Positions 1-64,000 of a DNA stretch of 64,000 bases are shown here, piece after piece. The DNA is from Emticicia aquatilis (lineage in GTDB: Bacteria > Bacteroidota > Bacteroidia > Cytophagales > Spirosomataceae), in contig NZ_BMKK01000003.1 in assembly GCF_014644295.1 (NCBI RefSeq), positions 558,001-622,000 on the forward strand, given 5' to 3'. The translations under genes and the position numbers were made by a program. The first letter of the stretch is position 1; each line of letters begins with the position of its first letter. Under the pieces are notes generated by a model. The model worked only from the letters and a program-made list of their open reading frames with translations. It ran no database searches and was not told where the DNA came from.

Positions 1-303
1 TAGATTGAGTATAATATTTTGTTTATCAGTGTTTTGAGGGGAATTAAGCAAAATAAAAGCAGTTCCCAAAGTTGGATGCCCCGCAAATGGAACTTCATAT
101 TCGGGTGTAAAAATTCTCACATCAAATCCACCATTTTTTTCTTCGTCAGCAATGATAAAAGTAGTTTCTTGAAAATTGATTTCACGTGCAATCTTGAGCA
201 TCATTTCATTGCTCAAACCGCCTGCATTTTCAAAAACTGCTAATTGATTTCCTTGATATTTTTCTTCGGCAAAAACATCAACAATATGAAAATTGAGTAT
301 CAT
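1..303 (-). CDS. PhzF-family isomerase/epimerase, N-terminal part
   Basis: The gene reads from ATG at 303 off the left edge, so only the first 101 residues are visible. They match the N-terminus of the PhzF phenazine-biosynthesis-like family: strand VDVFAEEKYQGNQLAVF, then QETTF with Glu46 at the place of the family's catalytic glutamate, and the signature FAGHPTLGTAF. PhzF-like proteins are cytosolic isomerases or epimerases, mostly of unknown substrate; no phenazine genes are visible nearby, so a phenazine role should not be assumed. It lies 11 bases upstream of the 3' end region of the next gene on the same strand. The family call is firm, the substrate unknown. Confidence 0.8.
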   Translation of the reverse strand, partial: MILNFHIVDVFAEEKYQGNQLAVFENAGGLSNEMMLKIAREINFQETTFIIADEEKNGGFDVRIFTPEYEVPFAGHPTLGTAFILLNSPQNTDKQNIILNL

Positions 304-314
304 AAAAACCAAGT

Positions 315-1349
315 TTATTTTATCGAAATCTTACGGATTCGGTTATAATCAGAAACGTAGATATTGCCTTTTGAGTCAACCGCAATGCCCGAAGGATAAG
401 TAAACAAAGCATCTTTGTCATCGCCATCTTTGTAGCCTTCGGTTAGTCCGCCCGCAATAGTCGTTACTTTTTTATCTAAATCAATTTTTCGGATTCTATG
501 TCCCAAACCCATATTGTTTTCAATAAAGTAAATTACACCTGTTTTATCAACACAAAGCCCAGAAACATCTCCGAGATAGGCTTTGGGCAATGTTCCATCA
601 CCATAATTAAAGACTTTTGGATTGCTAACCGATGATTCTCCTTTTAGAAACTTGATACTTTTGTCGGGTGAAATTATTTTGATTGGTCCATTAAATGTAC
701 TCTCGAAAAATCCAGAGAGCATATAAAAATTATCGTTTTTATCGACCGAAACAATATTTCCATCAAGTTGAGTAGCAGCAGCTTCTACGTTTTTCATCCA
801 ATCTCTGTCCAAAACAAGGCTTGGCGATAGTTTACTGAGCGAACTACTGTTAAAGAAAAAGTAATCGCCTTTGGTATTTTTAAATACCGTACTGGTACGC
901 ATAACATCAATGGCTTTTGGGTCAATGACAAAATCTTGTAGACCATTTTTCTCAGAATAGGTCTTGCAAAGCCAACCATTTCTCGGATAGATTGTCGAGA
1001 TAACTACTTCGTCATCCGCTCCTATATGAACTCGATGCGGGGCCGAATCGAATGGTGATGCTTTTGAGTTAATGGTCGAAACTACACCGCTCGGACTGAT
1101 AATTCTTACGGCATAATTTCCAGCCTCGGCAATGTAGAGATTATCTTTACTATCGATGGCCAGTCCTACGGGGTCGTCAAATAAGGCTTCGGTGAGTTTT
1201 CCATCGGTTTTTCCAGTTTGTTCTTTGCCTGCGTAGGTTGTTACGGTATAAGTAATTTCCTTGGGAGTGACTGTTGTTTCGTCGGTTGCCTGTTTTGAAC
1301 AAGCCAGTAGTGATGCAGCGAGTAATAGTGCGGAAAATTGTTTTATCAT
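315..1349 (-). CDS. NHL-repeat secreted lipoprotein
   Basis: A 344-residue protein with a lipoprotein-type signal (MIKQFSALLLAASLLACSKQ; lipid cysteine about residue 17). I start it at ATG 1349 rather than an upstream in-frame codon at 1376 because this places the signal peptide at the N-terminus. NHL-type beta-propeller repeats are visible: GLAIDSKDNLYIAEAGN near the N-terminus, GLCVDKTGVIYFIENN in the C-terminal third and GIAVDSKGNIYVSDYNRI at the end. Such propellers usually bind ligands or partners in the periplasm or on the cell surface. No catalytic residues were recognised and the function is unknown. Confidence 0.72.
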   Translation of the reverse strand: MIKQFSALLLAASLLACSKQATDETTVTPKEITYTVTTYAGKEQTGKTDGKLTEALFDDPVGLAIDSKDNLYIAEAGNYAVRIISPSGVVSTINSKASPFDSAPHRVHIGADDEVVISTIYPRNGWLCKTYSEKNGLQDFVIDPKAIDVMRTSTVFKNTKGDYFFFNSSSLSKLSPSLVLDRDWMKNVEAAATQLDGNIVSVDKNDNFYMLSGFFESTFNGPIKIISPDKSIKFLKGESSVSNPKVFNYGDGTLPKAYLGDVSGLCVDKTGVIYFIENNMGLGHRIRKIDLDKKVTTIAGGLTEGYKDGDDKDALFTYPSGIAVDSKGNIYVSDYNRIRKISIK

Positions 1350-1414
1350 TGTGCTAAGTTTTTGGCAAAATAACACAAAAAATTAGCTGATTCAAATGCG
1401 GTGGTTAATAAAAT

Positions 1415-1455
1415 CAAAAAGCAGGTTGTGATTGTAAACGACAACCTGCTTTTTG
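1415..1455 (-). terminator. Intrinsic terminator after the sorbosone-dehydrogenase-like gene
   Basis: A perfect 15-bp stem (arms 1415-1429 and 1441-1455, 11-nt loop) stands 20 bases downstream of the stop at 1476. Read on the minus strand, the arm ends in a T-run, as expected of a Rho-independent terminator. Confidence 0.8.
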
Positions 1456-1475
1456 TTTGAAATATTTTTAAAGAA

Positions 1476-2744
1476 CTATTTTTTATAGGCAATGCGGTAG
1501 ATTGTTCCGCCTAAATCATCACTTACATACAAGGCACCATCAGGGCCTTGTGCAAGCCCGCACGGGCGATGTTGTATCGGGCCAGTTGGTTTTACGAGGT
1601 CTGTTCCTGCGAAATTATCAGCAAATATTTCCCATTTTCCTGAAGGTTTATTATTTACGAAAGGCACAAAAGCCACCAAATAACCTTTCTTTAATTCGGG
1701 AGATTGACCATGGAATGCAATGAAAGCTCCGTTGCGATATTTGGCAGGAAACATTTTTCCAGTATAAAAAAGCAAATCGTTTGGCCCTAAGTGTGCTGGA
1801 AATGCCACAATCGGATTAATGGCTTTTTCGCCACCTGTTTTTTTGCCGTCTCCGCCATATTCGGGAGCAACGATTTTTTTCTTCTGAAATTGGTCATAAT
1901 AAATATACGGCCAGCCAGCATCATCTCCCTGGTGAAGTTCGTAAAGTGTTTCGGCGGGTAACTCGGCACTTTGCTGTGGCGTATAATATTGCGGATAAAA
2001 ATCATGGAACTGTCCACGACCGTGTACGGTTGCAAAAAGCGAGTTAGTTTTCGAATTCCACGCTGTTCCGACTGCATTTTTTAAACCCGTTGCATAGCGA
2101 ATGCCATCCGAAAATGTTTGGTTCATTTTCTCGGCATTGAATTTCCAAATTCCGCCCGCTGAGTCCAGAATCGAGCAAGGCATAATGCCTTTACCTGAGC
2201 CTTTTTCACGGCAAGGGTCATTGTAAGAACCTACGGTTACGTAAATATTATTGGCGTTATCAAGCACGAAAGGTTTGGCATTATCACGGCCTTTATCGAC
2301 CAATCCATCAACGATTTTTTCTGGATTTTCGGGGTCGATAATTTCTTCATTTGCATTTAGTTTATATCTTAAAACACCCGTATTCGATGAAGCATACAAA
2401 TATCCATTTTTGATGGTGATGCCAGTGCCTGGATAATTCCCGAAGTATTTGGTTTCGTCAATTACGCCATCTTTGTTGGTATCTCGCATGAGCAAAATGC
2501 CTTTGTCGTCTTTTAATTTTGAAAGTTTGGCATAAACATCACCATTTTTTGAAACCGTAATGTGGCGAGTTGAGCCCAATTCAGAGCCAAGAATGGTTGC
2601 CGAAAATCCAGCAGGAAGTTTGATAGCGTCGGCCGCTGTGGGTTTCTTGACGGGTGGTTCGGGAAGGTTTTTGTAAGAAAATAGGCCAATAACACCTACC
2701 AGACTTGCAAGTGCGTAGCTTGAACGAACAAATGATTGTTTCAT
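1476..2744 (-). CDS. Secreted PQQ-type glucose/sorbosone dehydrogenase-like protein
   Basis: A 422-residue exported protein with an N-terminal hydrophobic segment (about residues 10-25) and then a six-bladed propeller of the glucose/sorbosone dehydrogenase type. Recognisable pieces are KLPAGFSATILG at the start of the propeller, a calcium-like DTNKDGVID loop near residue 90 and the closing blade HRPCGLAQGPDGALYVSDD. Family members oxidise sugars in the periplasm with PQQ, but many Bacteroidota homologues are uncharacterised. It ends at its own terminator, so it is probably monocistronic. Cofactor use is inferred from the fold. Confidence 0.75.
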   Translation of the reverse strand: MKQSFVRSSYALASLVGVIGLFSYKNLPEPPVKKPTAADAIKLPAGFSATILGSELGSTRHITVSKNGDVYAKLSKLKDDKGILLMRDTNKDGVIDETKYFGNYPGTGITIKNGYLYASSNTGVLRYKLNANEEIIDPENPEKIVDGLVDKGRDNAKPFVLDNANNIYVTVGSYNDPCREKGSGKGIMPCSILDSAGGIWKFNAEKMNQTFSDGIRYATGLKNAVGTAWNSKTNSLFATVHGRGQFHDFYPQYYTPQQSAELPAETLYELHQGDDAGWPYIYYDQFQKKKIVAPEYGGDGKKTGGEKAINPIVAFPAHLGPNDLLFYTGKMFPAKYRNGAFIAFHGQSPELKKGYLVAFVPFVNNKPSGKWEIFADNFAGTDLVKPTGPIQHRPCGLAQGPDGALYVSDDLGGTIYRIAYKK

Positions 2745-2809
2745 TGATGAACGAAAGGTTAGAGAGGTTGAATTTTTCTCTAAAATTACGACAACTTTTG
2801 GTTGTTCAA

Positions 2810-3694
2810 CTATTTCTTTCCAAATATTCGTTGGAATGGCCTTACGTTTTGCCCCACAAAATCTTTCGGAAAATGCTCGTCGTCGGGTAGTCCGACTGGC
2901 AGATTTTCATCATCCGATGGCCAATAATTTGTTCCGAAAAGATAGTCCCAAATACTTAGTGTTATACCATAATTGAAGCCATTTGGGTGGCTTTCAGGCA
3001 TATATTTGGCGTGGTGCCAAAGGTGCATTTGTGGGCCATTGAGCAAATATTTGAGCGGCCCAAGATTGATTTTGAGATTGGCATGCCCGAGCTGACCCGT
3101 GACGAGCGTGAAGATATGGACAATAAAAAAATCGGTCAGACCAACGCCCACCATCGCCAGCGGAATGTATTCGAGGCTACGGTAAATGACGTTTTCCATC
3201 CAGTGGTAGCGTAGGAGTGCAGCGAAGCCCATTTCTTCGGTGCTGTGGTGCACTTTATGGAATTCCCACATCCAGCCAACGTTATGCAAAAGGCGGTGAA
3301 TGGCCCACTGCATGAAATCTCGCATGACGAAAATAATGAGGATTTTCGACCAAAAAGGTAGTTGTTCGATATTGACTGCTACAATATTAGTTATACCAAA
3401 AAGTCCGAGAAAATCTTTGAAAGCCTGCACACCCACCATCGAAAGGGCATTGTAGGCAATGAGCGAAAAGAGGAAGTAATTCCACAATAAATAAAAAGCA
3501 TCGAGCCAAAAATGTTCACGAATCAGAGGCTGATTTTTTCGCCACGGAAACATGATTTCGAGCACCCAAATGGCCAACGAAGCACCAACCAACCAATAAA
3601 AATAATTGTGCCAGCTTGGATTCAGCATTTCGTTGATGAAATAACTGAAATAACCAGAATATGCTCCTTGAATGATTTTAAGGTATTTTTCCAT
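2810..3694 (-). CDS. Membrane di-iron fatty acid hydroxylase / sterol desaturase family protein
   Basis: A 294-residue integral membrane protein with several hydrophobic helices in the first 130 residues. The histidine clusters that bind two irons in this superfamily are all present: HRLLH at 133-137, HKVHH at 146-150 and HLWHH at 224-228, with an extra GHANL histidine at 204. Family members hydroxylate or desaturate lipids in the cytoplasmic membrane. In Bacteroidota, relatives include carotenoid and fatty-acid hydroxylases; the substrate here cannot be told. No partner genes flank it. Confidence 0.85.
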   Translation of the reverse strand: MEKYLKIIQGAYSGYFSYFINEMLNPSWHNYFYWLVGASLAIWVLEIMFPWRKNQPLIREHFWLDAFYLLWNYFLFSLIAYNALSMVGVQAFKDFLGLFGITNIVAVNIEQLPFWSKILIIFVMRDFMQWAIHRLLHNVGWMWEFHKVHHSTEEMGFAALLRYHWMENVIYRSLEYIPLAMVGVGLTDFFIVHIFTLVTGQLGHANLKINLGPLKYLLNGPQMHLWHHAKYMPESHPNGFNYGITLSIWDYLFGTNYWPSDDENLPVGLPDDEHFPKDFVGQNVRPFQRIFGKK

Positions 3695-3713
3695 TGAGTT
3701 TGCTACAAAAAAG

Positions 3714-3739
3714 AAGGCTTGCGGATTATCCGAAGCCTT
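3714..3739 (-). terminator. Terminator after the LytTR gene
   Basis: A stem of 12 pairs with one bulged base (arms 3714-3726 and 3728-3739) lies downstream of the LytTR stop at 3796. On the minus strand it is followed by a run of six T, so it probably ends the two-gene LytTR operon. Confidence 0.6.
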
Positions 3740-3795
3740 TATTTAAAACCCAAAAAAATGTATTTTAGTTTTCGATTTGACAGGGTATTTGAAAA

Positions 3796-4098
3796 TTATA
3801 TCCAAGCCTGAAAAGCTTTCATTCGGCGGCGAGAGATATGCACTCTTCGGCCGTTGTTGAGTGTAAGTGAAAACTCATCGAGATTGATGAGCTTTACAAA
3901 CGTTTTATTAATCATTTCAGAGCGGTTGAGCCTCATAAAAGATTGATTATCAGTTCGGTCTTCGTAGAATTTGAGGTTATAACCCGAAAGCAATTTCTTG
4001 CCATCTGACAAATGAATAATGGTGTAATTATTATCCGATTCCATCAAAATTATCTTCTTTTCTCTTGGAATCTTCTGAATTATTTTAGGTTGTTTCAT
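3796..4098 (-). CDS. Stand-alone LytTR DNA-binding protein
   Basis: A 100-residue protein that is essentially one LytTR domain with no receiver or membrane part. Typical features are IILMESDNNYTIIHLSDGK near the N-terminus, then the FMRLNRSEMINKTFV region and a closing VHISRRRMKAF. LytTR domains bind DNA direct repeats and usually control surface, adhesion or competence genes. Its start is only 10 nt from the stop of the preceding secreted-protein gene, so both are probably transcribed from the palindrome-marked promoter at 4743-4791. That would place it below the NarL-type response regulator of this window. What controls its activity without a receiver is unknown. Confidence 0.85.
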   Translation of the reverse strand: MKQPKIIQKIPREKKIILMESDNNYTIIHLSDGKKLLSGYNLKFYEDRTDNQSFMRLNRSEMINKTFVKLINLDEFSLTLNNGRRVHISRRRMKAFQAWI

Positions 4099-4108
4099 GG
4101 CTGTTTTT

Positions 4109-4726
4109 TTATTTTTTGAGTTGCTTGATTTCTTTCTTCAAAGCATCAATTTCTCGTTGTTGCTGGATTGTGTAAAGTGTGAGTTCTTCTACTTTTTCGA
4201 GCAGTTTTGATACCATTTCGTCCATCGCTACGCCGTTTTTTACAACTTCAGTAGCTGATGGAAGGTTTGGTAAATGGTTATTTTTGGCTATAAATTTTTC
4301 TACTTCTTTGAGCGGCATTAGATAATAATTTTGTTCAAAAACTCTATCCGACCACTGTTTTTCGTTGTCGTATTTCATCTTGAAGGAATTCAGTACAAAC
4401 TGTCCTTTTTCGTCGAGTTCCAGAAAATTGCGGTCGTTTATCTTGAAAGATGGCGAATTATAGGCCGTTCGCATATTGAAAATACCTTTTACATCTAAAC
4501 GATATTTAGGATTTGAAAGCCCAATTCCGACTTTCACGAGTGAAGTATCGCCTAAAACTAAGCCATCACTCACCGAAACTTTGGCATTATAGCCAATGGC
4601 TGAAGCTCTTTCGAGTGTGTTTTGATTGACACCAACTCCGCCTGCGTAACGTCCAAAATAAGAACCTGATTGAGCAAAAGCTCCGAATGTTAAGAAAAAC
4701 GAGAAAATGAAATATACTTTTTTCAT
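4109..4726 (-). CDS. Secreted tail-fibre-like protein with C-terminal coiled coil
   Basis: A 205-residue exported protein with signal peptide MKKVYFIFSFFLTFGAFAQS. The middle (VGIGLSNPKYRLDVKG) resembles the repeat style of Bacteroidota surface and tail-fibre-like proteins. The C-terminal part carries the common motif NNHLPNLPSATEVVKNGV followed by a heptad-rich helix of about 35 residues. Similar C-termini occur in many Bacteroidota exported proteins next to endosialidase-chaperone-like regions; the role is unknown. It is the first gene after the promoter with the shared palindrome and precedes the LytTR gene by 10 nt. Confidence 0.62.
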   Translation of the reverse strand: MKKVYFIFSFFLTFGAFAQSGSYFGRYAGGVGVNQNTLERASAIGYNAKVSVSDGLVLGDTSLVKVGIGLSNPKYRLDVKGIFNMRTAYNSPSFKINDRNFLELDEKGQFVLNSFKMKYDNEKQWSDRVFEQNYYLMPLKEVEKFIAKNNHLPNLPSATEVVKNGVAMDEMVSKLLEKVEELTLYTIQQQREIDALKKEIKQLKK

Positions 4727-4742
4727 AGTTATAATGTTTATA

Positions 4743-4791
4743 CAAATTTCACAATGTTAAAAATCTATTGAAATACCTATTTGGAGGTATT
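4743..4791 (-). promoter_or_regulatory. Palindrome-controlled promoter of the 4726 gene (site 1)
   Basis: The 20-bp element AATACCTATTTGGAGGTATT occupies 4772-4791 and overlaps the last codons of the upstream acyltransferase gene. On the minus strand it is followed by exactly 21 nt and then GAAATTTG (4743-4750), a 7-of-8 match to the Bacteroidota -7 box TAnnTTTG; the start codon comes 16 nt later. There is no -33 TTG at the usual place, which suggests that a bound activator substitutes for it. The outer half TACCTCC (minus strand) is identical in all three copies. Confidence 0.72.
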
Positions 4792-6324
4792 TTGATGGCT
4801 TTGCCAATAAAACCAACTTAACAGCAAAACAAAAGCGATAAATAAGGCATAAGCAAAAGCATCGGGGTGTTGGGTATAAAAACTTTTCTTGGTTACGAGC
4901 AGCACCTCATTGGTTGAAATGTTAGGCGTAAACCACGGAATTTGACCATAAACCTTACCGAATGGGTCGATGAAGCACGAAAGACCACCGTTTGAACAAC
5001 GAGCTACACTTCGGCGATTCTCGATGGCCCGAATCTTGGTAATGTTCAATAAAAACTTGGTTGCAGGTGTTTTGCCGAACCACGCATCGTTGTTCATGAG
5101 TGCAATGTACTCGGCTCCGCTATTCACTAATTTTGCTACTTTTTGTGGGTAGGTTTGTTCCCAGCAAATCGTTAGTGCTACATTAAAAATATTCTCTTTA
5201 CTACTCAAATAATTGAAAATGTGAGGTTCGTTTCCGCCCACTAAAATACGATTTTGGAATGATGGGTAATCGCTCAAATAGGGCATTGTTTCCATAAATG
5301 GTAAGCCGTATTCCTTTTCATAAACCTTTATTTGGTCGGGCGTAATTTTAAGCGAATCCCACATCATGGCCATTTGTGGCGTAAAAACTAATGACTTATT
5401 TTTATAGTTATTTCTCTGATTATCAATTATTTCCGAATAACCAACAGCCACCGAAGTTTGCCAACTCGAAATAGCATTTTTGGTGAATTGAAACAAACTC
5501 GAATCTTGAAACAAGGCCAGCGGAAAAGTTGCTTCGGGTAAAATAAGTATATCGGGGCTTTGCGTACGCACGGCCGAATCAGAAAGCGACACAATTTGCT
5601 CGAATGTCTGATTCAATACCACCGAGTCGAGCGGTAGATAACTATCTATATTGGTCTGAATCAACGAGACTTTTGTTTGGATATTAGCCGTTCCGATGGC
5701 ACTTTTGGGCGAAATCTGAATTTTGAAAAAACTATACCCAAAAGCCAACAGTAACCATCCAAACGTAAGAAAAAGATACTTTTGGGTTCGGTAAACTATA
5801 CTAAAAGTCAGTAAAACGTTGAGCATCATCACCCAAAAACTCAAACCCCAAAGCCCCGAAAAATCGGCTATTTGATTAAAATACTGCATGTTAGCTTGCG
5901 TATAACCCAAGTGCAAAACCTGCAAATTATGCGGAAGCGGTTGCGTAAGCCATTCGACCAAACTCCACAAAAAGGGTAGTAAAATGAGTGCTTTTTGCCA
6001 GCCAATTTTCTTCTGAATAAAAAAATGAATAACAAACGTAAGATTCAGAAACAAAAGCTGACTTAGCAGACAAACCAAAACCGCAATGGGTTTATAATAG
6101 CCCGTCCACCAAAAACCAATGACGATGGTGAAGCTATAAACCACCAATGTTTTGAGGAGGTATTTTCCAAACGAATTTTCGTTTTGGATAGACAATAAAA
6201 ATGGTACAAAAGCCACCAATGCCAATGGCCCTTGATGGAAATCAGAAAAACTGAGGTACGCTAAACCCAACAGAATTCCAGAAAACCAAAAGAGGTGTTT
6301 TTGTATGTTGTTCGGCTTACTCAT
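4777..6324 (-). CDS. lnt: Lnt-type apolipoprotein N-acyltransferase, copy 1
   Basis: A 515-residue inner-membrane protein with about six N-terminal transmembrane helices (residues 10-210) and a C-terminal nitrilase-fold domain. The catalytic triad is visible: Glu264 in LPEATF, Lys337 in YEKEYGLPF and Cys387 in ICWEQTYP. Lnt adds the third acyl chain to the lipoprotein N-terminal cysteine. The residue after Cys387 is Trp, where E. coli Lnt has Tyr. I chose ATG 6324 (MSKPNN) over one eight codons upstream; it overlaps the preceding secreted-protein gene by 8 nt, which indicates coupling. A close paralogue lies at 10258-11781, so one copy may have a specialised target. Confidence 0.82.
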   Translation of the reverse strand: MSKPNNIQKHLFWFSGILLGLAYLSFSDFHQGPLALVAFVPFLLSIQNENSFGKYLLKTLVVYSFTIVIGFWWTGYYKPIAVLVCLLSQLLFLNLTFVIHFFIQKKIGWQKALILLPFLWSLVEWLTQPLPHNLQVLHLGYTQANMQYFNQIADFSGLWGLSFWVMMLNVLLTFSIVYRTQKYLFLTFGWLLLAFGYSFFKIQISPKSAIGTANIQTKVSLIQTNIDSYLPLDSVVLNQTFEQIVSLSDSAVRTQSPDILILPEATFPLALFQDSSLFQFTKNAISSWQTSVAVGYSEIIDNQRNNYKNKSLVFTPQMAMMWDSLKITPDQIKVYEKEYGLPFMETMPYLSDYPSFQNRILVGGNEPHIFNYLSSKENIFNVALTICWEQTYPQKVAKLVNSGAEYIALMNNDAWFGKTPATKFLLNITKIRAIENRRSVARCSNGGLSCFIDPFGKVYGQIPWFTPNISTNEVLLVTKKSFYTQHPDAFAYALFIAFVLLLSWFYWQSHQNTSK

Positions 6325-7756
6325 TGATGATTTTCCAGCTAAACTCAATGTTTGATTTTCCTTTTTGTAATTCTTTCACTTCAAAACCCTCACGAGTTTT
6401 TTTCGAGATGAATACGCCATTACAATCGCCTTCGAGTTGAATGTTTATTTGAAGATTTTCAAAGTTTTCAACTGGACTATTAAATCTGATAAACGAACTT
6501 CCATTTGTCAATCTTCCTTTTCCTCCAACTTTTTGGGTACTTTCGGTTACTAATCGAGCCGATGGTGTAGAACCTAATCTTTGCCAGTTAGTACCATCGA
6601 AATAATAGAAGCCAGGGGTGTTGTCAATCTGATAAACCAAAAGTCCAGTTGCAGGAGAGCTTGGGCGGTTTGATTGAGCAATTCTTGGAATCAGAATACC
6701 CAAACTATCGCTTTTTACATCTAAAATGGCCGATGGATGTGCTGTATCGTTGTCAATATTGATGGTTACGCCCTTGCTATCATTATTGAGTTTTACGTCA
6801 TTTCCTTCACTTAGTAAAGAGGTTTGTACTACCGTGCGGTATTCAATTTCGCTCACCGTTACATTTCCACTGGTGCCAGATACTTTTGCCGTAAAATATT
6901 CGCCAGTTTTAGTAAGAAAACCGACATGATTCGTTGTCGAAACCAACGTGTAAGCAACAGTATTGTTGGGACGTGTATATTTCTGAATACTCGTAAGCAT
7001 TCGCAGGCAATCGTATGTACCCGTAGGCGTAGTGATTGTTCCGAAAGCATCGACATTTACGGTAAATACTTCTTTTAGTGTTTTTTGATTGGTAATATGG
7101 TCAGTTTCTTCACTGGTACTACTGTAATTATCGTTCAAATCAAACGGTACATCAGCTACTTCGTAGTCAGATTCATCAAATGTATCATCGCTGCCTACCT
7201 CCAAATCATAACTACTTCCGATATGATAGACGCCATCAGCGGCAAAATTATAATGGTCATACACATCCATTGGGCGGTCGTTTTCGTCATAATAGGCCGT
7301 TCGCATCACTTTATTTGCTCCAGCTACTTGTAGTGCGGCTGGCACGTTACCTACTGCAATAAAGTCTCCTCGACCCGCTCCATTAAAATACGTTAGAAAA
7401 TTAGCTGGTAAAGCCCAAGTTTGTGGTGTAGAATTATTGGCAGAACCAATATTCATCGAAAATGAAGCATTGTCGTTAGAGTAATTCAGCCATGTTTTAC
7501 CAACAGCCGTAAACGCATTAAAGTCGGCTAAGGTAATTGAAATAGCACTATTGTTTTGAGCTACCGAATTGTTTTGTGTATTGTTTCTGAGGTTCAAAAG
7601 ATTGGTATCAAAAACCTGCATTTTGCCCGAACGAGACTCCGCCGAGATACGGCCATTTATTCGATTGCCCTCACCAGTACAGCTCACTTTTCCCCCAAAT
7701 GAGTAGAAAGACATAAATAGCAAAAAGATTAGAAAAGATATAAATCGTAGTTTCAT
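6317..7756 (-). CDS. Secreted surface protein, paralogue of the 12386-13957 product
   Basis: A 479-residue exported protein (signal about residues 1-22). It aligns along its length with the 523-residue protein at 12386-13957: ITLADFNAFTAVGKTWL near residue 70, SSYDLEVGSDDTFDE in the middle, and the C-terminal blocks ILIPRIAQSNRPSSPATG and KKTREGFEVKELQKGKSN. The ILDVKSD...RPSSP..GLLVYQ...YYFDGTNW segment is a common Bacteroidota tail-fibre-like surface motif. Function unknown. It sits between a small secreted protein (22-nt gap) and Lnt copy 1 (8-nt overlap) in one operon. The association with an Lnt gene is repeated for the paralogue. Confidence 0.62.
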   Translation of the reverse strand: MKLRFISFLIFLLFMSFYSFGGKVSCTGEGNRINGRISAESRSGKMQVFDTNLLNLRNNTQNNSVAQNNSAISITLADFNAFTAVGKTWLNYSNDNASFSMNIGSANNSTPQTWALPANFLTYFNGAGRGDFIAVGNVPAALQVAGANKVMRTAYYDENDRPMDVYDHYNFAADGVYHIGSSYDLEVGSDDTFDESDYEVADVPFDLNDNYSSTSEETDHITNQKTLKEVFTVNVDAFGTITTPTGTYDCLRMLTSIQKYTRPNNTVAYTLVSTTNHVGFLTKTGEYFTAKVSGTSGNVTVSEIEYRTVVQTSLLSEGNDVKLNNDSKGVTINIDNDTAHPSAILDVKSDSLGILIPRIAQSNRPSSPATGLLVYQIDNTPGFYYFDGTNWQRLGSTPSARLVTESTQKVGGKGRLTNGSSFIRFNSPVENFENLQINIQLEGDCNGVFISKKTREGFEVKELQKGKSNIEFSWKIINE

Positions 7757-7777
7757 AATATGATTGGTGGTTTTAAA

Positions 7778-8236
7778 TTATGATACATCTAAACTATTCA
7801 AGATTTCGAGGGCATCTTTTTCGGCGGTTTTGTCTTCATCATCGAAGATTATGGCAATAAAGAAGTTAGTATGGCTATTGGGGTTGCCCAAACACGCAAA
7901 CATAATTCGGTTTCCGTCTTTGAAACCTTCTACGTAAAATCCTTCAAACTCATTAATCTTTACTTGGTGGGCTGCGTCAAGTTCTTGTAGTTTCATGGCT
8001 TTTGCTCCTGCTATGGCGGCATCGTCGAGGTCTTCGATGGCTACGTTTTCTTCGTGAATCAGCATCGAAAGTTCCATGCCTTCGCCTTTCATTTCAAATT
8101 CTTTGGCGGTGTTTTTCTTTATTCTAAAATCGTCAGGAACTGTGATTTGGATATTGAATTGTTTCCATACGTAGTTCTTCTGAGCAAAAGCACTGAATGA
8201 ACATAAGATGGCGAAGATGATTAGTAGTTTTTTCAT
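7778..8236 (-). CDS. Small secreted protein of unknown function
   Basis: A 152-residue protein with signal peptide MKKLLIIFAILCSFSAFAQ and an acidic mature domain of about 130 residues. I do not recognise a named family; the pattern of short strands (KQFNIQITVPDDFRI, GFYVEGFKDGNRIMFACLG) suggests a small alpha/beta fold. It is the first gene of a likely operon with the 479-residue secreted protein and Lnt copy 1. The 147 bases upstream lack the palindrome that marks the neighbouring surface-protein promoters, so this operon is probably outside that regulon. Confidence 0.5.
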   Translation of the reverse strand: MKKLLIIFAILCSFSAFAQKNYVWKQFNIQITVPDDFRIKKNTAKEFEMKGEGMELSMLIHEENVAIEDLDDAAIAGAKAMKLQELDAAHQVKINEFEGFYVEGFKDGNRIMFACLGNPNSHTNFFIAIIFDDEDKTAEKDALEILNSLDVS

Positions 8237-8383
8237 GTCTTTTATTTGTTTGATAATAAGTAAGGGCTAAGAAAGTACAATCCTTTCTTGCTCTTGCAAA
8301 TCAAAGACATAGTTGGCGGATTGTCATAGAATTTAGCGTGGACAAAGTGTGGACATAGGACTATTTTGTGCAAAAACAGCTAT

Positions 8384-10111
8384 TTAGTTCTCTTGAACTT
8401 GCATTTTTTTGTTCAAACGCATTTTGGCTTTGCGTACACTGGCTGGGTCGATATTCAGCAGATTGGCGATTTCTTTCGTAGAAAGATTGAGATGAAAGTA
8501 GGCACACAACCTAATTTCGTATTGGGTTAGAGTAGGGTGAGTGATTTGTAATTGCTTGAAAAAATTGGGGTGTACTTGCTCAAAATGAATGCGGAATCGC
8601 TCCCAATCGCTTTCTAAATGGAGGTTGTTTTGAATAACAGCTTTGATGTTTTTTATTACTTTCTGCGAAGTATCAGGAAGGTTTTCTCCCAGATGTTGTA
8701 CGCTCGATTTGAGGTCTAAAAGCAATTCATTTTTTTGCGAAATATAGAGCGTATTTGAGGCCAATTCACGCTGGTTTGCTTCTAATTTTTCTTGTAAATA
8801 TTGGTTCTGAGCTTGTTGCAGCGTATTCTGAAACACTAATTCCTGCGTTTCTAATTGTTTTTGTTTCAATTCTTCACGAATCAACAAAACACGTTGCACC
8901 AAGGCAATAGCCAAGAATAAGGCTTGGGCAATAATGGCAACTTTGGCAAAAATAGCATGGTCGGTCGTGCGAACCACATCAACAAATAAATACAGAAAAC
9001 TACTTACCAAAATAATTGACATCGAAATGCCATTCGCCACCAAAAAATAGCGAGCCAGCTTGTGCTTTCTCCTAAAACTCAATATAGCTACATAAAAAAT
9101 ACAAACTATCGTGCTGAATATTACAAAGTTGGGTAGTAAATTGGGTAATTTACCAGCTTTTATAATTCGGGAGAATAGCAGGACATTTGAAATAATTACT
9201 ATGGCAATAAAGCCAAAAGGTAGATATTTTAGCACTAAATCTTGTTTTGGGAGGTTATTTGTGGTGTCGAAGTAAAGACGAGTAATCTGCACGTAACCAA
9301 AGAGAATCATGGAAACACCAATATCGAACATGACTCCGTTGATTTCATGAAACATCACGAAACCATTTGGCTGAGCATCTACCACGCAGAAGCGGAATGG
9401 CAGTAAAACATTGAAATAAAACTGGTCAGCTAATATAAAAATGATGCCACCGATTTGAGCAACAAGGTAATAAATGAAGGTTTTGTCTCGAAAAACATAA
9501 AAAATGTAGGCATTGTATATCAAAAAGAATACAAACACAAATACCGTAATCCAAGTGGCAAGGTCAATGAATTGCTCATTTTCGGTGATATAACTCTCTT
9601 TTTCGAGCCAGACCGTAGCTTGAATAGGAGCAGTGGCCTTACGGAATGATTCTATATTTGCTTTAATGTATAGCTCAACGGTTTCGTTGGCTGGTAGCAC
9701 ACATGGCATCAACCAAATATTTCGTTGGCGATTATTGACCATCAAGCCATTCGAGTAACTAAGCCATTTTTGTTGATTTTTGTTGAAATAATACAAGGTA
9801 TTGTCGGCCATCGGCAGAAACTCAACCATGTATTTTTCGGAATAGGCAAACGGATTATGAACTTTTAGCTTTATCCAGTAAGCGTCGGTTACATTAGTTG
9901 CAAGCGTATCGGTATGTTTGAATTTCAGACTTTTATCAGTAAGAATCTGCTGAAATGTATAAGATTTATTGGGTAAAATGCTAAAATCCTTTGATTTTAT
10001 AGACTCTGCTTCATCAAGTTTAATGATGTTTTGGCTTTGGGCAGAGAATCCCAAAATAACTAAAATTGATAAGATAAAAAATCTACTTTGTAGCGTAATC
10101 TTTTTTCTCAA
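8384..10111 (-). CDS. 7TM-DISM membrane sensor with C-terminal LuxR-type helix-turn-helix
   Basis: A 575-residue protein in four parts: a signal peptide, a 7TMR-DISMED2-like extracytoplasmic domain (about 30-185), seven hydrophobic helices (about 190-400) and a cytoplasmic coiled coil (about 410-500) ending in a LuxR/GerE-like helix-turn-helix. The HTH is recognised from LTQYEIRLCAYFHLNLSTKE followed by IANLLNIDPASVRKAKMRL. There is no kinase or receiver domain. It would act as a one-component, membrane-tethered regulator that senses a ligand outside and binds DNA inside. It stands alone between the two Lnt modules, and its ligand-binding region resembles that of the kinase at 17628. Confidence 0.8.
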   Translation of the reverse strand: MRKKITLQSRFFILSILVILGFSAQSQNIIKLDEAESIKSKDFSILPNKSYTFQQILTDKSLKFKHTDTLATNVTDAYWIKLKVHNPFAYSEKYMVEFLPMADNTLYYFNKNQQKWLSYSNGLMVNNRQRNIWLMPCVLPANETVELYIKANIESFRKATAPIQATVWLEKESYITENEQFIDLATWITVFVFVFFLIYNAYIFYVFRDKTFIYYLVAQIGGIIFILADQFYFNVLLPFRFCVVDAQPNGFVMFHEINGVMFDIGVSMILFGYVQITRLYFDTTNNLPKQDLVLKYLPFGFIAIVIISNVLLFSRIIKAGKLPNLLPNFVIFSTIVCIFYVAILSFRRKHKLARYFLVANGISMSIILVSSFLYLFVDVVRTTDHAIFAKVAIIAQALFLAIALVQRVLLIREELKQKQLETQELVFQNTLQQAQNQYLQEKLEANQRELASNTLYISQKNELLLDLKSSVQHLGENLPDTSQKVIKNIKAVIQNNLHLESDWERFRIHFEQVHPNFFKQLQITHPTLTQYEIRLCAYFHLNLSTKEIANLLNIDPASVRKAKMRLNKKMQVQEN

Positions 10112-10257
10112 TGGGATATAATTTTTAAACTACAATATTAACCATTGACATTCAAAAAACATTTATAGAACCCATACATTTTTTTATGAAGCTTCTCCTA
10201 AATCATATTTCAATTTACTGCAATACTAAATTTAGCTTTTCCGAAAAGGTTTAAGAA

Positions 10258-11781
10258 TTACTTTTTAATCCAAAAGTAGAGTATCAGTCCGAACATTATA
10301 CTACTAATCAAAATTACAAAAAAACTGGGGTGTTTGGTATAAAAACTTTTTTTATTCACCGCCAATACGTCTTGCGAGGAAATGTTTGCAGTAAACCACG
10401 GAATCTCTCCGTAGATTTTGCCAAATGGGTCAATAAAACACGAAATCCCTCCATTTGAACATCGGGCTATCGCTCGTCGATTTTCGATGGCTCGTAGTTT
10501 TGTGAAACTCAGTAGATATTTTGCTCCAGGAGTTTTACCAAACCAAGAATCGTTGTTCATCATTGTGATATATTCTGCTCCATCACGCACTAATGAGGCA
10601 ATTTTGTTAGGGTAGGTTTGTTCCCAGCAAATACTCAAAGCCACTTTAAATTTTTCGCTTCGGGCTTTGGCATACAGAAAAGTATAAGGTTCGCTTCCTT
10701 TGATTAATCGTCTGCCTTTCAGCGAGTTACAGTTTTCGCAATAAGGCATAAATTCTATAAATGGTAGCCCAAATTCTTTTTGATAAATCTTTACATCGGC
10801 TTCTTTGATTTTCAGTGAATCCCAAAAATAAGCGAGTTGTGGCGTAAAGACCAAAGCCAAGTTTTTGAATGAAGTGCTGTCTTCGTAATTCACATAGCCA
10901 ATCGCTACGTTGGTATTCCAATTCACAATGTTTCTTCGGGCAAAATCTAAGAAACTTTTGTCTTTGAATAATGAAAATGGGAAAGATGCTTCGGGAAGTA
11001 CGACCAAATCGGGTTTGTGTGTACGTACTGCCGAATCGGAGAGTGAAATGATTTGATTGAGGGTTTTCTGCACAATCAATGAGTCGTTTTCGGCATAACT
11101 ATCAATATTTGTCTGTATCAACGAAACTTTGGTTTTGGTATTTCCGCTGCCGATAGCACTTGATGGATTAATGTGCAGTATCCAAACCGAATAAATGAGA
11201 GCAATCAAAACCCAAGTCGCAGAAAAAAGATAGTATTTCTTTGCTTTTGTATCAATAGCAAAAGTTATCAGAACATTGAGTGAAATCACCCAAAAAGCAA
11301 TACCCCAAATACCTGCAAGGTCGGCAAATTGATTGAAATACAGCAAATGTGCTTGAGTATAAGCAATATTAAGCACTTGTAGGTTATGCGGAAGCAGGTG
11401 CGTAGCCCATTCGACAAATACCCAAAGAAATGGAAAAAGTATGAGCGAACGCCGCCACCCAAAGCGTTTTTGCAACCCAAAATGCAATACAAATACGAAG
11501 TATAATGAAAGTAATTGCGTAAAATAACAAACAAAGAATGTTTGCCAGCTGTAATAGCTCGTCCACCAGAAACCTATCGGGCTACTGATGGCAAAGACTG
11601 GCAAAATGATGGAAAGATAGGCTTTAAATGAAATTGTTTTCTTGATTTCGAGCAAAAGTGGCACTAAGGCAAACCAAGCCAAAACCCCGAAAGGAAATTC
11701 GGGGTAATTGGGATAAGCAAGGCCGTAAAGAATGCCTGATGTAAGAATTGTACTCCAAACAGAACTTTTTAATTTGCTCAT
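10258..11781 (-). CDS. lnt: Lnt-type apolipoprotein N-acyltransferase, copy 2
   Basis: A 507-residue paralogue of the 4777-6324 product, collinear over the whole length; the block KVSLIQTNIDSY begins at residue 218 in both. About six transmembrane helices are followed by a nitrilase domain with Glu264 (LPEASF), Lys335 (YQKEFGLPF) and Cys385 (ICWEQTYP), so it looks catalytically intact. Cys385 is followed by Trp, as in copy 1. It has its own start (MSKLKSS) and is divergent from a toxin-antitoxin remnant that now separates it from the paralogous secreted-protein gene at 12386. Two Lnt genes within 6 kb are unusual; one could serve general lipoprotein maturation. Confidence 0.82.
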   Translation of the reverse strand: MSKLKSSVWSTILTSGILYGLAYPNYPEFPFGVLAWFALVPLLLEIKKTISFKAYLSIILPVFAISSPIGFWWTSYYSWQTFFVCYFTQLLSLYFVFVLHFGLQKRFGWRRSLILFPFLWVFVEWATHLLPHNLQVLNIAYTQAHLLYFNQFADLAGIWGIAFWVISLNVLITFAIDTKAKKYYLFSATWVLIALIYSVWILHINPSSAIGSGNTKTKVSLIQTNIDSYAENDSLIVQKTLNQIISLSDSAVRTHKPDLVVLPEASFPFSLFKDKSFLDFARRNIVNWNTNVAIGYVNYEDSTSFKNLALVFTPQLAYFWDSLKIKEADVKIYQKEFGLPFIEFMPYCENCNSLKGRRLIKGSEPYTFLYAKARSEKFKVALSICWEQTYPNKIASLVRDGAEYITMMNNDSWFGKTPGAKYLLSFTKLRAIENRRAIARCSNGGISCFIDPFGKIYGEIPWFTANISSQDVLAVNKKSFYTKHPSFFVILISSIMFGLILYFWIKK

Positions 11782-11855
11782 CTACAAAAAATTAATTCAT
11801 TTCTACATATAAATTTATTTAAAAAAACTAATTTGCATAATCAAATTCATAGAAA

Positions 11856-12023
11856 ATGACTATTGTGATTAAAAGTAATAGTAAAAATACTGATGTAGAT
11901 TTACTATTGAAAAAGTTGAAAGAAAGCCCTAAAAAGCAGGGATTAAGAAAACATTTTGGTTTATTAAAGCGTAATATTGATGGCTTAGAACTTCAAAAAG
12001 AACTTCGTAATGAATGGGATTGA
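11856..12023 (+). CDS. Putative antitoxin of a VapBC-like pair
   Basis: A 55-residue ORF, MTIVIKSNSKNTDVD to KELRNEWD, whose stop lies 14 nt inside the following PIN-domain gene. The size, basic middle part, acidic-hydrophobic tail and overlap with a PIN toxin gene are typical of a type II antitoxin. I recognise no named DNA-binding fold in the sequence. It starts 75 nt from the divergent Lnt copy 2. The call rests mainly on the neighbour. Confidence 0.55.
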   Translation: MTIVIKSNSKNTDVDLLLKKLKESPKKQGLRKHFGLLKRNIDGLELQKELRNEWD

Positions 12024-12379
12024 TTTCTTAGCCGATACTAATTTTCTAATTCAAATACATGAAGGAAAACCTAATGTAGAAGCGTTTCTTGATTATCATT
12101 TCGGGGTGTCATTTATTACAGAAATCGAACTTTTAGGTAAATTTAGTGTATCAAAAATTGAGAAAAAACCTTCTCCGAAATTTACTTAACGATTGCTTTA
12201 TCATTGAGATGAATCAAAATATTAAATCAAGAACAATATGGCTACGCCAGCGATATAAACTCAAAACCCCTGATGCTATTATTGCAGCTACTGCCATCGA
12301 ATTTCAAGTACCTCTTATAAGTTCAGATAACGATTTTTCTGTAATAAAAGAGCTGGATTTCTTATTTCTTGAAAAGTAA
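12010..12379 (+). pseudogene. PIN-domain toxin gene with a frameshift in an A6 run
   Basis: From ATG 12010 the frame reads MNGIDFLADTNFLIQIHEG and on to ITEIELLGKFSVSKIEKK, then stops at 12187-12189 after 59 codons. Conserved PIN sequence continues in the next frame as NLLRNLLNDCFIIEMNQ, TPDAIIAATAIEF and SSDNDFSVI, to a stop at 12377-12379. Removing one A from the run at 12163-12168 joins the halves into an intact toxin of about 122 residues with all four acidic metal ligands (Asp9, the Glu of TEIE, the Asp of TPDA and of SSDND). PIN toxins are RNases that cut tRNA or other RNA. The gene is either truly inactivated, switchable by slippage, or affected by a sequencing error. Confidence 0.78.
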
Positions 12380-12385
12380 AAAACT

Positions 12386-13957
12386 TCATTTTTCAATTCT
12401 CCAACTAAACTTCACATTCGATTTTCCTTTTTGTAATTCTTTTACCTCAAAACCTTCACGAGTTTTATTTGAGATATAGACTCCATTGCAATCTCCTTCG
12501 AGTTGGATGTTTATGATTAAATCTTCAAAATCATCTCGTGGTGTATCGAATTTAATAAAAGTTGTCCCATTTTGTAGTTGATTTTTGCCACGAAAACTCA
12601 AATTTTCGCTAATTATAGAATTGCTTGTTCTGATATTTGCTTGCATCGAACTTGACGGTGTTGTACTTAATTTATTCCAAGCTGTTCCATCGAAAAAATA
12701 AAAACCAGGTGTATTATCGACTTGATAAACCAGTAGCCCCTCGGCTGGTGAACTTGGGCGATTAGCTTGGGTGATGCGTGGAATCAAAATGCCCAGTGAA
12801 TCGCTGTTTATATCTAAAATTGCACTGGCATCTGCCGTGAAATCAGTATTATTTATTGCAATCCCATGACTATCATTGTTGATTTTGACGGCAGATTGCG
12901 AAGTAAGTGTGTTTGTTGGCACAAAGCGTGTAAGTTCCATAAATCCTACAAGACCTACATGATTGCTGTTTTCTGATTGGACTGCTGCACTAAAGATAAA
13001 ACCATTTTTGGTTATCCATTTTACTCGTCTGATTTCATAATTAGCTTGCGTTCCATAAGCTACTGCTTCGCTTACTCGTCTGAAATACTTGATGTTTTCA
13101 GTTTGGCGTAAACATTGAAAATTACCATAAGGCGTATTGATTGTTCCGAAGGCATCTACAATGGTTTCTGTGCGAATTTTTAGAAAATTTCCATTGTCAT
13201 TTTCCTCAATCGGATAATCTTCTGTGATTTGATTATCGCCCAATTCAAGTGGCACGTCATATAACTCTACATCAGGTTCTTCATCAAAGTTATCATCACT
13301 TCCTTCATCAAAGTCATAAGAAGAGCCTAAATCTGTAACTTCAGTTCCATCAACTTGTAGGTGCATGTAAGAATCGGCCTCACCATCGTTTGGTTCAGAA
13401 ACTACCTCCTTCAATACATGAGTTGCACCCGCTACCTGCATTGATATTGGAATCTGGCTCGGCAAAAGAATATCAAGCCGAGAGGTATGCCCATCTACAT
13501 ATTCAGCGAGATTAGATGGGAGCGTCCAAGTTTGAGCATTAACGGCATCGGCAATGCCAATATTCATATAGAAATAATCAAAAAAACCTTGAGAAAATAA
13601 AATGGATTTTCCTGCTTGTAGGATGCTTTCAAAGTCGGTTTGAGTAATTTGTATGGCTGAATTTACAGAGGCAATTTTCGCATTTGGTTGCGAAATATCA
13701 TTTTTGAGATTTAGTAACTCTCTATCACTCAAATTAATTAGGCTAATACCATTTGGACAATCGAAACCTTTAAAACAACCAAAAGGGTTAAAGAGACTAT
13801 TGGGAAACCCAGGAGGGTGCTGTGGGTCTGGTTTCACTTCTACACAACCGCAGCCACTTGTTTGGCTACCACAGCCACAAGTCGAACTTGCTGCTTGGGC
13901 ATAGAACGCTGATAGAAATGTAGTAAAAAAGATAAGGTGGTAAATAACTCTTTTCAT
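12386..13957 (-). CDS. Secreted surface protein, paralogue of the 6317-7756 product
   Basis: A 523-residue exported protein: signal peptide ending near residue 22, then a short cysteine-rich stretch (STCGCGSQTSGCGC) absent from the paralogue. It shares with the 479-residue protein the blocks SSYDFDEGSDDNFDE, DAFGTINTPYGNFQCLR, ILIPRITQANRPSSPAEG and the C-terminal KTREGFEVKELQKGKSN. Such proteins are probably surface exposed; function unknown. Its promoter carries the 20-bp palindrome, unlike that of the paralogue, so the two copies are probably regulated differently. It converges with the PIN gene remnant (6-nt gap). Confidence 0.62.
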   Translation of the reverse strand: MKRVIYHLIFFTTFLSAFYAQAASSTCGCGSQTSGCGCVEVKPDPQHPPGFPNSLFNPFGCFKGFDCPNGISLINLSDRELLNLKNDISQPNAKIASVNSAIQITQTDFESILQAGKSILFSQGFFDYFYMNIGIADAVNAQTWTLPSNLAEYVDGHTSRLDILLPSQIPISMQVAGATHVLKEVVSEPNDGEADSYMHLQVDGTEVTDLGSSYDFDEGSDDNFDEEPDVELYDVPLELGDNQITEDYPIEENDNGNFLKIRTETIVDAFGTINTPYGNFQCLRQTENIKYFRRVSEAVAYGTQANYEIRRVKWITKNGFIFSAAVQSENSNHVGLVGFMELTRFVPTNTLTSQSAVKINNDSHGIAINNTDFTADASAILDINSDSLGILIPRITQANRPSSPAEGLLVYQVDNTPGFYFFDGTAWNKLSTTPSSSMQANIRTSNSIISENLSFRGKNQLQNGTTFIKFDTPRDDFEDLIINIQLEGDCNGVYISNKTREGFEVKELQKGKSNVKFSWRIEK

Positions 13958-13994
13958 AAGTCTTAACTTAAGATGATTATCTGAAAGAATATTA

Positions 13995-14043
13995 CAAAAT
14001 TCACTGATATAATGAATCTTTAAAATACCTACATGGAGGTATT
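13995..14043 (-). promoter_or_regulatory. Palindrome-controlled promoter of the 13957 gene (site 2)
   Basis: AATACCTACATGGAGGTATT lies at 14024-14043, in the gap between two co-oriented surface-protein genes. On the minus strand 21 nt separate it from GAATTTTG (13995-14002), a 7-of-8 match to TAnnTTTG, and the start codon follows 37 nt later. The 20-bp palindrome is identical to site 3. The same distance and the absence of a -33 TTG match site 1. Confidence 0.75.
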
Positions 14044-14063
14044 TTGAGAGAAAATATCTTTCC

Positions 14064-17000
14064 TTAATTAACTATCAATATTCTGAAGGTGCCTTGAGCT
14101 ATTCCACCAGCGGCATTTGTACATCTAATTTTTAGTGTATTATTATCTACATGGTAATAAGATGTCCTGACATATTCCATTAACGAATACTCATTGGCTT
14201 GCTCATTAGTAATCATAATGATAGGTTGATAGCCTAAATTATGAACCCACTCTACTTCGGCCATACCATGAGTGGTTGTTCCACCTAAAGTAACTGTGGG
14301 AGGTACGGTTATGGCTACACTCGCAGTTCTGAGAGGCGTTTTAGAGTTCCAAGAGGCATTTCCGTTGGCATCACTCACCAAAACAGCATTTTCTGTGGCA
14401 CCTGTTCGTAGGCGTACTGTTCCTACTACATCAAAATTTGCGGTTGGAGAATCAGTACCGATACCGACATTTGCACCATTTGGATTCAGTGCTAAATTTC
14501 TCCATTCATTCAAGTCGCTATTATGACCTCCAATAGTTGCCGTTTGATTGAAAATACCAAATACTAATCTGTTGCCTGTTTGTCCTCCAAAATTTCCAGA
14601 AATCCAATCGGTAAGACCCGTTGCTCCGTGTGTACTCGAAACTTTCAAACCTGCCAAACCATTCACTTCCAGCTTTGTAGCAGGGTTTGAAGTCCCAACT
14701 CCCATTGCTCCACTGTTGTCAATTATCATTCTATATTGATTGGCAGTGGCATCGTAAACCCCAAATTTATTCGGTCCAGAACCCGCACCAGTGCCAGTAC
14801 TAATCAAAGCAAAGTCGGTATCGCCATCAAGATAAACAGCAGGGCCTACATTAGAACCACTACTAATTCTAAAACCATTATCCCAGCCATACCCGTGAAT
14901 ATGAAGCCCAGCACTTGGCGAAGTCGTGCCAATTCCCAGTGCTTTATTGGCATTATCCCAAAACAAATTAGCATTGCTCTGCGAAATATTTGAGCCGTTG
15001 CTAAATAAAATACTTCCGTTTGTGAGACTTGGGAGATTATATTTATTGTTGAAAGTATTCCAATCGGTGCTGGTTAAAATTCCATTTGTTGAGGCACTCG
15101 CATTAGAAAGTGCATTTTGTTTAGTGTTGAATATATTCCAATCAGTACTGGTCAAAATGCCAGAAGTTGTTGCGTTGGCATTGAAGAGAGTATTTTGTTT
15201 ATTATTGAAAGTATTCCAATCGGTGGATGAAAGATAACCATTAGTTGTACTATTGGCTTGGGACATACTTATAACGGGAGTTGTTGTGCTATTCGTTACC
15301 TGCATGGGAGTAGTAGCTGTGACAGAGGTTACTGAATTTAAAGCAGCAGAACTACTACTTAATGTACCATCAGCAGCAACAACCACATTTCGAATGCCCG
15401 TACCAGCCATTGACTCAATTTGAACATTTGTTGACCCTTTCACAGCAATTGCTTTTGTCGTCCCATCAATCTTTAATAAATCAACAGGTGTTTCTGTTTC
15501 ATATAACTTTAATGAAAGGTCGTAGTTATTCTCTGGAGTTGCAATATCGTAGTAATATTTACCCGCAATGTTATTTGGGGCTAAAGCAAGAATCATTTGT
15601 CCTCCATATCCTCCAATAGTAAGTGTATAAACTTGACCGGCCACAACAGGTTGATTGAGATTGATTTCTGCATAAGTTGATGGACTATATGGTGGCAGAG
15701 AAAAATTACCTATGCTTAAAGTTTCGCCCCCATAGTAACCTTCACCCTTATTTAATATATATTGCCCAGTACCCGTATACTGAGGCCGTCCCACATTAAC
15801 AGACACTTTGTTGAGTATTCCTGTTGTTTGAGCAACAAAAGATTGCCCAAAAGAATTTTGTGTCGTAATAATCGTAGGGGAATTTGAATAACTATCGACT
15901 GTTACACTTGGTTCTACACCACCACCTTGAAAAGTGAATTCTTTACTGTTAAGGCTTATAATTGTATTTTTTTTAAGGACTCCGCCTAATTGCAATGTGT
16001 CATTTTGAATTTTGATACCATTTTCAACATTTAGCGATTTTAAAAGACCCTCCGAATTTGTTGATAAAATTTTAGCATTGGGGTAATAGGGTATTCTAAT
16101 AAGCCCACCCGGATTGAGGTCTAATGTCTCCCATTGTGCATGTAAATCGTTGGTAGCACCAATCGTTGGATTTCCATTTCTTGTACCCATTACTAATCTT
16201 GAACCCGTAGAGGCACCTATTGATGAGACAATCCACAGGGATGTATTACCATTGTTTATTGGAGATAGTTGTGAAGATACATGAAGAGGGAAGGTTAGAA
16301 TATTAGTACCGACTCCTAACTTAAAATTCGTGTTATCCCAAAATAATTTTGAGTTGTTTTGGCTAATAGTTGAGCCATTCGAAAATAGTAAACTGCCCGA
16401 ATTTAGTACTGGTAGAGTAAATTTATTATTAAAAGTATTCCAGTCAGCACTTGTTAAAATTCCCGAAGCAGTAGCATTAGCATTTGAAAGTGGATTTTGT
16501 TTGTTATTAAAAGTATTCCAATCAGCACTTGTTAAAATTCCCGAAGTAGTAGCATTTGCATCTGGTAGTGGGTTTTGTTTATTATTAAAAGTATTCCAAT
16601 CGGCACTTGTTAAAATCCCCGAAGTAGTGGCATTTGCATTAGAAAGTGGATTTTGCTTATTATTAAAAGTATTCCAATCGGCACTTGTCAAAATCCCCGA
16701 AGTGGTGGAATTGGCGTTTGAAAGTGGGCTTTGTTTGCTATTAAAAGTATTCCAATCGGCACTTGTTAAAATCCCTGATGTTGTAGCATTTGCATCTGGT
16801 AGTGGATTTTGCTTATTATTAAAAGTATTCCAATCAGCACTTGTTAAAATCCCCGAAGTGGTGGCGTTGGCATTAGAAAGTGGATTTTGCTTATTATTAA
16901 AAGTATTCCAATCAGCACTTGTTAAAATCCCCGAAGTGGTGGCGTTGGCATTAGAAAGTGGATTTTGCTTGTTATTAAAAGTATTCCAATCAGCACTTGT

Positions 17001-17495
17001 CAAAATCCCCGAAGTGGTTGCATTGGCATTGGGTAGTGGATTTTGCTTATTATTAAAAGTATTCCAATCAGCACTTGTTAAAATCCCTGAAGTGGCTGTA
17101 TTTGCATTTGGCAAGGTATTTTGCTTATTATTGAAAGTATTCCAGTCCGTGCTTGAAAGAAAACCATTGGTTGTTCCATTGGCTTGTTGGATAGTTATGG
17201 CCGGTGTTGTTGAGCCATTTGTTACCGATAAAGGCGAATTTGCCGTAACATTCGTAACGGTTCCGCTGTTTCCACTACCACCGCTTGAAACTGCTGTCCA
17301 AGCGGTTCCGTTCCAAATATAAAGTCCAGTTGAACCGTCAGTTTGATAAATCAGTTGCCCTTTAACTGGATTTACAGGCCGAGTAGCTTGTGTAAATGAA
17401 GGTATTACAGTACCATTAGGCAAAATGATACTTGATTGAGCAAAAAGTTTAGAAGTAGCAACGAGTAAGAAAAGGATAAATATTATTCGCTTCAT
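14064..17495 (-). CDS. Large secreted repeat protein (tail-fibre-like adhesin candidate)
   Basis: A 1143-residue exported protein starting at ATG 17495 (MKRIIFILFLLVATSKLFAQ); a TTG two codons upstream is less likely. After a RPVNPVKGQLIYQTD surface motif come ten 26-residue units of the type GILTSADWNTFNNKQNPLSN. Next is a beta-rich domain with FSNGSTISQNNSKLFWDN. Three more 26-residue units (STDWNTFNNKQ) and a second copy of the beta domain (FSNGSNISQSNANLFWDN) follow. The unit layout resembles phage tail-fibre shafts, and the closing 100 residues form a separate tip domain. Likely a fibrous surface protein. It is transcribed from the divergent palindrome promoter shared with the sensor kinase operon. 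Confidence 0.7.
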   Translation of the reverse strand: MKRIIFILFLLVATSKLFAQSSIILPNGTVIPSFTQATRPVNPVKGQLIYQTDGSTGLYIWNGTAWTAVSSGGSGNSGTVTNVTANSPLSVTNGSTTPAITIQQANGTTNGFLSSTDWNTFNNKQNTLPNANTATSGILTSADWNTFNNKQNPLPNANATTSGILTSADWNTFNNKQNPLSNANATTSGILTSADWNTFNNKQNPLSNANATTSGILTSADWNTFNNKQNPLPDANATTSGILTSADWNTFNSKQSPLSNANSTTSGILTSADWNTFNNKQNPLSNANATTSGILTSADWNTFNNKQNPLPDANATTSGILTSADWNTFNNKQNPLSNANATASGILTSADWNTFNNKFTLPVLNSGSLLFSNGSTISQNNSKLFWDNTNFKLGVGTNILTFPLHVSSQLSPINNGNTSLWIVSSIGASTGSRLVMGTRNGNPTIGATNDLHAQWETLDLNPGGLIRIPYYPNAKILSTNSEGLLKSLNVENGIKIQNDTLQLGGVLKKNTIISLNSKEFTFQGGGVEPSVTVDSYSNSPTIITTQNSFGQSFVAQTTGILNKVSVNVGRPQYTGTGQYILNKGEGYYGGETLSIGNFSLPPYSPSTYAEINLNQPVVAGQVYTLTIGGYGGQMILALAPNNIAGKYYYDIATPENNYDLSLKLYETETPVDLLKIDGTTKAIAVKGSTNVQIESMAGTGIRNVVVAADGTLSSSSAALNSVTSVTATTPMQVTNSTTTPVISMSQANSTTNGYLSSTDWNTFNNKQNTLFNANATTSGILTSTDWNIFNTKQNALSNASASTNGILTSTDWNTFNNKYNLPSLTNGSILFSNGSNISQSNANLFWDNANKALGIGTTSPSAGLHIHGYGWDNGFRISSGSNVGPAVYLDGDTDFALISTGTGAGSGPNKFGVYDATANQYRMIIDNSGAMGVGTSNPATKLEVNGLAGLKVSSTHGATGLTDWISGNFGGQTGNRLVFGIFNQTATIGGHNSDLNEWRNLALNPNGANVGIGTDSPTANFDVVGTVRLRTGATENAVLVSDANGNASWNSKTPLRTASVAITVPPTVTLGGTTTHGMAEVEWVHNLGYQPIIMITNEQANEYSLMEYVRTSYYHVDNNTLKIRCTNAAGGIAQGTFRILIVN
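15037..15240 (-). repeat. Second cluster of 78-bp coding repeats (3 units)
   Basis: The marker GTATTCCAATC or a near variant recurs at about 15055, 15133 and 15211, an exact 78-bp period. These encode three degenerate 26-residue units (STDWNTFNNKQ type) and are more diverged from each other than the ten-unit array further upstream in the same gene. Confidence 0.75.
16417..17170 (-). repeat. 78-bp tandem repeat array, ten units, within the surface-protein gene
   Basis: The marker GTATTCCA recurs at 16435, 16513, 16591, 16669, 16747, 16825, 16903, 16981, 17059 and 17137, each step exactly 78 bp (26 codons). Neighbouring units are nearly identical, so copy number could change by recombination or slippage without loss of frame. 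The first translated unit (FLSSTDW) and the last (ending NKFTLP) are the most diverged. Confidence 0.9.
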
Positions 17496-17527
17496 ATGCA
17501 AGATTTTTGAGTTACAAAAGACTATGA

Positions 17528-17605
17528 CAAAAGTATAGGCGAGGCTTTCGTAGTAAAATACCTACATGGAGGTATTTTGAGAAGTGAACGAAAAAGATAG
17601 TTTTG
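17528..17605. promoter_or_regulatory. Divergent double promoter with central palindrome (site 3)
   Basis: The palindrome AATACCTACATGGAGGTATT (17557-17576) is flanked on both sides by exactly 21 nt and a perfect TAnnTTTG box: TACTTTTG on the minus strand (17528-17535) for the large repeat protein, and TAGTTTTG on the plus strand (17598-17605) for the kinase operon. Only the plus-strand promoter also has a TTG at 17577-17579, 18 nt from its -7 box. The two halves fit NarL-type heptamers (TACCTAC, TACCTCC) in a 7-2-7 inverted arrangement, which suits binding by the response regulator encoded downstream. Confidence 0.8.
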
Positions 17606-17627
17606 TAGAAAAATTCAATAAATCAGC

Positions 17628-19454
17628 TTGAAAGCCTTCCGAATTATCATTTTATCATTGATTCATCATCTTGTTTTAGCTCAAAACGCACCTGTTTTTG
17701 AGCTGAACGACGATTTTGAGAGTAGCGATTTGATAGGTTACGTTTCAAGATATGATTCGGACAAACGAGATTCGGTTCAAAAGGTTTTTCGCTCGAAAGA
17801 TTTCAAATTATCTTCACAAGTCCCTTCTTTCAATGCTGATTTTCAATATCATTGGCTAAAATTTAAGCTAAATCCTGCTCAGAATAAGCAGTTAGTAATT
17901 GAGTATCAGCAGATATTCATTGATGAAATTTCTTTTTATTTGTTTGAAAATGACTCTCTGATTCAACAAAAATCTTCTTCATGGAAATTGAATTTTTCTG
18001 ATAAACCAGTGCCGAGTCGCTACCACGCTTTTGCGTTTAATGTAAAGAAAGGTAAATCATATACAGTATTTTTAATGTGCCACAATTCACACCTAAAATA
18101 CTCAAATCGGGCGTTTATTAGGGTTTTTGATGAAAAAAGTTATGAAAAGGAAGCTGATATTTATTTATTACAGATTTGTTTAAGCGTTGGGAGTTTGATT
18201 TTTGTAACCATTCTGTCATTAGGATTTTTCGGATATTCACGTAAAAGAGTATATATATTTTACACACTTTACATCGTCTCTATTTCCTTGTATATTCTGG
18301 TAGTAAACGGGGTTTTCAATCAGTTTTTTAATGCCAATAATTCCTTTTTCGCAAAACCCGAGTTTGGTTCAATACTGGTTGTTTTAAATCTTGCCTTTCA
18401 TGGTTTGTATGTTTACGAATTTTTTAAAATCAAGCATAAAATCTTTACAGTTGCGTATCTTATATTTTTGTTTTTGAGCTTAATACAGGCTTTGCTTTTT
18501 TCTTTTACTCCACAAACCTACATACCTTTTGGTTATATTTATCTCTATTTTGCCCTCCTAATTATTTCAACTTTAATCTTTCATTTCAAACCCAACCGAA
18601 AGGCCGTTTATCTTTATTTGGTGGCCTCTGGCCCTGTATTTCTTACTTTTATTTTTGTTATTTTAGGAGCAATCGGTCTGACCAAAATCAACACATTTTT
18701 CTATTATTATGCCCACATTCCACTCATGCTTGAGGGTATCGGTTTAGGTTTGGCTCTGTTGTATCAGTTCAATGATGAACGTAAAAAAATTGAAGCCGAA
18801 TTAGAAAAAAATCGGGTAGAAACGACTCAAAAAATCTTACTCGCACAGGAAGAAGAACGCCAAAAACTCGCACTTGATTTACACGATGATTTAGGCGGAA
18901 GCCTTTCGGTTTTGAATCGGGAGTTAGATGATTTTAATGAAAGAAATGGCCAAATTCTTACGAAGTCAGTTAATCTCACCCAAAAAATTGTATCCGATTT
19001 ACGCACAATCTCGCACCATCTGATGCCGTCATCGTTTGAAGAAAAAGGATTAGTAAAAGTTGTGCAAGAAAGCATCGAAATGGCTAATCGGCAATCCAAA
19101 GTTTACTTTGTTTTCGTATATAACGGTGAAGAACGAAGATTACCTCTCGAAACCGAAATCAATATCTATCGAATCATTAAAGAGTTGATAAACAATGTTT
19201 TTAAACATTCAGAAGCCAAACAATCGGTTGTGCAGATGATTTTCTTTGATGATTTTTTGTATGTTTCGGTCGAAGACGATGGCAAAGGCTTTGATTTTTC
19301 GGAGCAGCATAGTTGGGGAATTGGACTGAATAATATAAATTTACGTACCCAATACCTGAAAGCAAAATTAACCACTGAATCGAGTTCTGCGGGAACTCTC
19401 ATTAGCCTCGAAATACCATATAATGCCTACGAAAACAAAAATCCTGCTGGTTGA
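17628..19454 (+). CDS. 7TM-DISM sensor histidine kinase (NarX/LiaS-like HisKA_3 type)
   Basis: A 608-residue kinase with signal peptide (FRIIILSLIHHLVLAQ), a 7TMR-DISMED2-like extracellular domain (about 20-170), seven transmembrane helices (about 178-385), a coiled coil, then HisKA_3 with phospho-accepting His419 in LDLHDDLGGSL and an HATPase domain with EDDGKGFDF and GIGLNNINLR. The start must be TTG 17628: an in-frame stop lies at 17619-17621 and the signal peptide begins right after. It overlaps the response regulator gene by 32 nt, forming a cognate pair. The promoter carries the palindrome, so the pair probably controls its own synthesis. The extracellular domain suggests a carbohydrate or envelope ligand. 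Confidence 0.88.
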   Translation: MKAFRIIILSLIHHLVLAQNAPVFELNDDFESSDLIGYVSRYDSDKRDSVQKVFRSKDFKLSSQVPSFNADFQYHWLKFKLNPAQNKQLVIEYQQIFIDEISFYLFENDSLIQQKSSSWKLNFSDKPVPSRYHAFAFNVKKGKSYTVFLMCHNSHLKYSNRAFIRVFDEKSYEKEADIYLLQICLSVGSLIFVTILSLGFFGYSRKRVYIFYTLYIVSISLYILVVNGVFNQFFNANNSFFAKPEFGSILVVLNLAFHGLYVYEFFKIKHKIFTVAYLIFLFLSLIQALLFSFTPQTYIPFGYIYLYFALLIISTLIFHFKPNRKAVYLYLVASGPVFLTFIFVILGAIGLTKINTFFYYYAHIPLMLEGIGLGLALLYQFNDERKKIEAELEKNRVETTQKILLAQEEERQKLALDLHDDLGGSLSVLNRELDDFNERNGQILTKSVNLTQKIVSDLRTISHHLMPSSFEEKGLVKVVQESIEMANRQSKVYFVFVYNGEERRLPLETEINIYRIIKELINNVFKHSEAKQSVVQMIFFDDFLYVSVEDDGKGFDFSEQHSWGIGLNNINLRTQYLKAKLTTESSSAGTLISLEIPYNAYENKNPAG

Positions 19455-20058
19455 TGACCATCATCTGTTTAATGATGGCATTATGAGTTTATTACAAAAC
19501 GAAGCAGATTTTGAGGTAGTTGGGCAAGTTTTTGAAGGAAACCAAGTGTTAATTTCTATTCTAAAAAATTCTCCAAACTTAGTTTTATTAGATGCTAATT
19601 TGCCTAATCGAAATGGTAAAGAATTAGCGGAAGCAATCAGAAGAGATTTTCCGAATGTAAAAATTGTTATCTTGACCATGTACGACGAAAGTCAACTGGT
19701 GAAAGAATTTAAAAAACTGGGTGTTGATGGTTATATTCTGAAAAATTCTACCAAAAACGAGCTTCTCGAAGGAATCAGAACCGTTATTGAGGGACAACCA
19801 TTTTTCGACCCAAAACTCTCGGAAAACTCACAGCAACCCACGCTCGTTGATGATGAATTTATCAAGAAATTCTCGCTCACTCCTCGTGAAATCGAAATGA
19901 TTCGCATGATTCGTGATGGGCTTAGTTCGCAAGATATTGCCGATAAAAGTAACCTTAGCTTGCTTACGGTAAAAACCCACCGCCGAAACATACATTTCAA
20001 ACTTAAAACCGAAACAACTGCCGATTTGATAAGATTTGCGAATGAAAATGGTATTTGA
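19423..20058 (+). CDS. NarL/FixJ-family response regulator
   Basis: A 211-residue two-domain regulator. The receiver has the acidic pair Asp11-Asp12 (LLVDDHH), phospho-acceptor Asp57 (LLDANLP), a switch Thr in ILTMYDE and Lys in GYILKNS. The C-terminal LuxR-type helix-turn-helix runs from LTPREIEMIRMIRDGLSSQD to LLTVKTHRRNIHFKL. Its gene overlaps the kinase gene by 32 nt. Proteins of this family bind inverted heptamers, and the palindrome at 17557-17576 and its two other copies fit that pattern, so this is the best candidate for their binding factor (inference). Confidence 0.9.
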   Translation: MPTKTKILLVDDHHLFNDGIMSLLQNEADFEVVGQVFEGNQVLISILKNSPNLVLLDANLPNRNGKELAEAIRRDFPNVKIVILTMYDESQLVKEFKKLGVDGYILKNSTKNELLEGIRTVIEGQPFFDPKLSENSQQPTLVDDEFIKKFSLTPREIEMIRMIRDGLSSQDIADKSNLSLLTVKTHRRNIHFKLKTETTADLIRFANENGI

Positions 20059-20061
20059 AAC

Positions 20062-20622
20062 TCACCAACCAATATATCCAATCGGTGTTATGTCATTCAA
20101 ACGCAAATAACAAACAACCTGCCCTCGATGATGAATGATATGGTTTTCGAGGGCATAGAATAGTCGCCAAACTGGAATTTTTCCACCCGCAAAGCTTTCC
20201 AGTTGCATGAGTTTTTCGGGTTTGGTTTCAAACAAAGTTTTTTCTACCCAAGCATAAAAATCTTTGATTTCGGTTTCGAGTTCAGCTTTGGTTAAATTCT
20301 TCCAAAAACCATTTTTCTTTTCCTTTTCATCGTGTGGATTCGGAATATTCAATCGCCCACAAATCTGAGCCGTATTGAATGTAAGGCAATGCACAAATTG
20401 GGTACGAAATGAAAACGATTCGGGTGTATATCTAAAATCAAATTTTTCTTCGGGCATCTGATTATAGAGCTTGAGCGTATAATCAAGAGAACTTCTCCAA
20501 GCCTCCGAAAACTCTTTCTTAAAGGCTAAAAAATCTTTTTCTGCTTGTTTTTTACTGAAAACTGGTAAGGTTATCAATGCTCCAAAGATTGATTTTAGAG
20601 CGTTTTTGCGTGAAATATTCAT
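20062..20622 (-). CDS. DinB-family protein with export-like N-terminus
   Basis: A 186-residue protein. I start at ATG 20622 (MNISRKNALKSIFGALITLP), which gives a hydrophobic leader; an upstream in-frame start at 20655 adds 11 residues without clear use. The four-helix DinB/YfiT-type fold is suggested by the spaced histidines QFVHCLTFN and NHIIHHRGQ, likely metal ligands. DinB-like enzymes are often thiol-dependent transferases or stress proteins of unknown substrate. It converges with the response regulator gene with only 3 nt between the stops. Confidence 0.7.
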   Translation of the reverse strand: MNISRKNALKSIFGALITLPVFSKKQAEKDFLAFKKEFSEAWRSSLDYTLKLYNQMPEEKFDFRYTPESFSFRTQFVHCLTFNTAQICGRLNIPNPHDEKEKKNGFWKNLTKAELETEIKDFYAWVEKTLFETKPEKLMQLESFAGGKIPVWRLFYALENHIIHHRGQVVCYLRLNDITPIGYIGW

Positions 20623-20713
20623 GTATTGAACAATAGTTATGATTGTGTCTATCAAAAATAAACATTTTTCTACGAAATAGGTTTTTTAAATGTAAATCAG
20701 ACCCTCAGTATTA

Positions 20714-21211
20714 ATGAAAATCATATTCTTGGTATTGTTGTGCGTATCGGTTTTTGCACAAAATAAAGTTCCTATCAATCAATCGAAAGCGGGTTGTGGG
20801 CCAGTGGCCGCAGTAAAACAGACTAAAAATAACAAAATTATGACAAAGAAAGGCGAAAAAAATGTACTCGGAACCGACCTACAAATAGCAGGAAAATCTC
20901 CACTTACAGGTTTTTATCGAGATGGTTTTTGCTCAACTGGCGACCTTGATGCGGGCGTTCACGTAGTTGCGGCTGTCGTAACTGATAAGTTTTTACAATA
21001 TTCAAAAGCTCGTGGCAACGACCTCATTACACCTTACCCAGCTTATGGTTTCCCAGGGTTGAAAGCAGGCGATAAATGGTGTCTTTGTGTGGCTCGTTGG
21101 AAAGAAGCCTACGAAGCGGGCGTAGCTCCACCCGTAATTTTGGAAGCAACTCATGAAAAAGCACTCGAATACGTTACGATTGAGCAGTTGCGTAATGCCG
21201 AGAAACAATAA
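20714..21211 (+). CDS. DUF2237-family protein
   Basis: A 165-residue protein whose C-terminal 115 residues match the DUF2237 family: NVLGTDLQIAGKSPLTGFYR, GDLDAGVHVVAAVVT, YGFPGLKAGDKWCLC and the closing VILEATHEKALEYV. The family is widespread and uncharacterised, with conserved cysteines in WCLC and FCSTGD. Here an N-terminal leader (MKIIFLVLLCVSVFAQ) precedes the domain, so this member appears to be exported; an internal start at MTKKGEK would give the usual cytosolic length. It ends at a strong bidirectional terminator. Confidence 0.78.
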   Translation: MKIIFLVLLCVSVFAQNKVPINQSKAGCGPVAAVKQTKNNKIMTKKGEKNVLGTDLQIAGKSPLTGFYRDGFCSTGDLDAGVHVVAAVVTDKFLQYSKARGNDLITPYPAYGFPGLKAGDKWCLCVARWKEAYEAGVAPPVILEATHEKALEYVTIEQLRNAEKQ

Positions 21212-21244
21212 TTAAACGAATTTTTCTGCGAAAACTACCAAAAC

Positions 21245-21280
21245 CAAAAATGCCCCAAAGGACAACCTTTGGGGCATTTT
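21245..21280. terminator. Bidirectional terminator between converging genes
   Basis: A perfect 16-bp stem (arms 21245-21260 and 21265-21280) with the tetraloop ACAA, A-rich on the left and T-rich on the right. It lies between the DUF2237 gene (+) and the DUF2911 gene (-) and can serve both. Confidence 0.92.
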
Positions 21281-21307
21281 TGTGTAAAATATCGGTTTCA
21301 TGTATAA

Positions 21308-21886
21308 TCAAAACGAAATCGGTACTTCAACCAAAGTTGTATCCCAAGCCATTTTCATGGTCGTTTCTTTGTCGTTGCTGCCTTTTACGCACTGAATTGA
21401 GAAGTTTTCTATCACTTCGTCGGTTTTCTTGGTGGGTACGCTCACACGTAGCACGTCGTTGTCTTTGTTGTAGCTATATGCTCCCCAAAAATCAAGGTCT
21501 TTGTTCAGAATAATTGTCCATTCGGTAGCGGTTGGAATCGCAAAAAGCGAGTATGTGCCAGCTTTTATTTTTTTGCCTTGAATCGTTACATCTTGATAAA
21601 ACTTTATCTCGGTCGATTCATTTGCTCCCAGTCGCCAAACTTCGCCATACGGCACAATTTTAGTTCCGAAAATCTCACGTTCTTTTTTGGCAGGTCGGCT
21701 GTAAGTTACACGCACAATGGCGGGCATATCGCCGATGAGTTTTGGAGCAAATTTGCGGTCATGGGCAAAATTATCGGGATAATACGCCATATCCATCGGA
21801 CTTTTATCAATTCCACGCATTTTTTGAGCGTTGGCTTCGATTGTCAGTAAAGCAAAAAAGCAAGCGATTAAAATTATTTTGTTCAT
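21308..21886 (-). CDS. DUF2911-family secreted protein
   Basis: A 192-residue protein with signal peptide MNKIILIACFFALLTIEANAQ. The DUF2911 signature is visible: VRVTYSRPAKKEREIFG, VPYGEVWRLGANESTEI, and GKKIKAGTYSLFAIPT, followed by WTIILNKDLDFWGAY. The family is common in Bacteroidota and has no established activity. It appears monocistronic, with the terminator at 21245-21280 downstream and a divergent gene upstream. Confidence 0.85.
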   Translation of the reverse strand: MNKIILIACFFALLTIEANAQKMRGIDKSPMDMAYYPDNFAHDRKFAPKLIGDMPAIVRVTYSRPAKKEREIFGTKIVPYGEVWRLGANESTEIKFYQDVTIQGKKIKAGTYSLFAIPTATEWTIILNKDLDFWGAYSYNKDNDVLRVSVPTKKTDEVIENFSIQCVKGSNDKETTMKMAWDTTLVEVPISF

Positions 21887-22062
21887 AGTTTTGATTGATG
21901 TTAATGTTGAGTTTTAGCAAAAATACGTAATTATTGGGCAATAAATGCTCGACCAAGACGAGTTTATTTAGAGAAAACTATTTTACTGGGAAACTTAATT
22001 TTACGTCATATTTTTTCTAATTTCGAGTAACTTATATCTATTCAAAACCACTCTTAGCTGCA

Positions 22063-23367
22063 ATGAAAAAATACTTTTTTACTTATTTAGGCCTTCTTAC
22101 TTTTATACTAAATGCCTGTACTTCGACCGAAAAAACAGCCGATTTTAATCCAAAATTCAAGCTTTTACCAGCCGAAAAAATCAAATTTAACTCATTTGTT
22201 GATTGTAATATGGCAGAAGTTTGGGTGGGAGACACCTTCCGTATTTTCCCAGGAAAATACGGTGAAGACCCACTTTGGGGCTATGCCAAAGACCTAAAAT
22301 ATGCCGATGGAAAAAATGCCGAAGAAACTTTCAAGAGCAAATCCGATAATTTTCACAGCCCGATAATGCCCAAGAATGTACTGCCAACCGAAGATGGTTT
22401 GCATGGTGCGGTTTGGTTCGAGACGGTCTATCAAGATGCAAAAGACAAATCAGGCCGAACGCTTTATGCGGTATATCACAACGAAAACTATCCCCAAACT
22501 TTTCCTTACGATTCACTCAAAAATTCGGGTTATAGAGATAGTAAAAAATGGCCTCAAGGCTTAACTGGCGAAAAAAGTCCCGCCGCAGTTTGCAGAATCG
22601 GCATTATGAAATCGGTCAATGGTGGAAAAAGCTGGGAAAATAAAGGGATTTTTATAGAAGATTTGAATGCCCGAATGATTTTGAAACCGCACAATACATC
22701 GAATACTTTTGCGGGTGGTGTAGGTGACCCTTCGGCCGTTGCGAGTGGTGATTACCTATATTTGTTTTACGGTGAATATGGCTATCCCGATGTTTATGAT
22801 GAAGCCACTTATGATGCCAAAAAGGAGTGGACAGGTCAGTGTATCAGCGTTGCCCGAATCGCTCTCAAAGATTTAGACAATCCAGTTGGTAAAGCCAAAC
22901 GCTGGGACGGAAAAGGTTTCAATGCTCCGCACGATGGTATCGGTAAACCAATTGCCTCATTACAAATTCCACAAGAAAATGGTGGAGGAGCAGCATCTTC
23001 ACCAACGGGCGGTTTTCATTGGGGGCCTTCGGTGAGTTGGAATACGTATCTCAACTGTTGGGTAATGATGATGGGAAAAGTGGTTGGAAAATCGTGGAAA
23101 GGTAGCCAAGTTTTTATTTCATTCAATAAAAATCCTGATTTTACGGAGGCCATGAATAGCCAAGAATGGACAAAACCACAGCTATTTTTTGAGAAACCTG
23201 GCTATATTCTTTGGTATCCTTCTTTGCAGCCACTCAATACCGAAGAAGATATAAAAGCCCGAAATACTTGCTTGAAACTGGGCAAAAAGGCACGTTTCTT
23301 CGTCAAACGAATCAAACCTGGCGATGATGAATATGCTTCTGAGCATATCGTGGAGTTTGAGAAATAG
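22063..23367 (+). CDS. Secreted lipoprotein, DUF4185-like propeller
   Basis: A 434-residue lipoprotein (signal MKKYFFTYLGLLTFILNACTS; lipid cysteine about residue 19). The mature part resembles five-bladed DUF4185/glycosidase-like propellers: GDTFRIFPGKYGEDPLWG near the start, GGVGDPSAVASGDYLYLFYG in the middle and FHWGPSVSWNTYLNCWVMM later. No activity is proven for the family, but it often sits with polysaccharide-use genes, as it does here beside a glycoside hydrolase. The family assignment is tentative. Confidence 0.55.
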   Translation: MKKYFFTYLGLLTFILNACTSTEKTADFNPKFKLLPAEKIKFNSFVDCNMAEVWVGDTFRIFPGKYGEDPLWGYAKDLKYADGKNAEETFKSKSDNFHSPIMPKNVLPTEDGLHGAVWFETVYQDAKDKSGRTLYAVYHNENYPQTFPYDSLKNSGYRDSKKWPQGLTGEKSPAAVCRIGIMKSVNGGKSWENKGIFIEDLNARMILKPHNTSNTFAGGVGDPSAVASGDYLYLFYGEYGYPDVYDEATYDAKKEWTGQCISVARIALKDLDNPVGKAKRWDGKGFNAPHDGIGKPIASLQIPQENGGGAASSPTGGFHWGPSVSWNTYLNCWVMMMGKVVGKSWKGSQVFISFNKNPDFTEAMNSQEWTKPQLFFEKPGYILWYPSLQPLNTEEDIKARNTCLKLGKKARFFVKRIKPGDDEYASEHIVEFEK

Positions 23368-23437
23368 TTAGACATGAGTTCTCAAAAATTTTGTTAGCAT
23401 AATACTCATAGAGTCTTGTTAAAATTTGATGTTAATC

Positions 23438-23571
23438 TCATTGCCGTCAGTTTCAACTGACGGATACCTTTATAGAAACAAATTTGACTTTAGTCGAAAC
23501 ACTTATTTTGACTAAAGTCAAATTTGTTATATCTTTATTCAATAACCATCAGCTAAAGCAGACGGTAATGA
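23438..23571. repeat. REP-like compound inverted repeat
   Basis: The gap between the 23367 and 23641 stops holds three nested palindromes: an outer pair matching 10 of 11 bases (23438-23448 with 23561-23571), a 9-bp hairpin CCGTCAGTT/AACTGACGG (23444-23463) and a perfect 19-bp inverted repeat (23477-23495 with 23510-23528). No ORF is present. The layout recalls REP/BIME elements and may also terminate both converging genes. Confidence 0.75.
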
Positions 23572-23640
23572 ATTTTGTATTTCCAAATATTGTAAGATTG
23601 CTCTTTAAAGGCTTCCTAAAATTCGGGATGATTCATTTTT

Positions 23641-25827
23641 TCACTCCAATACCAACCAAGTAAAACCCTCGGCAGGAATCGTGACATCAAGCTCAATTTC
23701 GTAGTTACGATTGAGTGTATAACTTTTGCTCTTCCCTTCTTTTTCTCGCACCAAAATTTTGTCCGAAAGTCCAGTATAATAAAGCGGAAGGTTGATTTTT
23801 CGAGAAATACTTTCTTTCAAAGGGTTGTAGAGCATCACAAAACCCTTCTCTTTCAGATTTGGATTTACGTGCATGATTCCGTCCCAATCTCGGCCATCGG
23901 GGCGGCGTAGATGAATAAGGTCGGAGTTCAGAATTGGGCGGTATTTTTTATACCAATCAATCGTTTTCTTGACGGTTTGCTTGGTTTCTTCGGTGTCGTA
24001 GAGGCGTGGGCCACGATAACAAGCTTGCACTCCTGCACCGTAATACTGTACCATTAGTTGTTCATAATCTTTCAAATGTTCGCTCAAAGGCTCTAAAACC
24101 GCCTCTGCTCCACCACCTTGATATTTGGTGAGCGGCACAAATCCCCAACCCATCGAAGGTGTTTTTTCCCAAGTTCCATCAAAGATATTTTGTCGATTCA
24201 AGATTTTTTGTTGCTCACGAGAAAGCGAAAAGTTTACTTCACGATAGCCCAACGCAATTTTATGCGAACCATCCAAAAAATACCAGTCGGGAGCATTGAT
24301 GTACACGCCCCGCTCATTGAGCCAGCGATAAAATCCTTTTTGCATTTCCATCTGCACCCACTGCGAATCGTCGAGTCCTTTATGGCCAGGGTGTTTGGTC
24401 GAGGCACACACATCGCCAGGGTATGGACCATCATGTTCGAGTAAATCGAAGCCAGTTTCGGTGATAAATTTCTTTAGATTATTCAGATAATTGATTCCCC
24501 ATTGACTGGCCAAGCATGGAGCATTTCCGAAAAAAGCACCTTTATCGGGCAAGCCAGTTTTTGGGTCAATTACATCGTTTTCGTCATCAATTCTGCGGCT
24601 ACTAAAAAGCGAGTATCCACCCAACAAAACGCCCTTACTATGAGCATAATCGGCCAATTCTTTAAATTTTTTGATGTTTTCGGCACTTACATCCTCCATA
24701 TTCAGGCCACTACCAAAACTCAGAATCACCATTTCATAGCCAGTTTCGGCACATTGGTCAATTGTGGTTTTTACTTTCACTGGGTCGGTACTGACAAGGT
24801 GCATGAAAATCGGATTTTGGGTTGTGTACGGAAAAAGCGTAGCGTACATTCGGCGGCGGGCGAGTCCGTTTCGCTCACGGTCATAATTATCCAACAGCAA
24901 TTCATAACTCCTAATCGACTTATAAGTTTGATTGGGCAAAAGCTCAAAACCAATACCAAAACTTGGGTAAACCTCCAACACACAAGGAGTTTGAAAATTA
25001 TAATTTACCTGCGAAGTATAACTCGAATCGACCTTCCAGTGCGTAGCTTGGTCGGATAACTCATAACGCATGGCATTATTGAAAGCGTAGTTGTTTTCGA
25101 TATAAATACGTTGTGGTTTTTTCATCTGCTCGGGGCTGCCAACTACGGCCGATTCTTCTTCGGGCGTTGCCAATATTTCATTGACCAGTTGGTTGATTTT
25201 TAGTGATTTATCGCCTTTGTTTTCAACACTTACCCATTTGCAAATCGTCGGTATATTATCAAAAATCTCGTAGTGTACCGATACCGAAATTCCTTTCAGT
25301 TCGGGTAAATTTGACTTAAAAATCAATTCTAATTCTTTGCCTTTAGGGTTTTGCTGATTCATCGCCCAAGTGCGAGACTTGAAATTTACGTGCGGAGTTA
25401 AAGGGTTGATTTTGAAAGTTTTATACTGAAAATCCTGCGATTTGCTTTCTAATTTATCAATCCATTCGGTGAGCAAATAAGCGTGTTCTTTTTGACCGTA
25501 AAGTCCGCCAATATTATAAGTTTTACCATCAATCGCAATGCGTGCTTCTGGACGTACTGAGCGAACAAACTGCTCGTTGGTTCGTAGATTTTTAAAGTCA
25601 ATGGTAGCAGCATTGGGCGAAATTCGGATTTGGCGTTTGAGCAATCCATTCGATAAAACAAGGTCTTTTCCGCCGCTCGTTTGATAGATTTCTGCCTTGA
25701 AATTTTGCTTTGAAATCAACCAATCGGTGCTTGGCTTAACTTCTTGATAAATAGGTAGTTGTGTAGGTTGAAGGATTTGGGCAAAGCTGAGATTGATGCC
25801 GATAAAAAGCAAAAAGATGTGTTTCAT
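23641..25827 (-). CDS. Secreted alpha-galactosidase-like glycoside hydrolase
   Basis: A 728-residue exported enzyme (signal MKHIFLLFIGINLSFAQ). An N-terminal beta-sandwich (about 20-320) precedes a TIM-barrel-like part. Its strands fit clan GH-D enzymes: MVILSFGSGLNME, GFDLLEHDGPYPGDVCAS with a candidate catalytic Asp, INAPDWYFLDG, and a C-terminal all-beta domain ending in PAEGFTWLVLE. This layout matches melibiase/alpha-galactosidase-like proteins of Bacteroidota, many uncharacterised. It would act in the periplasm or outside on galactosides or related sugars. The exact GH family is not settled. Confidence 0.6.
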   Translation of the reverse strand: MKHIFLLFIGINLSFAQILQPTQLPIYQEVKPSTDWLISKQNFKAEIYQTSGGKDLVLSNGLLKRQIRISPNAATIDFKNLRTNEQFVRSVRPEARIAIDGKTYNIGGLYGQKEHAYLLTEWIDKLESKSQDFQYKTFKINPLTPHVNFKSRTWAMNQQNPKGKELELIFKSNLPELKGISVSVHYEIFDNIPTICKWVSVENKGDKSLKINQLVNEILATPEEESAVVGSPEQMKKPQRIYIENNYAFNNAMRYELSDQATHWKVDSSYTSQVNYNFQTPCVLEVYPSFGIGFELLPNQTYKSIRSYELLLDNYDRERNGLARRRMYATLFPYTTQNPIFMHLVSTDPVKVKTTIDQCAETGYEMVILSFGSGLNMEDVSAENIKKFKELADYAHSKGVLLGGYSLFSSRRIDDENDVIDPKTGLPDKGAFFGNAPCLASQWGINYLNNLKKFITETGFDLLEHDGPYPGDVCASTKHPGHKGLDDSQWVQMEMQKGFYRWLNERGVYINAPDWYFLDGSHKIALGYREVNFSLSREQQKILNRQNIFDGTWEKTPSMGWGFVPLTKYQGGGAEAVLEPLSEHLKDYEQLMVQYYGAGVQACYRGPRLYDTEETKQTVKKTIDWYKKYRPILNSDLIHLRRPDGRDWDGIMHVNPNLKEKGFVMLYNPLKESISRKINLPLYYTGLSDKILVREKEGKSKSYTLNRNYEIELDVTIPAEGFTWLVLE

Positions 25828-25948
25828 AGTTTGGTTGATTGTGTAAGGTTGAAGGTTTGGTAAAGTTAAGGTTTTGTTGTAAAAAAGCCAATAAATTGAT
25901 TTGAACTATTGATTTTCGGCTGAAATCGCATCGTTGCCTTATTTTCCG

Positions 25949-25956
25949 TACCTTTG
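25949..25956 (+). promoter_or_regulatory. Possible -7 box of the helicase gene
   Basis: TACCTTTG is a perfect TAnnTTTG match 24 nt before the helicase start. No TTG stands at the usual distance upstream (the nearest is 12 nt away), so the call rests on the -7 box alone. Confidence 0.35.
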
Positions 25957-25980
25957 TGGCTCAAATAATACAAAAGAGTT

Positions 25981-27090
25981 TTGGAAACATTCAAACAAAT
26001 CGGTGTTTCGGAGAATTTGATTAAGGCTTTGGCCGAAATGAAAATCACGAAGCCTACCGAAATTCAAGCAAAAGCAATTCCGTTTTTGCTCAAAAATACA
26101 TCTGATTTTATTGGCCAAGCTCAAACGGGTACAGGAAAAACCGTTGCCTTTGGTATTCCGCTTTTGCAGCGAATCAAACCCAACGACAAGCACATTCAGG
26201 CTTTGATTTTGTCGCCTACACGTGAGCTTTGTCAGCAAATAGCCAAGCAAATTTTCAAGATGACCAAATACACCGACAAAGTGTTTTCGGAAGCAGTGTA
26301 TGGTGGTGAAAAAATAGACATTCAGATTCGTAATCTTCAACGTCCGACGCAAATTTTGGTAGCAACTCCAGGGCGTCTGACCGATTTATTGGCCAGAGAA
26401 GCCGTTGATTTAACCCACGTCCGAACCGTAATTTTAGACGAAGCCGACGAAATGCTAAGCATGGGTTTTAAAGATGATTTAGATAAAATCTTGAATAAAG
26501 TTCATAAAAACAGCAATACGTGGTTGTTTTCGGCAACCTTGCCCGACGACCTCCGTTGGCTGATTATGAAGTATATGTCGCCCGACACGCAGACGATTCA
26601 AGTAAGTAAAACTGAAGTAGTTAATGGATTAATCGAGCATCAGTTTTTTATCTGTGAACTCAACCAAAAGTTCGATTATTTAGTGCAATTCTTGCAGTCG
26701 CAAGGGGCGGCACGAGGCATTGTTTTTTGTCGAACAAAGGCTGATGTTGAGGTAGTTACGAGAAAACTGATAGGTAAACATTTTGCTGCTGAGGCTATTC
26801 ACGGAGACTTGGAACAACGTGACCGTGAGAAAGTAATGCGGGCTTTCAAAAACAAAAAAGTACAGATTTTGGTAGCGACCGATATTGCCGCTCGTGGCAT
26901 TGATATTGAAGCATTGGCCTACGTGGCTCATTATCAATTACCTGACCAAATGGAGTATTACACGCACCGAAGCGGTCGTACGGCTCGTGCAGGCAAGCGA
27001 GGAATTTCGATTGCTTTCGTAACTCGTGATGACCTAAAAATGATTAAAGAGATTGAAAAGAAGCTGAATATTAAGTTTACGAAGATATAA
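25981..27090 (+). CDS. DEAD-box ATP-dependent RNA helicase
   Basis: A 369-residue helicase core without the basic C-terminal tail of longer relatives. Motifs in order: Q-motif PTEIQ (25-29), Walker A AQTGTGKT (47-54), SPTRELCQQ (78-86), TPGRL, DEAD at 153-156, SAT at 184-186, GIVFCRTKADVEV, TDIAARGIDI and HRSGRTARAGKRG. The enzyme unwinds RNA during ribosome assembly or mRNA turnover, often in the cold. The start is TTG 25981: a stop at 25966-25968 closes the frame and the next ATG (26038) would remove the N-terminal Phe of the Q-motif region. It probably is a RhlE-like or DbpA-like member; which one I cannot tell. Confidence 0.92.
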   Translation: METFKQIGVSENLIKALAEMKITKPTEIQAKAIPFLLKNTSDFIGQAQTGTGKTVAFGIPLLQRIKPNDKHIQALILSPTRELCQQIAKQIFKMTKYTDKVFSEAVYGGEKIDIQIRNLQRPTQILVATPGRLTDLLAREAVDLTHVRTVILDEADEMLSMGFKDDLDKILNKVHKNSNTWLFSATLPDDLRWLIMKYMSPDTQTIQVSKTEVVNGLIEHQFFICELNQKFDYLVQFLQSQGAARGIVFCRTKADVEVVTRKLIGKHFAAEAIHGDLEQRDREKVMRAFKNKKVQILVATDIAARGIDIEALAYVAHYQLPDQMEYYTHRSGRTARAGKRGISIAFVTRDDLKMIKEIEKKLNIKFTKI

Positions 27091-27092
27091 GT

Positions 27093-27181
27093 TAGTCCAC
27101 GGACGATAGTCAATAGACGACAGTAATCAGTATTGATTTCAAACTAACAACTGTGGTCTATCGACTATTGACCGTGGACTA
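27093..27181. repeat. Intergenic inverted repeat, family A copy 1
   Basis: A 32-bp arm (27093-27124) pairs with 27150-27181 at 28 of 32 positions around a 25-nt loop. The arm core is AGTCCACGG then ATAGTCAATAG. It fills the whole gap between the helicase stop and the stop of the converging isomerase gene. The same sequence family appears at 50642-50723. Confidence 0.85.
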
Positions 27182-28072
27182 TCAAGCAATATCACAAATC
27201 GTAACACCTTGTTTGAGCGATGCGAGAGCATCTGGGCGTTTTGGTACGAATTCTTGTCCGACAAAGCCTTTGTAGCCTGTTTCTACAATTGCACGCATGA
27301 TGGCTGGGTAATTTAGCTCTTGTGTATCATCAATTTCAGCACGACCTGGTACACCGCCCGTATGGTAGTGCGAGAAATATTTGTGAGATTTTTTAATCGT
27401 TGCGATTACGTCGCCTTCCATGATTTGCATATGGTAAATATCATAAAGCAATTTGAATCTGTCGGAGCCAACTTTATCGCACAAAGCAATTCCCCATTTG
27501 GTAGTATCGCACATATAATCTTTGTGGTTTACTTTACTATTGAGCAATTCCATCGTTACGGTAATGCCATATTTTTCGGCCGAAGGCATTAATCTTTTTA
27601 AGCCAATTGCACAATTTTCGAGTCCTTGTTCGTCCGACATCCCTCTACGATTTCCCGAAAAACAGATAACTTTATCTAAACCTGCTTCTTTTAATTTAGG
27701 GAAGATTTCTTCGTAGCTTTTTACCAATTCATCGTGTAGTTTGAGGTCATTAAAACCATCGTTGATGCCTTTTCCTGCTCCCCATGGCATGGCACAAGTT
27801 AGGCCGTATTTTTTCAAAATCGGCCATTCTTCGGGGCCTTGCAGCTCGATTGATTTGATTCCCATCGCAACGGCTGCTTTGCAAAGGTCTTCCAGTGGCG
27901 TTTTGGCATAACACCAACGACAAACCGAGTGATTGATTTTACCGTTGAGGTCGGCACCGAGTGCTTTTTCGTTGGCTGCGAAAACCTCGTTGAATGTCAT
28001 CGGAGAAAATGCTACTGCTGTGCCACCAATAATATTTTTGAGTGCCGAGCGGCGTGATGAATTAGTATTCAT
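27182..28072 (-). CDS. Exported hydroxypyruvate-isomerase-like TIM-barrel protein
   Basis: A 296-residue protein with a Tat-type leader (NSSRRSALKNIIGGTAVAF) followed by an AP-endonuclease-2-like TIM barrel. The ELLNSKVNHKDYM and LLYDIYHMQIMEGD blocks are characteristic of hydroxypyruvate isomerases; HYHTGGVPGRAEID and FVGQEFVP complete the metal-binding set (Glu and His ligands). Family members isomerise hydroxypyruvate and tartronate semialdehyde or related ketoses. A Tat leader would move it to the periplasm, as for several sugar-oxidation enzymes in this window. It lies downstream of the epimerase gene on the same strand, separated by the 361-nt repeat-bearing gap. Confidence 0.75.
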   Translation of the reverse strand: MNTNSSRRSALKNIIGGTAVAFSPMTFNEVFAANEKALGADLNGKINHSVCRWCYAKTPLEDLCKAAVAMGIKSIELQGPEEWPILKKYGLTCAMPWGAGKGINDGFNDLKLHDELVKSYEEIFPKLKEAGLDKVICFSGNRRGMSDEQGLENCAIGLKRLMPSAEKYGITVTMELLNSKVNHKDYMCDTTKWGIALCDKVGSDRFKLLYDIYHMQIMEGDVIATIKKSHKYFSHYHTGGVPGRAEIDDTQELNYPAIMRAIVETGYKGFVGQEFVPKRPDALASLKQGVTICDIA

Positions 28073-28192
28073 TATTTGTAAGGTTTTGATTGAATGATTG
28101 AGCGGGGAAATTAATGAAATTGTTTGAATCTACCCTCATGTAGTTGGGAATAAAGTGTGTTAGGTAACTTTCCTATTAAAATATTCAGTCAT

Positions 28193-28347
28193 TAGTCCAT
28201 AGGACTTCAATATTGGTAAAAACAATGATGGAGTCAGTTTTCAGAATGCCGTAGGTATTCAACCTCTTCGTTTATTTGTTGAATACCTACGGCATTCTTG
28301 TAGGATTTATTCGGTTTATGCTACCGATATAAAAGTCCTATGGACTA
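28193..28347. repeat. Nested inverted repeats in a 361-nt intergenic gap
   Basis: The gap 28073-28434 has no gene. It holds a perfect 21-bp inverted repeat (28243-28263 with 28278-28298, 14-nt loop, core GCCGTAGGTATTCAAC). A perfect outer 15-bp pair, TAGTCCATAGGACTT (28193-28207) with 28333-28347, encloses it; each outer arm is itself palindromic (AGTCC/GGACT). The element could fold as a long cruciform-like structure. Confidence 0.8.
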
Positions 28348-28434
28348 AAAGGCTATGGTTTCATATATTTTTCTTGTCCCAACAATCTAACTGGAAAGTT
28401 ATCTATGTGAGATTATACGAACCTATGAACCTAT

Positions 28435-29703
28435 CTATTCCCCCAACAATTTATTCAATCTCACCACCGACTGCACCATTGCTCGCACATCGTGGTAGTT
28501 GATTTTCCATGAATGGCTCATGTGTCGCCAAATTGGTTCGCCTTGGCGAGTCATCAATGGCCACCATTCGCCTACTTTATGATTAATCATTTTATCGAAT
28601 ACAAAACGGTGAATATTTACGTAAGCATCCCAATATTTTTCGTCTTTTAAGTATCGGTAAGCATCAAGCATTCCGATAAGCATTTCGGCTTGTTGCCAAA
28701 ACTCTTTTTCTCGGTCATAAACTTCACCAGCGTGTGAGCCTTCCACATAAACCCCACCAAATTCCCAGTCAACACCATTATCAACCGAATGGCTAAATGA
28801 TTTCTGTATTTGGTCATGATGAATATCATACTGCAATTTCAGAATATCGAGAGCGTGCATGAGTAGCCACGCAAACTCGGCATTGTGTCCGTAGCTCGTA
28901 TTGTCTTCGGCAGCGGCTTTTTGTCCATCTTCGCTAAATCTGTCCCAACCCCAAACGATGTCGAATTTGATTTGTGGAGCAACCGACCAATCAGCCCAAA
29001 ACTGCGGAATACCTGTTCCGTATTTCGGGTGCATGATTTTCTTGGTCAGCAATTCGATGGATTCCAATAATTTACGGCGGTGTACTTGCTTGCCCGTGCA
29101 TTCGTAGAGCGTTGTGAAAGCTTCCATGAGGTGCATGTGGGCATCGAGGGTTTTGCGGTCACCACCTGCTGGGCCTGCACCTTTCAAATCCCAGTTTCGA
29201 TGGAACATTTCCCAATAGCCACCGTAATGTGTATCAACCACGTGTTTTTGAAGCAAATCGAATACTTTTTCGGCATATTCTTGGCCACGAGGGTCACCAG
29301 TAGCGAGAGTGTATTCGCTCAGACTATAAATAGCGAAACTGTGTCCGTAAACGATTTTTTCGTCAATGACTACTTCGCCTTTGCGGTTCATCATCCAATA
29401 AAAACCGCCGTGTTCTTCGTCCCACATTTTATTGAGCAAAAAATCTACACCATGACGAGCCATTTCGGCCAGTTTTCCACCGCCATACCCCGCACGATGT
29501 GCCGAAGAATAAGTGAAAACCGAACGAGATTGAGCAATTAACGATTTTTCGTCTTCGCCCGAATCATTGCCAAATTCATCGAAATGTGTCAGAAAACCAC
29601 CGTATTCGTTGTCAACGGTGCGGGAAATCCAGAAAGGTAAAAGGCCATTGTTGAGGTAAGCGACGATTTCGTCTCGCAGCTCTCGGGCATGAGAAGGATT
29701 CAT
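28435..29703 (-). CDS. AGE-family sugar 2-epimerase (cellobiose or acylglucosamine epimerase type)
   Basis: A 422-residue cytosolic protein with the (alpha/alpha)6-barrel pattern of the N-acylglucosamine 2-epimerase family. Visible signatures: SLIAQSRSVFTYSSAHRAG near residue 55, GFYWMMNRKGEV, KIVYGHSFAIYSLSEY, DAHMHLMEAFTTLYE, and YGHNAEFAWLLMHALDIL with the catalytic-type histidines. Members epimerise C2 of GlcNAc, glucose or the reducing end of cellobiose and mannobiose. The length and the HNAEFAWLL motif resemble cellobiose 2-epimerases, but specificity cannot be read reliably. It has no signal peptide. Nearby enzymes act on other sugars. Confidence 0.8.
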   Translation of the reverse strand: MNPSHARELRDEIVAYLNNGLLPFWISRTVDNEYGGFLTHFDEFGNDSGEDEKSLIAQSRSVFTYSSAHRAGYGGGKLAEMARHGVDFLLNKMWDEEHGGFYWMMNRKGEVVIDEKIVYGHSFAIYSLSEYTLATGDPRGQEYAEKVFDLLQKHVVDTHYGGYWEMFHRNWDLKGAGPAGGDRKTLDAHMHLMEAFTTLYECTGKQVHRRKLLESIELLTKKIMHPKYGTGIPQFWADWSVAPQIKFDIVWGWDRFSEDGQKAAAEDNTSYGHNAEFAWLLMHALDILKLQYDIHHDQIQKSFSHSVDNGVDWEFGGVYVEGSHAGEVYDREKEFWQQAEMLIGMLDAYRYLKDEKYWDAYVNIHRFVFDKMINHKVGEWWPLMTRQGEPIWRHMSHSWKINYHDVRAMVQSVVRLNKLLGE

Positions 29704-29770
29704 GTTGAATAGTTTTTTATAGAGGTTGAATGTTTAAGAACGTTGAATTGGTCAAGGATTTTTCTCAGCC

Positions 29771-29899
29771 TTACTTTTTTTTGAAAAAAAGTAACAAAAA
29801 AACACGAATCTTACAATCACCTCTTGAGAAATTTGGCAAATATTTTGAAAGAACTAATAAAATTTATGAACCAAATTTCTCAAACGGCGTGTAAGATTC
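29771..29899. repeat. Compound hairpins downstream of the PfkB gene
   Basis: The gap holds a T/A-rich hairpin around 29771-29794 and a nested pair of perfect inverted repeats. The inner pair is 13 bp (29824-29836 with 29871-29883, TTGAGAAATTTGG) and the outer is 10 bp (29806-29815 with 29890-29899, GAATCTTACA). No ORF. The structure probably ends the PfkB transcript and may be a repeat element. Confidence 0.65.
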
Positions 29900-29921
29900 A
29901 TATAAGGAAGTAATATGTAGT

Positions 29922-30950
29922 TTATTTATTCTGTTGTTCTAAAATCTCATCCAAAGTAGCCGTGCCTGTTTGGTTTAATTTCTGGACCGTTACGGCGGCT
30001 GCTAAGTTAGCGATTTCGAGCGATTGAGTGATGTTTGCTCCCGTGCCTCTACTGGCCGAAAATGCTGCCACAACTGTATCGCCCGCACCAACGGTATCGA
30101 GTTCGGTGTTTAGCTGTAATGCTTTTACACTTTGTGTTTCGGTTGGACTGATGTACGAAATACCGTGTTCGCCTCTTGTAATTAAGAGCGAGCCACCAAT
30201 TTTTTCGAGTAGCGTTTGTGCGTGTGAAATGCAAGCTATCTCGTCAGCTTCTTCGATGGTTGAAATGCCTACTAATCGAGCCAGTTCTTCTGTGTTTACT
30301 TTTAACAAAATGTTTTTTATATGAAGTCCGTATGCTCGTAAATCAGCTACAAAAAGGCAATTCTGGAACTTCGATAAAGTATCATTTAATCGCTGAATGC
30401 GTTGAGGTGTAAGTAATGGATTTGGAAATTGTTGGTTGATAATCAGTACGTTAAGACCAGGTAGTGCTGATTCGATTGCTTCGAGGATTTCCTCAAAAAC
30501 GGCTTCAGAAAGTGTATTGTGTGTGCCAAAATCCAGCCGATTTTCTTCACCATTGACTGACATCGGTTTGGTATAAGTGCAAGTATCCCAACCGCTCTGA
30601 ATCGTTTTGAGATTTGTTGTATCAACATTCAGTTTTTGAAATAAATGTTGCATCTCTCGACCATAAATATCATTGCCCATACAGCCAAAAACCTGTAGGT
30701 TTTCTACGCCCAAAGCAGCCAAGTTTTGCACCACATTTCCTGCTGCACCGAGCGATGTTTTGGGTTTAACTCCCCAAAAAACCTCTTTGCCAGTTTCAAC
30801 TGAAAACTCTTGGGTTTGCTGATTGATTCCGTAGTAAAAATCAACGGCAAAATCACCAATCACACCTACTTTTAAGTGCTTAATTTGTTGGAAAATTTCC
30901 TTTATTTCGGTGGGTTGGATGGGCATGTTTTGATTTTCAAGTGTAAACAT
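29922..30950 (-). CDS. PfkB-family carbohydrate kinase (RfaE1-like)
   Basis: A kinase of about 342 residues in the ribokinase fold: N-terminal VGVIGDFAVDFYYG, the substrate/ATP region KPKTSLGAAGNVVQNLAALG, and the C-terminal signature LDTVGAGDTVVAAFSASRG with the catalytic Asp of GAGD. The SLGAAGNVVQNL block is most like ADP-heptose pathway kinases (RfaE/HldE kinase domain), but no nucleotidyltransferase domain follows. The start is uncertain: ATG 30950 overlaps the PIN toxin gene by 14 nt, and ATG 30926 (MPIQPTE) would avoid overlap. The close spacing suggests cotranscription with the toxin-antitoxin pair. Confidence 0.78.
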   Translation of the reverse strand: MFTLENQNMPIQPTEIKEIFQQIKHLKVGVIGDFAVDFYYGINQQTQEFSVETGKEVFWGVKPKTSLGAAGNVVQNLAALGVENLQVFGCMGNDIYGREMQHLFQKLNVDTTNLKTIQSGWDTCTYTKPMSVNGEENRLDFGTHNTLSEAVFEEILEAIESALPGLNVLIINQQFPNPLLTPQRIQRLNDTLSKFQNCLFVADLRAYGLHIKNILLKVNTEELARLVGISTIEEADEIACISHAQTLLEKIGGSLLITRGEHGISYISPTETQSVKALQLNTELDTVGAGDTVVAAFSASRGTGANITQSLEIANLAAAVTVQKLNQTGTATLDEILEQQNK

Positions 30951-31353
30951 TTTCAATAACTTTCTTAAATTCTTGGATTGTTATTGCTTGTACTTTGGGG
31001 AAAGTAATGTTATGAAGTATCTTAAAGTGCTTATCATTGGTAATAATATAGTCGGCATTTGAGGCTATGGCAACATCTATGAACTTATTATCGTCTTTGT
31101 CTTCTTCTATGAGTTGCCATTTGTAAAAGGCTTCTGTTTGTTCGGTGAGTGGTAAATTTAACAATTCATCTAAAACTATTTCAGCAAAATATTCTGAGTA
31201 AAACCAAGCTAATTTTTCTTCATACTCTTCAATAATTTCATTGGATAGAATCAGAACTAATTTGTCATTTCGTAGCATTTCATACAGCCACCTTTCTGAC
31301 GACCGCTTGGGGACGATGGCTAACAGAATGTTGGTATCAATCAAAATTCTCAT
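30937..31353 (-). CDS. PIN-domain toxin of a type II toxin-antitoxin pair
   Basis: A 138-residue PIN protein of the COG1569-like type. Acidic metal ligands are in place: Asp6 in ILIDTNILLAI, Glu in IIEEYEEKL, and the later EEDKDDNKFIDVAIASNAD and ITNDKHFKIL. Such toxins are endoribonucleases held in check by the upstream antitoxin. The start codon overlaps the antitoxin stop as ATGA (31350-31353), the hallmark of a coupled pair. Unlike the PIN gene at 12010, this one is intact. Confidence 0.85.
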   Translation of the reverse strand: MRILIDTNILLAIVPKRSSERWLYEMLRNDKLVLILSNEIIEEYEEKLAWFYSEYFAEIVLDELLNLPLTEQTEAFYKWQLIEEDKDDNKFIDVAIASNADYIITNDKHFKILHNITFPKVQAITIQEFKKVIENVYT

Positions 31354-31577
31354 TTATAAGGTATGCGTAAATGAGTGTTTAGTAAATCGTCAATGGTTTG
31401 TTGGGACATGCCTTTTTCATCCCAAAGTTTTTCTGATTCGGCATCTACCTTTTGGGCGTAATAATTTGATAATAACGATTTTATTGCCGCCAAATCTTGT
31501 TCGTCCATCGGACGAGCAAACATCTTGAGCAAATGCAACTGCACGGCATTGAGTTTGGTTGATTGAGGTGCTGCCAT
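31350..31577 (-). CDS. Antitoxin partner of the PIN toxin
   Basis: A 75-residue protein (MAAPQSTKLNAVQLHLLKMF start) rich in charged residues and ending in LRIPYK. The pattern NAVQLHLLKMFARPMDEQD, with a C-terminal region of acidic and aromatic residues, is typical of Bacteroidota antitoxins placed before COG1569 PIN toxins. It overlaps the toxin gene by 4 nt. The 203 nt upstream hold no other gene, so its promoter, probably autoregulated, should lie there. Confidence 0.75.
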   Translation of the reverse strand: MAAPQSTKLNAVQLHLLKMFARPMDEQDLAAIKSLLSNYYAQKVDAESEKLWDEKGMSQQTIDDLLNTHLRIPYK

Positions 31578-31780
31578 TTTATTTGTTTTTTACAAATTTA
31601 TAGGTTTTTTGTTTCTTATACTAATTGGTTTTTGAGAGATTTTGTATTAACTCAGAGATGTTTAGTTTGCTAAAAAATTTGTTTTATTTCGGGGAATTAA
31701 AGGTGAATGAAGGCTAATGTTCGTTGAAAAGATTCAAGATTGAGTACTAAATAATTTTAGCATTAAGCACCATTTTCTCT

Positions 31781-33004
31781 TCAATCCACATGCCCATCTT
31801 TCTTGAAAGGCTTTCCACTCCAGGCTTTTTTTGAGGTCCATTCTGCTGCGGGAGAAGTCCAAAATGGGTGGGAGGCGGGTAAACCCAGTGGTAAAAATCC
31901 GAAAGTGCAGAGATACAAACTACCAGTCGATATATAAGGCTCAGCAATATCGGTTTGATGACCTGCAAAGCCCAATTGTAGCCAGCCTTTGGCATCATCG
32001 AATGTACCTTCGGCTTCAAATTGATTTTGCATCACTTTTGTCAAGGCACAACGCACTTGGGCAGGCTGAATATAGCTTGATAGATTATTGTTTAAAGCTA
32101 CCAAAGCAAGCACATGAAATGCCCCAACTCGATAGGCTATTGAACGTCCGATTGGTGGATAAGTACCTTCGGGAGAAATGAAACGCTCTTGGTGTTCGGC
32201 ATAGCGAATCATGCGTTTCATGGCCAAATCGTAGTCTTCTTTCTTGGTGAGTTTGTTTTCTACCATTACCTGCAAAACTTCTACGAGCATCGGGTGAATG
32301 ACAAACGAATTATAATAATCCATCGCAAAACTTGGCCCATCGCCATAGATGCCGTCGCCGTAGTACCATTCTGGTATTTTCTTGAGAGCGTAATCAATGC
32401 GAGCTGGGTCATACTCTTCGCCAATTTTTAGTAAAAAAGCCTCGGTCATTGCCGAAAATAATAGCCAATTGCTGTAATAAGCCTTACGATTACGTAGCGA
32501 TTTGAATTCTTCTACAAAACGCTTTTTTGTTACATCATCAAGTGGGTCCCAGAGTTTGGTTTTTGCTCGTAGAAACCCCTGTGCTAAGAAAGCCGCATCA
32601 ACTAAAGGCTGCATATCTTTTCTAAAATTCAGATAATCAGCACTTTGTGGATTGACCATGTTTTTCAATCCTTTGAGCAAATCTTCACGCAAGGTTTTGC
32701 GGAGTTTTCCTTCGTCGGTATTATCATCTTCAAGAGTCAACCACGGAGAAATTCCCGAAACGGTTCGACCAACAGCCTCCAAATGCGATACTGGAAACTC
32801 TCTTTTGTAAGCATTTGGTCCAGTTTCAATGGGCATATTTTTAACCAAAGTTTCTTGGGCTAAATTATGCACAACTGGATACGAGATTTTGTAAAGCAAC
32901 TTACTCCAATAAGCTCTATTTTGCTCGCCAGTTTCGGTACTTTGAGCGAAGATAATTAAACCTTGTAGCAGCAAAAATGCTGTAAAAACTATTGTCTTTT
33001 TCAT
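31781..33004 (-). CDS. DUF2264-family secreted protein
   Basis: A 407-residue exported protein; start ATG 33004 (MKKTIVFTAFLLLQGLIIFA) gives the signal peptide, whereas an in-frame codon at 33028 adds eight residues. The DUF2264 signature is visible: GRTVSGISPWLTLEDDNTDE, then NPQSADYLNF, and WYYGDGIYGDGPSFAMDYYN with YPPIGRSIAYRVGAF. The fold is an alpha-helical barrel like other sugar-active enzymes, but the activity is unproven. It begins 25 nt after the fucosidase gene stop, so the two are likely one operon. Confidence 0.82.
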   Translation of the reverse strand: MKKTIVFTAFLLLQGLIIFAQSTETGEQNRAYWSKLLYKISYPVVHNLAQETLVKNMPIETGPNAYKREFPVSHLEAVGRTVSGISPWLTLEDDNTDEGKLRKTLREDLLKGLKNMVNPQSADYLNFRKDMQPLVDAAFLAQGFLRAKTKLWDPLDDVTKKRFVEEFKSLRNRKAYYSNWLLFSAMTEAFLLKIGEEYDPARIDYALKKIPEWYYGDGIYGDGPSFAMDYYNSFVIHPMLVEVLQVMVENKLTKKEDYDLAMKRMIRYAEHQERFISPEGTYPPIGRSIAYRVGAFHVLALVALNNNLSSYIQPAQVRCALTKVMQNQFEAEGTFDDAKGWLQLGFAGHQTDIAEPYISTGSLYLCTFGFLPLGLPASHPFWTSPAAEWTSKKAWSGKPFKKDGHVD

Positions 33005-33029
33005 CGAATAATCAGTAAGAAGGTGCAAA

Positions 33030-34409
33030 TTAAAGGGCGTTTTCTATCTCGAAAGTCCAAGCATATTGACAAGGAATATTGCTTGGGTTTACGGGTGGAG
33101 TCATGATAATTAGTGTGCCATTTTTATAGCTAAATTTTACTTCACCTTTGTAGCCCAAAAGGCTTACTTTGCTCGGTTTTGCTACGTTTTGAACCGTTAT
33201 CACCTCTTCCCACTTACGACTGATAGCGTATAAATTTTTTCCTTTTTGCGTAAAATAAAGTGTCGATTCTTTGGTGTAGGCGGGTGCTTTTGCCCATTTT
33301 CGAGAGCCATAAATGGCATTGCCGTTTACCTTTAGCCACGAACCAATTTCGTGTAAACGCTCTTGCATAATTACGGGAATCGTGCCATCGGCGGCTGGCC
33401 CAATATTAAGCAAAAGATTACCTCCTTTGGCCACAATATCAATCAACTGATGTACCAACGATTCGCCAGTTTGGTAGCTATCAAGATTTTCGTTGCGGTT
33501 ATAGCCAAACGATTCACCCATGCCTCTGCATTCTTCCCACGGACGCTGAAAACCACCCGTTGTTTCGGTATTGTCGGTTCCGCCATGACCGTATTCGGAA
33601 GTGGCAAAACTGCCGTGTTTGCTCTTTGTATCATTTCCCCAACGGTCATTTACCACGATATTATCTTTTACGGTTGGATTATTAAAAAGCCACGCTAAAA
33701 ACTCCTCACTTTTCCAAGTTTTGGCTGGGTGGTCCCATTCGCCGTCTGTCCATAAAATATCTGGCTGATAGCGAGTTACAAGGTCTTTCATTTGCGGCAA
33801 CATTCGCTCATTGACGTACTGATGTACATCGCTTTTGTAAGTTGGGTTAAACCATTCATAGAGCGAATAGTAATACCCCATTTTGAGGTTTTTGGCTCTG
33901 ACAGATTTCATTAAATCGCCCGCCAAATCTCGATGAGGCCCAACATCTACGGCATTCCAGTTCCATGACTCTTTGCTTGGCCAAAGCGTAAAACCTTCGT
34001 GGTGTTTCGAGGTCAGAACCACATATTTTGCACCTGCTTGTTCAAAAATAGTTGCCCAATCATCGGGTTGGAAAAGCTCAGCCTTAAAGCCCTGCACAAA
34101 ATCTTGATAACTTTTATCTCCGTAGTTTTTCTTGTGAAAGGCCGTGAATTCGGGGTGAATTTTCAGATTTGGAGCGAAAAGACGTTGCCAATACCATTCG
34201 GCGTAACCGCTACCAAAGCCATCAGCGTTTGATTTTGTGGCCCACGCTGGCACCGAATAAAGTCCCCAATGAATAAAAATACCAAATTTGGCATCTTCAA
34301 ACCAAGTAGGAGTGGGGCGTTGGTCGAGACTCTGCCAGTTAGGTTGATATTGGGCTTGACAGAAAATACTTGAGAACAAAAAAGCGGTAAGAATAAGGTG
34401 TTTTTTCAT
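33030..34409 (-). CDS. GH29 alpha-L-fucosidase, secreted
   Basis: A 459-residue glycoside hydrolase with signal peptide MKKHLILTAFLFSSIFCQAQ. GH29 landmarks: WFEDAKFGIFIHWGLYSVPA at the barrel start, KHHEGFTLWPS, and ILWTDGEWDHP with nucleophile Asp222. Downstream TTGGFQRPWE and GGNLLLNIGPAADGTIP complete the family pattern. The enzyme releases alpha-L-fucose from glycans in the periplasm. With the glycosylasparaginase upstream it hints at breakdown of fucosylated glycoproteins; the acid/base residue was not assigned. Confidence 0.93.
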   Translation of the reverse strand: MKKHLILTAFLFSSIFCQAQYQPNWQSLDQRPTPTWFEDAKFGIFIHWGLYSVPAWATKSNADGFGSGYAEWYWQRLFAPNLKIHPEFTAFHKKNYGDKSYQDFVQGFKAELFQPDDWATIFEQAGAKYVVLTSKHHEGFTLWPSKESWNWNAVDVGPHRDLAGDLMKSVRAKNLKMGYYYSLYEWFNPTYKSDVHQYVNERMLPQMKDLVTRYQPDILWTDGEWDHPAKTWKSEEFLAWLFNNPTVKDNIVVNDRWGNDTKSKHGSFATSEYGHGGTDNTETTGGFQRPWEECRGMGESFGYNRNENLDSYQTGESLVHQLIDIVAKGGNLLLNIGPAADGTIPVIMQERLHEIGSWLKVNGNAIYGSRKWAKAPAYTKESTLYFTQKGKNLYAISRKWEEVITVQNVAKPSKVSLLGYKGEVKFSYKNGTLIIMTPPVNPSNIPCQYAWTFEIENAL

Positions 34410-34493
34410 TTTAGGTTGATAGATAGAGGTGTTTTTTGTTGAGTGAAACTAAAATTTCATTCCAAAAGTAGCAAGCCTTCACTTAGGTAAATT

Positions 34494-34538
34494 TAGAGCA
34501 TCTTTCTCCAAGAAAATTTCTTGATGAAAGATGCTCTA
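34494..34538 (-). terminator. Hairpin after the glycosylasparaginase gene
   Basis: A 13-bp stem TAGAGCATCTTTC (34494-34506) with 34526-34538 lies 26 nt after the stop at 34564. A small inner stem extends it. The T-run is weak, so efficiency is uncertain. Confidence 0.55.
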
Positions 34539-34563
34539 TTATTTTTGATAAATTGGAAATCAA

Positions 34564-35610
34564 TTATTTGTAGTGGCTTTTTGCCATGAAAACCTTTCCA
34601 CCTTCATCGCTGGCTGTAACTGAATAGCTAAAACCTGGATTTATAGAATAGGCACCATATTCGCCAGCTTTATTGATGGCAATAAACCCAACTTGGAAGT
34701 TCTTAGCTTTTTCGGGATTGATTTTTACCAAACGCTCAATGGCACCTTTGCAGGCTTCCTCGGGCGTTTTTCCCATTCGCATCATTTCTACAACCAAGTG
34801 TGTTCCTGCAATACGAATTACTTCTTCGCCTTGACCAGATGAAACAGCCGCACCGATTTCGTTATCAACAAAAAGACCCGCACCGATAATTGGCGAATCG
34901 CCCAAACGGCCTTTCATCTTAAAACCCATTCCACTCGTGGTACAAGCCCCCGAAAGATTTCCCGAAGCATCTAAAGCAATCGTTCCCATGGTATCATGGT
35001 TGAATGAACCATCTTCAAATTTATTCGGAGCAAATGGCCCGTGACCTTCTTTCTTTTGTCCTTTGCTTTGTTGCTGCTCAATGTTCATCACGGGCTTATA
35101 TTCCGATTTTTTAAGCCATTCTTTGTATGTTTTTTCGGCATCGGCCGAGAGCTTATCAGGTTCTAATTTAAAGCCATTGGCCAATGCAAATTGCTGAGCT
35201 CCTTCGCCTACCAAAAATACGTGGGGGGTAAGTTCCATCACTTTTCGAGCCACCGAAATCGGGTGTTTGATACGTTGCAAATAAGCTACTGCACCACAGT
35301 TGGCGTGTTCGTCCATTATACAGGCATCGAGCGTTACTTTTCCATCACGGTCTGGGTTTCCACCTAAGCCTACGCAGCAGTTAATAGTATCTTCGATTGA
35401 ATTTGCTCCTGCCTCAACGGCGTCTAAGGCACGGCCATTTTTTTCTCGTAAAATCTTCCATGCTACTGCATTGACGGGCAAGCCACTATCCCAAGTCGAG
35501 ACAACGATTGGCTTTTGTGGAGCAACAGATTTTTTGGCAAATGCTTGACTAATTGATAAAAACGGCAAACTCAGTACCGACCAATGTAAAAAGTTCCTTC
35601 TTGATTGCAT
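34564..35610 (-). CDS. N4-(beta-N-acetylglucosaminyl)-L-asparaginase
   Basis: A 348-residue Ntn-hydrolase with a Tat-like leader (MQSRRNFLHWSVLSLPFLSI). Autocleavage should occur before Thr207 in GSFNHDTMGTIAL, which becomes the nucleophile of the small subunit; the substrate-binding GRLGDSPIIGAGLFVD and SSGQGEEVIRI follow. The enzyme splits the GlcNAc-asparagine bond that joins N-glycans to peptides. It lies between the ROK regulator gene and the fucosidase gene, all on one strand, so a glycoprotein-degrading role is likely. The family is well conserved in Bacteroidota. Confidence 0.9.
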   Translation of the reverse strand: MQSRRNFLHWSVLSLPFLSISQAFAKKSVAPQKPIVVSTWDSGLPVNAVAWKILREKNGRALDAVEAGANSIEDTINCCVGLGGNPDRDGKVTLDACIMDEHANCGAVAYLQRIKHPISVARKVMELTPHVFLVGEGAQQFALANGFKLEPDKLSADAEKTYKEWLKKSEYKPVMNIEQQQSKGQKKEGHGPFAPNKFEDGSFNHDTMGTIALDASGNLSGACTTSGMGFKMKGRLGDSPIIGAGLFVDNEIGAAVSSGQGEEVIRIAGTHLVVEMMRMGKTPEEACKGAIERLVKINPEKAKNFQVGFIAINKAGEYGAYSINPGFSYSVTASDEGGKVFMAKSHYK

Positions 35611-35642
35611 AGTTTGTTGATTTGTTATTAGGGTATTGGTTT

Positions 35643-35806
35643 ACTGGTAAATTGGTTACTGGTTAACTGGTTATTTGTGACTTATGCACTGGTAAATTGG
35701 TTATTCGCTTCGTAATGTATTAGTTTTCCAGCAACAAGTAGGAATGTTCTTAATATACCAGTAACTAATATACAAGTAACCAATTTTCCAATAACCAATC
35801 CACCAA
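35643..35806. repeat. Degenerate ACTGGTAAATTGGTTA repeats and inverted copies
   Basis: Two identical direct copies of ACTGGTAAATTGGTTA occur at 35643-35658 and 35688-35703, and the segment 35755-35806 is an imperfect reverse complement of the left part (ACCAATTTTCC, AATAACCAAT). The block fills the gap between the asparaginase start and the ROK gene stop. No ORF is present. Confidence 0.6.
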
Positions 35807-37054
35807 TTACGCTGTTTTTAAAAGAGATTCTACCACGTAGGCATGTACACCAAAGATTTTGGCATCTTCGCTGAGTTGCGAAATTTCGATGCTTAAATCT
35901 TCTTTGAAATCGGTCAAACAGTATTTATTAATAGCGTGTTCGATTGGATTAACGATGAGTTTTTGTGCCTTCGATAAAACCCCGTCAATAATAATAATTT
36001 GTGGGTTGAATAAATGCACCGCAATCGAAAGCCCTTTTCCGAGTTCGAGTCCGATATTATGAATGATGTCAATCGCAAAGCCATCGCCTTGTTGGGCGGC
36101 ATCAATTACCATTTCGAGGTTGATATTTTCGAGCGAATCTTTGTATTCGCCGAGTTTTGAAACTTGTCCGTTTCTTAGGCCTTCTTTGATACTTTTTAGC
36201 AACGAAGAAGCCGAAGTAATGGTATCCAAACATCCTACTTTTCCGCAGCTACAAAGGACGCCATCAGGATTTACCTGAATATGCCCCAACTCGCCAGCGA
36301 AACCCGATGCACCATCAAAAATTTCGCCATTTAGTACGATTCCTAAGCCAATTCCCCAATCAACATTCACCGATAACACGTGTGATTTTCCTTTAGCCAA
36401 GCCAAAATGATACTCGCCAAAAGCCGTTGCTTTTGAATCGTTTATCACAAAAGTTGGTAAATTGAAGTGATTTTCGATGAGTTTTCCGAGTGAAGTATTC
36501 TCGCTATTGAGGCTTTTGTAGGTGTAATTGATACCCGTTTTTTTATTGACCAGTCCTGGAATCGAAACACCTAATGCAATCACTTCTCTGCCTTTCGCAA
36601 TTTTTTGTTCAAGGACATTATCAACTAATTGAAAGAGGGTTTGTAAAAAAGAAGGGTTGTTTTTGAGTTGTAAATCAAATACTTGTGAAAATGCAATTTC
36701 GTTTTTGAGGTTTAAAACTGCAATGCGTGTATCGTGGGTGTTTATATCAAGTGTGAGAATAAAGTTTTTGTCGGGGTTGATACCATAAATAGCTGGTCGG
36801 CGTCCTTGCTTCGAGATTGCGAACCCAGTTTCAGAAATCCACTTTTCTTCGACGAGTTCATCAACCAAAGCGGTAATAGATGGAATACTAATATGCAGCG
36901 AATTTGAGAGTTCGGCAATCGTATTTTTGTTATTGAAGTAGAGGTCGTACAAGATGCCTTTCTTCTGTTTATTTTTCTTAATATCTACAACAGACTCACG
37001 GCTGTTTGCTTCTACTTCCATTTCGGCAATAGCTTCATTTTTAGTGATTAACAT
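35807..37054 (-). CDS. ROK-family transcriptional regulator (NagC/XylR type)
   Basis: A 415-residue regulator. A winged helix-turn-helix comes first (ELSNSLHISIPSITALVDEL, about 55-75), then a ROK sugar-kinase-like domain. The sugar- and zinc-binding part is GFAGELGHIQVNPDG followed by CSCGKVGCLD; the last residue of this motif is Asp in place of the more usual Glu. ROK regulators repress sugar genes and are relieved by the sugar or its phosphate. It lies upstream of the asparaginase and fucosidase genes and is divergent from the large haem dehydrogenase gene, so either set may be its target. Confidence 0.88.
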   Translation of the reverse strand: MLITKNEAIAEMEVEANSRESVVDIKKNKQKKGILYDLYFNNKNTIAELSNSLHISIPSITALVDELVEEKWISETGFAISKQGRRPAIYGINPDKNFILTLDINTHDTRIAVLNLKNEIAFSQVFDLQLKNNPSFLQTLFQLVDNVLEQKIAKGREVIALGVSIPGLVNKKTGINYTYKSLNSENTSLGKLIENHFNLPTFVINDSKATAFGEYHFGLAKGKSHVLSVNVDWGIGLGIVLNGEIFDGASGFAGELGHIQVNPDGVLCSCGKVGCLDTITSASSLLKSIKEGLRNGQVSKLGEYKDSLENINLEMVIDAAQQGDGFAIDIIHNIGLELGKGLSIAVHLFNPQIIIIDGVLSKAQKLIVNPIEHAINKYCLTDFKEDLSIEISQLSEDAKIFGVHAYVVESLLKTA

Positions 37055-37458
37055 AATAGTTTAGGTAATAATAGGTTTAGTTTTGGTAAATGATTAAGCA
37101 ATTTATCAAATAATTGCAAACCATTATCTTTAATTATCCTAATAATTTCAAGTTTATTTAAGATAATTTAATTGATTGACTAAAGTAAACGATATATTTT
37201 AATTAAAACAAGAAAATTGGGGTTGCAAATTAAAAAAAATTAGTATTTAATCTCTTTTTAATTAAATTATTGAATTTGTTTTGTGCAATCGTTTGTCTCG
37301 TGGGTATTTTTCATCATTTATATAGTTATACCACGAAAATAGCCATTTGGTCGAAATCTCACGTAAAAACATTTATTTACAGAATGCCAATTTGAATCAA
37401 ATTGCTTATTTTTAAAGTCCAATTCTATCTTAATACTATCCAATCAATTAACAAAACT
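37055..37458. other. 404-nt AT-rich divergent intergenic region
   Basis: The region between the ROK regulator (-) and the haem dehydrogenase (+) holds no gene. It is strongly AT-rich, with many AATTA tracts around 37130-37280. It must hold both promoters and probably a ROK operator, but no clean TTG-N19-TAnnTTTG match or clear palindrome was found. Confidence 0.4.
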
Positions 37459-40400
37459 ATGGTTCTAAGTAAACTCCTAAAAAGCAAACTCGTTTGGGCT
37501 TCGGCATCAACTATTTTGATTGTCTCCTGTGCTAAATTTGGGAAAAAAGAAACACCTTTGGTTATCAATGAAGACCCTACAAAGGCAGTTGCCAAGGCCA
37601 AAGAAATTCGTGAGAAAACATCAGCTAAAGTAATTGATGGCATTGAAATGACCCTTTGGGCGTCTGACTCGCTCGCACCTGACCCCGTTGCGATGTCGAT
37701 TGATGACCAAGGACGAGTATATCTGATTCGTACGAATCGTCAAAAAAACTCTGAATTTGATATTCGTGGACACCGTGATTGGATGACCGAATCTATCGGA
37801 CTGCAAACCGTTGAAGACCGTCGTGCATTTTTGCGTAAGACTTTCGCCCCAGAGCGTAGCAAAGAAAACGAATGGCTCAAAGACATAAACGAAGATGGAA
37901 GCCACGATTGGCACGATTTAGCCATCGAAAAAGATGAAGTTTGGCGTTTGGAAGATACAAACGGCGATGGAATTGCTGATAAATCAATGCGAGTGTTGAA
38001 TGATTTCTTCGAGGAAATCACCGACGTGGCAGGCGGGCTTTTGGTACGTGGCAAAGAAATGTTTATTGGTATTGCCCCTGACCTTTGGCGAGTAAAAGAC
38101 ACCGATGGAGATGGTATTTTTGACAAGAAAACTTCAATAAGCCACGGTTATGGTGTGCATATTGGTTTTAGTGGACATGGGATGTCAGGCGTAACCGAAG
38201 GCCCGGATGGACGAATCTACTGGAATATTGGCGATATTGGAGCAAATATTACAACTGCCGATGGCAAAAAATTCGAGCATCCAAACTCAGGAATCATTGC
38301 TCGTTCAAACCCTGATGGCAGTGATTTTGAGATTTTTGCAGCTGGTTTACGAAATACGCACGAGTTTGTTTTTGATGAATACGGGAACTTGATTTCTTCA
38401 GATAACGATGGTGACCACCCTGGCGAAAGCGAGCGTTTGGTTCACGTAGTTGAAGGCTCTGATGCGGGTTGGCGTTCAAACTGGCAGTACGGAAAATATA
38501 CTGACCCGAAAAACAATAAATTTAATGTTTGGATGGACGAAAAACTTTCTAAACCTCGTTGGGACGGTCAAGCGGCTTACATCATTCCGCCAATCATGAA
38601 TTATCATAATGGCCCAACTGGTATGGTTTACAATCCAGGAACGGCTTTGGGTTCGGAATGGAAAAATAAGTATTTCTTGGTTGAGTTTGTAGGAACTCCA
38701 ACTCGCTCACATATATGGTCGTTTGGTTTAAAACCAAAAGGTGCATCGTTTGTACTTGATGGTGAAAAAGACGTAGTGAGTGGAATTTTGCCAACTGGAA
38801 TCAAATTTGGCCCAGATGGTGCATTATACGCTGCCGACTGGATTAATGGTTGGGATACGAAAAATTACGGAAGAGTTTGGAAATTAGATGTGACGAAAGA
38901 CAAAAACGACCTCGAAGCACTCAGAAAAGAAACAAAACGCCTCATTCAGCTTGATTATACTGCACAAACTGATGCCGCACTTTACGACCTACTTTCAAAT
39001 GTAGATATGCGTATCCGTCAAAAAGCACAGTTTGAACTCGCAAGTCGTGGACAAAAAGGTTTTGCTCAATTCACCAAAGCTATTGCTCAAACCAATAATC
39101 AGCTTGCTCGTATTCATGGCATTTGGGGAGTTGGACAACTGACTCGCCAAAATAAAACTTTTGCTTCGCCATTATTACCTTTGTTGAAGGATAAAGATGA
39201 GGAGATAATCGCTCAAGCAGCAAAAATCATCGGTGACGTAAAACTCGAAAACACAGGTAGTGAATTAGTGCCTTTATTGAAAAGTAAAAATCCAAGAATT
39301 CAGTTTTATGCAGCTGAGGCATTGGGCAGAATCGCTTACCAAGATGCAGTTACACCATTGATTCAGATGCTCGAAGCCAACAACGACGAAGACGTTTATT
39401 TGCGTCATGCGGCAGTTTTGGCACTTTCTCGCATCGGAAAAGTTGAGCCAATTGTGGCTTTGGCCAATAACCCAAGTAAAGCACTTCGCACAGCTGCGGT
39501 TTTGGTTTTACGCAGAATGAAAAACGATAATATCGCTCTTTTCTTGAATGATAAAGACGAATACATTGTAGCCGAAGCTGCTCGTGGTATCAACGATGAT
39601 TTATCAATTCCTGCGGCCTTACCTGCTTTGGCGGCTACTTTGGCCGAAACTCGTTTTACGTCTGAGCCATTGCTTCGCCGTGCTATCAATGCGGCTTTGC
39701 GTGTGGGTTCGCCAAAAGAACTTGATTTATTGATTGCTTTCTCAACTCGTACCGATATAAAAGATAATATCAAAGCTGAGGCATTGGCTACTTTGGGAAC
39801 ATGGGGAAATCCATCAGTTTTGGATAGAGTGGATGGACGTTATCGTGGTGTTTTAGTGCGTGATGGTGCTTTGGTGAAAGCTAAAATTCAGCCATTTGTT
39901 GGTAATTTCTTGAAAGAAACCAATGCCGAAACGCTCGTTACGATGGCAAGTTTGTTATCGGAATTGAACATTACCGAATACAACAACGAATTGGTAAATA
40001 TCTACAATAGCACTGATAATGCCAAAGTAAGAGCGGCTATTTTACCTGCCTTGAATAAACTCAAATATGCAGAATTAGAGTCGGTAATTAAGAAAGGAAT
40101 GGACGATAAGGACGAAAGCGTACGAACAGTAGCCTTAAGTCTATTGAACAACGATAATGTATCGAAAGAAAGTTTGCCTACGCTCGTGAAAACAATCTTT
40201 ACGAAAGGCAGCATCAGAGAGCAACAACAAATTTTGATAGTTTTGGGTAAACTAACGATTGATAAAACACAAGAAGTTTTATCGGGTTTGATTGACCAAT
40301 TGAAAGAAAAGCAATTATCGCCAAATGTTTCGCTCGAACTAAAAGAAGCAGTAGAAGCTTCGGGTTCTGAGGCTCTGAAAACGAAAGTGGCTGCCATCAA

Positions 40401-40860
40401 ACCAGGTGCCTCAATGATGGATGAATACATGGAGTCGCTTTTTGGTGGAAACCGAAATAATGGACGTAATATTTTTAATAATAACTCTACTGCTCAGTGT
40501 GTGCGTTGTCATAATATGGGCGGCGAAGGTGGCTCGGTTGGGCCAAATCTTGCGAAAATTGGTGGTACACTGACTCGTGAGCAAATCTTGCAAGCACTCA
40601 TTGAGCCAAGTGCGAGACTTTCACCTGGTTACGGAACGGTTTCTTTAAAACTAAAAGACGGACAAGAGGTAACAGGAACACTCGCCAAAGAAAATGCCGA
40701 AGAATTGGTAATTACGACCTCCGATGCCGAGCCTTTGGTGATTCCAGTTTCACGCATTGCCAAACGAGAAAATATGCCATCGAGTATGCCGCCAATGGGT
40801 AGTTTACTCTCAAAACGAGAAATTCGTGATGTGGTAGAATTTTTATCGAATTTGAAATAA
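37459..40860 (+). CDS. Quinoprotein-like dehydrogenase with HEAT repeats and c-type haem domain
   Basis: A lipoprotein of 1133 residues (start ATG 37459; lipobox IVSC at about residue 24). The first 500 residues form a six-bladed dehydrogenase-like propeller as in membrane-bound dehydrogenases of Planctomycetes and Verrucomicrobia (VEGSDAGWRSNWQYG, GPDGALYAADWING). Next come about ten HEAT-like repeats (510-980) and a cytochrome domain with CVRCH at residues 1014-1018 (GGEGGSVGPNLAKIGG). It probably oxidises a sugar in the periplasm and passes electrons to the haem. It is followed by a terminator and the PIG-L gene. Confidence 0.85.
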   Translation: MVLSKLLKSKLVWASASTILIVSCAKFGKKETPLVINEDPTKAVAKAKEIREKTSAKVIDGIEMTLWASDSLAPDPVAMSIDDQGRVYLIRTNRQKNSEFDIRGHRDWMTESIGLQTVEDRRAFLRKTFAPERSKENEWLKDINEDGSHDWHDLAIEKDEVWRLEDTNGDGIADKSMRVLNDFFEEITDVAGGLLVRGKEMFIGIAPDLWRVKDTDGDGIFDKKTSISHGYGVHIGFSGHGMSGVTEGPDGRIYWNIGDIGANITTADGKKFEHPNSGIIARSNPDGSDFEIFAAGLRNTHEFVFDEYGNLISSDNDGDHPGESERLVHVVEGSDAGWRSNWQYGKYTDPKNNKFNVWMDEKLSKPRWDGQAAYIIPPIMNYHNGPTGMVYNPGTALGSEWKNKYFLVEFVGTPTRSHIWSFGLKPKGASFVLDGEKDVVSGILPTGIKFGPDGALYAADWINGWDTKNYGRVWKLDVTKDKNDLEALRKETKRLIQLDYTAQTDAALYDLLSNVDMRIRQKAQFELASRGQKGFAQFTKAIAQTNNQLARIHGIWGVGQLTRQNKTFASPLLPLLKDKDEEIIAQAAKIIGDVKLENTGSELVPLLKSKNPRIQFYAAEALGRIAYQDAVTPLIQMLEANNDEDVYLRHAAVLALSRIGKVEPIVALANNPSKALRTAAVLVLRRMKNDNIALFLNDKDEYIVAEAARGINDDLSIPAALPALAATLAETRFTSEPLLRRAINAALRVGSPKELDLLIAFSTRTDIKDNIKAEALATLGTWGNPSVLDRVDGRYRGVLVRDGALVKAKIQPFVGNFLKETNAETLVTMASLLSELNITEYNNELVNIYNSTDNAKVRAAILPALNKLKYAELESVIKKGMDDKDESVRTVALSLLNNDNVSKESLPTLVKTIFTKGSIREQQQILIVLGKLTIDKTQEVLSGLIDQLKEKQLSPNVSLELKEAVEASGSEALKTKVAAIKPGASMMDEYMESLFGGNRNNGRNIFNNNSTAQCVRCHNMGGEGGSVGPNLAKIGGTLTREQILQALIEPSARLSPGYGTVSLKLKDGQEVTGTLAKENAEELVITTSDAEPLVIPVSRIAKRENMPSSMPPMGSLLSKREIRDVVEFLSNLK

Positions 40861-40866
40861 AAAATC

Positions 40867-40904
40867 AAGAAACGTTCAGTAACTTAGTTTATTGAACGTT
40901 TCTT
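40867..40904 (+). terminator. Terminator after the haem dehydrogenase gene
   Basis: A perfect 12-bp stem AAGAAACGTTCA/TGAACGTTTCTT (40867-40878 with 40893-40904) with a T-run downstream, 6 nt after the stop. The PIG-L gene starts only 18 nt later, so it may still be read through or have a promoter in the 3' end. Confidence 0.8.
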
Positions 40905-40922
40905 TTTTATAATCATTTTACA

Positions 40923-41801
40923 ATGAAACGAATACTCGTATTTGCTTTGTTTTTAGCTACTTATGTTGGCTTTGCTCAAGGCCCAAAGGTATTAATCGTG
41001 ACGGCTCACCCAGACGATGAAACGATGTTTCCTGCTACAATCTTTAAGATTACGCACGAAATGAAAGGCACGGCTGACTTAGCCTTGATTACCGATGCTT
41101 CGGGTGGCTATAATGGTTTGGTGGCTTCATCTTATTATGGTAAAAACCTGACTGATTCTGCTACGGGTCGCATCTATTTGCCTTTACTTCGTAAGAAAGA
41201 ATTGTTTTGTTCGGGTGAGGTAATGGGTATTAGAAATTTCTTCTTTTTCGACCAAATTGATGATTTTTATCAACTCGACCCGCTACCGTTTTTAGCAGGG
41301 CAAAGGTGGGATATTGATTTTTGCGACAGAAAATTAGATAAGATTCTGAAAGACGGACAATATGATTATGTTTTTTGTCTGATTCCGAGTGCCGAACAAC
41401 ACGCTCATCATAAAACAGCTTCGATTTTAGCCTTACGGGCAGTTCAGCGAATGAGAGAGGGTAATCGTCCCGTGATTTTGGGTGGGCGTTCGCTCAACAA
41501 AAATTATACATACTCTTTTTCGCAATTAGAGGCTTATCCCGAAACTAAGATTTCATCAACTGCACCGGTTTTTTACTTCGACCGTTCGTTTGGTTTTGGC
41601 GAAAACAATCAGCACAGCTATATGATTGTGGCTGATTGGGTAAAAGCTTGCCATAAATCGCAGAGTGGAGATATGAATAACTCGATGCACAAAGGCGAAC
41701 TCGAAACCTTTTGGTATTTCGACCTTAACGGAAACAATAAAGTAGAATCAACGAAAGCTTTCTTTGAAGATTTACGCAAGAGTGGTTTTCCAACTAAATA
41801 A
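40923..41801 (+). CDS. PIG-L/LmbE-family deacetylase, secreted
   Basis: A 292-residue protein with signal peptide MKRILVFALFLATYVGFAQ. The zinc-binding motif AHPDDE is at 28-33 and a second His pair occurs in AEQHAHHKTAS, which is the PIG-L pattern. Family members remove N-acetyl groups from N-acetylglucosamine-type sugars; an exported member could act on amino sugars or their glycosides. It lies between the haem dehydrogenase and a TIM-barrel isomerase on the same strand (38-nt gap downstream). Confidence 0.85.
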   Translation: MKRILVFALFLATYVGFAQGPKVLIVTAHPDDETMFPATIFKITHEMKGTADLALITDASGGYNGLVASSYYGKNLTDSATGRIYLPLLRKKELFCSGEVMGIRNFFFFDQIDDFYQLDPLPFLAGQRWDIDFCDRKLDKILKDGQYDYVFCLIPSAEQHAHHKTASILALRAVQRMREGNRPVILGGRSLNKNYTYSFSQLEAYPETKISSTAPVFYFDRSFGFGENNQHSYMIVADWVKACHKSQSGDMNNSMHKGELETFWYFDLNGNNKVESTKAFFEDLRKSGFPTK

Positions 41802-41839
41802 GTTTTAAAATTCATCTATTCATACCTATCCTTTTTATC

Positions 41840-42847
41840 ATGAAAAATCAACTTTCTCGTCGTGGTTTTATGACCATCGCACCAATGGCCACACTTGGCT
41901 TGGTATTGAGCAAACGCTCTACTAATTGGCTCGATAAACCTAATTCAAAATTCAATGGTGTACAGATTGGGGCTATTACGTATTCGTTCAGAAGTATGCC
42001 GCATGACATTGACCAATTATTGCAGTTTTGTATTGATTGTAATGTGAGTGCTATCGAAATGATGGGCGACCCTGCCGAAGATTTTGCAGGAAAACCTAAG
42101 AATCCGAATCCGTTTAGAATGGGGCCGCCACCACGCCAAACTGCTGGCCAACCACCACAACGCCCACAAATGACCGAAGAACAAAAGGCTCAGATGGCAG
42201 AATATAACAAAAGCGTTGCGGCATGGCGTGCAACTGCCTCGATGGATAAGTTTAAAGAAATCCGTAAGAAATTTAATGATGCGGGCGTAACAATTTATGC
42301 GTTTAAGCCCAATGCTTTTGGTGCAAATAACACAGATGCTGAAATTGAATATGGAATGAATGCCGCCAAAGCTTTGGGAGCAACTTCGGTAACGGTTGAA
42401 CTTCCTACCGATTCGGCTCAAACCAAGCGTTTGGGAGATTTTGGCTCAAAACATAAGGTTTATGTGGGGTATCATGCTCACTTACAAGCAACCGATACAC
42501 TTTGGGACGAAGCATTGAGCCAATCTCCATATAACTCGATGAACCTTGATTGTGGACACTACATTGCGGTAGGTGGAAAGAACACAAAAGAATCATTATT
42601 GGCACTAATCGAAGCCAAGCACGACCGTATTACGAGTATGCACATCAAAGACCGCACTGCCGATGGCAAAGGCAACTTAGAATGGGGCAAAGGCGACACA
42701 CCACTCAGAGAGATTTTGACTTTGATGAAAACCAAGAAATATAAATTCCCTGCAACGGTTGAGTTAGAATACGAAATTCCAGAGGGTTCAAATGCCGTAA
42801 AAGAAGTTGCCAAATGTGTAGCTTATGCGAAGGGGTTGTTGGCTTGA
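41840..42847 (+). CDS. Exported sugar phosphate isomerase/epimerase-like TIM barrel
   Basis: A 335-residue AP-endonuclease-2-like TIM barrel with a short Tat-like leader (QLSRRGFMTIAPMATLGLVL). The metal-site residues appear in VELPTDSAQ, YVGYHAHLQ, MNLDCGHY, MHIKDRTADGKG and VELEYE. A proline- and glutamine-rich insertion (about residues 89-128, PPPRQTAGQPPQRPQ type) interrupts the early barrel. Relatives act on keto or aldo sugars, and in other Bacteroidota they accompany GMC-type sugar oxidases. Substrate unknown. Confidence 0.8.
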   Translation: MKNQLSRRGFMTIAPMATLGLVLSKRSTNWLDKPNSKFNGVQIGAITYSFRSMPHDIDQLLQFCIDCNVSAIEMMGDPAEDFAGKPKNPNPFRMGPPPRQTAGQPPQRPQMTEEQKAQMAEYNKSVAAWRATASMDKFKEIRKKFNDAGVTIYAFKPNAFGANNTDAEIEYGMNAAKALGATSVTVELPTDSAQTKRLGDFGSKHKVYVGYHAHLQATDTLWDEALSQSPYNSMNLDCGHYIAVGGKNTKESLLALIEAKHDRITSMHIKDRTADGKGNLEWGKGDTPLREILTLMKTKKYKFPATVELEYEIPEGSNAVKEVAKCVAYAKGLLA

Positions 42848-42880
42848 AAAGCGTTAATTAAATTACGATATGTTAACAAA

Positions 42881-42989
42881 GACACTGAAAGTGTCAAACT
42901 TGAATAGCACTGATTGAAAATCGGTGTGGAATAATATATCGAAAAATACGAACCCTAAAAGGGTTCAACTTTTTTATGGTTCGTATTTT
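42881..42989. repeat. Cluster of short intergenic hairpins
   Basis: The 217-nt gap holds GACACTGAAAGTGTC (42881-42895), CACTGATT/AATCGGTG (42908-42926, one wobble pair), AACCCTAAAAGGGTT (42951-42965), and a perfect 12-bp pair AAAATACGAACC (42943-42954) with 42978-42989 around the last. These successive palindromes resemble a REP-like cassette; no ORF is present. Confidence 0.65.
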
Positions 42990-43064
42990 ATACTTTTGTT
43001 ATTATTACATAATTGAGAAGTGATTCAAAGTATTCAAGTGCTTTGATTTTTAAATTAGACTTTC

Positions 43065-43730
43065 ATGAAATACTACTTGGTCACGCTTTTCTTGTTTCAA
43101 ATTTCTAATGCTATTAGCCAAAACCTTGTTGATATACAAAAAAAGTTAGATAGTTTGGAAGCAGAAAAAAATAAAATCATTCGAAACTCATTTCCTCAAA
43201 AAATAGAAAAACTTCAAAATAAAAATGATAGTTTAAAAATGAAAAGACAAGAATTGTCTTCTTTGTTGGAAGAACTTAGCTGGCAAATTATTAACAATGA
43301 AAATGAAATTATTTCTTTAAAAAAGGGATTGCCTTATCCAACCTTTCAAAGTACCTCAATTACTTCACTTAGTCAGATGCCACTTAAATCTGCACCAGAA
43401 CTAACGAGTGATATATTGTATTGGATTCCAGAAAATGCGGAGATATTAGTGCTTGATTATGTTAATAATGAGTGGATAAAAATCCAGCATGATGGAAAAA
43501 TAGGGTATTTATTAGATACAAGTTTTGATAGATATCCTGACGTTAAAAAGCAAATTCTTAAAATAAAAGAACATCGAGAAAATATAAAAAGAGATTTCAT
43601 AAAAGTTGATACAAATTCTTCTTCTGGAAGTTCATCAAATTCTAACAGCCATGTTATAAGAACTGGGCCCAAAGATGGGCACTACTATATTAACTCAAAT
43701 GGTAATAAAACTTATATAAAAAAGAAGTAA
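43065..43730 (+). CDS. Secreted coiled-coil protein with SH3-like domain
   Basis: A 221-residue exported protein (signal MKYYLVTLFLFQISNAISQ) with a lysine/glutamate-rich coiled coil (about 23-90). A bacterial SH3-like segment (about 105-155, LDYVNNEWIKIQHDGKIGYL) follows. A serine/asparagine linker then leads to the short C-terminal motif GPKDGHYYINSNGNKTYI, which recurs at the ends of other bacterial and viral proteins. No enzyme domain is seen. SH3-like domains usually bind peptidoglycan or peptides, so a cell-wall role is possible. It converges on the next gene with 3 nt between stops. Confidence 0.55.
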   Translation: MKYYLVTLFLFQISNAISQNLVDIQKKLDSLEAEKNKIIRNSFPQKIEKLQNKNDSLKMKRQELSSLLEELSWQIINNENEIISLKKGLPYPTFQSTSITSLSQMPLKSAPELTSDILYWIPENAEILVLDYVNNEWIKIQHDGKIGYLLDTSFDRYPDVKKQILKIKEHRENIKRDFIKVDTNSSSGSSSNSNSHVIRTGPKDGHYYINSNGNKTYIKKK

Positions 43731-43733
43731 AAA

Positions 43734-45260
43734 TCACCTCAACCGATTCATCAAAACCAATACCGCAGTATCTTTTTTAGATTCGTTGATTGCTCCACGT
43801 TTTTTCCTATCAAAATTTCCGAGTACAATATCTTCATCGCCATCGGCATCGAGGTCGGCGGCATCCATCACGAGCCAATTTCCTGCATTTACTTCTTTGA
43901 TTGAGGTTGCTGAGAAAGCAAACTTTCCCTTGTTTTCGAGGTACACAAAACCTTCTTTCGGCTGATTCATGAAGTCAGGGAAATAGGCAATCGTAGCAAT
44001 GTCTAAATCTCCATCGTTATCAAAATCACGAGCGAGAGCCTTAAAACAACCATTGATTGGATAGAAAAAGGCTTGTTTGTAGTTATTTTTGCCGTCATTC
44101 AAATACCCATAAACTCCGTGATAAGGTTTGAGTACGGGCGTGGTATAATCGGCATTATCGCCGCTGGTATAGAGAATATCCTTGTGGCCATCTTTATTTA
44201 AATCTACTAATTCAAAAAACGAAGAACCATGAACTGGCGAAAATCTTAGAATTTCTTTGGTATCAAATTGAGTCATGCCTTCGGCATTTTTTCCTTTGTT
44301 CGTAAACAGAAAAATCCCTTCTTGTGCTTGAGCAAAAAGCACCCAAATATCGGGCAAACCATCTTTGTTTACATCATCAATATAAGCCTTTATTGCTCCT
44401 GGAAATGGCCTGATTATTTGCTCTTGAAATTTATTATTTCCCAAGTTTTTGTGCCATGTCAAAGACCCATTTTTATTGCCATAGCCACAGACAAGCTGGT
44501 CGATGAGTCCATCTTTATCCAAATCAACGGCAATGCTCTGTACGGGACGAGTGAGGTTTTCGAGAAGCATTCCTGTGTTTTTGAAATTGTTTTTCCCATC
44601 AAAATCAAAGCTATGTAGTGAGCCTTTGGCTAAATCGTTTGGGTTTAAAATGCCAATATTCGTAAAATATCCAGCTCGATTTCCTGCTTTTTGAAGCGTA
44701 TTTCCAAAATCAATATCAACAATGGTTTCTTTTACTTTTTGAGCAAAAATGGTTGATGTTTTTTTATCAAAAATGCTCAACATCGAATCACTGGCAGCGT
44801 AGATTTGTTGGGTTGCACTATCAATTTTTATGTAAGTAAGCGATGGAAAGCGGCTTTGCGGAATAGCAATAGGTTTGACTGAAAATTTATCAGTAATACC
44901 CAAAATTGGTTCACGATTTTGTGCAGGAAGTTTCTCAGGAGCATTTGCTTCATAAAAAGCTACAATTTTGCTCCATTCTTCGGGCGTGATACTTGCTACA
45001 CTCTCAAACTTCCCATCAGCACCTTTCTGAATATCTGGGTACGCTTCACCATTGACAATCTGTAAACCCAATTGTTGAGCCATTACTGGCAAGACATTAT
45101 TTTTCCAAGTCGTTTTATCAAGTAAACTTGGTTCCGGGAAAAGGTGGCAAGAAGCACAATAAGTTTGAGCCAGTTTTTCGCCTTCTGATTGCTTATTGCA
45201 GCTTAGCGTGAATAATAAACCGATGAATGAAAAATAGCTTACTACCTTAAAAAACTTCAT
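43734..45260 (-). CDS. Cytochrome c plus VCBS-repeat lipoprotein
   Basis: A 508-residue lipoprotein (lipid Cys21). A c-type haem site CASCH (35-39) lies directly after it and a seven-bladed FG-GAP/VCBS propeller follows, with calcium-type loops DLDKDGLID, DVNKDGLPD, DLNKDGHKD, DFDNDGDLD and DLDADGDED. A haem fused to an integrin-like propeller suggests an electron-accepting partner for sugar dehydrogenases. It follows the GMC gene on the same strand, behind a terminator. The exact partner is unknown. Confidence 0.78.
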   Translation of the reverse strand: MKFFKVVSYFSFIGLLFTLSCNKQSEGEKLAQTYCASCHLFPEPSLLDKTTWKNNVLPVMAQQLGLQIVNGEAYPDIQKGADGKFESVASITPEEWSKIVAFYEANAPEKLPAQNREPILGITDKFSVKPIAIPQSRFPSLTYIKIDSATQQIYAASDSMLSIFDKKTSTIFAQKVKETIVDIDFGNTLQKAGNRAGYFTNIGILNPNDLAKGSLHSFDFDGKNNFKNTGMLLENLTRPVQSIAVDLDKDGLIDQLVCGYGNKNGSLTWHKNLGNNKFQEQIIRPFPGAIKAYIDDVNKDGLPDIWVLFAQAQEGIFLFTNKGKNAEGMTQFDTKEILRFSPVHGSSFFELVDLNKDGHKDILYTSGDNADYTTPVLKPYHGVYGYLNDGKNNYKQAFFYPINGCFKALARDFDNDGDLDIATIAYFPDFMNQPKEGFVYLENKGKFAFSATSIKEVNAGNWLVMDAADLDADGDEDIVLGNFDRKKRGAINESKKDTAVLVLMNRLR

Positions 45261-45324
45261 GCTCGTGGTTTTAACTTTTAAATTACTTCAAATTTAGTCT
45301 TTAACTTACTGATGTCCAAAATAA

Positions 45325-45357
45325 AAGGAAGCCTTCGCTCAAAGCGAAGGCTTCCTT
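45325..45357 (-). terminator. Terminator after the GMC oxidoreductase gene
   Basis: A perfect 15-bp stem (45325-45339 with 45343-45357) with a 3-nt loop, 19 nt after the GMC stop; on the minus strand a TTTTATTTT tract follows. Confidence 0.92.
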
Positions 45358-45376
45358 AAAATATTTGAAGAATCTA

Positions 45377-47092
45377 TTACAAATTCTTTTTCTTCAATTC
45401 TTTCACCGCAAAGTCAGCCGCACGAGCTGTGAGTGCCATGTATGTAAGTGAAGGATTTACGCAAGATGCTGATGTCATCGCCGAGCCATCAGTTACGAAA
45501 ACGTTTTTCGCTCCCCAAACTTGGTTGTTGCCATTCAAGACCGAAGTCTTAGGGTCACGTCCCATACGGGCTGTTCCCATTTCGTGAATTGCCATACCCA
45601 AATATGAGCCACGGTCATATCCTTTTACGTTTTTCACACCTGATTTTTCGAGCATTTCGATAGCGTCGTTTTGCATATCGATACGCATTTTTTTCTCATT
45701 TTCTTTCAGTTCGGCATCAAAAACTGGTAACGGAAGTCCCCACTTATCTTTTTCGGTTGGGTGTAAATATACACGGTTTTCAAAATAAGGAAGGGTTTCG
45801 CCGAAACCACCGAAGCCCATCGTCCAGTTACCTGGTTTTGTTAATTCTTCTTTGAAATCTGCTCCGAAACTTAGTTCGGCTACGTTGCGTTGCCATCCTT
45901 GGCGGCTACCACCACCTTGATAACCAAAACCACGTAAGTAATCACGTTTGTCGTTGCCGATATTGCGATAACGAGGCACGTAAATACCATTGGCACGGCG
46001 TCCGTAGTAGTATTTATCTAAGTCTCCTTCCCACTCGCCCGATGCACCTGTGCGGAAGTGGTGGTCCATCAGATTATGTCCTAATTGACCCGAATCATTA
46101 CCAAATCCATTCGGGAAACGGTCTGATTTCGAGTTGAGCATTAAGGTTGTAGAACCTAATGTACTTCCACAAACGAATATGATTTTTGCATAAAACTCAC
46201 GTACATCAAGTGTTTGTGTATCAATGATACGCACACCTGTAGCTTTTTGAGTTTTAGCATCGAATAAAATTTCTTTGGCAACCGAATCTGGACGGAGCGT
46301 TAGGCGACCAGTTTTGGCGGCAGGAGGCAATGTACAAGATTGTGTACTGAAATATGCACCAAACGGACAACCCAAGGCACATTTATTACGGTATTGACAA
46401 GCTGCACGACCAACGCCCAACTGTTCTTTACGAGCTTCCGATAAGTTGGCTACACGCCCAATGGTCATCGTGCGACCTGGGAAGTTTTTCTCAAGGCGTT
46501 TACGAACTTCTTTTTCAACACAGTACATTTCCATCGGTGGTAAAAACTCACTATCAGGCAATTGAGGTAAACCGAGTTTTTCGCCCGAAATACCAACAAA
46601 TTTCTCAACGTAAGAATACCACGGAGCAATATCTTTATAGCGAATCGGCCAGTCAACTGCAATTCCATCTTTTAAGTTTGCTTCAAAATCAATATCGCTC
46701 AAGCGATATGATTGACGCCCCCACATGATTGATTTTCCACCAACGATATTCGGTCTGAACCAGTCGAAACGTTTATCTTCTTTGTATAAAGCATCCGAAT
46801 CATTCATCCAGTACTTTTCGCTCATTTCGTTGTATGGATAATCACGAGCTAATTTCGGGTGACTTTCTTTTTGAGCAACAGTTAAACGTCCGTTGTATTG
46901 CGACTCCCACGGAGCTTTCATGGCGTTTTCGTAGCCTGTTACGTGTTCGAGTTGGCGGCCTTTTTCGAGCATCAATACTCGCATTCCTTTTTCGGTTAAT
47001 TCCTTTGCTGCCCAACCTCCCGAGATACCCGAGCCGATTACGATGGCATCGTAAGTTTGGTCTTTTATTAAATCTATATTTAAGTTTGCCAT
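45377..47092 (-). CDS. GMC-family sugar oxidoreductase (large subunit)
   Basis: A 571-residue FAD enzyme of the glucose-methanol-choline family. The dinucleotide fold GSGISGG is at 20-26, LEKGRQ closes the second strand, a cysteine-rich insert CQYRNKCALGCPFGAYF lies in the middle, and the C-terminal HEMGTARMGRDP and CVNPSLTYMALTARAA hold the catalytic His and Asn. It has no signal peptide and would be co-exported with the Tat-type small subunit encoded upstream (114-nt gap). Such pairs oxidise glycosides, often at C3, and hand electrons to cytochromes. Confidence 0.88.
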   Translation of the reverse strand: MANLNIDLIKDQTYDAIVIGSGISGGWAAKELTEKGMRVLMLEKGRQLEHVTGYENAMKAPWESQYNGRLTVAQKESHPKLARDYPYNEMSEKYWMNDSDALYKEDKRFDWFRPNIVGGKSIMWGRQSYRLSDIDFEANLKDGIAVDWPIRYKDIAPWYSYVEKFVGISGEKLGLPQLPDSEFLPPMEMYCVEKEVRKRLEKNFPGRTMTIGRVANLSEARKEQLGVGRAACQYRNKCALGCPFGAYFSTQSCTLPPAAKTGRLTLRPDSVAKEILFDAKTQKATGVRIIDTQTLDVREFYAKIIFVCGSTLGSTTLMLNSKSDRFPNGFGNDSGQLGHNLMDHHFRTGASGEWEGDLDKYYYGRRANGIYVPRYRNIGNDKRDYLRGFGYQGGGSRQGWQRNVAELSFGADFKEELTKPGNWTMGFGGFGETLPYFENRVYLHPTEKDKWGLPLPVFDAELKENEKKMRIDMQNDAIEMLEKSGVKNVKGYDRGSYLGMAIHEMGTARMGRDPKTSVLNGNNQVWGAKNVFVTDGSAMTSASCVNPSLTYMALTARAADFAVKELKKKNL

Positions 47093-47206
47093 TGTTTAAT
47101 GCTAATTAGAGTTTTTTTATTTAAGTCTAAGAATTGAGACAAAAGACATGAGATTTATTGAGTATATTAAACTCTTTTGTCTCTTGTCTGTAATCTAATT
47201 TCTCAA

Positions 47207-47737
47207 TTATAATGCCCAAGCTTTCTGACCTGGTTTGAGTGGAATACAAGCTTCGAATTTACCTGGAATTGGTAAATATTCTAAAGCTTGCGTTGCTCCG
47301 ATTTCTGAAGTGAAATAGCCAGTCACGGTTAAGCCTTTCATCGTCAAGAAGAAAGCTTTATTATCAACCGTACTTTGTTTAACCATTTCGTTTTTCTGAG
47401 CAACATCAAGTGCCGCAAACCCTTTGCCGAACTTCGCTTGGCTATCGGCATCAAGTTTTGCTAAACCAGCATAAAATTTCTCTTGCTCTGGTTTTTCGTA
47501 ACAATCACGCATAACACGTACAATAAACTTCTCAACACCTGCGGCTTTTGCTCCTGGAGTACCAGTTGTTGGAATAATAATATCGGCTACTTCGGCCAAT
47601 AAAGCTGATTGGTCGGCTGTTACAGCAACACTTTCGCCAGTGTTGAGAACCTTTCCCATAGCACCTGCCATTAATGGTGCAGAAAGTACACCCCCGAGTA
47701 GGAGAGTGGCTCTTTGTATGGCTTCTCTACGATTCAT
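47207..47737 (-). CDS. Gluconate 2-dehydrogenase subunit 3-family protein
   Basis: A 176-residue protein with a Tat leader (MNRREAIQRATLLLGGVLSA). The body matches the small-subunit family that accompanies GMC oxidases: LLAEVADIIIPTTGTPGAKA, FIVRVMRDCYEKPEQEKFY, LDADSQAKFGKGF and FFLTMKGLTVTGYFTSEIG. Such subunits carry the catalytic subunit across the membrane. It comes first in the likely operon with the GMC gene. Confidence 0.88.
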   Translation of the reverse strand: MNRREAIQRATLLLGGVLSAPLMAGAMGKVLNTGESVAVTADQSALLAEVADIIIPTTGTPGAKAAGVEKFIVRVMRDCYEKPEQEKFYAGLAKLDADSQAKFGKGFAALDVAQKNEMVKQSTVDNKAFFLTMKGLTVTGYFTSEIGATQALEYLPIPGKFEACIPLKPGQKAWAL

Positions 47738-47848
47738 ATATATAAGTTTTGATTGAGTAAATGTTGTAATATTTAAATGTTTTGTTTCAAAAAATGTTTG
47801 AATAAGGTGAAGTTTTTTGTGCTTTTATTTCATCAATGCTGGTTGATG

Positions 47849-48727
47849 TTATCGATGAAAACTTTCTCCGACAAACTTCAGTACTTCGGGCAAAGCGGTA
47901 CGCCAGTATGACCAAGTATGGCCGCCATCACGCACCCTAAATTCGTGCGGAATCTTCTTGTCAATCATCATGGCATGAAGTGCCATATTTCCTTTTATCA
48001 GGAAATCGTCGTCACCACAATCAATGTAGAATTTTACTTTTTTCAAATCATCTGCATTGGCTGTTTCTACGATTTTTATAGGAGCATTTTTGTAATAATG
48101 GTCGGTTAGACGTTCTTTCCCTTTTAAGTCTTTTCCATACAAATCACCAAAGACCGAGTTCCATCGTGCATTGTCCATCGTGCCAGTTGCAATTTCATCA
48201 TCAGTCCAAACGGCAGCACTTAGTGGAGCGGCTGCTACAAACATATCGGGGTGTTTGGTTGCGTAAAGGAGCGTTCCGAGTCCGCCCATCGAAAGGCCAG
48301 CTACGGCTCTAAACTCTTTCTTTGCACGAATTCTGTAATTTGATTCGATGTAAGGAATAAATTCTTTGATGAAAAAATCTTCAAATTTTGTTTTGCCATC
48401 GAAGGTATTCATATACCACGTTACGCCAGCATCGGGCATTACGATAATCATCGGTGGAGCTTCACCACTATTGATGGTACGGTCGGCAATTTCGGGAGTT
48501 TGACCAAATTGAGTCCAGCCTGTTTCGTCGTCGGTGTAGCCGTGAAGTAGGTAAAGAACTGGATATTGACGGTTTGTTTTGTCGTAGTCGGCAGGGAGAT
48601 AAATGCTGTATTCAACATCTTTGCCGAGAGTACTGCTTTTAATTTTTAGGCTTTCTTTGATAGTTCCTTGTTGGGCGTAAGTAGCGAACGAGCCTATCAT
48701 TAATAATAGCCAAAGTAAACGTTTCAT
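47849..48727 (-). CDS. Secreted esterase D / feruloyl-esterase-like hydrolase
   Basis: A 292-residue alpha/beta hydrolase with signal MKRLLWLLLMIGSFATYAQ. The nucleophile is Ser146 in GLSMGG; the oxyanion strand is LYLLHGYTDDETG, and the acid and base are likely Asp in DCGDDDFLIKG and His in DGGHTWSYW. Close relatives are the esterase domains of xylanase multienzymes and carbohydrate esterases of families 1 and 10. It probably removes acyl groups from polysaccharides. It lies in a run of hydrolase genes on one strand. Confidence 0.85.
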   Translation of the reverse strand: MKRLLWLLLMIGSFATYAQQGTIKESLKIKSSTLGKDVEYSIYLPADYDKTNRQYPVLYLLHGYTDDETGWTQFGQTPEIADRTINSGEAPPMIIVMPDAGVTWYMNTFDGKTKFEDFFIKEFIPYIESNYRIRAKKEFRAVAGLSMGGLGTLLYATKHPDMFVAAAPLSAAVWTDDEIATGTMDNARWNSVFGDLYGKDLKGKERLTDHYYKNAPIKIVETANADDLKKVKFYIDCGDDDFLIKGNMALHAMMIDKKIPHEFRVRDGGHTWSYWRTALPEVLKFVGESFHR

Positions 48728-48830
48728 TGTGTCGTAGTATAAGGTTGAATAAAAGTCAAATATAGTAGATTTCTTGTCAGATTTTATAAATAAAATGAGA
48801 ATAAATCTACTATATTTTAAATTATTTAGA

Positions 48831-48942
48831 TAACCACAATAGACACAATGGGTTTCACAATAGACACAAAGCCATGACGATATAAATCTTGTGTCTATTT
48901 CGGACCGCCGATGCGGAGCCTCTATCGTGCCTATTGTGGTTA
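48831..48942. repeat. Intergenic inverted repeat between two esterase genes
   Basis: TAACCACAATAGACAC (48831-48846) pairs with 48927-48942 (one mismatch), and an inner AATAGACACAA (48859-48869) pairs perfectly with 48889-48899. Left of the repeat is only AT-rich sequence up to the 48727 start. The repeat may also terminate the carboxylesterase transcript that stops at 48951. Confidence 0.7.
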
Positions 48943-48950
48943 AAAAACTT

Positions 48951-50606
48951 TTAACTCAAAGTTTTTCTTGCTTCACGGTCAGGGTCATTTTTTACGATAC
49001 ATTCATCATTGAGAATCATGGTCTCGCCATTGGTAGAAGTATATTTTGGCCAATTTGGCAAACCCCCACCGTTTGGATTTCCTGTTCTGGCAAAATTCAC
49101 AAAAGATTTTGCCATTTTTTCTGAAAGTCTTCTTGGCCTTGCTCCTCCGCCCGTGTGCGTAAGCATGAGGTCGGTGTTATAAAACCAAAAGCAAATATCA
49201 TCGCAGTGGAAAGCTCGCATACGACCATCGAAAAGGGGAGGCTGAAAACCAAACCATGCCAAATAAACAGGAGCTTTTTGTTTGGCTTTTGCGTCAGCTG
49301 CAGCAATGGCACCTTTACGATTACTCATTATCATCGACCAAATTTCTACTGGTTTTTTATCGGGGAAAACCTTGGCGTAACTATCTACAATTTCGCCAGT
49401 TTTTTCGCCAAAACGAGATTTGAGCTTTTCCTTCACATCATTGAGTGCAATGTTTTCGAGTGCAGAATCAACTCTACTTGGCGATTGCTCATTGAATGTT
49501 GTACAGATAATCATTGGTACATCAGCCGAAAAATGCGAGTTGCTTGCATAAAATGTGCCTTCGTCTAAGAAACGCCCATCGGCAACGGGTGCAAAACCAC
49601 CACGAGTAAGATTCATGCGTTTGGCTTCATCGGCCATTTTAGCCGTAGCACGGTTGGCAATATCAATATATTCTCTCCACGGAATTTGCTGTAACTTACC
49701 TATTTCATTCGGTTCTAAACCTGCTTCTTTCAACACCATTTCACCCAGTTTTTCAGAATATTCTTTTGATAAACCGTTGAGCGATGAACCACTAAGAGCC
49801 ACTGCTTTGTGGAATAAACCCTTGGCTGATGGCATGGCAGTAAGTGAACAAACTTTTGCACCACCACCTGATTGACCGATGATGGTTACATTACCAGCAT
49901 CGCCACCGAAATTAACAATATTATCACGAACCCACTCTAAAGCCGCTACAATATCAAGCATACCTACATTGCCCGAAGCCGCTAATTTATCACCACCTGC
50001 TTTGGCTAAGTTTGTAAAACCTAATGCTCCTAAACGATGGTTGAGCGAACAAAAGACCACATCACCAAATCGGCTAAGGTTTTCGCCATGATACCCATCT
50101 TGTTCGATTCCATTGCCGTTTACAAATCCGCCACCATGTAGCCAAACAATTACGGGACGTTTTTTCGAGTCGAGGGCGGGAGTCCAGACGTTGATTCTCA
50201 AACAATCTTCACTTACATCATCATAATTCCAGTGGTCAACAAACGAAGCATATTCGTTAGCGTAGCGTTTTTCCATGATTTGTGGAGCAGAATTTCCCCA
50301 CCAAACTGCTGGTTTTATATCTGTCCAAGAAGCTGGTTTTTTGGGAGGCATAAAACGGTTTTCGCCCGAAGTATCAGCCCCGTAAGGAATTCCCAAAAAT
50401 GTATGGATTCCTCGCAAAATATAACCTCTTACTTTGCCATATTGTGTGTTGGCAACTGCAATATTATCACCAACAAAAAGCACTTGTTCGTCTTCTTTTT
50501 CTTTAGGTTTAAAACCCTTAGCCTCAGAAGTAAGCGTAGAACCAAGTCCAAGTCCAGCCGTACTTAAACCTAATTTTTGAATGAAATTTCGGCGATTTGA
50601 TTTCAT
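48951..50606 (-). CDS. Exported type-B carboxylesterase
   Basis: A 551-residue enzyme with a Tat-like leader (MKSNRRNFIQKLGLSTAGLG). Carboxylesterase marks: LGIPYGADTSGENRF, EDCLRINVWTPALDS, oxyanion motif HGGG (157-160) and nucleophile Ser246 in IIGQSGGGAKV; the catalytic His probably lies in RAFHCDDICFWF. It hydrolyses esters, perhaps of sugars or aromatics, in the periplasm. The neighbours are sugar-oxidation and isomerase genes. Confidence 0.86.
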   Translation of the reverse strand: MKSNRRNFIQKLGLSTAGLGLGSTLTSEAKGFKPKEKEDEQVLFVGDNIAVANTQYGKVRGYILRGIHTFLGIPYGADTSGENRFMPPKKPASWTDIKPAVWWGNSAPQIMEKRYANEYASFVDHWNYDDVSEDCLRINVWTPALDSKKRPVIVWLHGGGFVNGNGIEQDGYHGENLSRFGDVVFCSLNHRLGALGFTNLAKAGGDKLAASGNVGMLDIVAALEWVRDNIVNFGGDAGNVTIIGQSGGGAKVCSLTAMPSAKGLFHKAVALSGSSLNGLSKEYSEKLGEMVLKEAGLEPNEIGKLQQIPWREYIDIANRATAKMADEAKRMNLTRGGFAPVADGRFLDEGTFYASNSHFSADVPMIICTTFNEQSPSRVDSALENIALNDVKEKLKSRFGEKTGEIVDSYAKVFPDKKPVEIWSMIMSNRKGAIAAADAKAKQKAPVYLAWFGFQPPLFDGRMRAFHCDDICFWFYNTDLMLTHTGGGARPRRLSEKMAKSFVNFARTGNPNGGGLPNWPKYTSTNGETMILNDECIVKNDPDREARKTLS

Positions 50607-50641
50607 TTTGATAATTTTTATAGGGTGAATAGATGGTTTTT

Positions 50642-50723
50642 ACTCCACGGTCGATGGTCAACAGTCCACAGTATGGGATACATTAGTTTCTTCCTATGGA
50701 CTATTGACTATCTACCGTGGACT
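50642..50723. repeat. Intergenic inverted repeat, family A copy 2
   Basis: A 32-bp arm (50642-50673) pairs with 50692-50723 at 26 of 32 positions. The right-arm sequence AGTCCACGG...ATAGTCAATAGTCC closely matches copy 1 at 27093-27181, so the two loci carry the same element. It fills the gap between two genes. Confidence 0.85.
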
Positions 50724-50727
50724 TATC

Positions 50728-51657
50728 TTAAGCTACAATTTTCTTCAAATTATTGAAGCTGGTTGTAAGGTTATCTACTGGTGATGGAGCTCCGTCTTGT
50801 TCGACAAAGAAATGTTTTACACCCGCAGTTTTGGCAGCTGCAAAAATTGGCTTAAAGTCGATGTAACCTGTGCCAACTTCCACTGGTTTTTGGGTTTCTT
50901 TGTTTAAATCTTTTACGTGGAAAAGTGGGAAACGACCAGGGTGTTTTTGGAATAATTCTGGGATATTTACACCTGCTTTGGTTGCCCAAGCAAGGTCAAG
51001 CTCAAATTTGAGTAAATCAGGGCTTATTTGTGAGGCCATCATATCAAATGGACGTTGTCCTTCAATCGTTTCAAACTCGGCCGTGTGATTATGAAAAACA
51101 AAAGTTAGACCTGCTTTTTTTGCAGCTTCACCTGCTTTTTGAAGGATTTCGAGCGAAAGTTTTATCTCCTCCATTTTATTGACAGGAATACTGGCACAAA
51201 CTAAATATTTTGCTCCACCTTCGGCAACTTCATCAACAATTTCTTGCGTATTATTCAGTAAGTTTTTCATAGGAGGCATGGCTGGGCGAGTAGGTGCTGG
51301 AGCAGCTCCGTCGGCGGCAGGACGTGGAGCTGGACGGTTAAATGGAGCTCCACTTACGTGGTGGGCTTGCCACGACATTCCTAAATCAGATACCAGTTTG
51401 GCAAATTCTTTGGGTTTCATGCCATAAAAACCACCTTTCATACTAAATGCTGATTCGATTTCTTTATAGCCGATTCCTGCAATTTGTTTTAAAGTTCCTT
51501 CCACATCCTTGTCAATAACCGACATCGTTGTAAAGAGTTGAACACCAAAGTTTTTTACTTTTTTAGGGTCAATAAAAGCATCGGCCAAGTTTGGTAACAT
51601 CAAACCACCGAGTGCCAAAGCACCTGTATTTTTAAGAAAGTCTCTTCTGTTTTGCAT
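50728..51657 (-). CDS. Exported sugar phosphate isomerase/epimerase-like TIM barrel
   Basis: A 309-residue AP-endonuclease-2-like barrel with a Tat leader (QNRRDFLKNTGALALGGLML). Metal-binding region: FVFHNHTAEFE, LKFELDLAWATKAG, LFHVKDLNKE and HFFVEQDGAPS. A proline/alanine-rich insertion (about 105-125) sits after the third strand and resembles those of the 41840 and 53584 products. It probably acts on oxidised or keto sugars made by the neighbouring oxidases. Confidence 0.82.
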   Translation of the reverse strand: MQNRRDFLKNTGALALGGLMLPNLADAFIDPKKVKNFGVQLFTTMSVIDKDVEGTLKQIAGIGYKEIESAFSMKGGFYGMKPKEFAKLVSDLGMSWQAHHVSGAPFNRPAPRPAADGAAPAPTRPAMPPMKNLLNNTQEIVDEVAEGGAKYLVCASIPVNKMEEIKLSLEILQKAGEAAKKAGLTFVFHNHTAEFETIEGQRPFDMMASQISPDLLKFELDLAWATKAGVNIPELFQKHPGRFPLFHVKDLNKETQKPVEVGTGYIDFKPIFAAAKTAGVKHFFVEQDGAPSPVDNLTTSFNNLKKIVA

Positions 51658-51716
51658 TGTAGTTAGTAATTATTGAATATGAATATCTGATTTGTTTCAT
51701 TAAAGCTTTGAGCCTA

Positions 51717-53399
51717 CTACTTTGTGTATATTACTCCCGATGCTTTCATTTTTTCAGCTTCTTGACTTGGAAGTTTCCAGTTATTATCGAATCTTCCGCC
51801 CGAAATAATATTTGAATTATTGCCTTTGAAAAGCACAAAATCTTGGAATCTACCTAAGGCATTCATGGCTGCGGGAGACCCTTGACGAGTTGGAGCTCCG
51901 TTGGTCATTTCTGGAACCGTCCACCACGGTAAACCCGAATTAACCAAAACGTAATGGTTGCCTACTGGGAAGGTGTATGACAAACCATAATCAGTAGCCG
52001 AAGCATTGAGATGGATAGGGAGTTTATTAGCAAATTTTTCGATTAGGGTATTGGTTTCTTTAGTACCAAATAAAATCAAATTCGATGATTCGATGTCGCT
52101 TGGGCGAATCTCTTTATCGCTTAATGTTCTTGGAAAAACCATCACTCTACCTAAGAAATCTCCACGATAAACTGACCATTCTGCAGCTTTTTGTGCATCG
52201 GCACGGCGTTTGGCCAATTCATCTGCCGAAGGATTTCCTGCTGTTCCGTAAACATAAATATGGCGGTCGGCAATAGCTTCTGTCATCGGGCCTTCTGCAC
52301 CTACTTTTTTAGAGATTTCGGCTGGCGAATAGTTGCCTTCAGCCCAACTTCCTGTGTTTTTTGAAAAAGTAAGGCTGCTGCTATTTTGAGCCGTAATGGC
52401 TTTACCATCTATGATAACTTCTACTGGACTTCCCTTTTTGTATTTTGGGTGGTTTTCAAGATTTAGCGTGAATGTGTTTAGCTCCGAAGTTGCGATTTCG
52501 ATACGATTTTTATCAGTGAATTTCGCATCAATTGAAGCGGTTTTTCCTACCGTAAATTCATTAAAAGTTACCCAATAAGCTTTATTATGCTTATACTGGC
52601 TTGCTGCAAAACGAACTCTTTCGGGGTAAGGATTTCGCTTGAATTTAGAGAACCACTCAAATATAAATTCATCTTTATAGGCATTTTCCCAGCTATTATG
52701 TTGCACACCTGGATACTCGGTATATTCTACTTGAGTGCCTACCTCTTTAAAACGCTGTACCCATTTGCGAGTTGAATCAACTTTTACGGCAGGGTCTTTA
52801 TCCCCTTGAAAGAAATACATAGGAAAATTAAGTGCATTTGGCACTAATTCGAGTGTACCAGCGGGTGGGGCAGGGCAAACGGGTGCGATAGCTGCCCATA
52901 TATCAGGGTGACTTAGGCCAATCCACATCGTTCCGCCGCCGCCCATCGAAAGGCCAGTCAGATAAGTGCGATTTTCATCAATCGAAAAACGTTTTTTAGC
53001 ATCAGCTATCATATCCATCACGTCTTTTTCGACGACTCCTTGATAACCCATAGTTCCACGAGCAAACGATGAAATGACAATATAGTTTACGTCTTTCCAC
53101 TCCGGGAAATAGCGACTTGCTTCTACATCAGACTCACCTTCGGCATTGCTTTTTCCAAAAACTCTACGCAAAGAAAGACGGTGATTTGAACCCGCACCGT
53201 GCAGCATTACTACTAAAGGATATTTCTTCTTAGGGTTGTAATTTTTCGGAATATAAAGCCCATAAGGTTGTTCGGTGTCATCTACATCCGAATGAAAAGT
53301 AAGCACTTGTGGGCCTGCGGGTAATTTTTGAGCCAACGACGAAAGGAGTGTCGCAGAACTAAGAAGTAGCGTTAAGCCAATTTTCTTGATAGTATTCAT
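51717..53399 (-). CDS. Secreted prolyl-oligopeptidase/depolymerase-like esterase
   Basis: A 560-residue protein with signal MNTIKKIGLTLLLSSATLLS and an alpha/beta hydrolase domain of about 260 residues. Nucleophile Ser151 lies in YLTGLSMGGGG; VVMLHGAGSNH gives the oxyanion and YPGVQHNSWENAY the catalytic His. A second, beta-rich domain of about 280 residues follows and I do not recognise it. The hydrolase part resembles PHB depolymerase and dienelactone-hydrolase-like esterases, so it may act on polymers or acylated sugars. It lies between the isomerase and PQQ-type genes. Confidence 0.8.
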   Translation of the reverse strand: MNTIKKIGLTLLLSSATLLSSLAQKLPAGPQVLTFHSDVDDTEQPYGLYIPKNYNPKKKYPLVVMLHGAGSNHRLSLRRVFGKSNAEGESDVEASRYFPEWKDVNYIVISSFARGTMGYQGVVEKDVMDMIADAKKRFSIDENRTYLTGLSMGGGGTMWIGLSHPDIWAAIAPVCPAPPAGTLELVPNALNFPMYFFQGDKDPAVKVDSTRKWVQRFKEVGTQVEYTEYPGVQHNSWENAYKDEFIFEWFSKFKRNPYPERVRFAASQYKHNKAYWVTFNEFTVGKTASIDAKFTDKNRIEIATSELNTFTLNLENHPKYKKGSPVEVIIDGKAITAQNSSSLTFSKNTGSWAEGNYSPAEISKKVGAEGPMTEAIADRHIYVYGTAGNPSADELAKRRADAQKAAEWSVYRGDFLGRVMVFPRTLSDKEIRPSDIESSNLILFGTKETNTLIEKFANKLPIHLNASATDYGLSYTFPVGNHYVLVNSGLPWWTVPEMTNGAPTRQGSPAAMNALGRFQDFVLFKGNNSNIISGGRFDNNWKLPSQEAEKMKASGVIYTK

Positions 53400-53530
53400 A
53401 GTTTTGAGGTTAAAGAGTCTTAGCTTGTAAGAATAATGACTACGAAAAAAACAACTGTCATTTTATTCGTAGCCATTCGTGTAAGGATAGGGAAGAAGGG
53501 TTTATTTTTGTCGTAATCTCTTCAAAAATT

Positions 53531-53558
53531 GAGAATTGGGTTTTTACACCCAATTCTC
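53531..53558 (-). terminator. Terminator after the multi-domain PQQ-type gene
   Basis: An 11-bp stem GAGAATTGGGT/ACCCAATTCTC (53531-53541 with 53548-53558) with a 6-nt loop, followed on the minus strand by AATTTTTG. It lies 26 nt after the stop of the 53584 gene. Confidence 0.85.
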
Positions 53559-53583
53559 GGTACTGTACTTATCTTAGGGTTTA

Positions 53584-56412
53584 TTATTCGCTGGCTTTAA
53601 ACTCAATTGCCGAAACTGCCATTACGATTTGCGTATCTTTTGCTTTATCATTTCTGAAAACCAGATACACATCATGTTGGCCAGCATTTTGAGGAACGTT
53701 TATTTTGAGTTTGCTATTCATATTTGGGCGTGCTGGTGGGGCAGCAGGAGGCGTTCCTGCGGCAGGTGTACCAGTAGTGGCTGCTGGTTGAGCAGGTGGC
53801 GGTCCCATACGCATTTCTCTTGGTTCAATTTTATCACTTGTGCCAATCAAAGTACCAGTTGGAGAATCAAGACGAAGCTCAATCACACCACCTGATGCAC
53901 CTACACGAGTTTGTGCCTGAGCAGTAATTTCGATTTCGTTGATACCCGTTAAATCTACATTATTATAACCCAAATAAGATTTATCACCTACCATCGAGAA
54001 CGAACGATTAGGAGTAATGACTAACTGAGTACCTTTCGATTTATCGGCCAATTCTGGGTTTAAAGTTGGGTTTTTCAACACAACTACATCTTCGGTAGCT
54101 AACGATTTCATTACTTTTGTGCCTTTGTCTTTGTAAGCCGCACGCAAAATGTATGTGCCGTTAGATTTCTGACCATCAGGTATTTTTGTTGCATAACTAC
54201 CTTGCGTTGGCATTGATTTGGCAGTTTTTGGCTCGTTGATATTCAAAATATAATCAACCATAATGTTGGCTTCAGCCATCGAAATTTGTGGGTGAGCTGC
54301 CATTACGTGGTCGCCCCAAACACCGCCACCACCATTGATGATTTTCTTAGAAAGATACTCAACTGCTTTGCTATCACCTTTGTATTTGTTGGCTACATCT
54401 TTTAGGCTTGGGCCAACTGATTTTACATCAACAATATGACAAGATTTACAGTCGCTTTTAGCCATCAGACGTTCACCCATTGAAGCAAATGCTACGGCAT
54501 CAACGCCACGGTGATTTTGCGATGCCTCGATTTTATCATAACCAATTGGCATATAATCAATACTCACGGCTACTTGCTCAGGTTTGATTTTTCCGTTTGT
54601 CAAGCTACCATCTTCTTTATCTGCAACCGTTACTTCGTAGTCGATTGGTTTATTCGGGAAATAGAAAGTTTTGTTGCCTTTTTTGATATTGAAAGCCACC
54701 GCTGGCGGTTCGTTTCCAACTTTTATTTCGAGTGACTCGCTGTTTTCTTCACCTTTTCCGTCTTTTACGGTCAAGGTTACATCATAAGTACCTGGCTTAT
54801 CGAGTAGCACGCTTGCGTTTTCGGTTTTGAAAACCTTTTTGCCAGCTTTGCTTTTCACTTCCCACAAATACGTTAGTTTATCGCCATCTGGGTCGTTTGT
54901 ACCAGCCGATGAAAGGTTCACTTTTAAAGGTGCCGAACCTGTCAAGTTATCGGCTTTGGCCACTACTTTTGGCATACGATTTCCGCCGTTGTATTCTACT
55001 TTTACGAGGCGAGCGTTATCGTTTCCTCTAAACCAAGCTGAGCCGTATTCTAATACGTAAAGGTCGCCATCTGGTGCAAAATCCATATCGATTGCACTAC
55101 CAAAGTCGGTGCTTGGCATGAAGCGTTCCATTGATTTATAGTCGCCGTTTTCATCCATCGTTACCGACATAATCCAACCACGCATAAATTCAACAATCAA
55201 CCATTTCCCTTCGTAATAATCAGGGAAAACACGTTTTCCGTTAGGAAAATCAGATTTATGGAAAACTGGGCCTCCAGTAGCACTACGGCCTGAGCTTCCA
55301 ACCAACGGAAATTCTTCAGAAATGCCATAAGGATACCAAATAAATGCTTTTTGTGCTGGAGGAAGTTGTTTCAGACCAGTATTGTTTGGCGAATCGTTGA
55401 TTGGCTTGGCTGGGTCATAAGTAGAATTCGGACGAGGTTTTCCTGTTTCAAAATCCCAGTCGGCATAAGCTTTGTTATCGCCGATAAAATACGGCCAGCC
55501 AAAGTTTGAGGCTTTGCGAGCTTGATTAAATTCATCGTATCCACGTGGGCCTTGCTCTGAGTCAACTGAAGCATCTGGGCCAACTTCTCCCCAGTATAAA
55601 TAACCAGTTTTGCTATCAATCGTTGGTCTCCACGGATTGCGGTGTCCCATTGTGTAGATTTCTTTTTTTACTAAACCATCACCATTATTTGGCAAAGTTT
55701 CGTAAAGATTTCCTTTTGGAATGCTATAAGTAGCATCAGCTTCGGGCTTGATTCTCAAGATTTTACCCGTCAAACTATTTGTATTTCCTGCACCACGTTG
55801 GTCGTCCCAATATTCCCAACCTTTTCTTTCGTCAAGGTTTGCGTAGCCCGGCGTTCCGCTGTTTGACGTATTATTTCCAACTGTCAAATAAAGATTTCCT
55901 GCTTTATCGAAAACCATTCCACCACCTGTGTGGCAACATTCTTCACGTTGGGTTGGTACATTCAAAATCACTTTTTTCGAGCTTGCCACTAATTCTTCAC
56001 CACGCAATTCCCAACGAGCCAATACGTGCTGGTTTACGTCAGGGTCAGCATAATACATATAAATCCAGTGGTTTTGCTCAAAATTTGGGTCATGAATCAA
56101 ACCCATCAAACCTTCTTCTGCTTCACGTTTTACTCCTTTGGCATTTGTATATTTTGTATTTACTGGAATCGTTGCCAGGGTCTTGATTTCGCCAGTTTCG
56201 GGGCTGTATTGTTTTAATGCACCTTTGCGTTCAACGAACAAAACTCGGCCGTCTTTTAACAAAGTCATTTCCATTGGCTCGTCGAGTTTTTCGCCCAAAA
56301 CTATTTTCGTAAAGCGATTTTCGTCGGGTGCTTTTTGAGCCATTACATCGAAGCTGCTTATGGCGGTGATTGCCGCAAATATGCACGGTAAGACTTTTCT
56401 GATTTGTTTCAT
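53584..56412 (-). CDS. PQQ-type sugar dehydrogenase with PKD, cytochrome c and beta-sandwich domains
   Basis: A 942-residue exported protein (start ATG 56412, signal ending near ISSFDVMAQ). The order is: a glucose/sorbosone dehydrogenase propeller (about 30-480, REECCHTGGGMVFDKAGNLY and GHRNPWRPTID); a PKD domain (about 490-580, GTNDPDGDKLTYLWEVKS); a linker; a cytochrome domain with CKSCH (GPSLKDVANKYKG); a proline/alanine-rich linker; and a C-terminal CBM6-like sandwich. It would oxidise a sugar at the cell surface and pass electrons to its own haem. It is divergent from the Nudix-type regulator and is the first gene of a long co-oriented run. Confidence 0.85.
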   Translation of the reverse strand: MKQIRKVLPCIFAAITAISSFDVMAQKAPDENRFTKIVLGEKLDEPMEMTLLKDGRVLFVERKGALKQYSPETGEIKTLATIPVNTKYTNAKGVKREAEEGLMGLIHDPNFEQNHWIYMYYADPDVNQHVLARWELRGEELVASSKKVILNVPTQREECCHTGGGMVFDKAGNLYLTVGNNTSNSGTPGYANLDERKGWEYWDDQRGAGNTNSLTGKILRIKPEADATYSIPKGNLYETLPNNGDGLVKKEIYTMGHRNPWRPTIDSKTGYLYWGEVGPDASVDSEQGPRGYDEFNQARKASNFGWPYFIGDNKAYADWDFETGKPRPNSTYDPAKPINDSPNNTGLKQLPPAQKAFIWYPYGISEEFPLVGSSGRSATGGPVFHKSDFPNGKRVFPDYYEGKWLIVEFMRGWIMSVTMDENGDYKSMERFMPSTDFGSAIDMDFAPDGDLYVLEYGSAWFRGNDNARLVKVEYNGGNRMPKVVAKADNLTGSAPLKVNLSSAGTNDPDGDKLTYLWEVKSKAGKKVFKTENASVLLDKPGTYDVTLTVKDGKGEENSESLEIKVGNEPPAVAFNIKKGNKTFYFPNKPIDYEVTVADKEDGSLTNGKIKPEQVAVSIDYMPIGYDKIEASQNHRGVDAVAFASMGERLMAKSDCKSCHIVDVKSVGPSLKDVANKYKGDSKAVEYLSKKIINGGGGVWGDHVMAAHPQISMAEANIMVDYILNINEPKTAKSMPTQGSYATKIPDGQKSNGTYILRAAYKDKGTKVMKSLATEDVVVLKNPTLNPELADKSKGTQLVITPNRSFSMVGDKSYLGYNNVDLTGINEIEITAQAQTRVGASGGVIELRLDSPTGTLIGTSDKIEPREMRMGPPPAQPAATTGTPAAGTPPAAPPARPNMNSKLKINVPQNAGQHDVYLVFRNDKAKDTQIVMAVSAIEFKASE

Positions 56413-56633
56413 TTTTTTGTAATAAGGAAAATTATGATTCATGTGTTCGGAGTAAATGATTGTAGGTTTTTAATAAACAAAAATGCAAATAAGATTTTTT
56501 TGAAAAAGGATTAATCGGCACATTCTTTAAAGTACTCGACAAATAGGCTTTTTTAAAGGATTTATTGGACTTTTGGTTAATTAGAAAAGAATTCGATTAT
56601 TGTCACATTTTGATACAATGATAGAGGGTTTCT

Positions 56634-56663
56634 TTGATTATTACAAATAATTCTTTATTTTTG
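56634..56663 (+). promoter_or_regulatory. Promoter of the Nudix/winged-helix regulator gene
   Basis: TTG (56634-56636), 19 nt, then TATTTTTG (56656-56663): a full match to the Bacteroidota promoter pattern, 17 nt before the start codon. The divergent 268-nt region also serves the PQQ-type gene on the other strand. Confidence 0.85.
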
Positions 56664-56680
56664 TATAAACCTAAACTCTG

Positions 56681-57409
56681 ATGACCGAAAATACTGACCT
56701 AAAAGAATATTGGGAGAATAAACCACGCCTTTTGCCAAACGTTTCGATTGATTGTGTAATATTTGGCTTTCACGACAATCAACTTAAAATCTTACTTCTG
56801 AAATATAAAAACACCGAATATTATGCTTTGCCGGGTGGGTTTATAAATTTAGAAGAGGATTTATCGGATGCTGCTTTGCGAGTTTTGGAGGAACGTACGG
56901 GCTTGAGAGATATTTATTTGGAGCAGTTTCATGTGTTTGGAAAAACTGACCGACGCTATGACGAAACACATCGCCAGATAATGGCGGGTAATGGCATTAC
57001 GATGAAGCCGAATCATTTTTTAATGAATCGTTTTATTTCGATTGGTTATTATGCTTTGATTGATTTGTCGAAAGCGGCCCCAAAACCCGATGGACTATCG
57101 GATACCTGCGACTGGTATGATTTATATAAAATTCCTTCGTTGATTTTCGACCATAACGAAATCTTACAAAAGGCCCTCGAAACTCTTCGTTTGGCTTTAG
57201 ATGAAAAATTGGTTGGCTTTAATCTTCTGCCCGAAACCTTTACGATAAACGAAATACAAAAACTTTATGAAACAGTTTTGAACGAAAAACTTGTTCGCTC
57301 GAATTTCCAGCGAAAAATTTTGAGTTTGGGTATTTTGGAAAGAATCGAAAAGAAAATGACAGGTGCTGCCAATAAAGCACCGTATTTGTATAAATTTATT
57401 GGAGAATAA
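56681..57409 (+). CDS. Nudix/winged-helix sugar-responsive regulator (NrtR/AraR-like)
   Basis: A 242-residue protein: a Nudix fold (about 15-145) with a degenerate box. GGFINLEEDLSDAALRVLEE has Val and Arg where the catalytic box needs two of its Glu, so hydrolysis is unlikely. A C-terminal winged helix (about 175-242, FTINEIQKLYETVLNEKLVR) follows. This layout matches NrtR-type regulators and the Bacteroides AraR repressor, whose Nudix domain senses a small ligand. It is divergent from the sugar-dehydrogenase operon and is its likely regulator (inference from position). Confidence 0.85.
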   Translation: MTENTDLKEYWENKPRLLPNVSIDCVIFGFHDNQLKILLLKYKNTEYYALPGGFINLEEDLSDAALRVLEERTGLRDIYLEQFHVFGKTDRRYDETHRQIMAGNGITMKPNHFLMNRFISIGYYALIDLSKAAPKPDGLSDTCDWYDLYKIPSLIFDHNEILQKALETLRLALDEKLVGFNLLPETFTINEIQKLYETVLNEKLVRSNFQRKILSLGILERIEKKMTGAANKAPYLYKFIGE

Positions 57410-57512
57410 AGGGATTTTCGACGGGATAGTTCGTGCGATTACGCATTTTTTATCTTAAAATATCATCATTATCATAAAAACCTGCGTTCTATTTCTTGAA
57501 TTTTAAAATGAT

Positions 57513-58175
57513 TTAAGACTTATTTATTTCTAAATTATCATCCGATTCAACGATTTTAGTTTCATTGTTTAGTATTTCCCATCGGTAAGAACAGACCTTG
57601 CTACTGCCACATTTTGGGCAAGTCCAGAGCCAATTATTATCGCTGGCAATTTCGATGTCTGTTTGTCTGATTAGTTTTTCGACGGCTGTTTTTTTATTGC
57701 TTACATCTTCTGATGATATGAGTTTGTTGGTGTCGAGTATTTCTGCTAATCTATTGTCTTTCAGGCGATTAACGAATATTTGAGGCGAGATACTTGCACA
57801 TACAAAACGCTCAATATCAATGGCGTTAATGCGGGCTGCTCCGCAATCTTGGCACCGCCAACCGCTTATTTGGGTAGAAGTAGTATTGATTCGAGTAAGA
57901 ATATTTTCTAAGGTATCGCCATTGGCCAAACCATAAGCCAAACTTTGCAACATTCCGAATACACGCCCTTGCCACAAACCTGCCAAATCTTGATTGCCTA
58001 TCACTACGTCATTAAACGAACCCATGCCTCCGTACGCTCTTAGGTGATGCTCGGTGCTTTTGGTTTCTTCCCAGTTTTCTATGTCTTCGGTCATCCAATT
58101 TGCCCAAAAGTCATATTGGTTTTCGAGTAAGATTGCCCGTAAAAGCTCTAATGATAGTTTATAATAATCGGTCAT
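57513..58175 (-). CDS. Uncharacterised protein with two zinc-ribbon-like pairs
   Basis: A 220-residue cytosolic protein. The N-terminal 90 residues are helical (DYYKLSLELLRAILLENQYD) and look like a stress or immunity-type helical domain. Two CxxC pairs follow, CQDCGAARINAI near residue 117 and CPKCGSSKVCSY near 190, which suggest bound zinc. I recognise no named family. It is 5 nt from the stop of the next gene and probably is cotranscribed with it. Confidence 0.5.
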   Translation of the reverse strand: MTDYYKLSLELLRAILLENQYDFWANWMTEDIENWEETKSTEHHLRAYGGMGSFNDVVIGNQDLAGLWQGRVFGMLQSLAYGLANGDTLENILTRINTTSTQISGWRCQDCGAARINAIDIERFVCASISPQIFVNRLKDNRLAEILDTNKLISSEDVSNKKTAVEKLIRQTDIEIASDNNWLWTCPKCGSSKVCSYRWEILNNETKIVESDDNLEINKS

Positions 58176-58180
58176 TGGTT

Positions 58181-59776
58181 TTATTTGTTTGTTACGATTA
58201 CAATCGTGCCATTTGCTCCTCTCGCTCCGAAGGCCGCACTATTGCCATATTTTACTGCACCCAGTGATTTTATATCACGAACATTCAAATTATTTAAGAT
58301 GTTCATCACGGTACTTTCATCATCAATAAAATTACCGTCAAATAAAAGTGCTGGTGTAATAGAGCCACCACCCCCACCTAAGTTGGTATTTGTACTGCGG
58401 AAATGTATTTGGTATTGCCCTTGAACGTTGATAACCATAAGCCCTGGAATACGACGAAGTAAATCAAAAACTGTTAGATTTTGGTCGCTTTCGCTTATTT
58501 TTACCGTAATATCATTTGATACAATTTGTGGAATCGTACGTTCTTCCGTTATTTCGGCAACCTCTTTCTTGTTGAAATTTGTCCCTTGAATCTTCACTTC
58601 ACTTTTGATGCTATCGACTTCAAAACCTTTGAAAGCAATTTTTGAGGTGTTGCTTTCAAGTGGTGGAAGTGTGTCAAATGTTTGCGTTTGTGGGGCATAA
58701 TCATCGGGCAATAAATTTGCCATTCCTTCTGCTCCCCAATAACCTTTTATCAGAATACCGTTAGGTTTGCTTAACCAGCCATTTTCGGTAAAAGCAGCAT
58801 AAATACGAACTAAATCTATGATTGAGTAGGGGTGTGGATAATCGGCAAAAATGCGAATCGGAACGTAGCGGTTAGTAGAAAAAACCATTATCGGAAAGTC
58901 TGATTGCAGAATATATTGACCATTTTCGGCATCATACTTACATATTTCTTCGGGTGTGCATTCGGCCAATGCTCCATAAGATATTTCGCTGGCTACGCTT
59001 GTTCGACCGTAATACATCGTTTTCGGACGGAGGATTTTGAAAATTGCAAAGCCATTTTCTTTGAGTTTTCGCTGTGCAAGTGAGACCAAAAAATTTCGGA
59101 AAGAATCATTGTAGGCTTTTTCTCTATTTTTTGCCCATTTTTTTGATTGTTCTGCCGAAACCGAGTCAAGATTCGTGAAAAACTTGAAACCTGCAAGATA
59201 GGTTTGCTCGCCATCGGTTTCAAATTTCTCCATCTGAAAAGCTATTTTCAATCCAAACGCATCGTTTTGAATCATAATGGGTTCGTCTGCTGTGGCAATA
59301 AGTTTTTTCTTATTGTTATAATCCAGCTTAATTACTTCGGGATTTAAGATTTTACAGTCTTTAAAAAAATTAGATTCTCCCAGTAATCCCCGACTGAAAA
59401 GCTTCCATTTTCTCCGCCATTCTCTATCGTGTTGAGCTATAACTTTTACTTCGTTGAGTTCGACACCATTTTGCAGGACGATTGTTAAATTATGTTGCGT
59501 TGAGATTCCTTTGATAATAGTCGTGCGATACCTTTCATAACTTATAAATGAGGCAATTAAATCAGCTTTTTGAATATTATTGGGAATTTTAATGGTATAA
59601 TTTCCATTAACATCGGTAGTTGTGCCGATACGAGTGTTATTGATAAAAACATTGGCAAACGGAATGGGCGTTTGATTTCGTTCGACCACTTTTCCGCTAA
59701 TTTGCCAATAGTTATTTTGCGAAAATGAGGTATCGAACGAAAGGATAAAAACAAAAAACCATATTAGTTTTTTCAT
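58181..59776 (-). CDS. Plug-only TonB-receptor-like protein with carboxypeptidase-type domain
   Basis: A 531-residue exported protein (signal ending near FDTSFSQ). An N-terminal CarboxypepD_reg-like domain (about 22-110, ISGKVVERNQTPIPFANVFI) is followed by a unique domain and a TonB plug-like end. In the plug, IVSNDITVKISESD leads to GAVKYGNSAAFGARGANGTI at the C-terminus, the consensus end of SusC plugs. No beta-barrel follows. It cannot import nutrients alone and may anchor or signal. It may be cotranscribed with the zinc-ribbon gene downstream. Confidence 0.75.
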   Translation of the reverse strand: MKKLIWFFVFILSFDTSFSQNNYWQISGKVVERNQTPIPFANVFINNTRIGTTTDVNGNYTIKIPNNIQKADLIASFISYERYRTTIIKGISTQHNLTIVLQNGVELNEVKVIAQHDREWRRKWKLFSRGLLGESNFFKDCKILNPEVIKLDYNNKKKLIATADEPIMIQNDAFGLKIAFQMEKFETDGEQTYLAGFKFFTNLDSVSAEQSKKWAKNREKAYNDSFRNFLVSLAQRKLKENGFAIFKILRPKTMYYGRTSVASEISYGALAECTPEEICKYDAENGQYILQSDFPIMVFSTNRYVPIRIFADYPHPYSIIDLVRIYAAFTENGWLSKPNGILIKGYWGAEGMANLLPDDYAPQTQTFDTLPPLESNTSKIAFKGFEVDSIKSEVKIQGTNFNKKEVAEITEERTIPQIVSNDITVKISESDQNLTVFDLLRRIPGLMVINVQGQYQIHFRSTNTNLGGGGGSITPALLFDGNFIDDESTVMNILNNLNVRDIKSLGAVKYGNSAAFGARGANGTIVIVTNK

Positions 59777-59830
59777 TTTGGGGTGTTCAGTAAATGCCCG
59801 ATATAATGCTAAATTACATCAGGCAGAATT

Positions 59831-62800
59831 TTATTTAATAATACGTTTCGCACCTTTGGTATTAATAATCTCGACGTTCTGAATATCTGAGCTAATTGTC
59901 AGATTATGAGCAGATTGTGATAAAAACGATGAACCAAATCCGATTTCTTCTCGACGAGTTTTTCCGTTTTTGAGTTTAATCAAAGCGGTTGTTTCGTTGG
60001 ATTGTAGTGGAATCGTTTTTACAGGAAAATGATAATCGAATACCTTTATTATATTTTTGTTTTGTGATGTGAGCGTGCGTAACTGCCCTTGTGGACTCAT
60101 TACTTTTACGAGTGCTTTGGCATCGCCCGTTACACAAAATCCACTTTTTTCGAGCGAAATTGGCTCAAAATTGCCGTTTCCTTTGCCTTTTAGCAATAAA
60201 CCATTGAACGCATCATTACGCCCCGTACCCAGTTCTATGCCGAAATCATTACCCGCTAAAAGTACATCAAGGTTGCCATCTTGGTCGAAATCTTGGGCTA
60301 TCATGCCGAAAATCGGTGCAAATTGAGCTTCAAGTGGCAACTCTTTTATCTCGAAATTACCATTTCCTTTGTTTTCTATGTAGCTGCTTCTGAGCCAGTT
60401 AGCTTTTAGCACAAGTGCATCTTTGAGTTCTTCGGGTTTCAGAATTTCCTTAATCGTAGCTTGCGAAAACTTCGCATAGTTTTGAAAACGTTGACGAGTT
60501 TGAATAAACTGTTTTGCCAAATCATCACGGGTATTATACGGAAACTCTTGGAGTTTATCTTGTTGGTCTTTGAAATAAACCGTCGGAATGGCATCGAAGA
60601 ACCCATCATTATTGAAGTCTTTGGCGTATATGCTGAATGGATGCTCGTCGGAAGCTCGCATGAGCGTATTGATTCCCATATTGCCAGCAATGTAGTCGAT
60701 GTCGCCATCATTATCAAAATCACCCGAGGTGATGCTATTCCACCAACCGATTTTATTGACAAGAGACTTATTCGGTGTCTGAGCGAAGCCGAAGACTCCT
60801 TGATTATTTTTTAAGAACGTTATCGGCATAAATTCTCCTGCCATTACTAAGTCTTGCCAACCATCATTGTCAAAATCCGACCAGGTGATGTCGCAAATCA
60901 AACCGATGTTTTTGAGTTGTGGAGCAACTTGAGTCGTTACGTCAACAAACTTCCCTTTATCGTTTCTCAAAATATAGCTACTTACAGCTTTAGGATAAGC
61001 CGAAGGCTCGACACGTCCACCCACAAAAAGGTCTAAATCTCCATCGTGGTCATAGTCAGTGGCTTTTACACATGAGCCACTTTTTAAGAATTTCGGTAGA
61101 GCATCGGCAGCTAATTGGAAATGCCCTTTGCCGTCATTCAAGTAAAATTGGTCTTGTAATGAAGGAGAATTTACTTGAAACTCCGAGCTTCCACTCACAA
61201 TATAAAGGTCTAAATCTCCATCACCATCGGCATCGAAGAGTAGTGTACCCATATCTTCCGTGATTTTTTCTTTTCCATCTTTACCCGAAAGTAAATCCTG
61301 AACCGAAAACTTTCCATCTTTGCTTTGAATTAAAAATTTACCTTTATGATTGTTTGAGCCGCCCACAAAAACATCTTCTGTGCCATCGCCGTTTACATCA
61401 CCAACTGCCAAAGCAGGCCCAAACTGAGATAATTTATGCGGAATTAGCTTCTGCACATTGAAGTCGATGTAGTCTTCTTCTTCGTGTTTATAGTCTATTT
61501 TTAGTTGGTCGGTAATATCATTAAATAGCAAATTTGCCTTAGCCAACTGTACTTCGGGGAGGGGAGGAGTAGCATTCTTCTCGTCAAGCGTAATTACTTG
61601 ATTAGCATTGATATTATCAAGTGTTTGGGTGTAGCCATTGCCCCAAGTTACTTTTAGTTGTGCTATTTGTTTGTGTTTACCTAATCCAAAATGAGCAATT
61701 GGCTCGACGGTTGAGAGGTATCCACGATAAAGCGAGTGTTCATAGATTTGTTTTTCACCTTTACCATATTTGATTTCTACCAATGCTCCAATTCCCGCAA
61801 TATTACTTTTGTTTCCTTTAAATTTTACCCTCAAATAATTGCTTTCTTGAGGTCGGAGTTGCACTAAATTATTCTGATAAACCGATGCCGAATCGTTGAT
61901 ATTATTGACCACATAGTCGAGGTCGCCGTCGTTATCGAGGTCGGCATACGCTGCCCCGTTCGATGAAGTTGGTTGTGTAATTCCCCAATTATCAGTCACA
62001 TCATCAAAGCCTAAATGCCCGTTGTTATGATACGCAAAGTTTTTGAGTTTAACCGAAGGAATATAGTCTAAAAGGTACATCGGTGAAGCGAAATTACCGA
62101 CTGACGAACGATAAGCGATAAAATCTAAATCAGTAATATCACGAGGAAAACCATTGGTGATAATAATATCTCGGTAACCATCATTATCAAAATCAGTGAC
62201 CATCGGTGTCCAGCTCCAATCGGTTTGAGCTACTCCAGCCGCAAAGCCAATTTCACTAAATACCATTTGCCCCTTTACTGGATTTTTACCTTGATTTACC
62301 TGCAATGTATTGCGAGCAAACTGATAGATATAATCGAAACGGTCGTTGTTTTGGTAAGTGATATAACTATTGGCAGGAGTCATCATTTTCTTGCGATAGT
62401 TGGTGGCAGGCATCATATCAAGTGCAATGATGTCCATTAGTCCATCGTTGTTTATGTCGGCCACATCATTACCCATTGCCGAGTAGGAGGTATGCTTAAA
62501 ATAATCTTTTGCTTGCTCAGTAAAAGTACCGTTTTTATTATTGATATAGAGAAGGTCGTTGGTCAAGAAATCGTTGGTCACATAAATGTCTTTCCAACCA
62601 TCTTGGTTGATGTCCGTAATGTTGATGCCCAGCCCGAAAGCGTCATCAAAAATACCTGCTTCTTTTGAAACATCTTCAAAATGAACTACACCTTTTTCGA
62701 GGGTATTTTTATATAGTCTATCCGATTTCTTTGAGAAAATAATTTTACCTTTTTCGTTATATTTATTCGGAAAACGGCTGTCTTCCATTTGGTTTACTAC

Positions 62801-63412
62801 TAAATAAAGGTCTAAATCGCCGTCGTTATCGTAATCAAAAAATGCAGCCGTTGTTGTGTGAGTAGTGTCGGCAATGCCATATTCTTGAGCCATTTCTTTG
62901 AAAGTAGGCACGCCTTCTTTATCAATGCCTTGATTGACATAAAGTAAATTGGCTCTTTGTGAAGCACTTTTTTTGACGGTTGCTGCGATGTAAATATCCA
63001 ACAAATTATCATTGTTGATATCAATCAATGATACTCCACTGCACCATTTACCTTCTCCATTGACTTTAGCTTTGTCGGTTACATCAACAAATTTCAAAGC
63101 ACTACTCGAATCAGCAGTTTTATTGAGGTAGAGTTTATTACTTACCTGATTTCCTGTGAAGTAAATATCGGTTTTGTTGTCATTATTGAAATCGCCCATT
63201 GCAACACCTCCGCCATTGTAGATGTACTCGAAACTCACGATGTTCATGGTATCATTTTCTGTAATTCGATTAGAAAAATGAATACCCGTATCTTCGGCCG
63301 AAAGAGAGGTAAATAATGAATCGTTTTTCTTACTACATGAGGCAAAAAAAACAATACCTGTAATGAGAAATGAACAACACAAAAACAGCGAAAATCGAAA
63401 AAAAACTTTCAT
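59831..63412 (-). CDS. Giant CRTAC1-like VCBS-repeat lipoprotein with ASPIC/UnbV domain
   Basis: A 1193-residue lipoprotein (signal to about residue 26, lipid Cys in FFASCSKK). Many VCBS/FG-GAP calcium loops (DFNNDNKTDIYF, DINNDNLLDIYI, DYDNDGDLDLYL, DINQDGWKDIYV and others) form two propellers. Between them an ASPIC/UnbV-like domain is visible (VEIKYGKGEKQIYEHSLYRG, HFGLGKHKQIAQLKV, WGNG). Such proteins are frequent in SusC/SusD neighbourhoods and may bind or retain glycans at the surface. A terminator separates it from the SusD gene upstream. Confidence 0.85.
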   Translation of the reverse strand: MKVFFRFSLFLCCSFLITGIVFFASCSKKNDSLFTSLSAEDTGIHFSNRITENDTMNIVSFEYIYNGGGVAMGDFNNDNKTDIYFTGNQVSNKLYLNKTADSSSALKFVDVTDKAKVNGEGKWCSGVSLIDINNDNLLDIYIAATVKKSASQRANLLYVNQGIDKEGVPTFKEMAQEYGIADTTHTTTAAFFDYDNDGDLDLYLVVNQMEDSRFPNKYNEKGKIIFSKKSDRLYKNTLEKGVVHFEDVSKEAGIFDDAFGLGINITDINQDGWKDIYVTNDFLTNDLLYINNKNGTFTEQAKDYFKHTSYSAMGNDVADINNDGLMDIIALDMMPATNYRKKMMTPANSYITYQNNDRFDYIYQFARNTLQVNQGKNPVKGQMVFSEIGFAAGVAQTDWSWTPMVTDFDNDGYRDIIITNGFPRDITDLDFIAYRSSVGNFASPMYLLDYIPSVKLKNFAYHNNGHLGFDDVTDNWGITQPTSSNGAAYADLDNDGDLDYVVNNINDSASVYQNNLVQLRPQESNYLRVKFKGNKSNIAGIGALVEIKYGKGEKQIYEHSLYRGYLSTVEPIAHFGLGKHKQIAQLKVTWGNGYTQTLDNINANQVITLDEKNATPPLPEVQLAKANLLFNDITDQLKIDYKHEEEDYIDFNVQKLIPHKLSQFGPALAVGDVNGDGTEDVFVGGSNNHKGKFLIQSKDGKFSVQDLLSGKDGKEKITEDMGTLLFDADGDGDLDLYIVSGSSEFQVNSPSLQDQFYLNDGKGHFQLAADALPKFLKSGSCVKATDYDHDGDLDLFVGGRVEPSAYPKAVSSYILRNDKGKFVDVTTQVAPQLKNIGLICDITWSDFDNDGWQDLVMAGEFMPITFLKNNQGVFGFAQTPNKSLVNKIGWWNSITSGDFDNDGDIDYIAGNMGINTLMRASDEHPFSIYAKDFNNDGFFDAIPTVYFKDQQDKLQEFPYNTRDDLAKQFIQTRQRFQNYAKFSQATIKEILKPEELKDALVLKANWLRSSYIENKGNGNFEIKELPLEAQFAPIFGMIAQDFDQDGNLDVLLAGNDFGIELGTGRNDAFNGLLLKGKGNGNFEPISLEKSGFCVTGDAKALVKVMSPQGQLRTLTSQNKNIIKVFDYHFPVKTIPLQSNETTALIKLKNGKTRREEIGFGSSFLSQSAHNLTISSDIQNVEIINTKGAKRIIK

Positions 63413-63441
63413 GGGTTGAATAAACGTAATTATAAAAAAAT

Positions 63442-63466
63442 AGAGATGGCAAAAGTTGCCATCTCT
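63442..63466 (-). terminator. Terminator after the SusD-family gene
   Basis: An 11-bp stem AGAGATGGCAA/TTGCCATCTCT (63442-63452 with 63456-63466), 3-nt loop, then a run of seven T on the minus strand. It lies 114 nt beyond the SusD stop. Confidence 0.88.
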
Positions 63467-63579
63467 TTAAGATTTATCTGATAGTTTAACTTAATCACAA
63501 AATCAAATGGCTAAATCAAAGATAGTCGAAATATCCAAAACAATAAAGCGACTATCTAAAAAAGCCCTTTTTCTACTCA

Positions 63580-64000
63580 TTAATTATAAGCAGCATCTTG
63601 TACTAAGGTAGCTCTTCCATCTTTCTCCGACCTGTCGATTGCTTCTTGAGGAATCGGGAAGAATTCGTTTTTACCTTTTACAAATCTTGCACCTTTTTTG
63701 TACACACGTTTGGTAGCTTCTACATCGTTGTATTTGTTCAACACATCAGCCGAAATACCCCATCTTTGTAAGTCAAAGAAACGGTGGCCTTCCATACCAA
63801 ATTCGAGACGAGTTTCAAAACGAACGGCTTTTCGAGCCACTGTTTTATCAGTCCATGGAGCAGTATAGTTCTTGATTACATAGTTAGCCGCAGGCTCTGG
63901 ATTACCTTTTGAATCGAAGACCAATGTATAGGCATCACGGGTTGAACCTTGAATGGCTTTTTGTACAAAGCCAGCAGGATTTGCCGCACGAGTTCTGATT
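63580..64000 (-). CDS. RagB/SusD-family outer-membrane nutrient-binding protein, C-terminal part
   Basis: The frame is open to the right edge; 140 residues are visible and the start is outside. Read from the edge it begins IRTRAANPAGF, the common IRxRA motif of SusD proteins, then continues with FETRLEFGMEGHRFFDLQRW and a closing EFFPIPQEAIDRS, the usual SusD C-terminus. SusD binds glycans at the surface together with a SusC transporter, which should be encoded just beyond this window. Confidence 0.9.
   Translation of the reverse strand, partial: IRTRAANPAGFVQKAIQGSTRDAYTLVFDSKGNPEPAANYVIKNYTAPWTDKTVARKAVRFETRLEFGMEGHRFFDLQRWGISADVLNKYNDVEATKRVYKKGARFVKGKNEFFPIPQEAIDRSEKDGRATLVQDAAYN

Follow-up and report, generated by a model that had tools for sequence, protein, structure and literature searches.

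Genes and operators at the locus

The window, the whole 64,000-nucleotide stretch of Emticicia aquatilis DNA that was analysed, carries a two-component system on the plus strand and genes for three secreted-looking proteins on the minus strand. The sensor kinase (17628..19454) combines 7TMR-DISMED2 and 7TMR-DISM_7TM domains with a HisKA_3-like domain (22.8 bits, just short of its cut-off of 24) and an HATPase_c domain that scored above its cut-off. Its ORF overlaps that of a response regulator (19423..20058), the candidate operator-binding protein, which places a HisKA_3/HATPase_c-type partner kinase in the same presumed operon. The regulator is of the NarL type, with a receiver and a GerE helix-turn-helix (HTH) domain (Pfam PF00072 and PF00196), and the D59 column of NarL is identical in the pair alignment.

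The secreted-looking proteins comprise one of 205 aa (4109..4726), encoded by the first gene of a presumed operon whose second gene would be that of a stand-alone LytTR DNA-binding protein (3796..4098, minus strand; Pfam PF04397, 5e-16), one of 523 aa (12386..13957), and a repeat protein of 1145 aa (14064..17501). Searches of Pfam, NCBIfam, and PHROGs gave no family for the first two and no convincing one for the third. The sequence-only reading had described these products as secreted and tail-fibre-like; they do look secreted, but these databases lent no support to a tail-fibre nature for any of the three, the matches being weak and those in PHROGs to families of unknown function. For the 523-aa protein, the AlphaFold2 model had a mean pLDDT of 48.9, and the best Foldseek match was a putative lipoprotein (E 2.7e-3), with none at 0.001.

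A 20-mer of the AATACCTNNNTGGAGGTATT type occurs at three places in the window, starting at 4772, 14024, and 17557, whereas 100 dinucleotide shuffles gave a mean of 0.00 matches. Operator 1 (AATACCTATTTGGAGGTATT, 4772..4791) has the heptamers TACCTAT and TACCTCC around a 2-bp centre and differs from the other two by two mismatches, in the centre only; operators 2 (14024..14043) and 3 (17557..17576) are identical (AATACCTACATGGAGGTATT), and none of the three is assigned to a strand. All have the NarL 7-2-7 form, with inverted heptamers, a 2-bp centre, and outer TAC (TACCTAC-AT-GGAGGTA and TACCTAT-TT-GGAGGTA). The heptamer consensus of NarL is TACYYMT, which the half-site TACCTAT fits fully, while the remaining half-sites deviate at base 7.

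At each operator, an NAnnTTTG -7 box lies exactly 21 nt away, and at operator 3 this holds on both sides, giving four promoters. The boxes are GAAATTTG (4743-4750, minus strand) for operator 1, in front of the gene for the 205-aa protein; GAATTTTG (13995-14002, minus strand) for operator 2, upstream of that for the 523-aa protein; and, for operator 3, which is common to two divergent promoters, TACTTTTG (17528-17535, minus strand), upstream of the gene for the 1145-aa protein, and TAGTTTTG (17598-17605, plus strand). The three copies, their 7-2-7 half-sites, and the shared spacing thus stand as originally reported, while the label TAnnTTTG-like is exact for two boxes only, the other two being GAnnTTTG. 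A second box with one mismatch, TAACATTG, lies 12 nt from operator 1. Sigma-70-type promoters were rejected as a frame, with 49 matches compared to a mean of 50.1 in shuffles.

In the 6.75-Mb genome, exact copies of AATACCT-N6-AGGTATT are found at the three operators only. With up to two mismatches there were 52 forward matches versus 24 for a reversed control, so many of these loose matches are noise. The looser TACCT-N6-AGGTA has nine genomic sites, six of them beyond the window; none of the six shows the NAnnTTTG box at a distance of 21 or 22 nt, and boxes were confined to one site at 31 nt and one at 28 nt. The regulon appears to be local, and a scattered genome-wide regulon of the regulator was rejected on this count, at the level of TACCT-N6-AGGTA sites.

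Could the palindromes instead act in RNA, as hairpins of intrinsic terminators or of 5' elements, or be dispersed repeats? Each folds as RNA more stably than the shuffle mean (z -2.2 to -5.3), and operators 1 and 2 are positioned at, or just beyond, the 3' ends of upstream genes, operator 1 overlapping the end of the lnt ORF (4777-6348). However, none is among the 15 terminator-like matches of the region or combines a GC-containing stem with a T run behind it, as an intrinsic terminator does; operator 3 sits between divergent promoters, and all the palindromes lie upstream of predicted starts. With three exact copies in the whole genome, and with spacing and letters conserved in other genera, both the hairpin and the repeat readings were rejected, and we regard a nature other than that of protein operators as extremely improbable.

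Orthologous loci, promoter cores, and mode of action

Kinase/regulator loci in Lacihabitans and relatives show the same operator letters and 21-nt layout. In L015, whose regulator is 66% identical, TACCT operators occur at two sites serving three promoters, and in L016 at three sites serving four, all with boxes at 21 nt; L017 has one site with a box at 21 nt, and L018 two sites serving three promoters, one of them at 22 nt. The operators of L015 and L016 are surrounded by homologous secreted-protein, LytTR, lnt, kinase, and regulator genes: the LytTR homologues lie directly downstream of an operator, the homologues of the 523-aa protein are divergent to the kinase gene, and the 205-aa protein has a homologue in L015 that is 73% identical. 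In L009, which adjoins a 44% identical regulator from the same genus, neither the 21-nt nor the 22-nt spacing turned up a site.

This conservation bears on which protein reads the sites. Including itself, the regulator has 11 matches in the genome at E 1e-30 or better, and NarP is mentioned in PMC7419079 as acting beside NarL at one E. coli ogt derivative, so that another GerE regulator, or the LytTR protein, might be the reader. Yet different letters go with its two closest paralogues in this genome, TMCCCC in L005 and TACAAAC in L006 (where 5.8 kb separate the regulator gene from the nearest TACAAAC operator), whereas the orthologues of the regulator in other genera keep TACCT. LytTR domains typically recognise other kinds of sites. 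A different reader is thus very unlikely, and the orthologous operators, the spacing, and the way the letters follow the recognition helix all favour the adjacent regulator as the probable binding protein, as had been proposed.

In Flavobacterium psychrophilum, TAnnTTTG spans -12 to -5 (PMC9723704). Taking the box at that position puts the operator centre at about -43.5, and the operator abuts or overlaps the -33 element at a fixed spacing to the box, as in class II activation. A TTG ending 20 nt before the box is the distance favoured by other promoters in the surveyed loci. None of the four window promoters has it: at all three minus-strand promoters, as had been noticed, no TTG ends 18 to 21 nt before the box, and at the plus-strand promoter one ends 18 nt before it, 2 nt off the favoured distance.

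The missing TTG had been read as a sign of activation, and this reading would suit the window, but not all its relatives: 26 of 66 comparable promoters (a set that includes orthologues and comes mostly from stretches selected for 21-nt matches) carry a TTG precisely at -33, where the GTATTG at the operator edge provides it, so that some could fire unaided. This would suit repression by the same regulator through the same operators, the dimer masking the -33 region, which the operator overlaps or abuts, and blocking the polymerase until a signal lifts it. The cores of the promoters point the other way. Besides the lack of a well-placed TTG, two of the window boxes begin with G, which is also the commonest first letter at the comparable promoters (31 of 66, compared to 0.18 of all NAnnTTTG in the loci and 61 of 290 upstream of long ORFs), which would suggest weak cores. 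The constant spacing across many regulators would also suit a protein-protein contact, whereas a repressor would be expected to tolerate shifts. Repression is therefore unlikely, though less so than the other alternatives.

We thus favour, with a probability of roughly 0.8, a local two-component regulon, in which the regulator would activate its own operon and the genes for the secreted-looking proteins. The 7TMR-DISM/HisKA_3 kinase would phosphorylate the regulator, whose dimer would bind the 16-bp core TACCTMY-NN-RKAGGTA of the three operators, centred near -43.5, at or beside the -33 element, with 21 nt, or about two helical turns, between the edge of the operator and the -7 box. The bound dimer would then recruit RNA polymerase in a class II-like manner. 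Operator 3, equidistant from two divergent promoters, would place the kinase/regulator operon and a secreted-protein gene under common control, and operators 1 and 2 would bring in two more secreted-protein transcripts and the LytTR gene.

Such a system resembles E. coli NarX-NarL, which likewise pairs a HisKA_3-type kinase with a NarL-type regulator, 28% identical to that of the window. According to PMC7419079, activation by NarL proceeds from single 7-2-7 sites that abut the -35 element, with the ogt site at -44.5, and the ogt and yeaR sites share the inverted heptamers, the 2-bp centre, and the outer TAC. An engineered NarL site, TACCCCTAAAGGGGTA (PMC4549865), closely resembles the operator found in a relative (TACCCCAAATGGGGTA, L051). 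Unlike NarX-NarL, the Emticicia system has a Bacteroidota -33/-7 promoter and a 7TMR-DISM sensor, its box spacing is common to many related systems, and a single operator can be shared by two divergent promoters. Among PDB sequences, VraR comes closest to the regulator (3e-31), and both consist of a receiver and a GerE HTH. VraR and similar NarL-type regulators with solved structures are from Gram-positive bacteria. In LuxR-type class II activators, a GerE-domain dimer likewise occupies an inverted repeat that overlaps the -35 region, the lux box lying near -42.5, but control is by ligand, whereas that of the Emticicia regulator would be by phosphorylation.

Operator layout across the family

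In the genus, 43 of 136 operator-box matches had the 21-nt spacing, with a mean of 5.2 at 15 spacings other than 21 and 22 nt; in the rest of the family it was 56 of 124 among the matches listed, versus 4.1 at other spacings, and outside the class the peak was weak (6 of 39). Part of the peak is trivial because promoters favour a TTG 20 nt before the box and GTATTG supplies one; without GTATTG matches the genus peak drops from 43 to 22, still versus 4.7 elsewhere. Of the 15 genus matches at 22 nt, six have the same non-palindromic sequence, ATACCTTTACCTTTGTAT, or nearly so. A first measure of palindromy, which included the 2-bp centre, hardly separated the groups (at least three of five pairs in 11 of 43 matches at 21 nt versus 14 of 78 others), while pairing by position placed the excess in the first inner pair (0.70 paired versus 0.36) and the second (0.49 versus 0.38).

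An ORF with a LuxR-type HTH (GerE) was present in 30 of 40 stretches with a 21-nt match and missing from 10, compared to 1 of 20 controls (Fisher p 1.7e-7). The 40 stretches, some of which hold two matches, were chosen by eye, following the order of the list, among the 56 listed matches at 21 nt outside the genus, and contig ends shorten three of them (L041 and L042, under or near 10 kb, and L048 slightly). The controls, matches at spacings other than 20 to 22 nt chosen before their genes were seen, had the same outer letters and box, with inner pairing unmatched. Without L049 and L052, which are from the same records as L016 and L018 already in the model, the count was 28 of 38.

The association also held when the loci were selected by protein similarity. 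From 69 regulator matches, 40 new stretches were taken, leaving out among others those already in the set, and the removal of L081, L084, and L092 as repeats of L015, L017, and L019 left 37 regulator loci. These contained 24 palindromes with at least seven of eight pairs in 439 kb, 19 of them with a box at 21 or 22 nt, whereas 20 control loci had a single one in 315 kb, without such a box. For palindromes with at least six pairs, the box was in place at 23 of 37 versus 0 of 12. A site at either of these spacings was missing from the stretch searched in 18 of the 37 regulator loci. Distinct palindromes mark many related regulators, at the same position relative to the box, and the layout in the window, judged by these comparisons, is one instance of a family-wide architecture, its site not unique in kind.

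Recognition helix and operator letters

The inner operator bases track the recognition helix. For 42 regulator/operator pairs, assigned by hand to the nearest operator, the Mantel r was 0.27 (0 of 5,000 permutations as high) and the partial r, given the rest of the HTH, was 0.19 (1 of 5,000). Trained on 41 pairs, one near-duplicate having been dropped, prediction matched 4.56 of six inner bases in 25 held-out operators versus 2.76 when permuted (0 of 10,000 permutations as good), a test that carries shared ancestry because the training and test regulators are related, with 14 distinct helices among the 25. The held-out set comprised those of the 37 loci with an ATAC..GTAT palindrome of at least six pairs within 6 kb. 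The helices SQHTVDTH and SPYTIETH were mispredicted, SSKTVRKH pairs with TACTAC rather than TACG, and TACCT operators also adjoin regulators with other helices (L033, L039, and L040).

NarL contacts bases at positions +2, +3, and +6 of its recognition helix; our literature search returned no paper confirming these residues. The same positions, together with the residue before TVxTH, are candidate specificity residues here, tentatively so, since mutual-information columns outside the helix also scored (62 columns, uncorrected). We consider it likely that the NarL/LuxR-type regulators of this Cytophagales family follow one layout: an 18-bp ATAC-N10-GTAT operator close to the regulator gene, 21 and sometimes 22 nt from NAnnTTTG. 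A few residues of the recognition helix would determine the inner bases of the operator.

The regulon itself is akin to known NarL systems, and the interesting part is the readable helix/operator code. Among titles and the beginnings of abstracts in the open-licence literature, we found no account of the operators that NarL-type regulators use in Bacteroidota. The fixed box position together with this code would allow direct prediction of the genes under uncharacterised two-component systems, and the many natural regulator/operator pairs offer material for studies of the evolution of DNA specificity and for orthogonal switches. If the layout is as we read it, the regulator-to-promoter maps of many two-component systems would be readable from sequence alone, and specificity would have diversified through changes in helix and operator while the geometry towards the polymerase stayed frozen.

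Proposed operators, promoters and genes of the cluster

The three palindromic 20-mers (operators 1 to 3) lie at 4772-4791, 14024-14043 and 17557-17576, where the sequence-only reading had placed them, and a shuffled sequence yields none. The 21-nt spacing claimed to TAnnTTTG-like -7 boxes is likewise exact at every operator: boxes GAAATTTG and GAATTTTG serve operators 1 and 2, and operator 3 is flanked by TACTTTTG on the minus strand and TAGTTTTG on the plus strand, each 21 nt off. The four ORFs behind these boxes start at 4726, 13957 and 17501 (minus strand) and 17628 (plus strand), 17-38 nt from the box end. In a scan of the whole genome (6,747,492 bases), exact AATACCT-N6-AGGTATT was found at operators 1-3 only; the shorter TACCT-N6-AGGTA has nine sites, six of them beyond the window and all six without a box at either 21 or 22 nt. 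Judged by exact half-sites, the regulon is local.

The cluster encodes a 7TMR-DISM sensor kinase (17628-19454) and a receiver-GerE response regulator (19423-20058). The products of the remaining three operator-linked transcripts look secreted, and searches of three family libraries placed none of them in a known family; their earlier description as tail-fibre-like was supported by none of the three libraries. The 523-aa protein has a paralogue at 6317-7756 (45% identical), and a stand-alone LytTR gene lies behind the operator-1 secreted-protein gene.

The cluster also contains two minus-strand paralogues of lnt (apolipoprotein N-acyltransferase), at 4777-6348 (TIGR00546, 1e-59) and 10258-11781 (LNT_N and CN_hydrolase domains). 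Operator 1 overlaps the 3' end of lnt; in the related loci L015 and L016, where an lnt-like gene is also present, judged by resemblance, the counterpart operators are a few nucleotides away from it. Between the paralogues lies a 7TMR-DISM protein (8384-10111, minus strand) with no kinase domain match, whose end resembles a helix-turn-helix by eye. A PIN-domain gene remnant with an interrupted frame, also read by eye, is at 12012-12380 (plus strand), and L016 has an intact relative in a similar position (2525-2896; Pfam PIN, 3e-9). Elsewhere in the window, a perfect inverted repeat at 45325-45357 (15-bp arms, 3-bp loop) between two minus-strand ORFs is perhaps a terminator.

In Flavobacterium psychrophilum, TAnnTTTG occupies positions -12 to -5 (PMC9723704), which would put the operator centre at -43.5. 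Escherichia coli NarL is described as activating from a lone 7-2-7 site next to the -35 element, with the ogt site at -44.5 (PMC7419079). The operator system of the window belongs to this NarL 7-2-7 kind. A well-placed -33 TTG, previously reported missing at the three minus-strand promoters, is missing at all four, and two of the four boxes begin with G, which is also the most frequent initial base among the boxes of 66 comparable promoters (G in 31, T in 26; background 0.18 and 0.27, respectively). Together these two features favour activation, short of proof.

Spacing and regulator linkage in other genomes

Across 11 genomes of the genus, ATAC-N10-GTAT followed by NAnnTTTG at 12-28 nt gave 136 matches, 43 at exactly 21 nt and 15 at 22 nt, against a mean of 5.2 at each of the 15 remaining spacings. 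With the stricter AATAC-N10-GTATT, 21 nt accounted for 56 of 124 among the matches listed in the rest of the family (mean at other spacings, 4.1) and for 18 of 46 in the rest of the order and class (1.6); outside the class the peak was weak (6 of 39 versus 2.1). A TTG ends 20 nt ahead of TAnnTTTG at 11% of 134 promoters in these loci, and at 1-5% for each other distance of 14-25 nt. Since GTATTG supplies a TTG at this preferred distance, the 21-nt peak is confounded, and we tested it by removing the GTATTG matches from the genus search: 22 remained at 21 nt versus 4.7 elsewhere.

Outside the genus, a GerE ORF was present in 30 of 40 stretches around 21-nt matches and in 1 of 20 control stretches around matches at other spacings (Fisher p 1.7e-7). 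In the reverse test, 37 regulator loci chosen by protein similarity (439,036 bases) held 24 TAC..GTA palindromes in which 7 or all 8 of the 8 pairs matched, and 19 of these had a box 21 or 22 nt away. A single such palindrome occurred in the 20 controls (314,670 bases); its boxes lay 15 and 31 nt off, none at 21 or 22 nt. With at least six pairs, the counts were 23/37 versus 0/12. When the 4.5 kb before and the 0.6 kb after each regulator start were scanned, a site was found at 21 nt in 14 of the 37 loci and at 22 nt in 6 (19 loci together, leaving 18 with neither); the 26 remaining spacings summed to four matches.

Conserved layout and operator code

Relatives of the regulator occur in Lacihabitans sp. 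CS3-21 (L015), a Bacteroidetes MAG (L016), a Cytophagales MAG (L017) and Lacihabitans sp. CCS-44 (L018), and more distant ones in Rudanella (L019) and Siphonobacter (L020). All of L015-L018 have operators of the TACCT type, and the boxes stand 21 nt away (22 nt in one case). In L015 and L016, a homologue of the 523-aa protein is encoded divergently from the kinase, and the operator separating the two genes has 21-nt boxes on either side; a second operator precedes a LytTR gene. The divergent gene of L018 differs, encoding a 909-aa protein whose start resembles, by eye, that of the window's 1145-aa protein. Conservation thus extends beyond the motif to the regulon itself. One operator with 21-nt boxes on both sides recurs in the window, L005, L008, L015, L016, L030 and L114, so that a single site probably drives two divergent promoters.

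When each regulator's recognition helix was set against the nearest operator, groups emerged: S-L/Y-L/M/H-T helices followed by KTHRRNIHFK (window, L015-L018) with TACCT, SVATVKTHRNNI with TACAAAC, most xETVKTH helices with TACCCC, S-S/I-TTVETH helices with TACTGTC, and KTVRKH helices mostly with TACG. TACCT is also found next to different helices (L033, L039, L040). Helix similarity correlated with operator similarity (Mantel r 0.27, 0/5000 permutations), and still did so once the rest of the domain was controlled for (partial r 0.19, 1/5000). For the first inner base, the strongest columns were +6 and +3, counted from the T of TVKTH; NarL contacts bases through K188, V189 and K192, which align with +2, +3 and +6. 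Prediction of held-out operators, tested on 25 loci with 14 helices, got 4.56 of the 6 inner bases right versus 2.76 when permuted (0/10000); the prediction was wrong for helices SQHTVDTH and SPYTIETH.

Further candidate regulons

Locus L006 (9033-17738), like L012, has three successive 7TMR-DISM-like kinases and one regulator adjoining a row of small secreted-looking proteins (no Pfam family in the three examined), and three TACAAAC operators spaced 22 nt from their boxes. Near-identical TACTGTC-type operators occur at three places in genome G066 (L023, L024), one of them no more than about 110 nt from a GerE regulator gene, and also in L042 and L050; such repeats suggest larger regulons with the same layout. 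Genome G151, of the same class, has seven AATACGTRTAAATACGTATT sites among the matches listed, five 21 nt and two 22 nt from a box, a candidate multi-target regulon.

Among the open-licence papers listed by literature searches, no description of such a system was met. The operator and promoter arrangement noted in the sequence-only reading is real, and its interpretation as a two-component regulon was right in essence; the architecture and code beyond the window make the finding more interesting.
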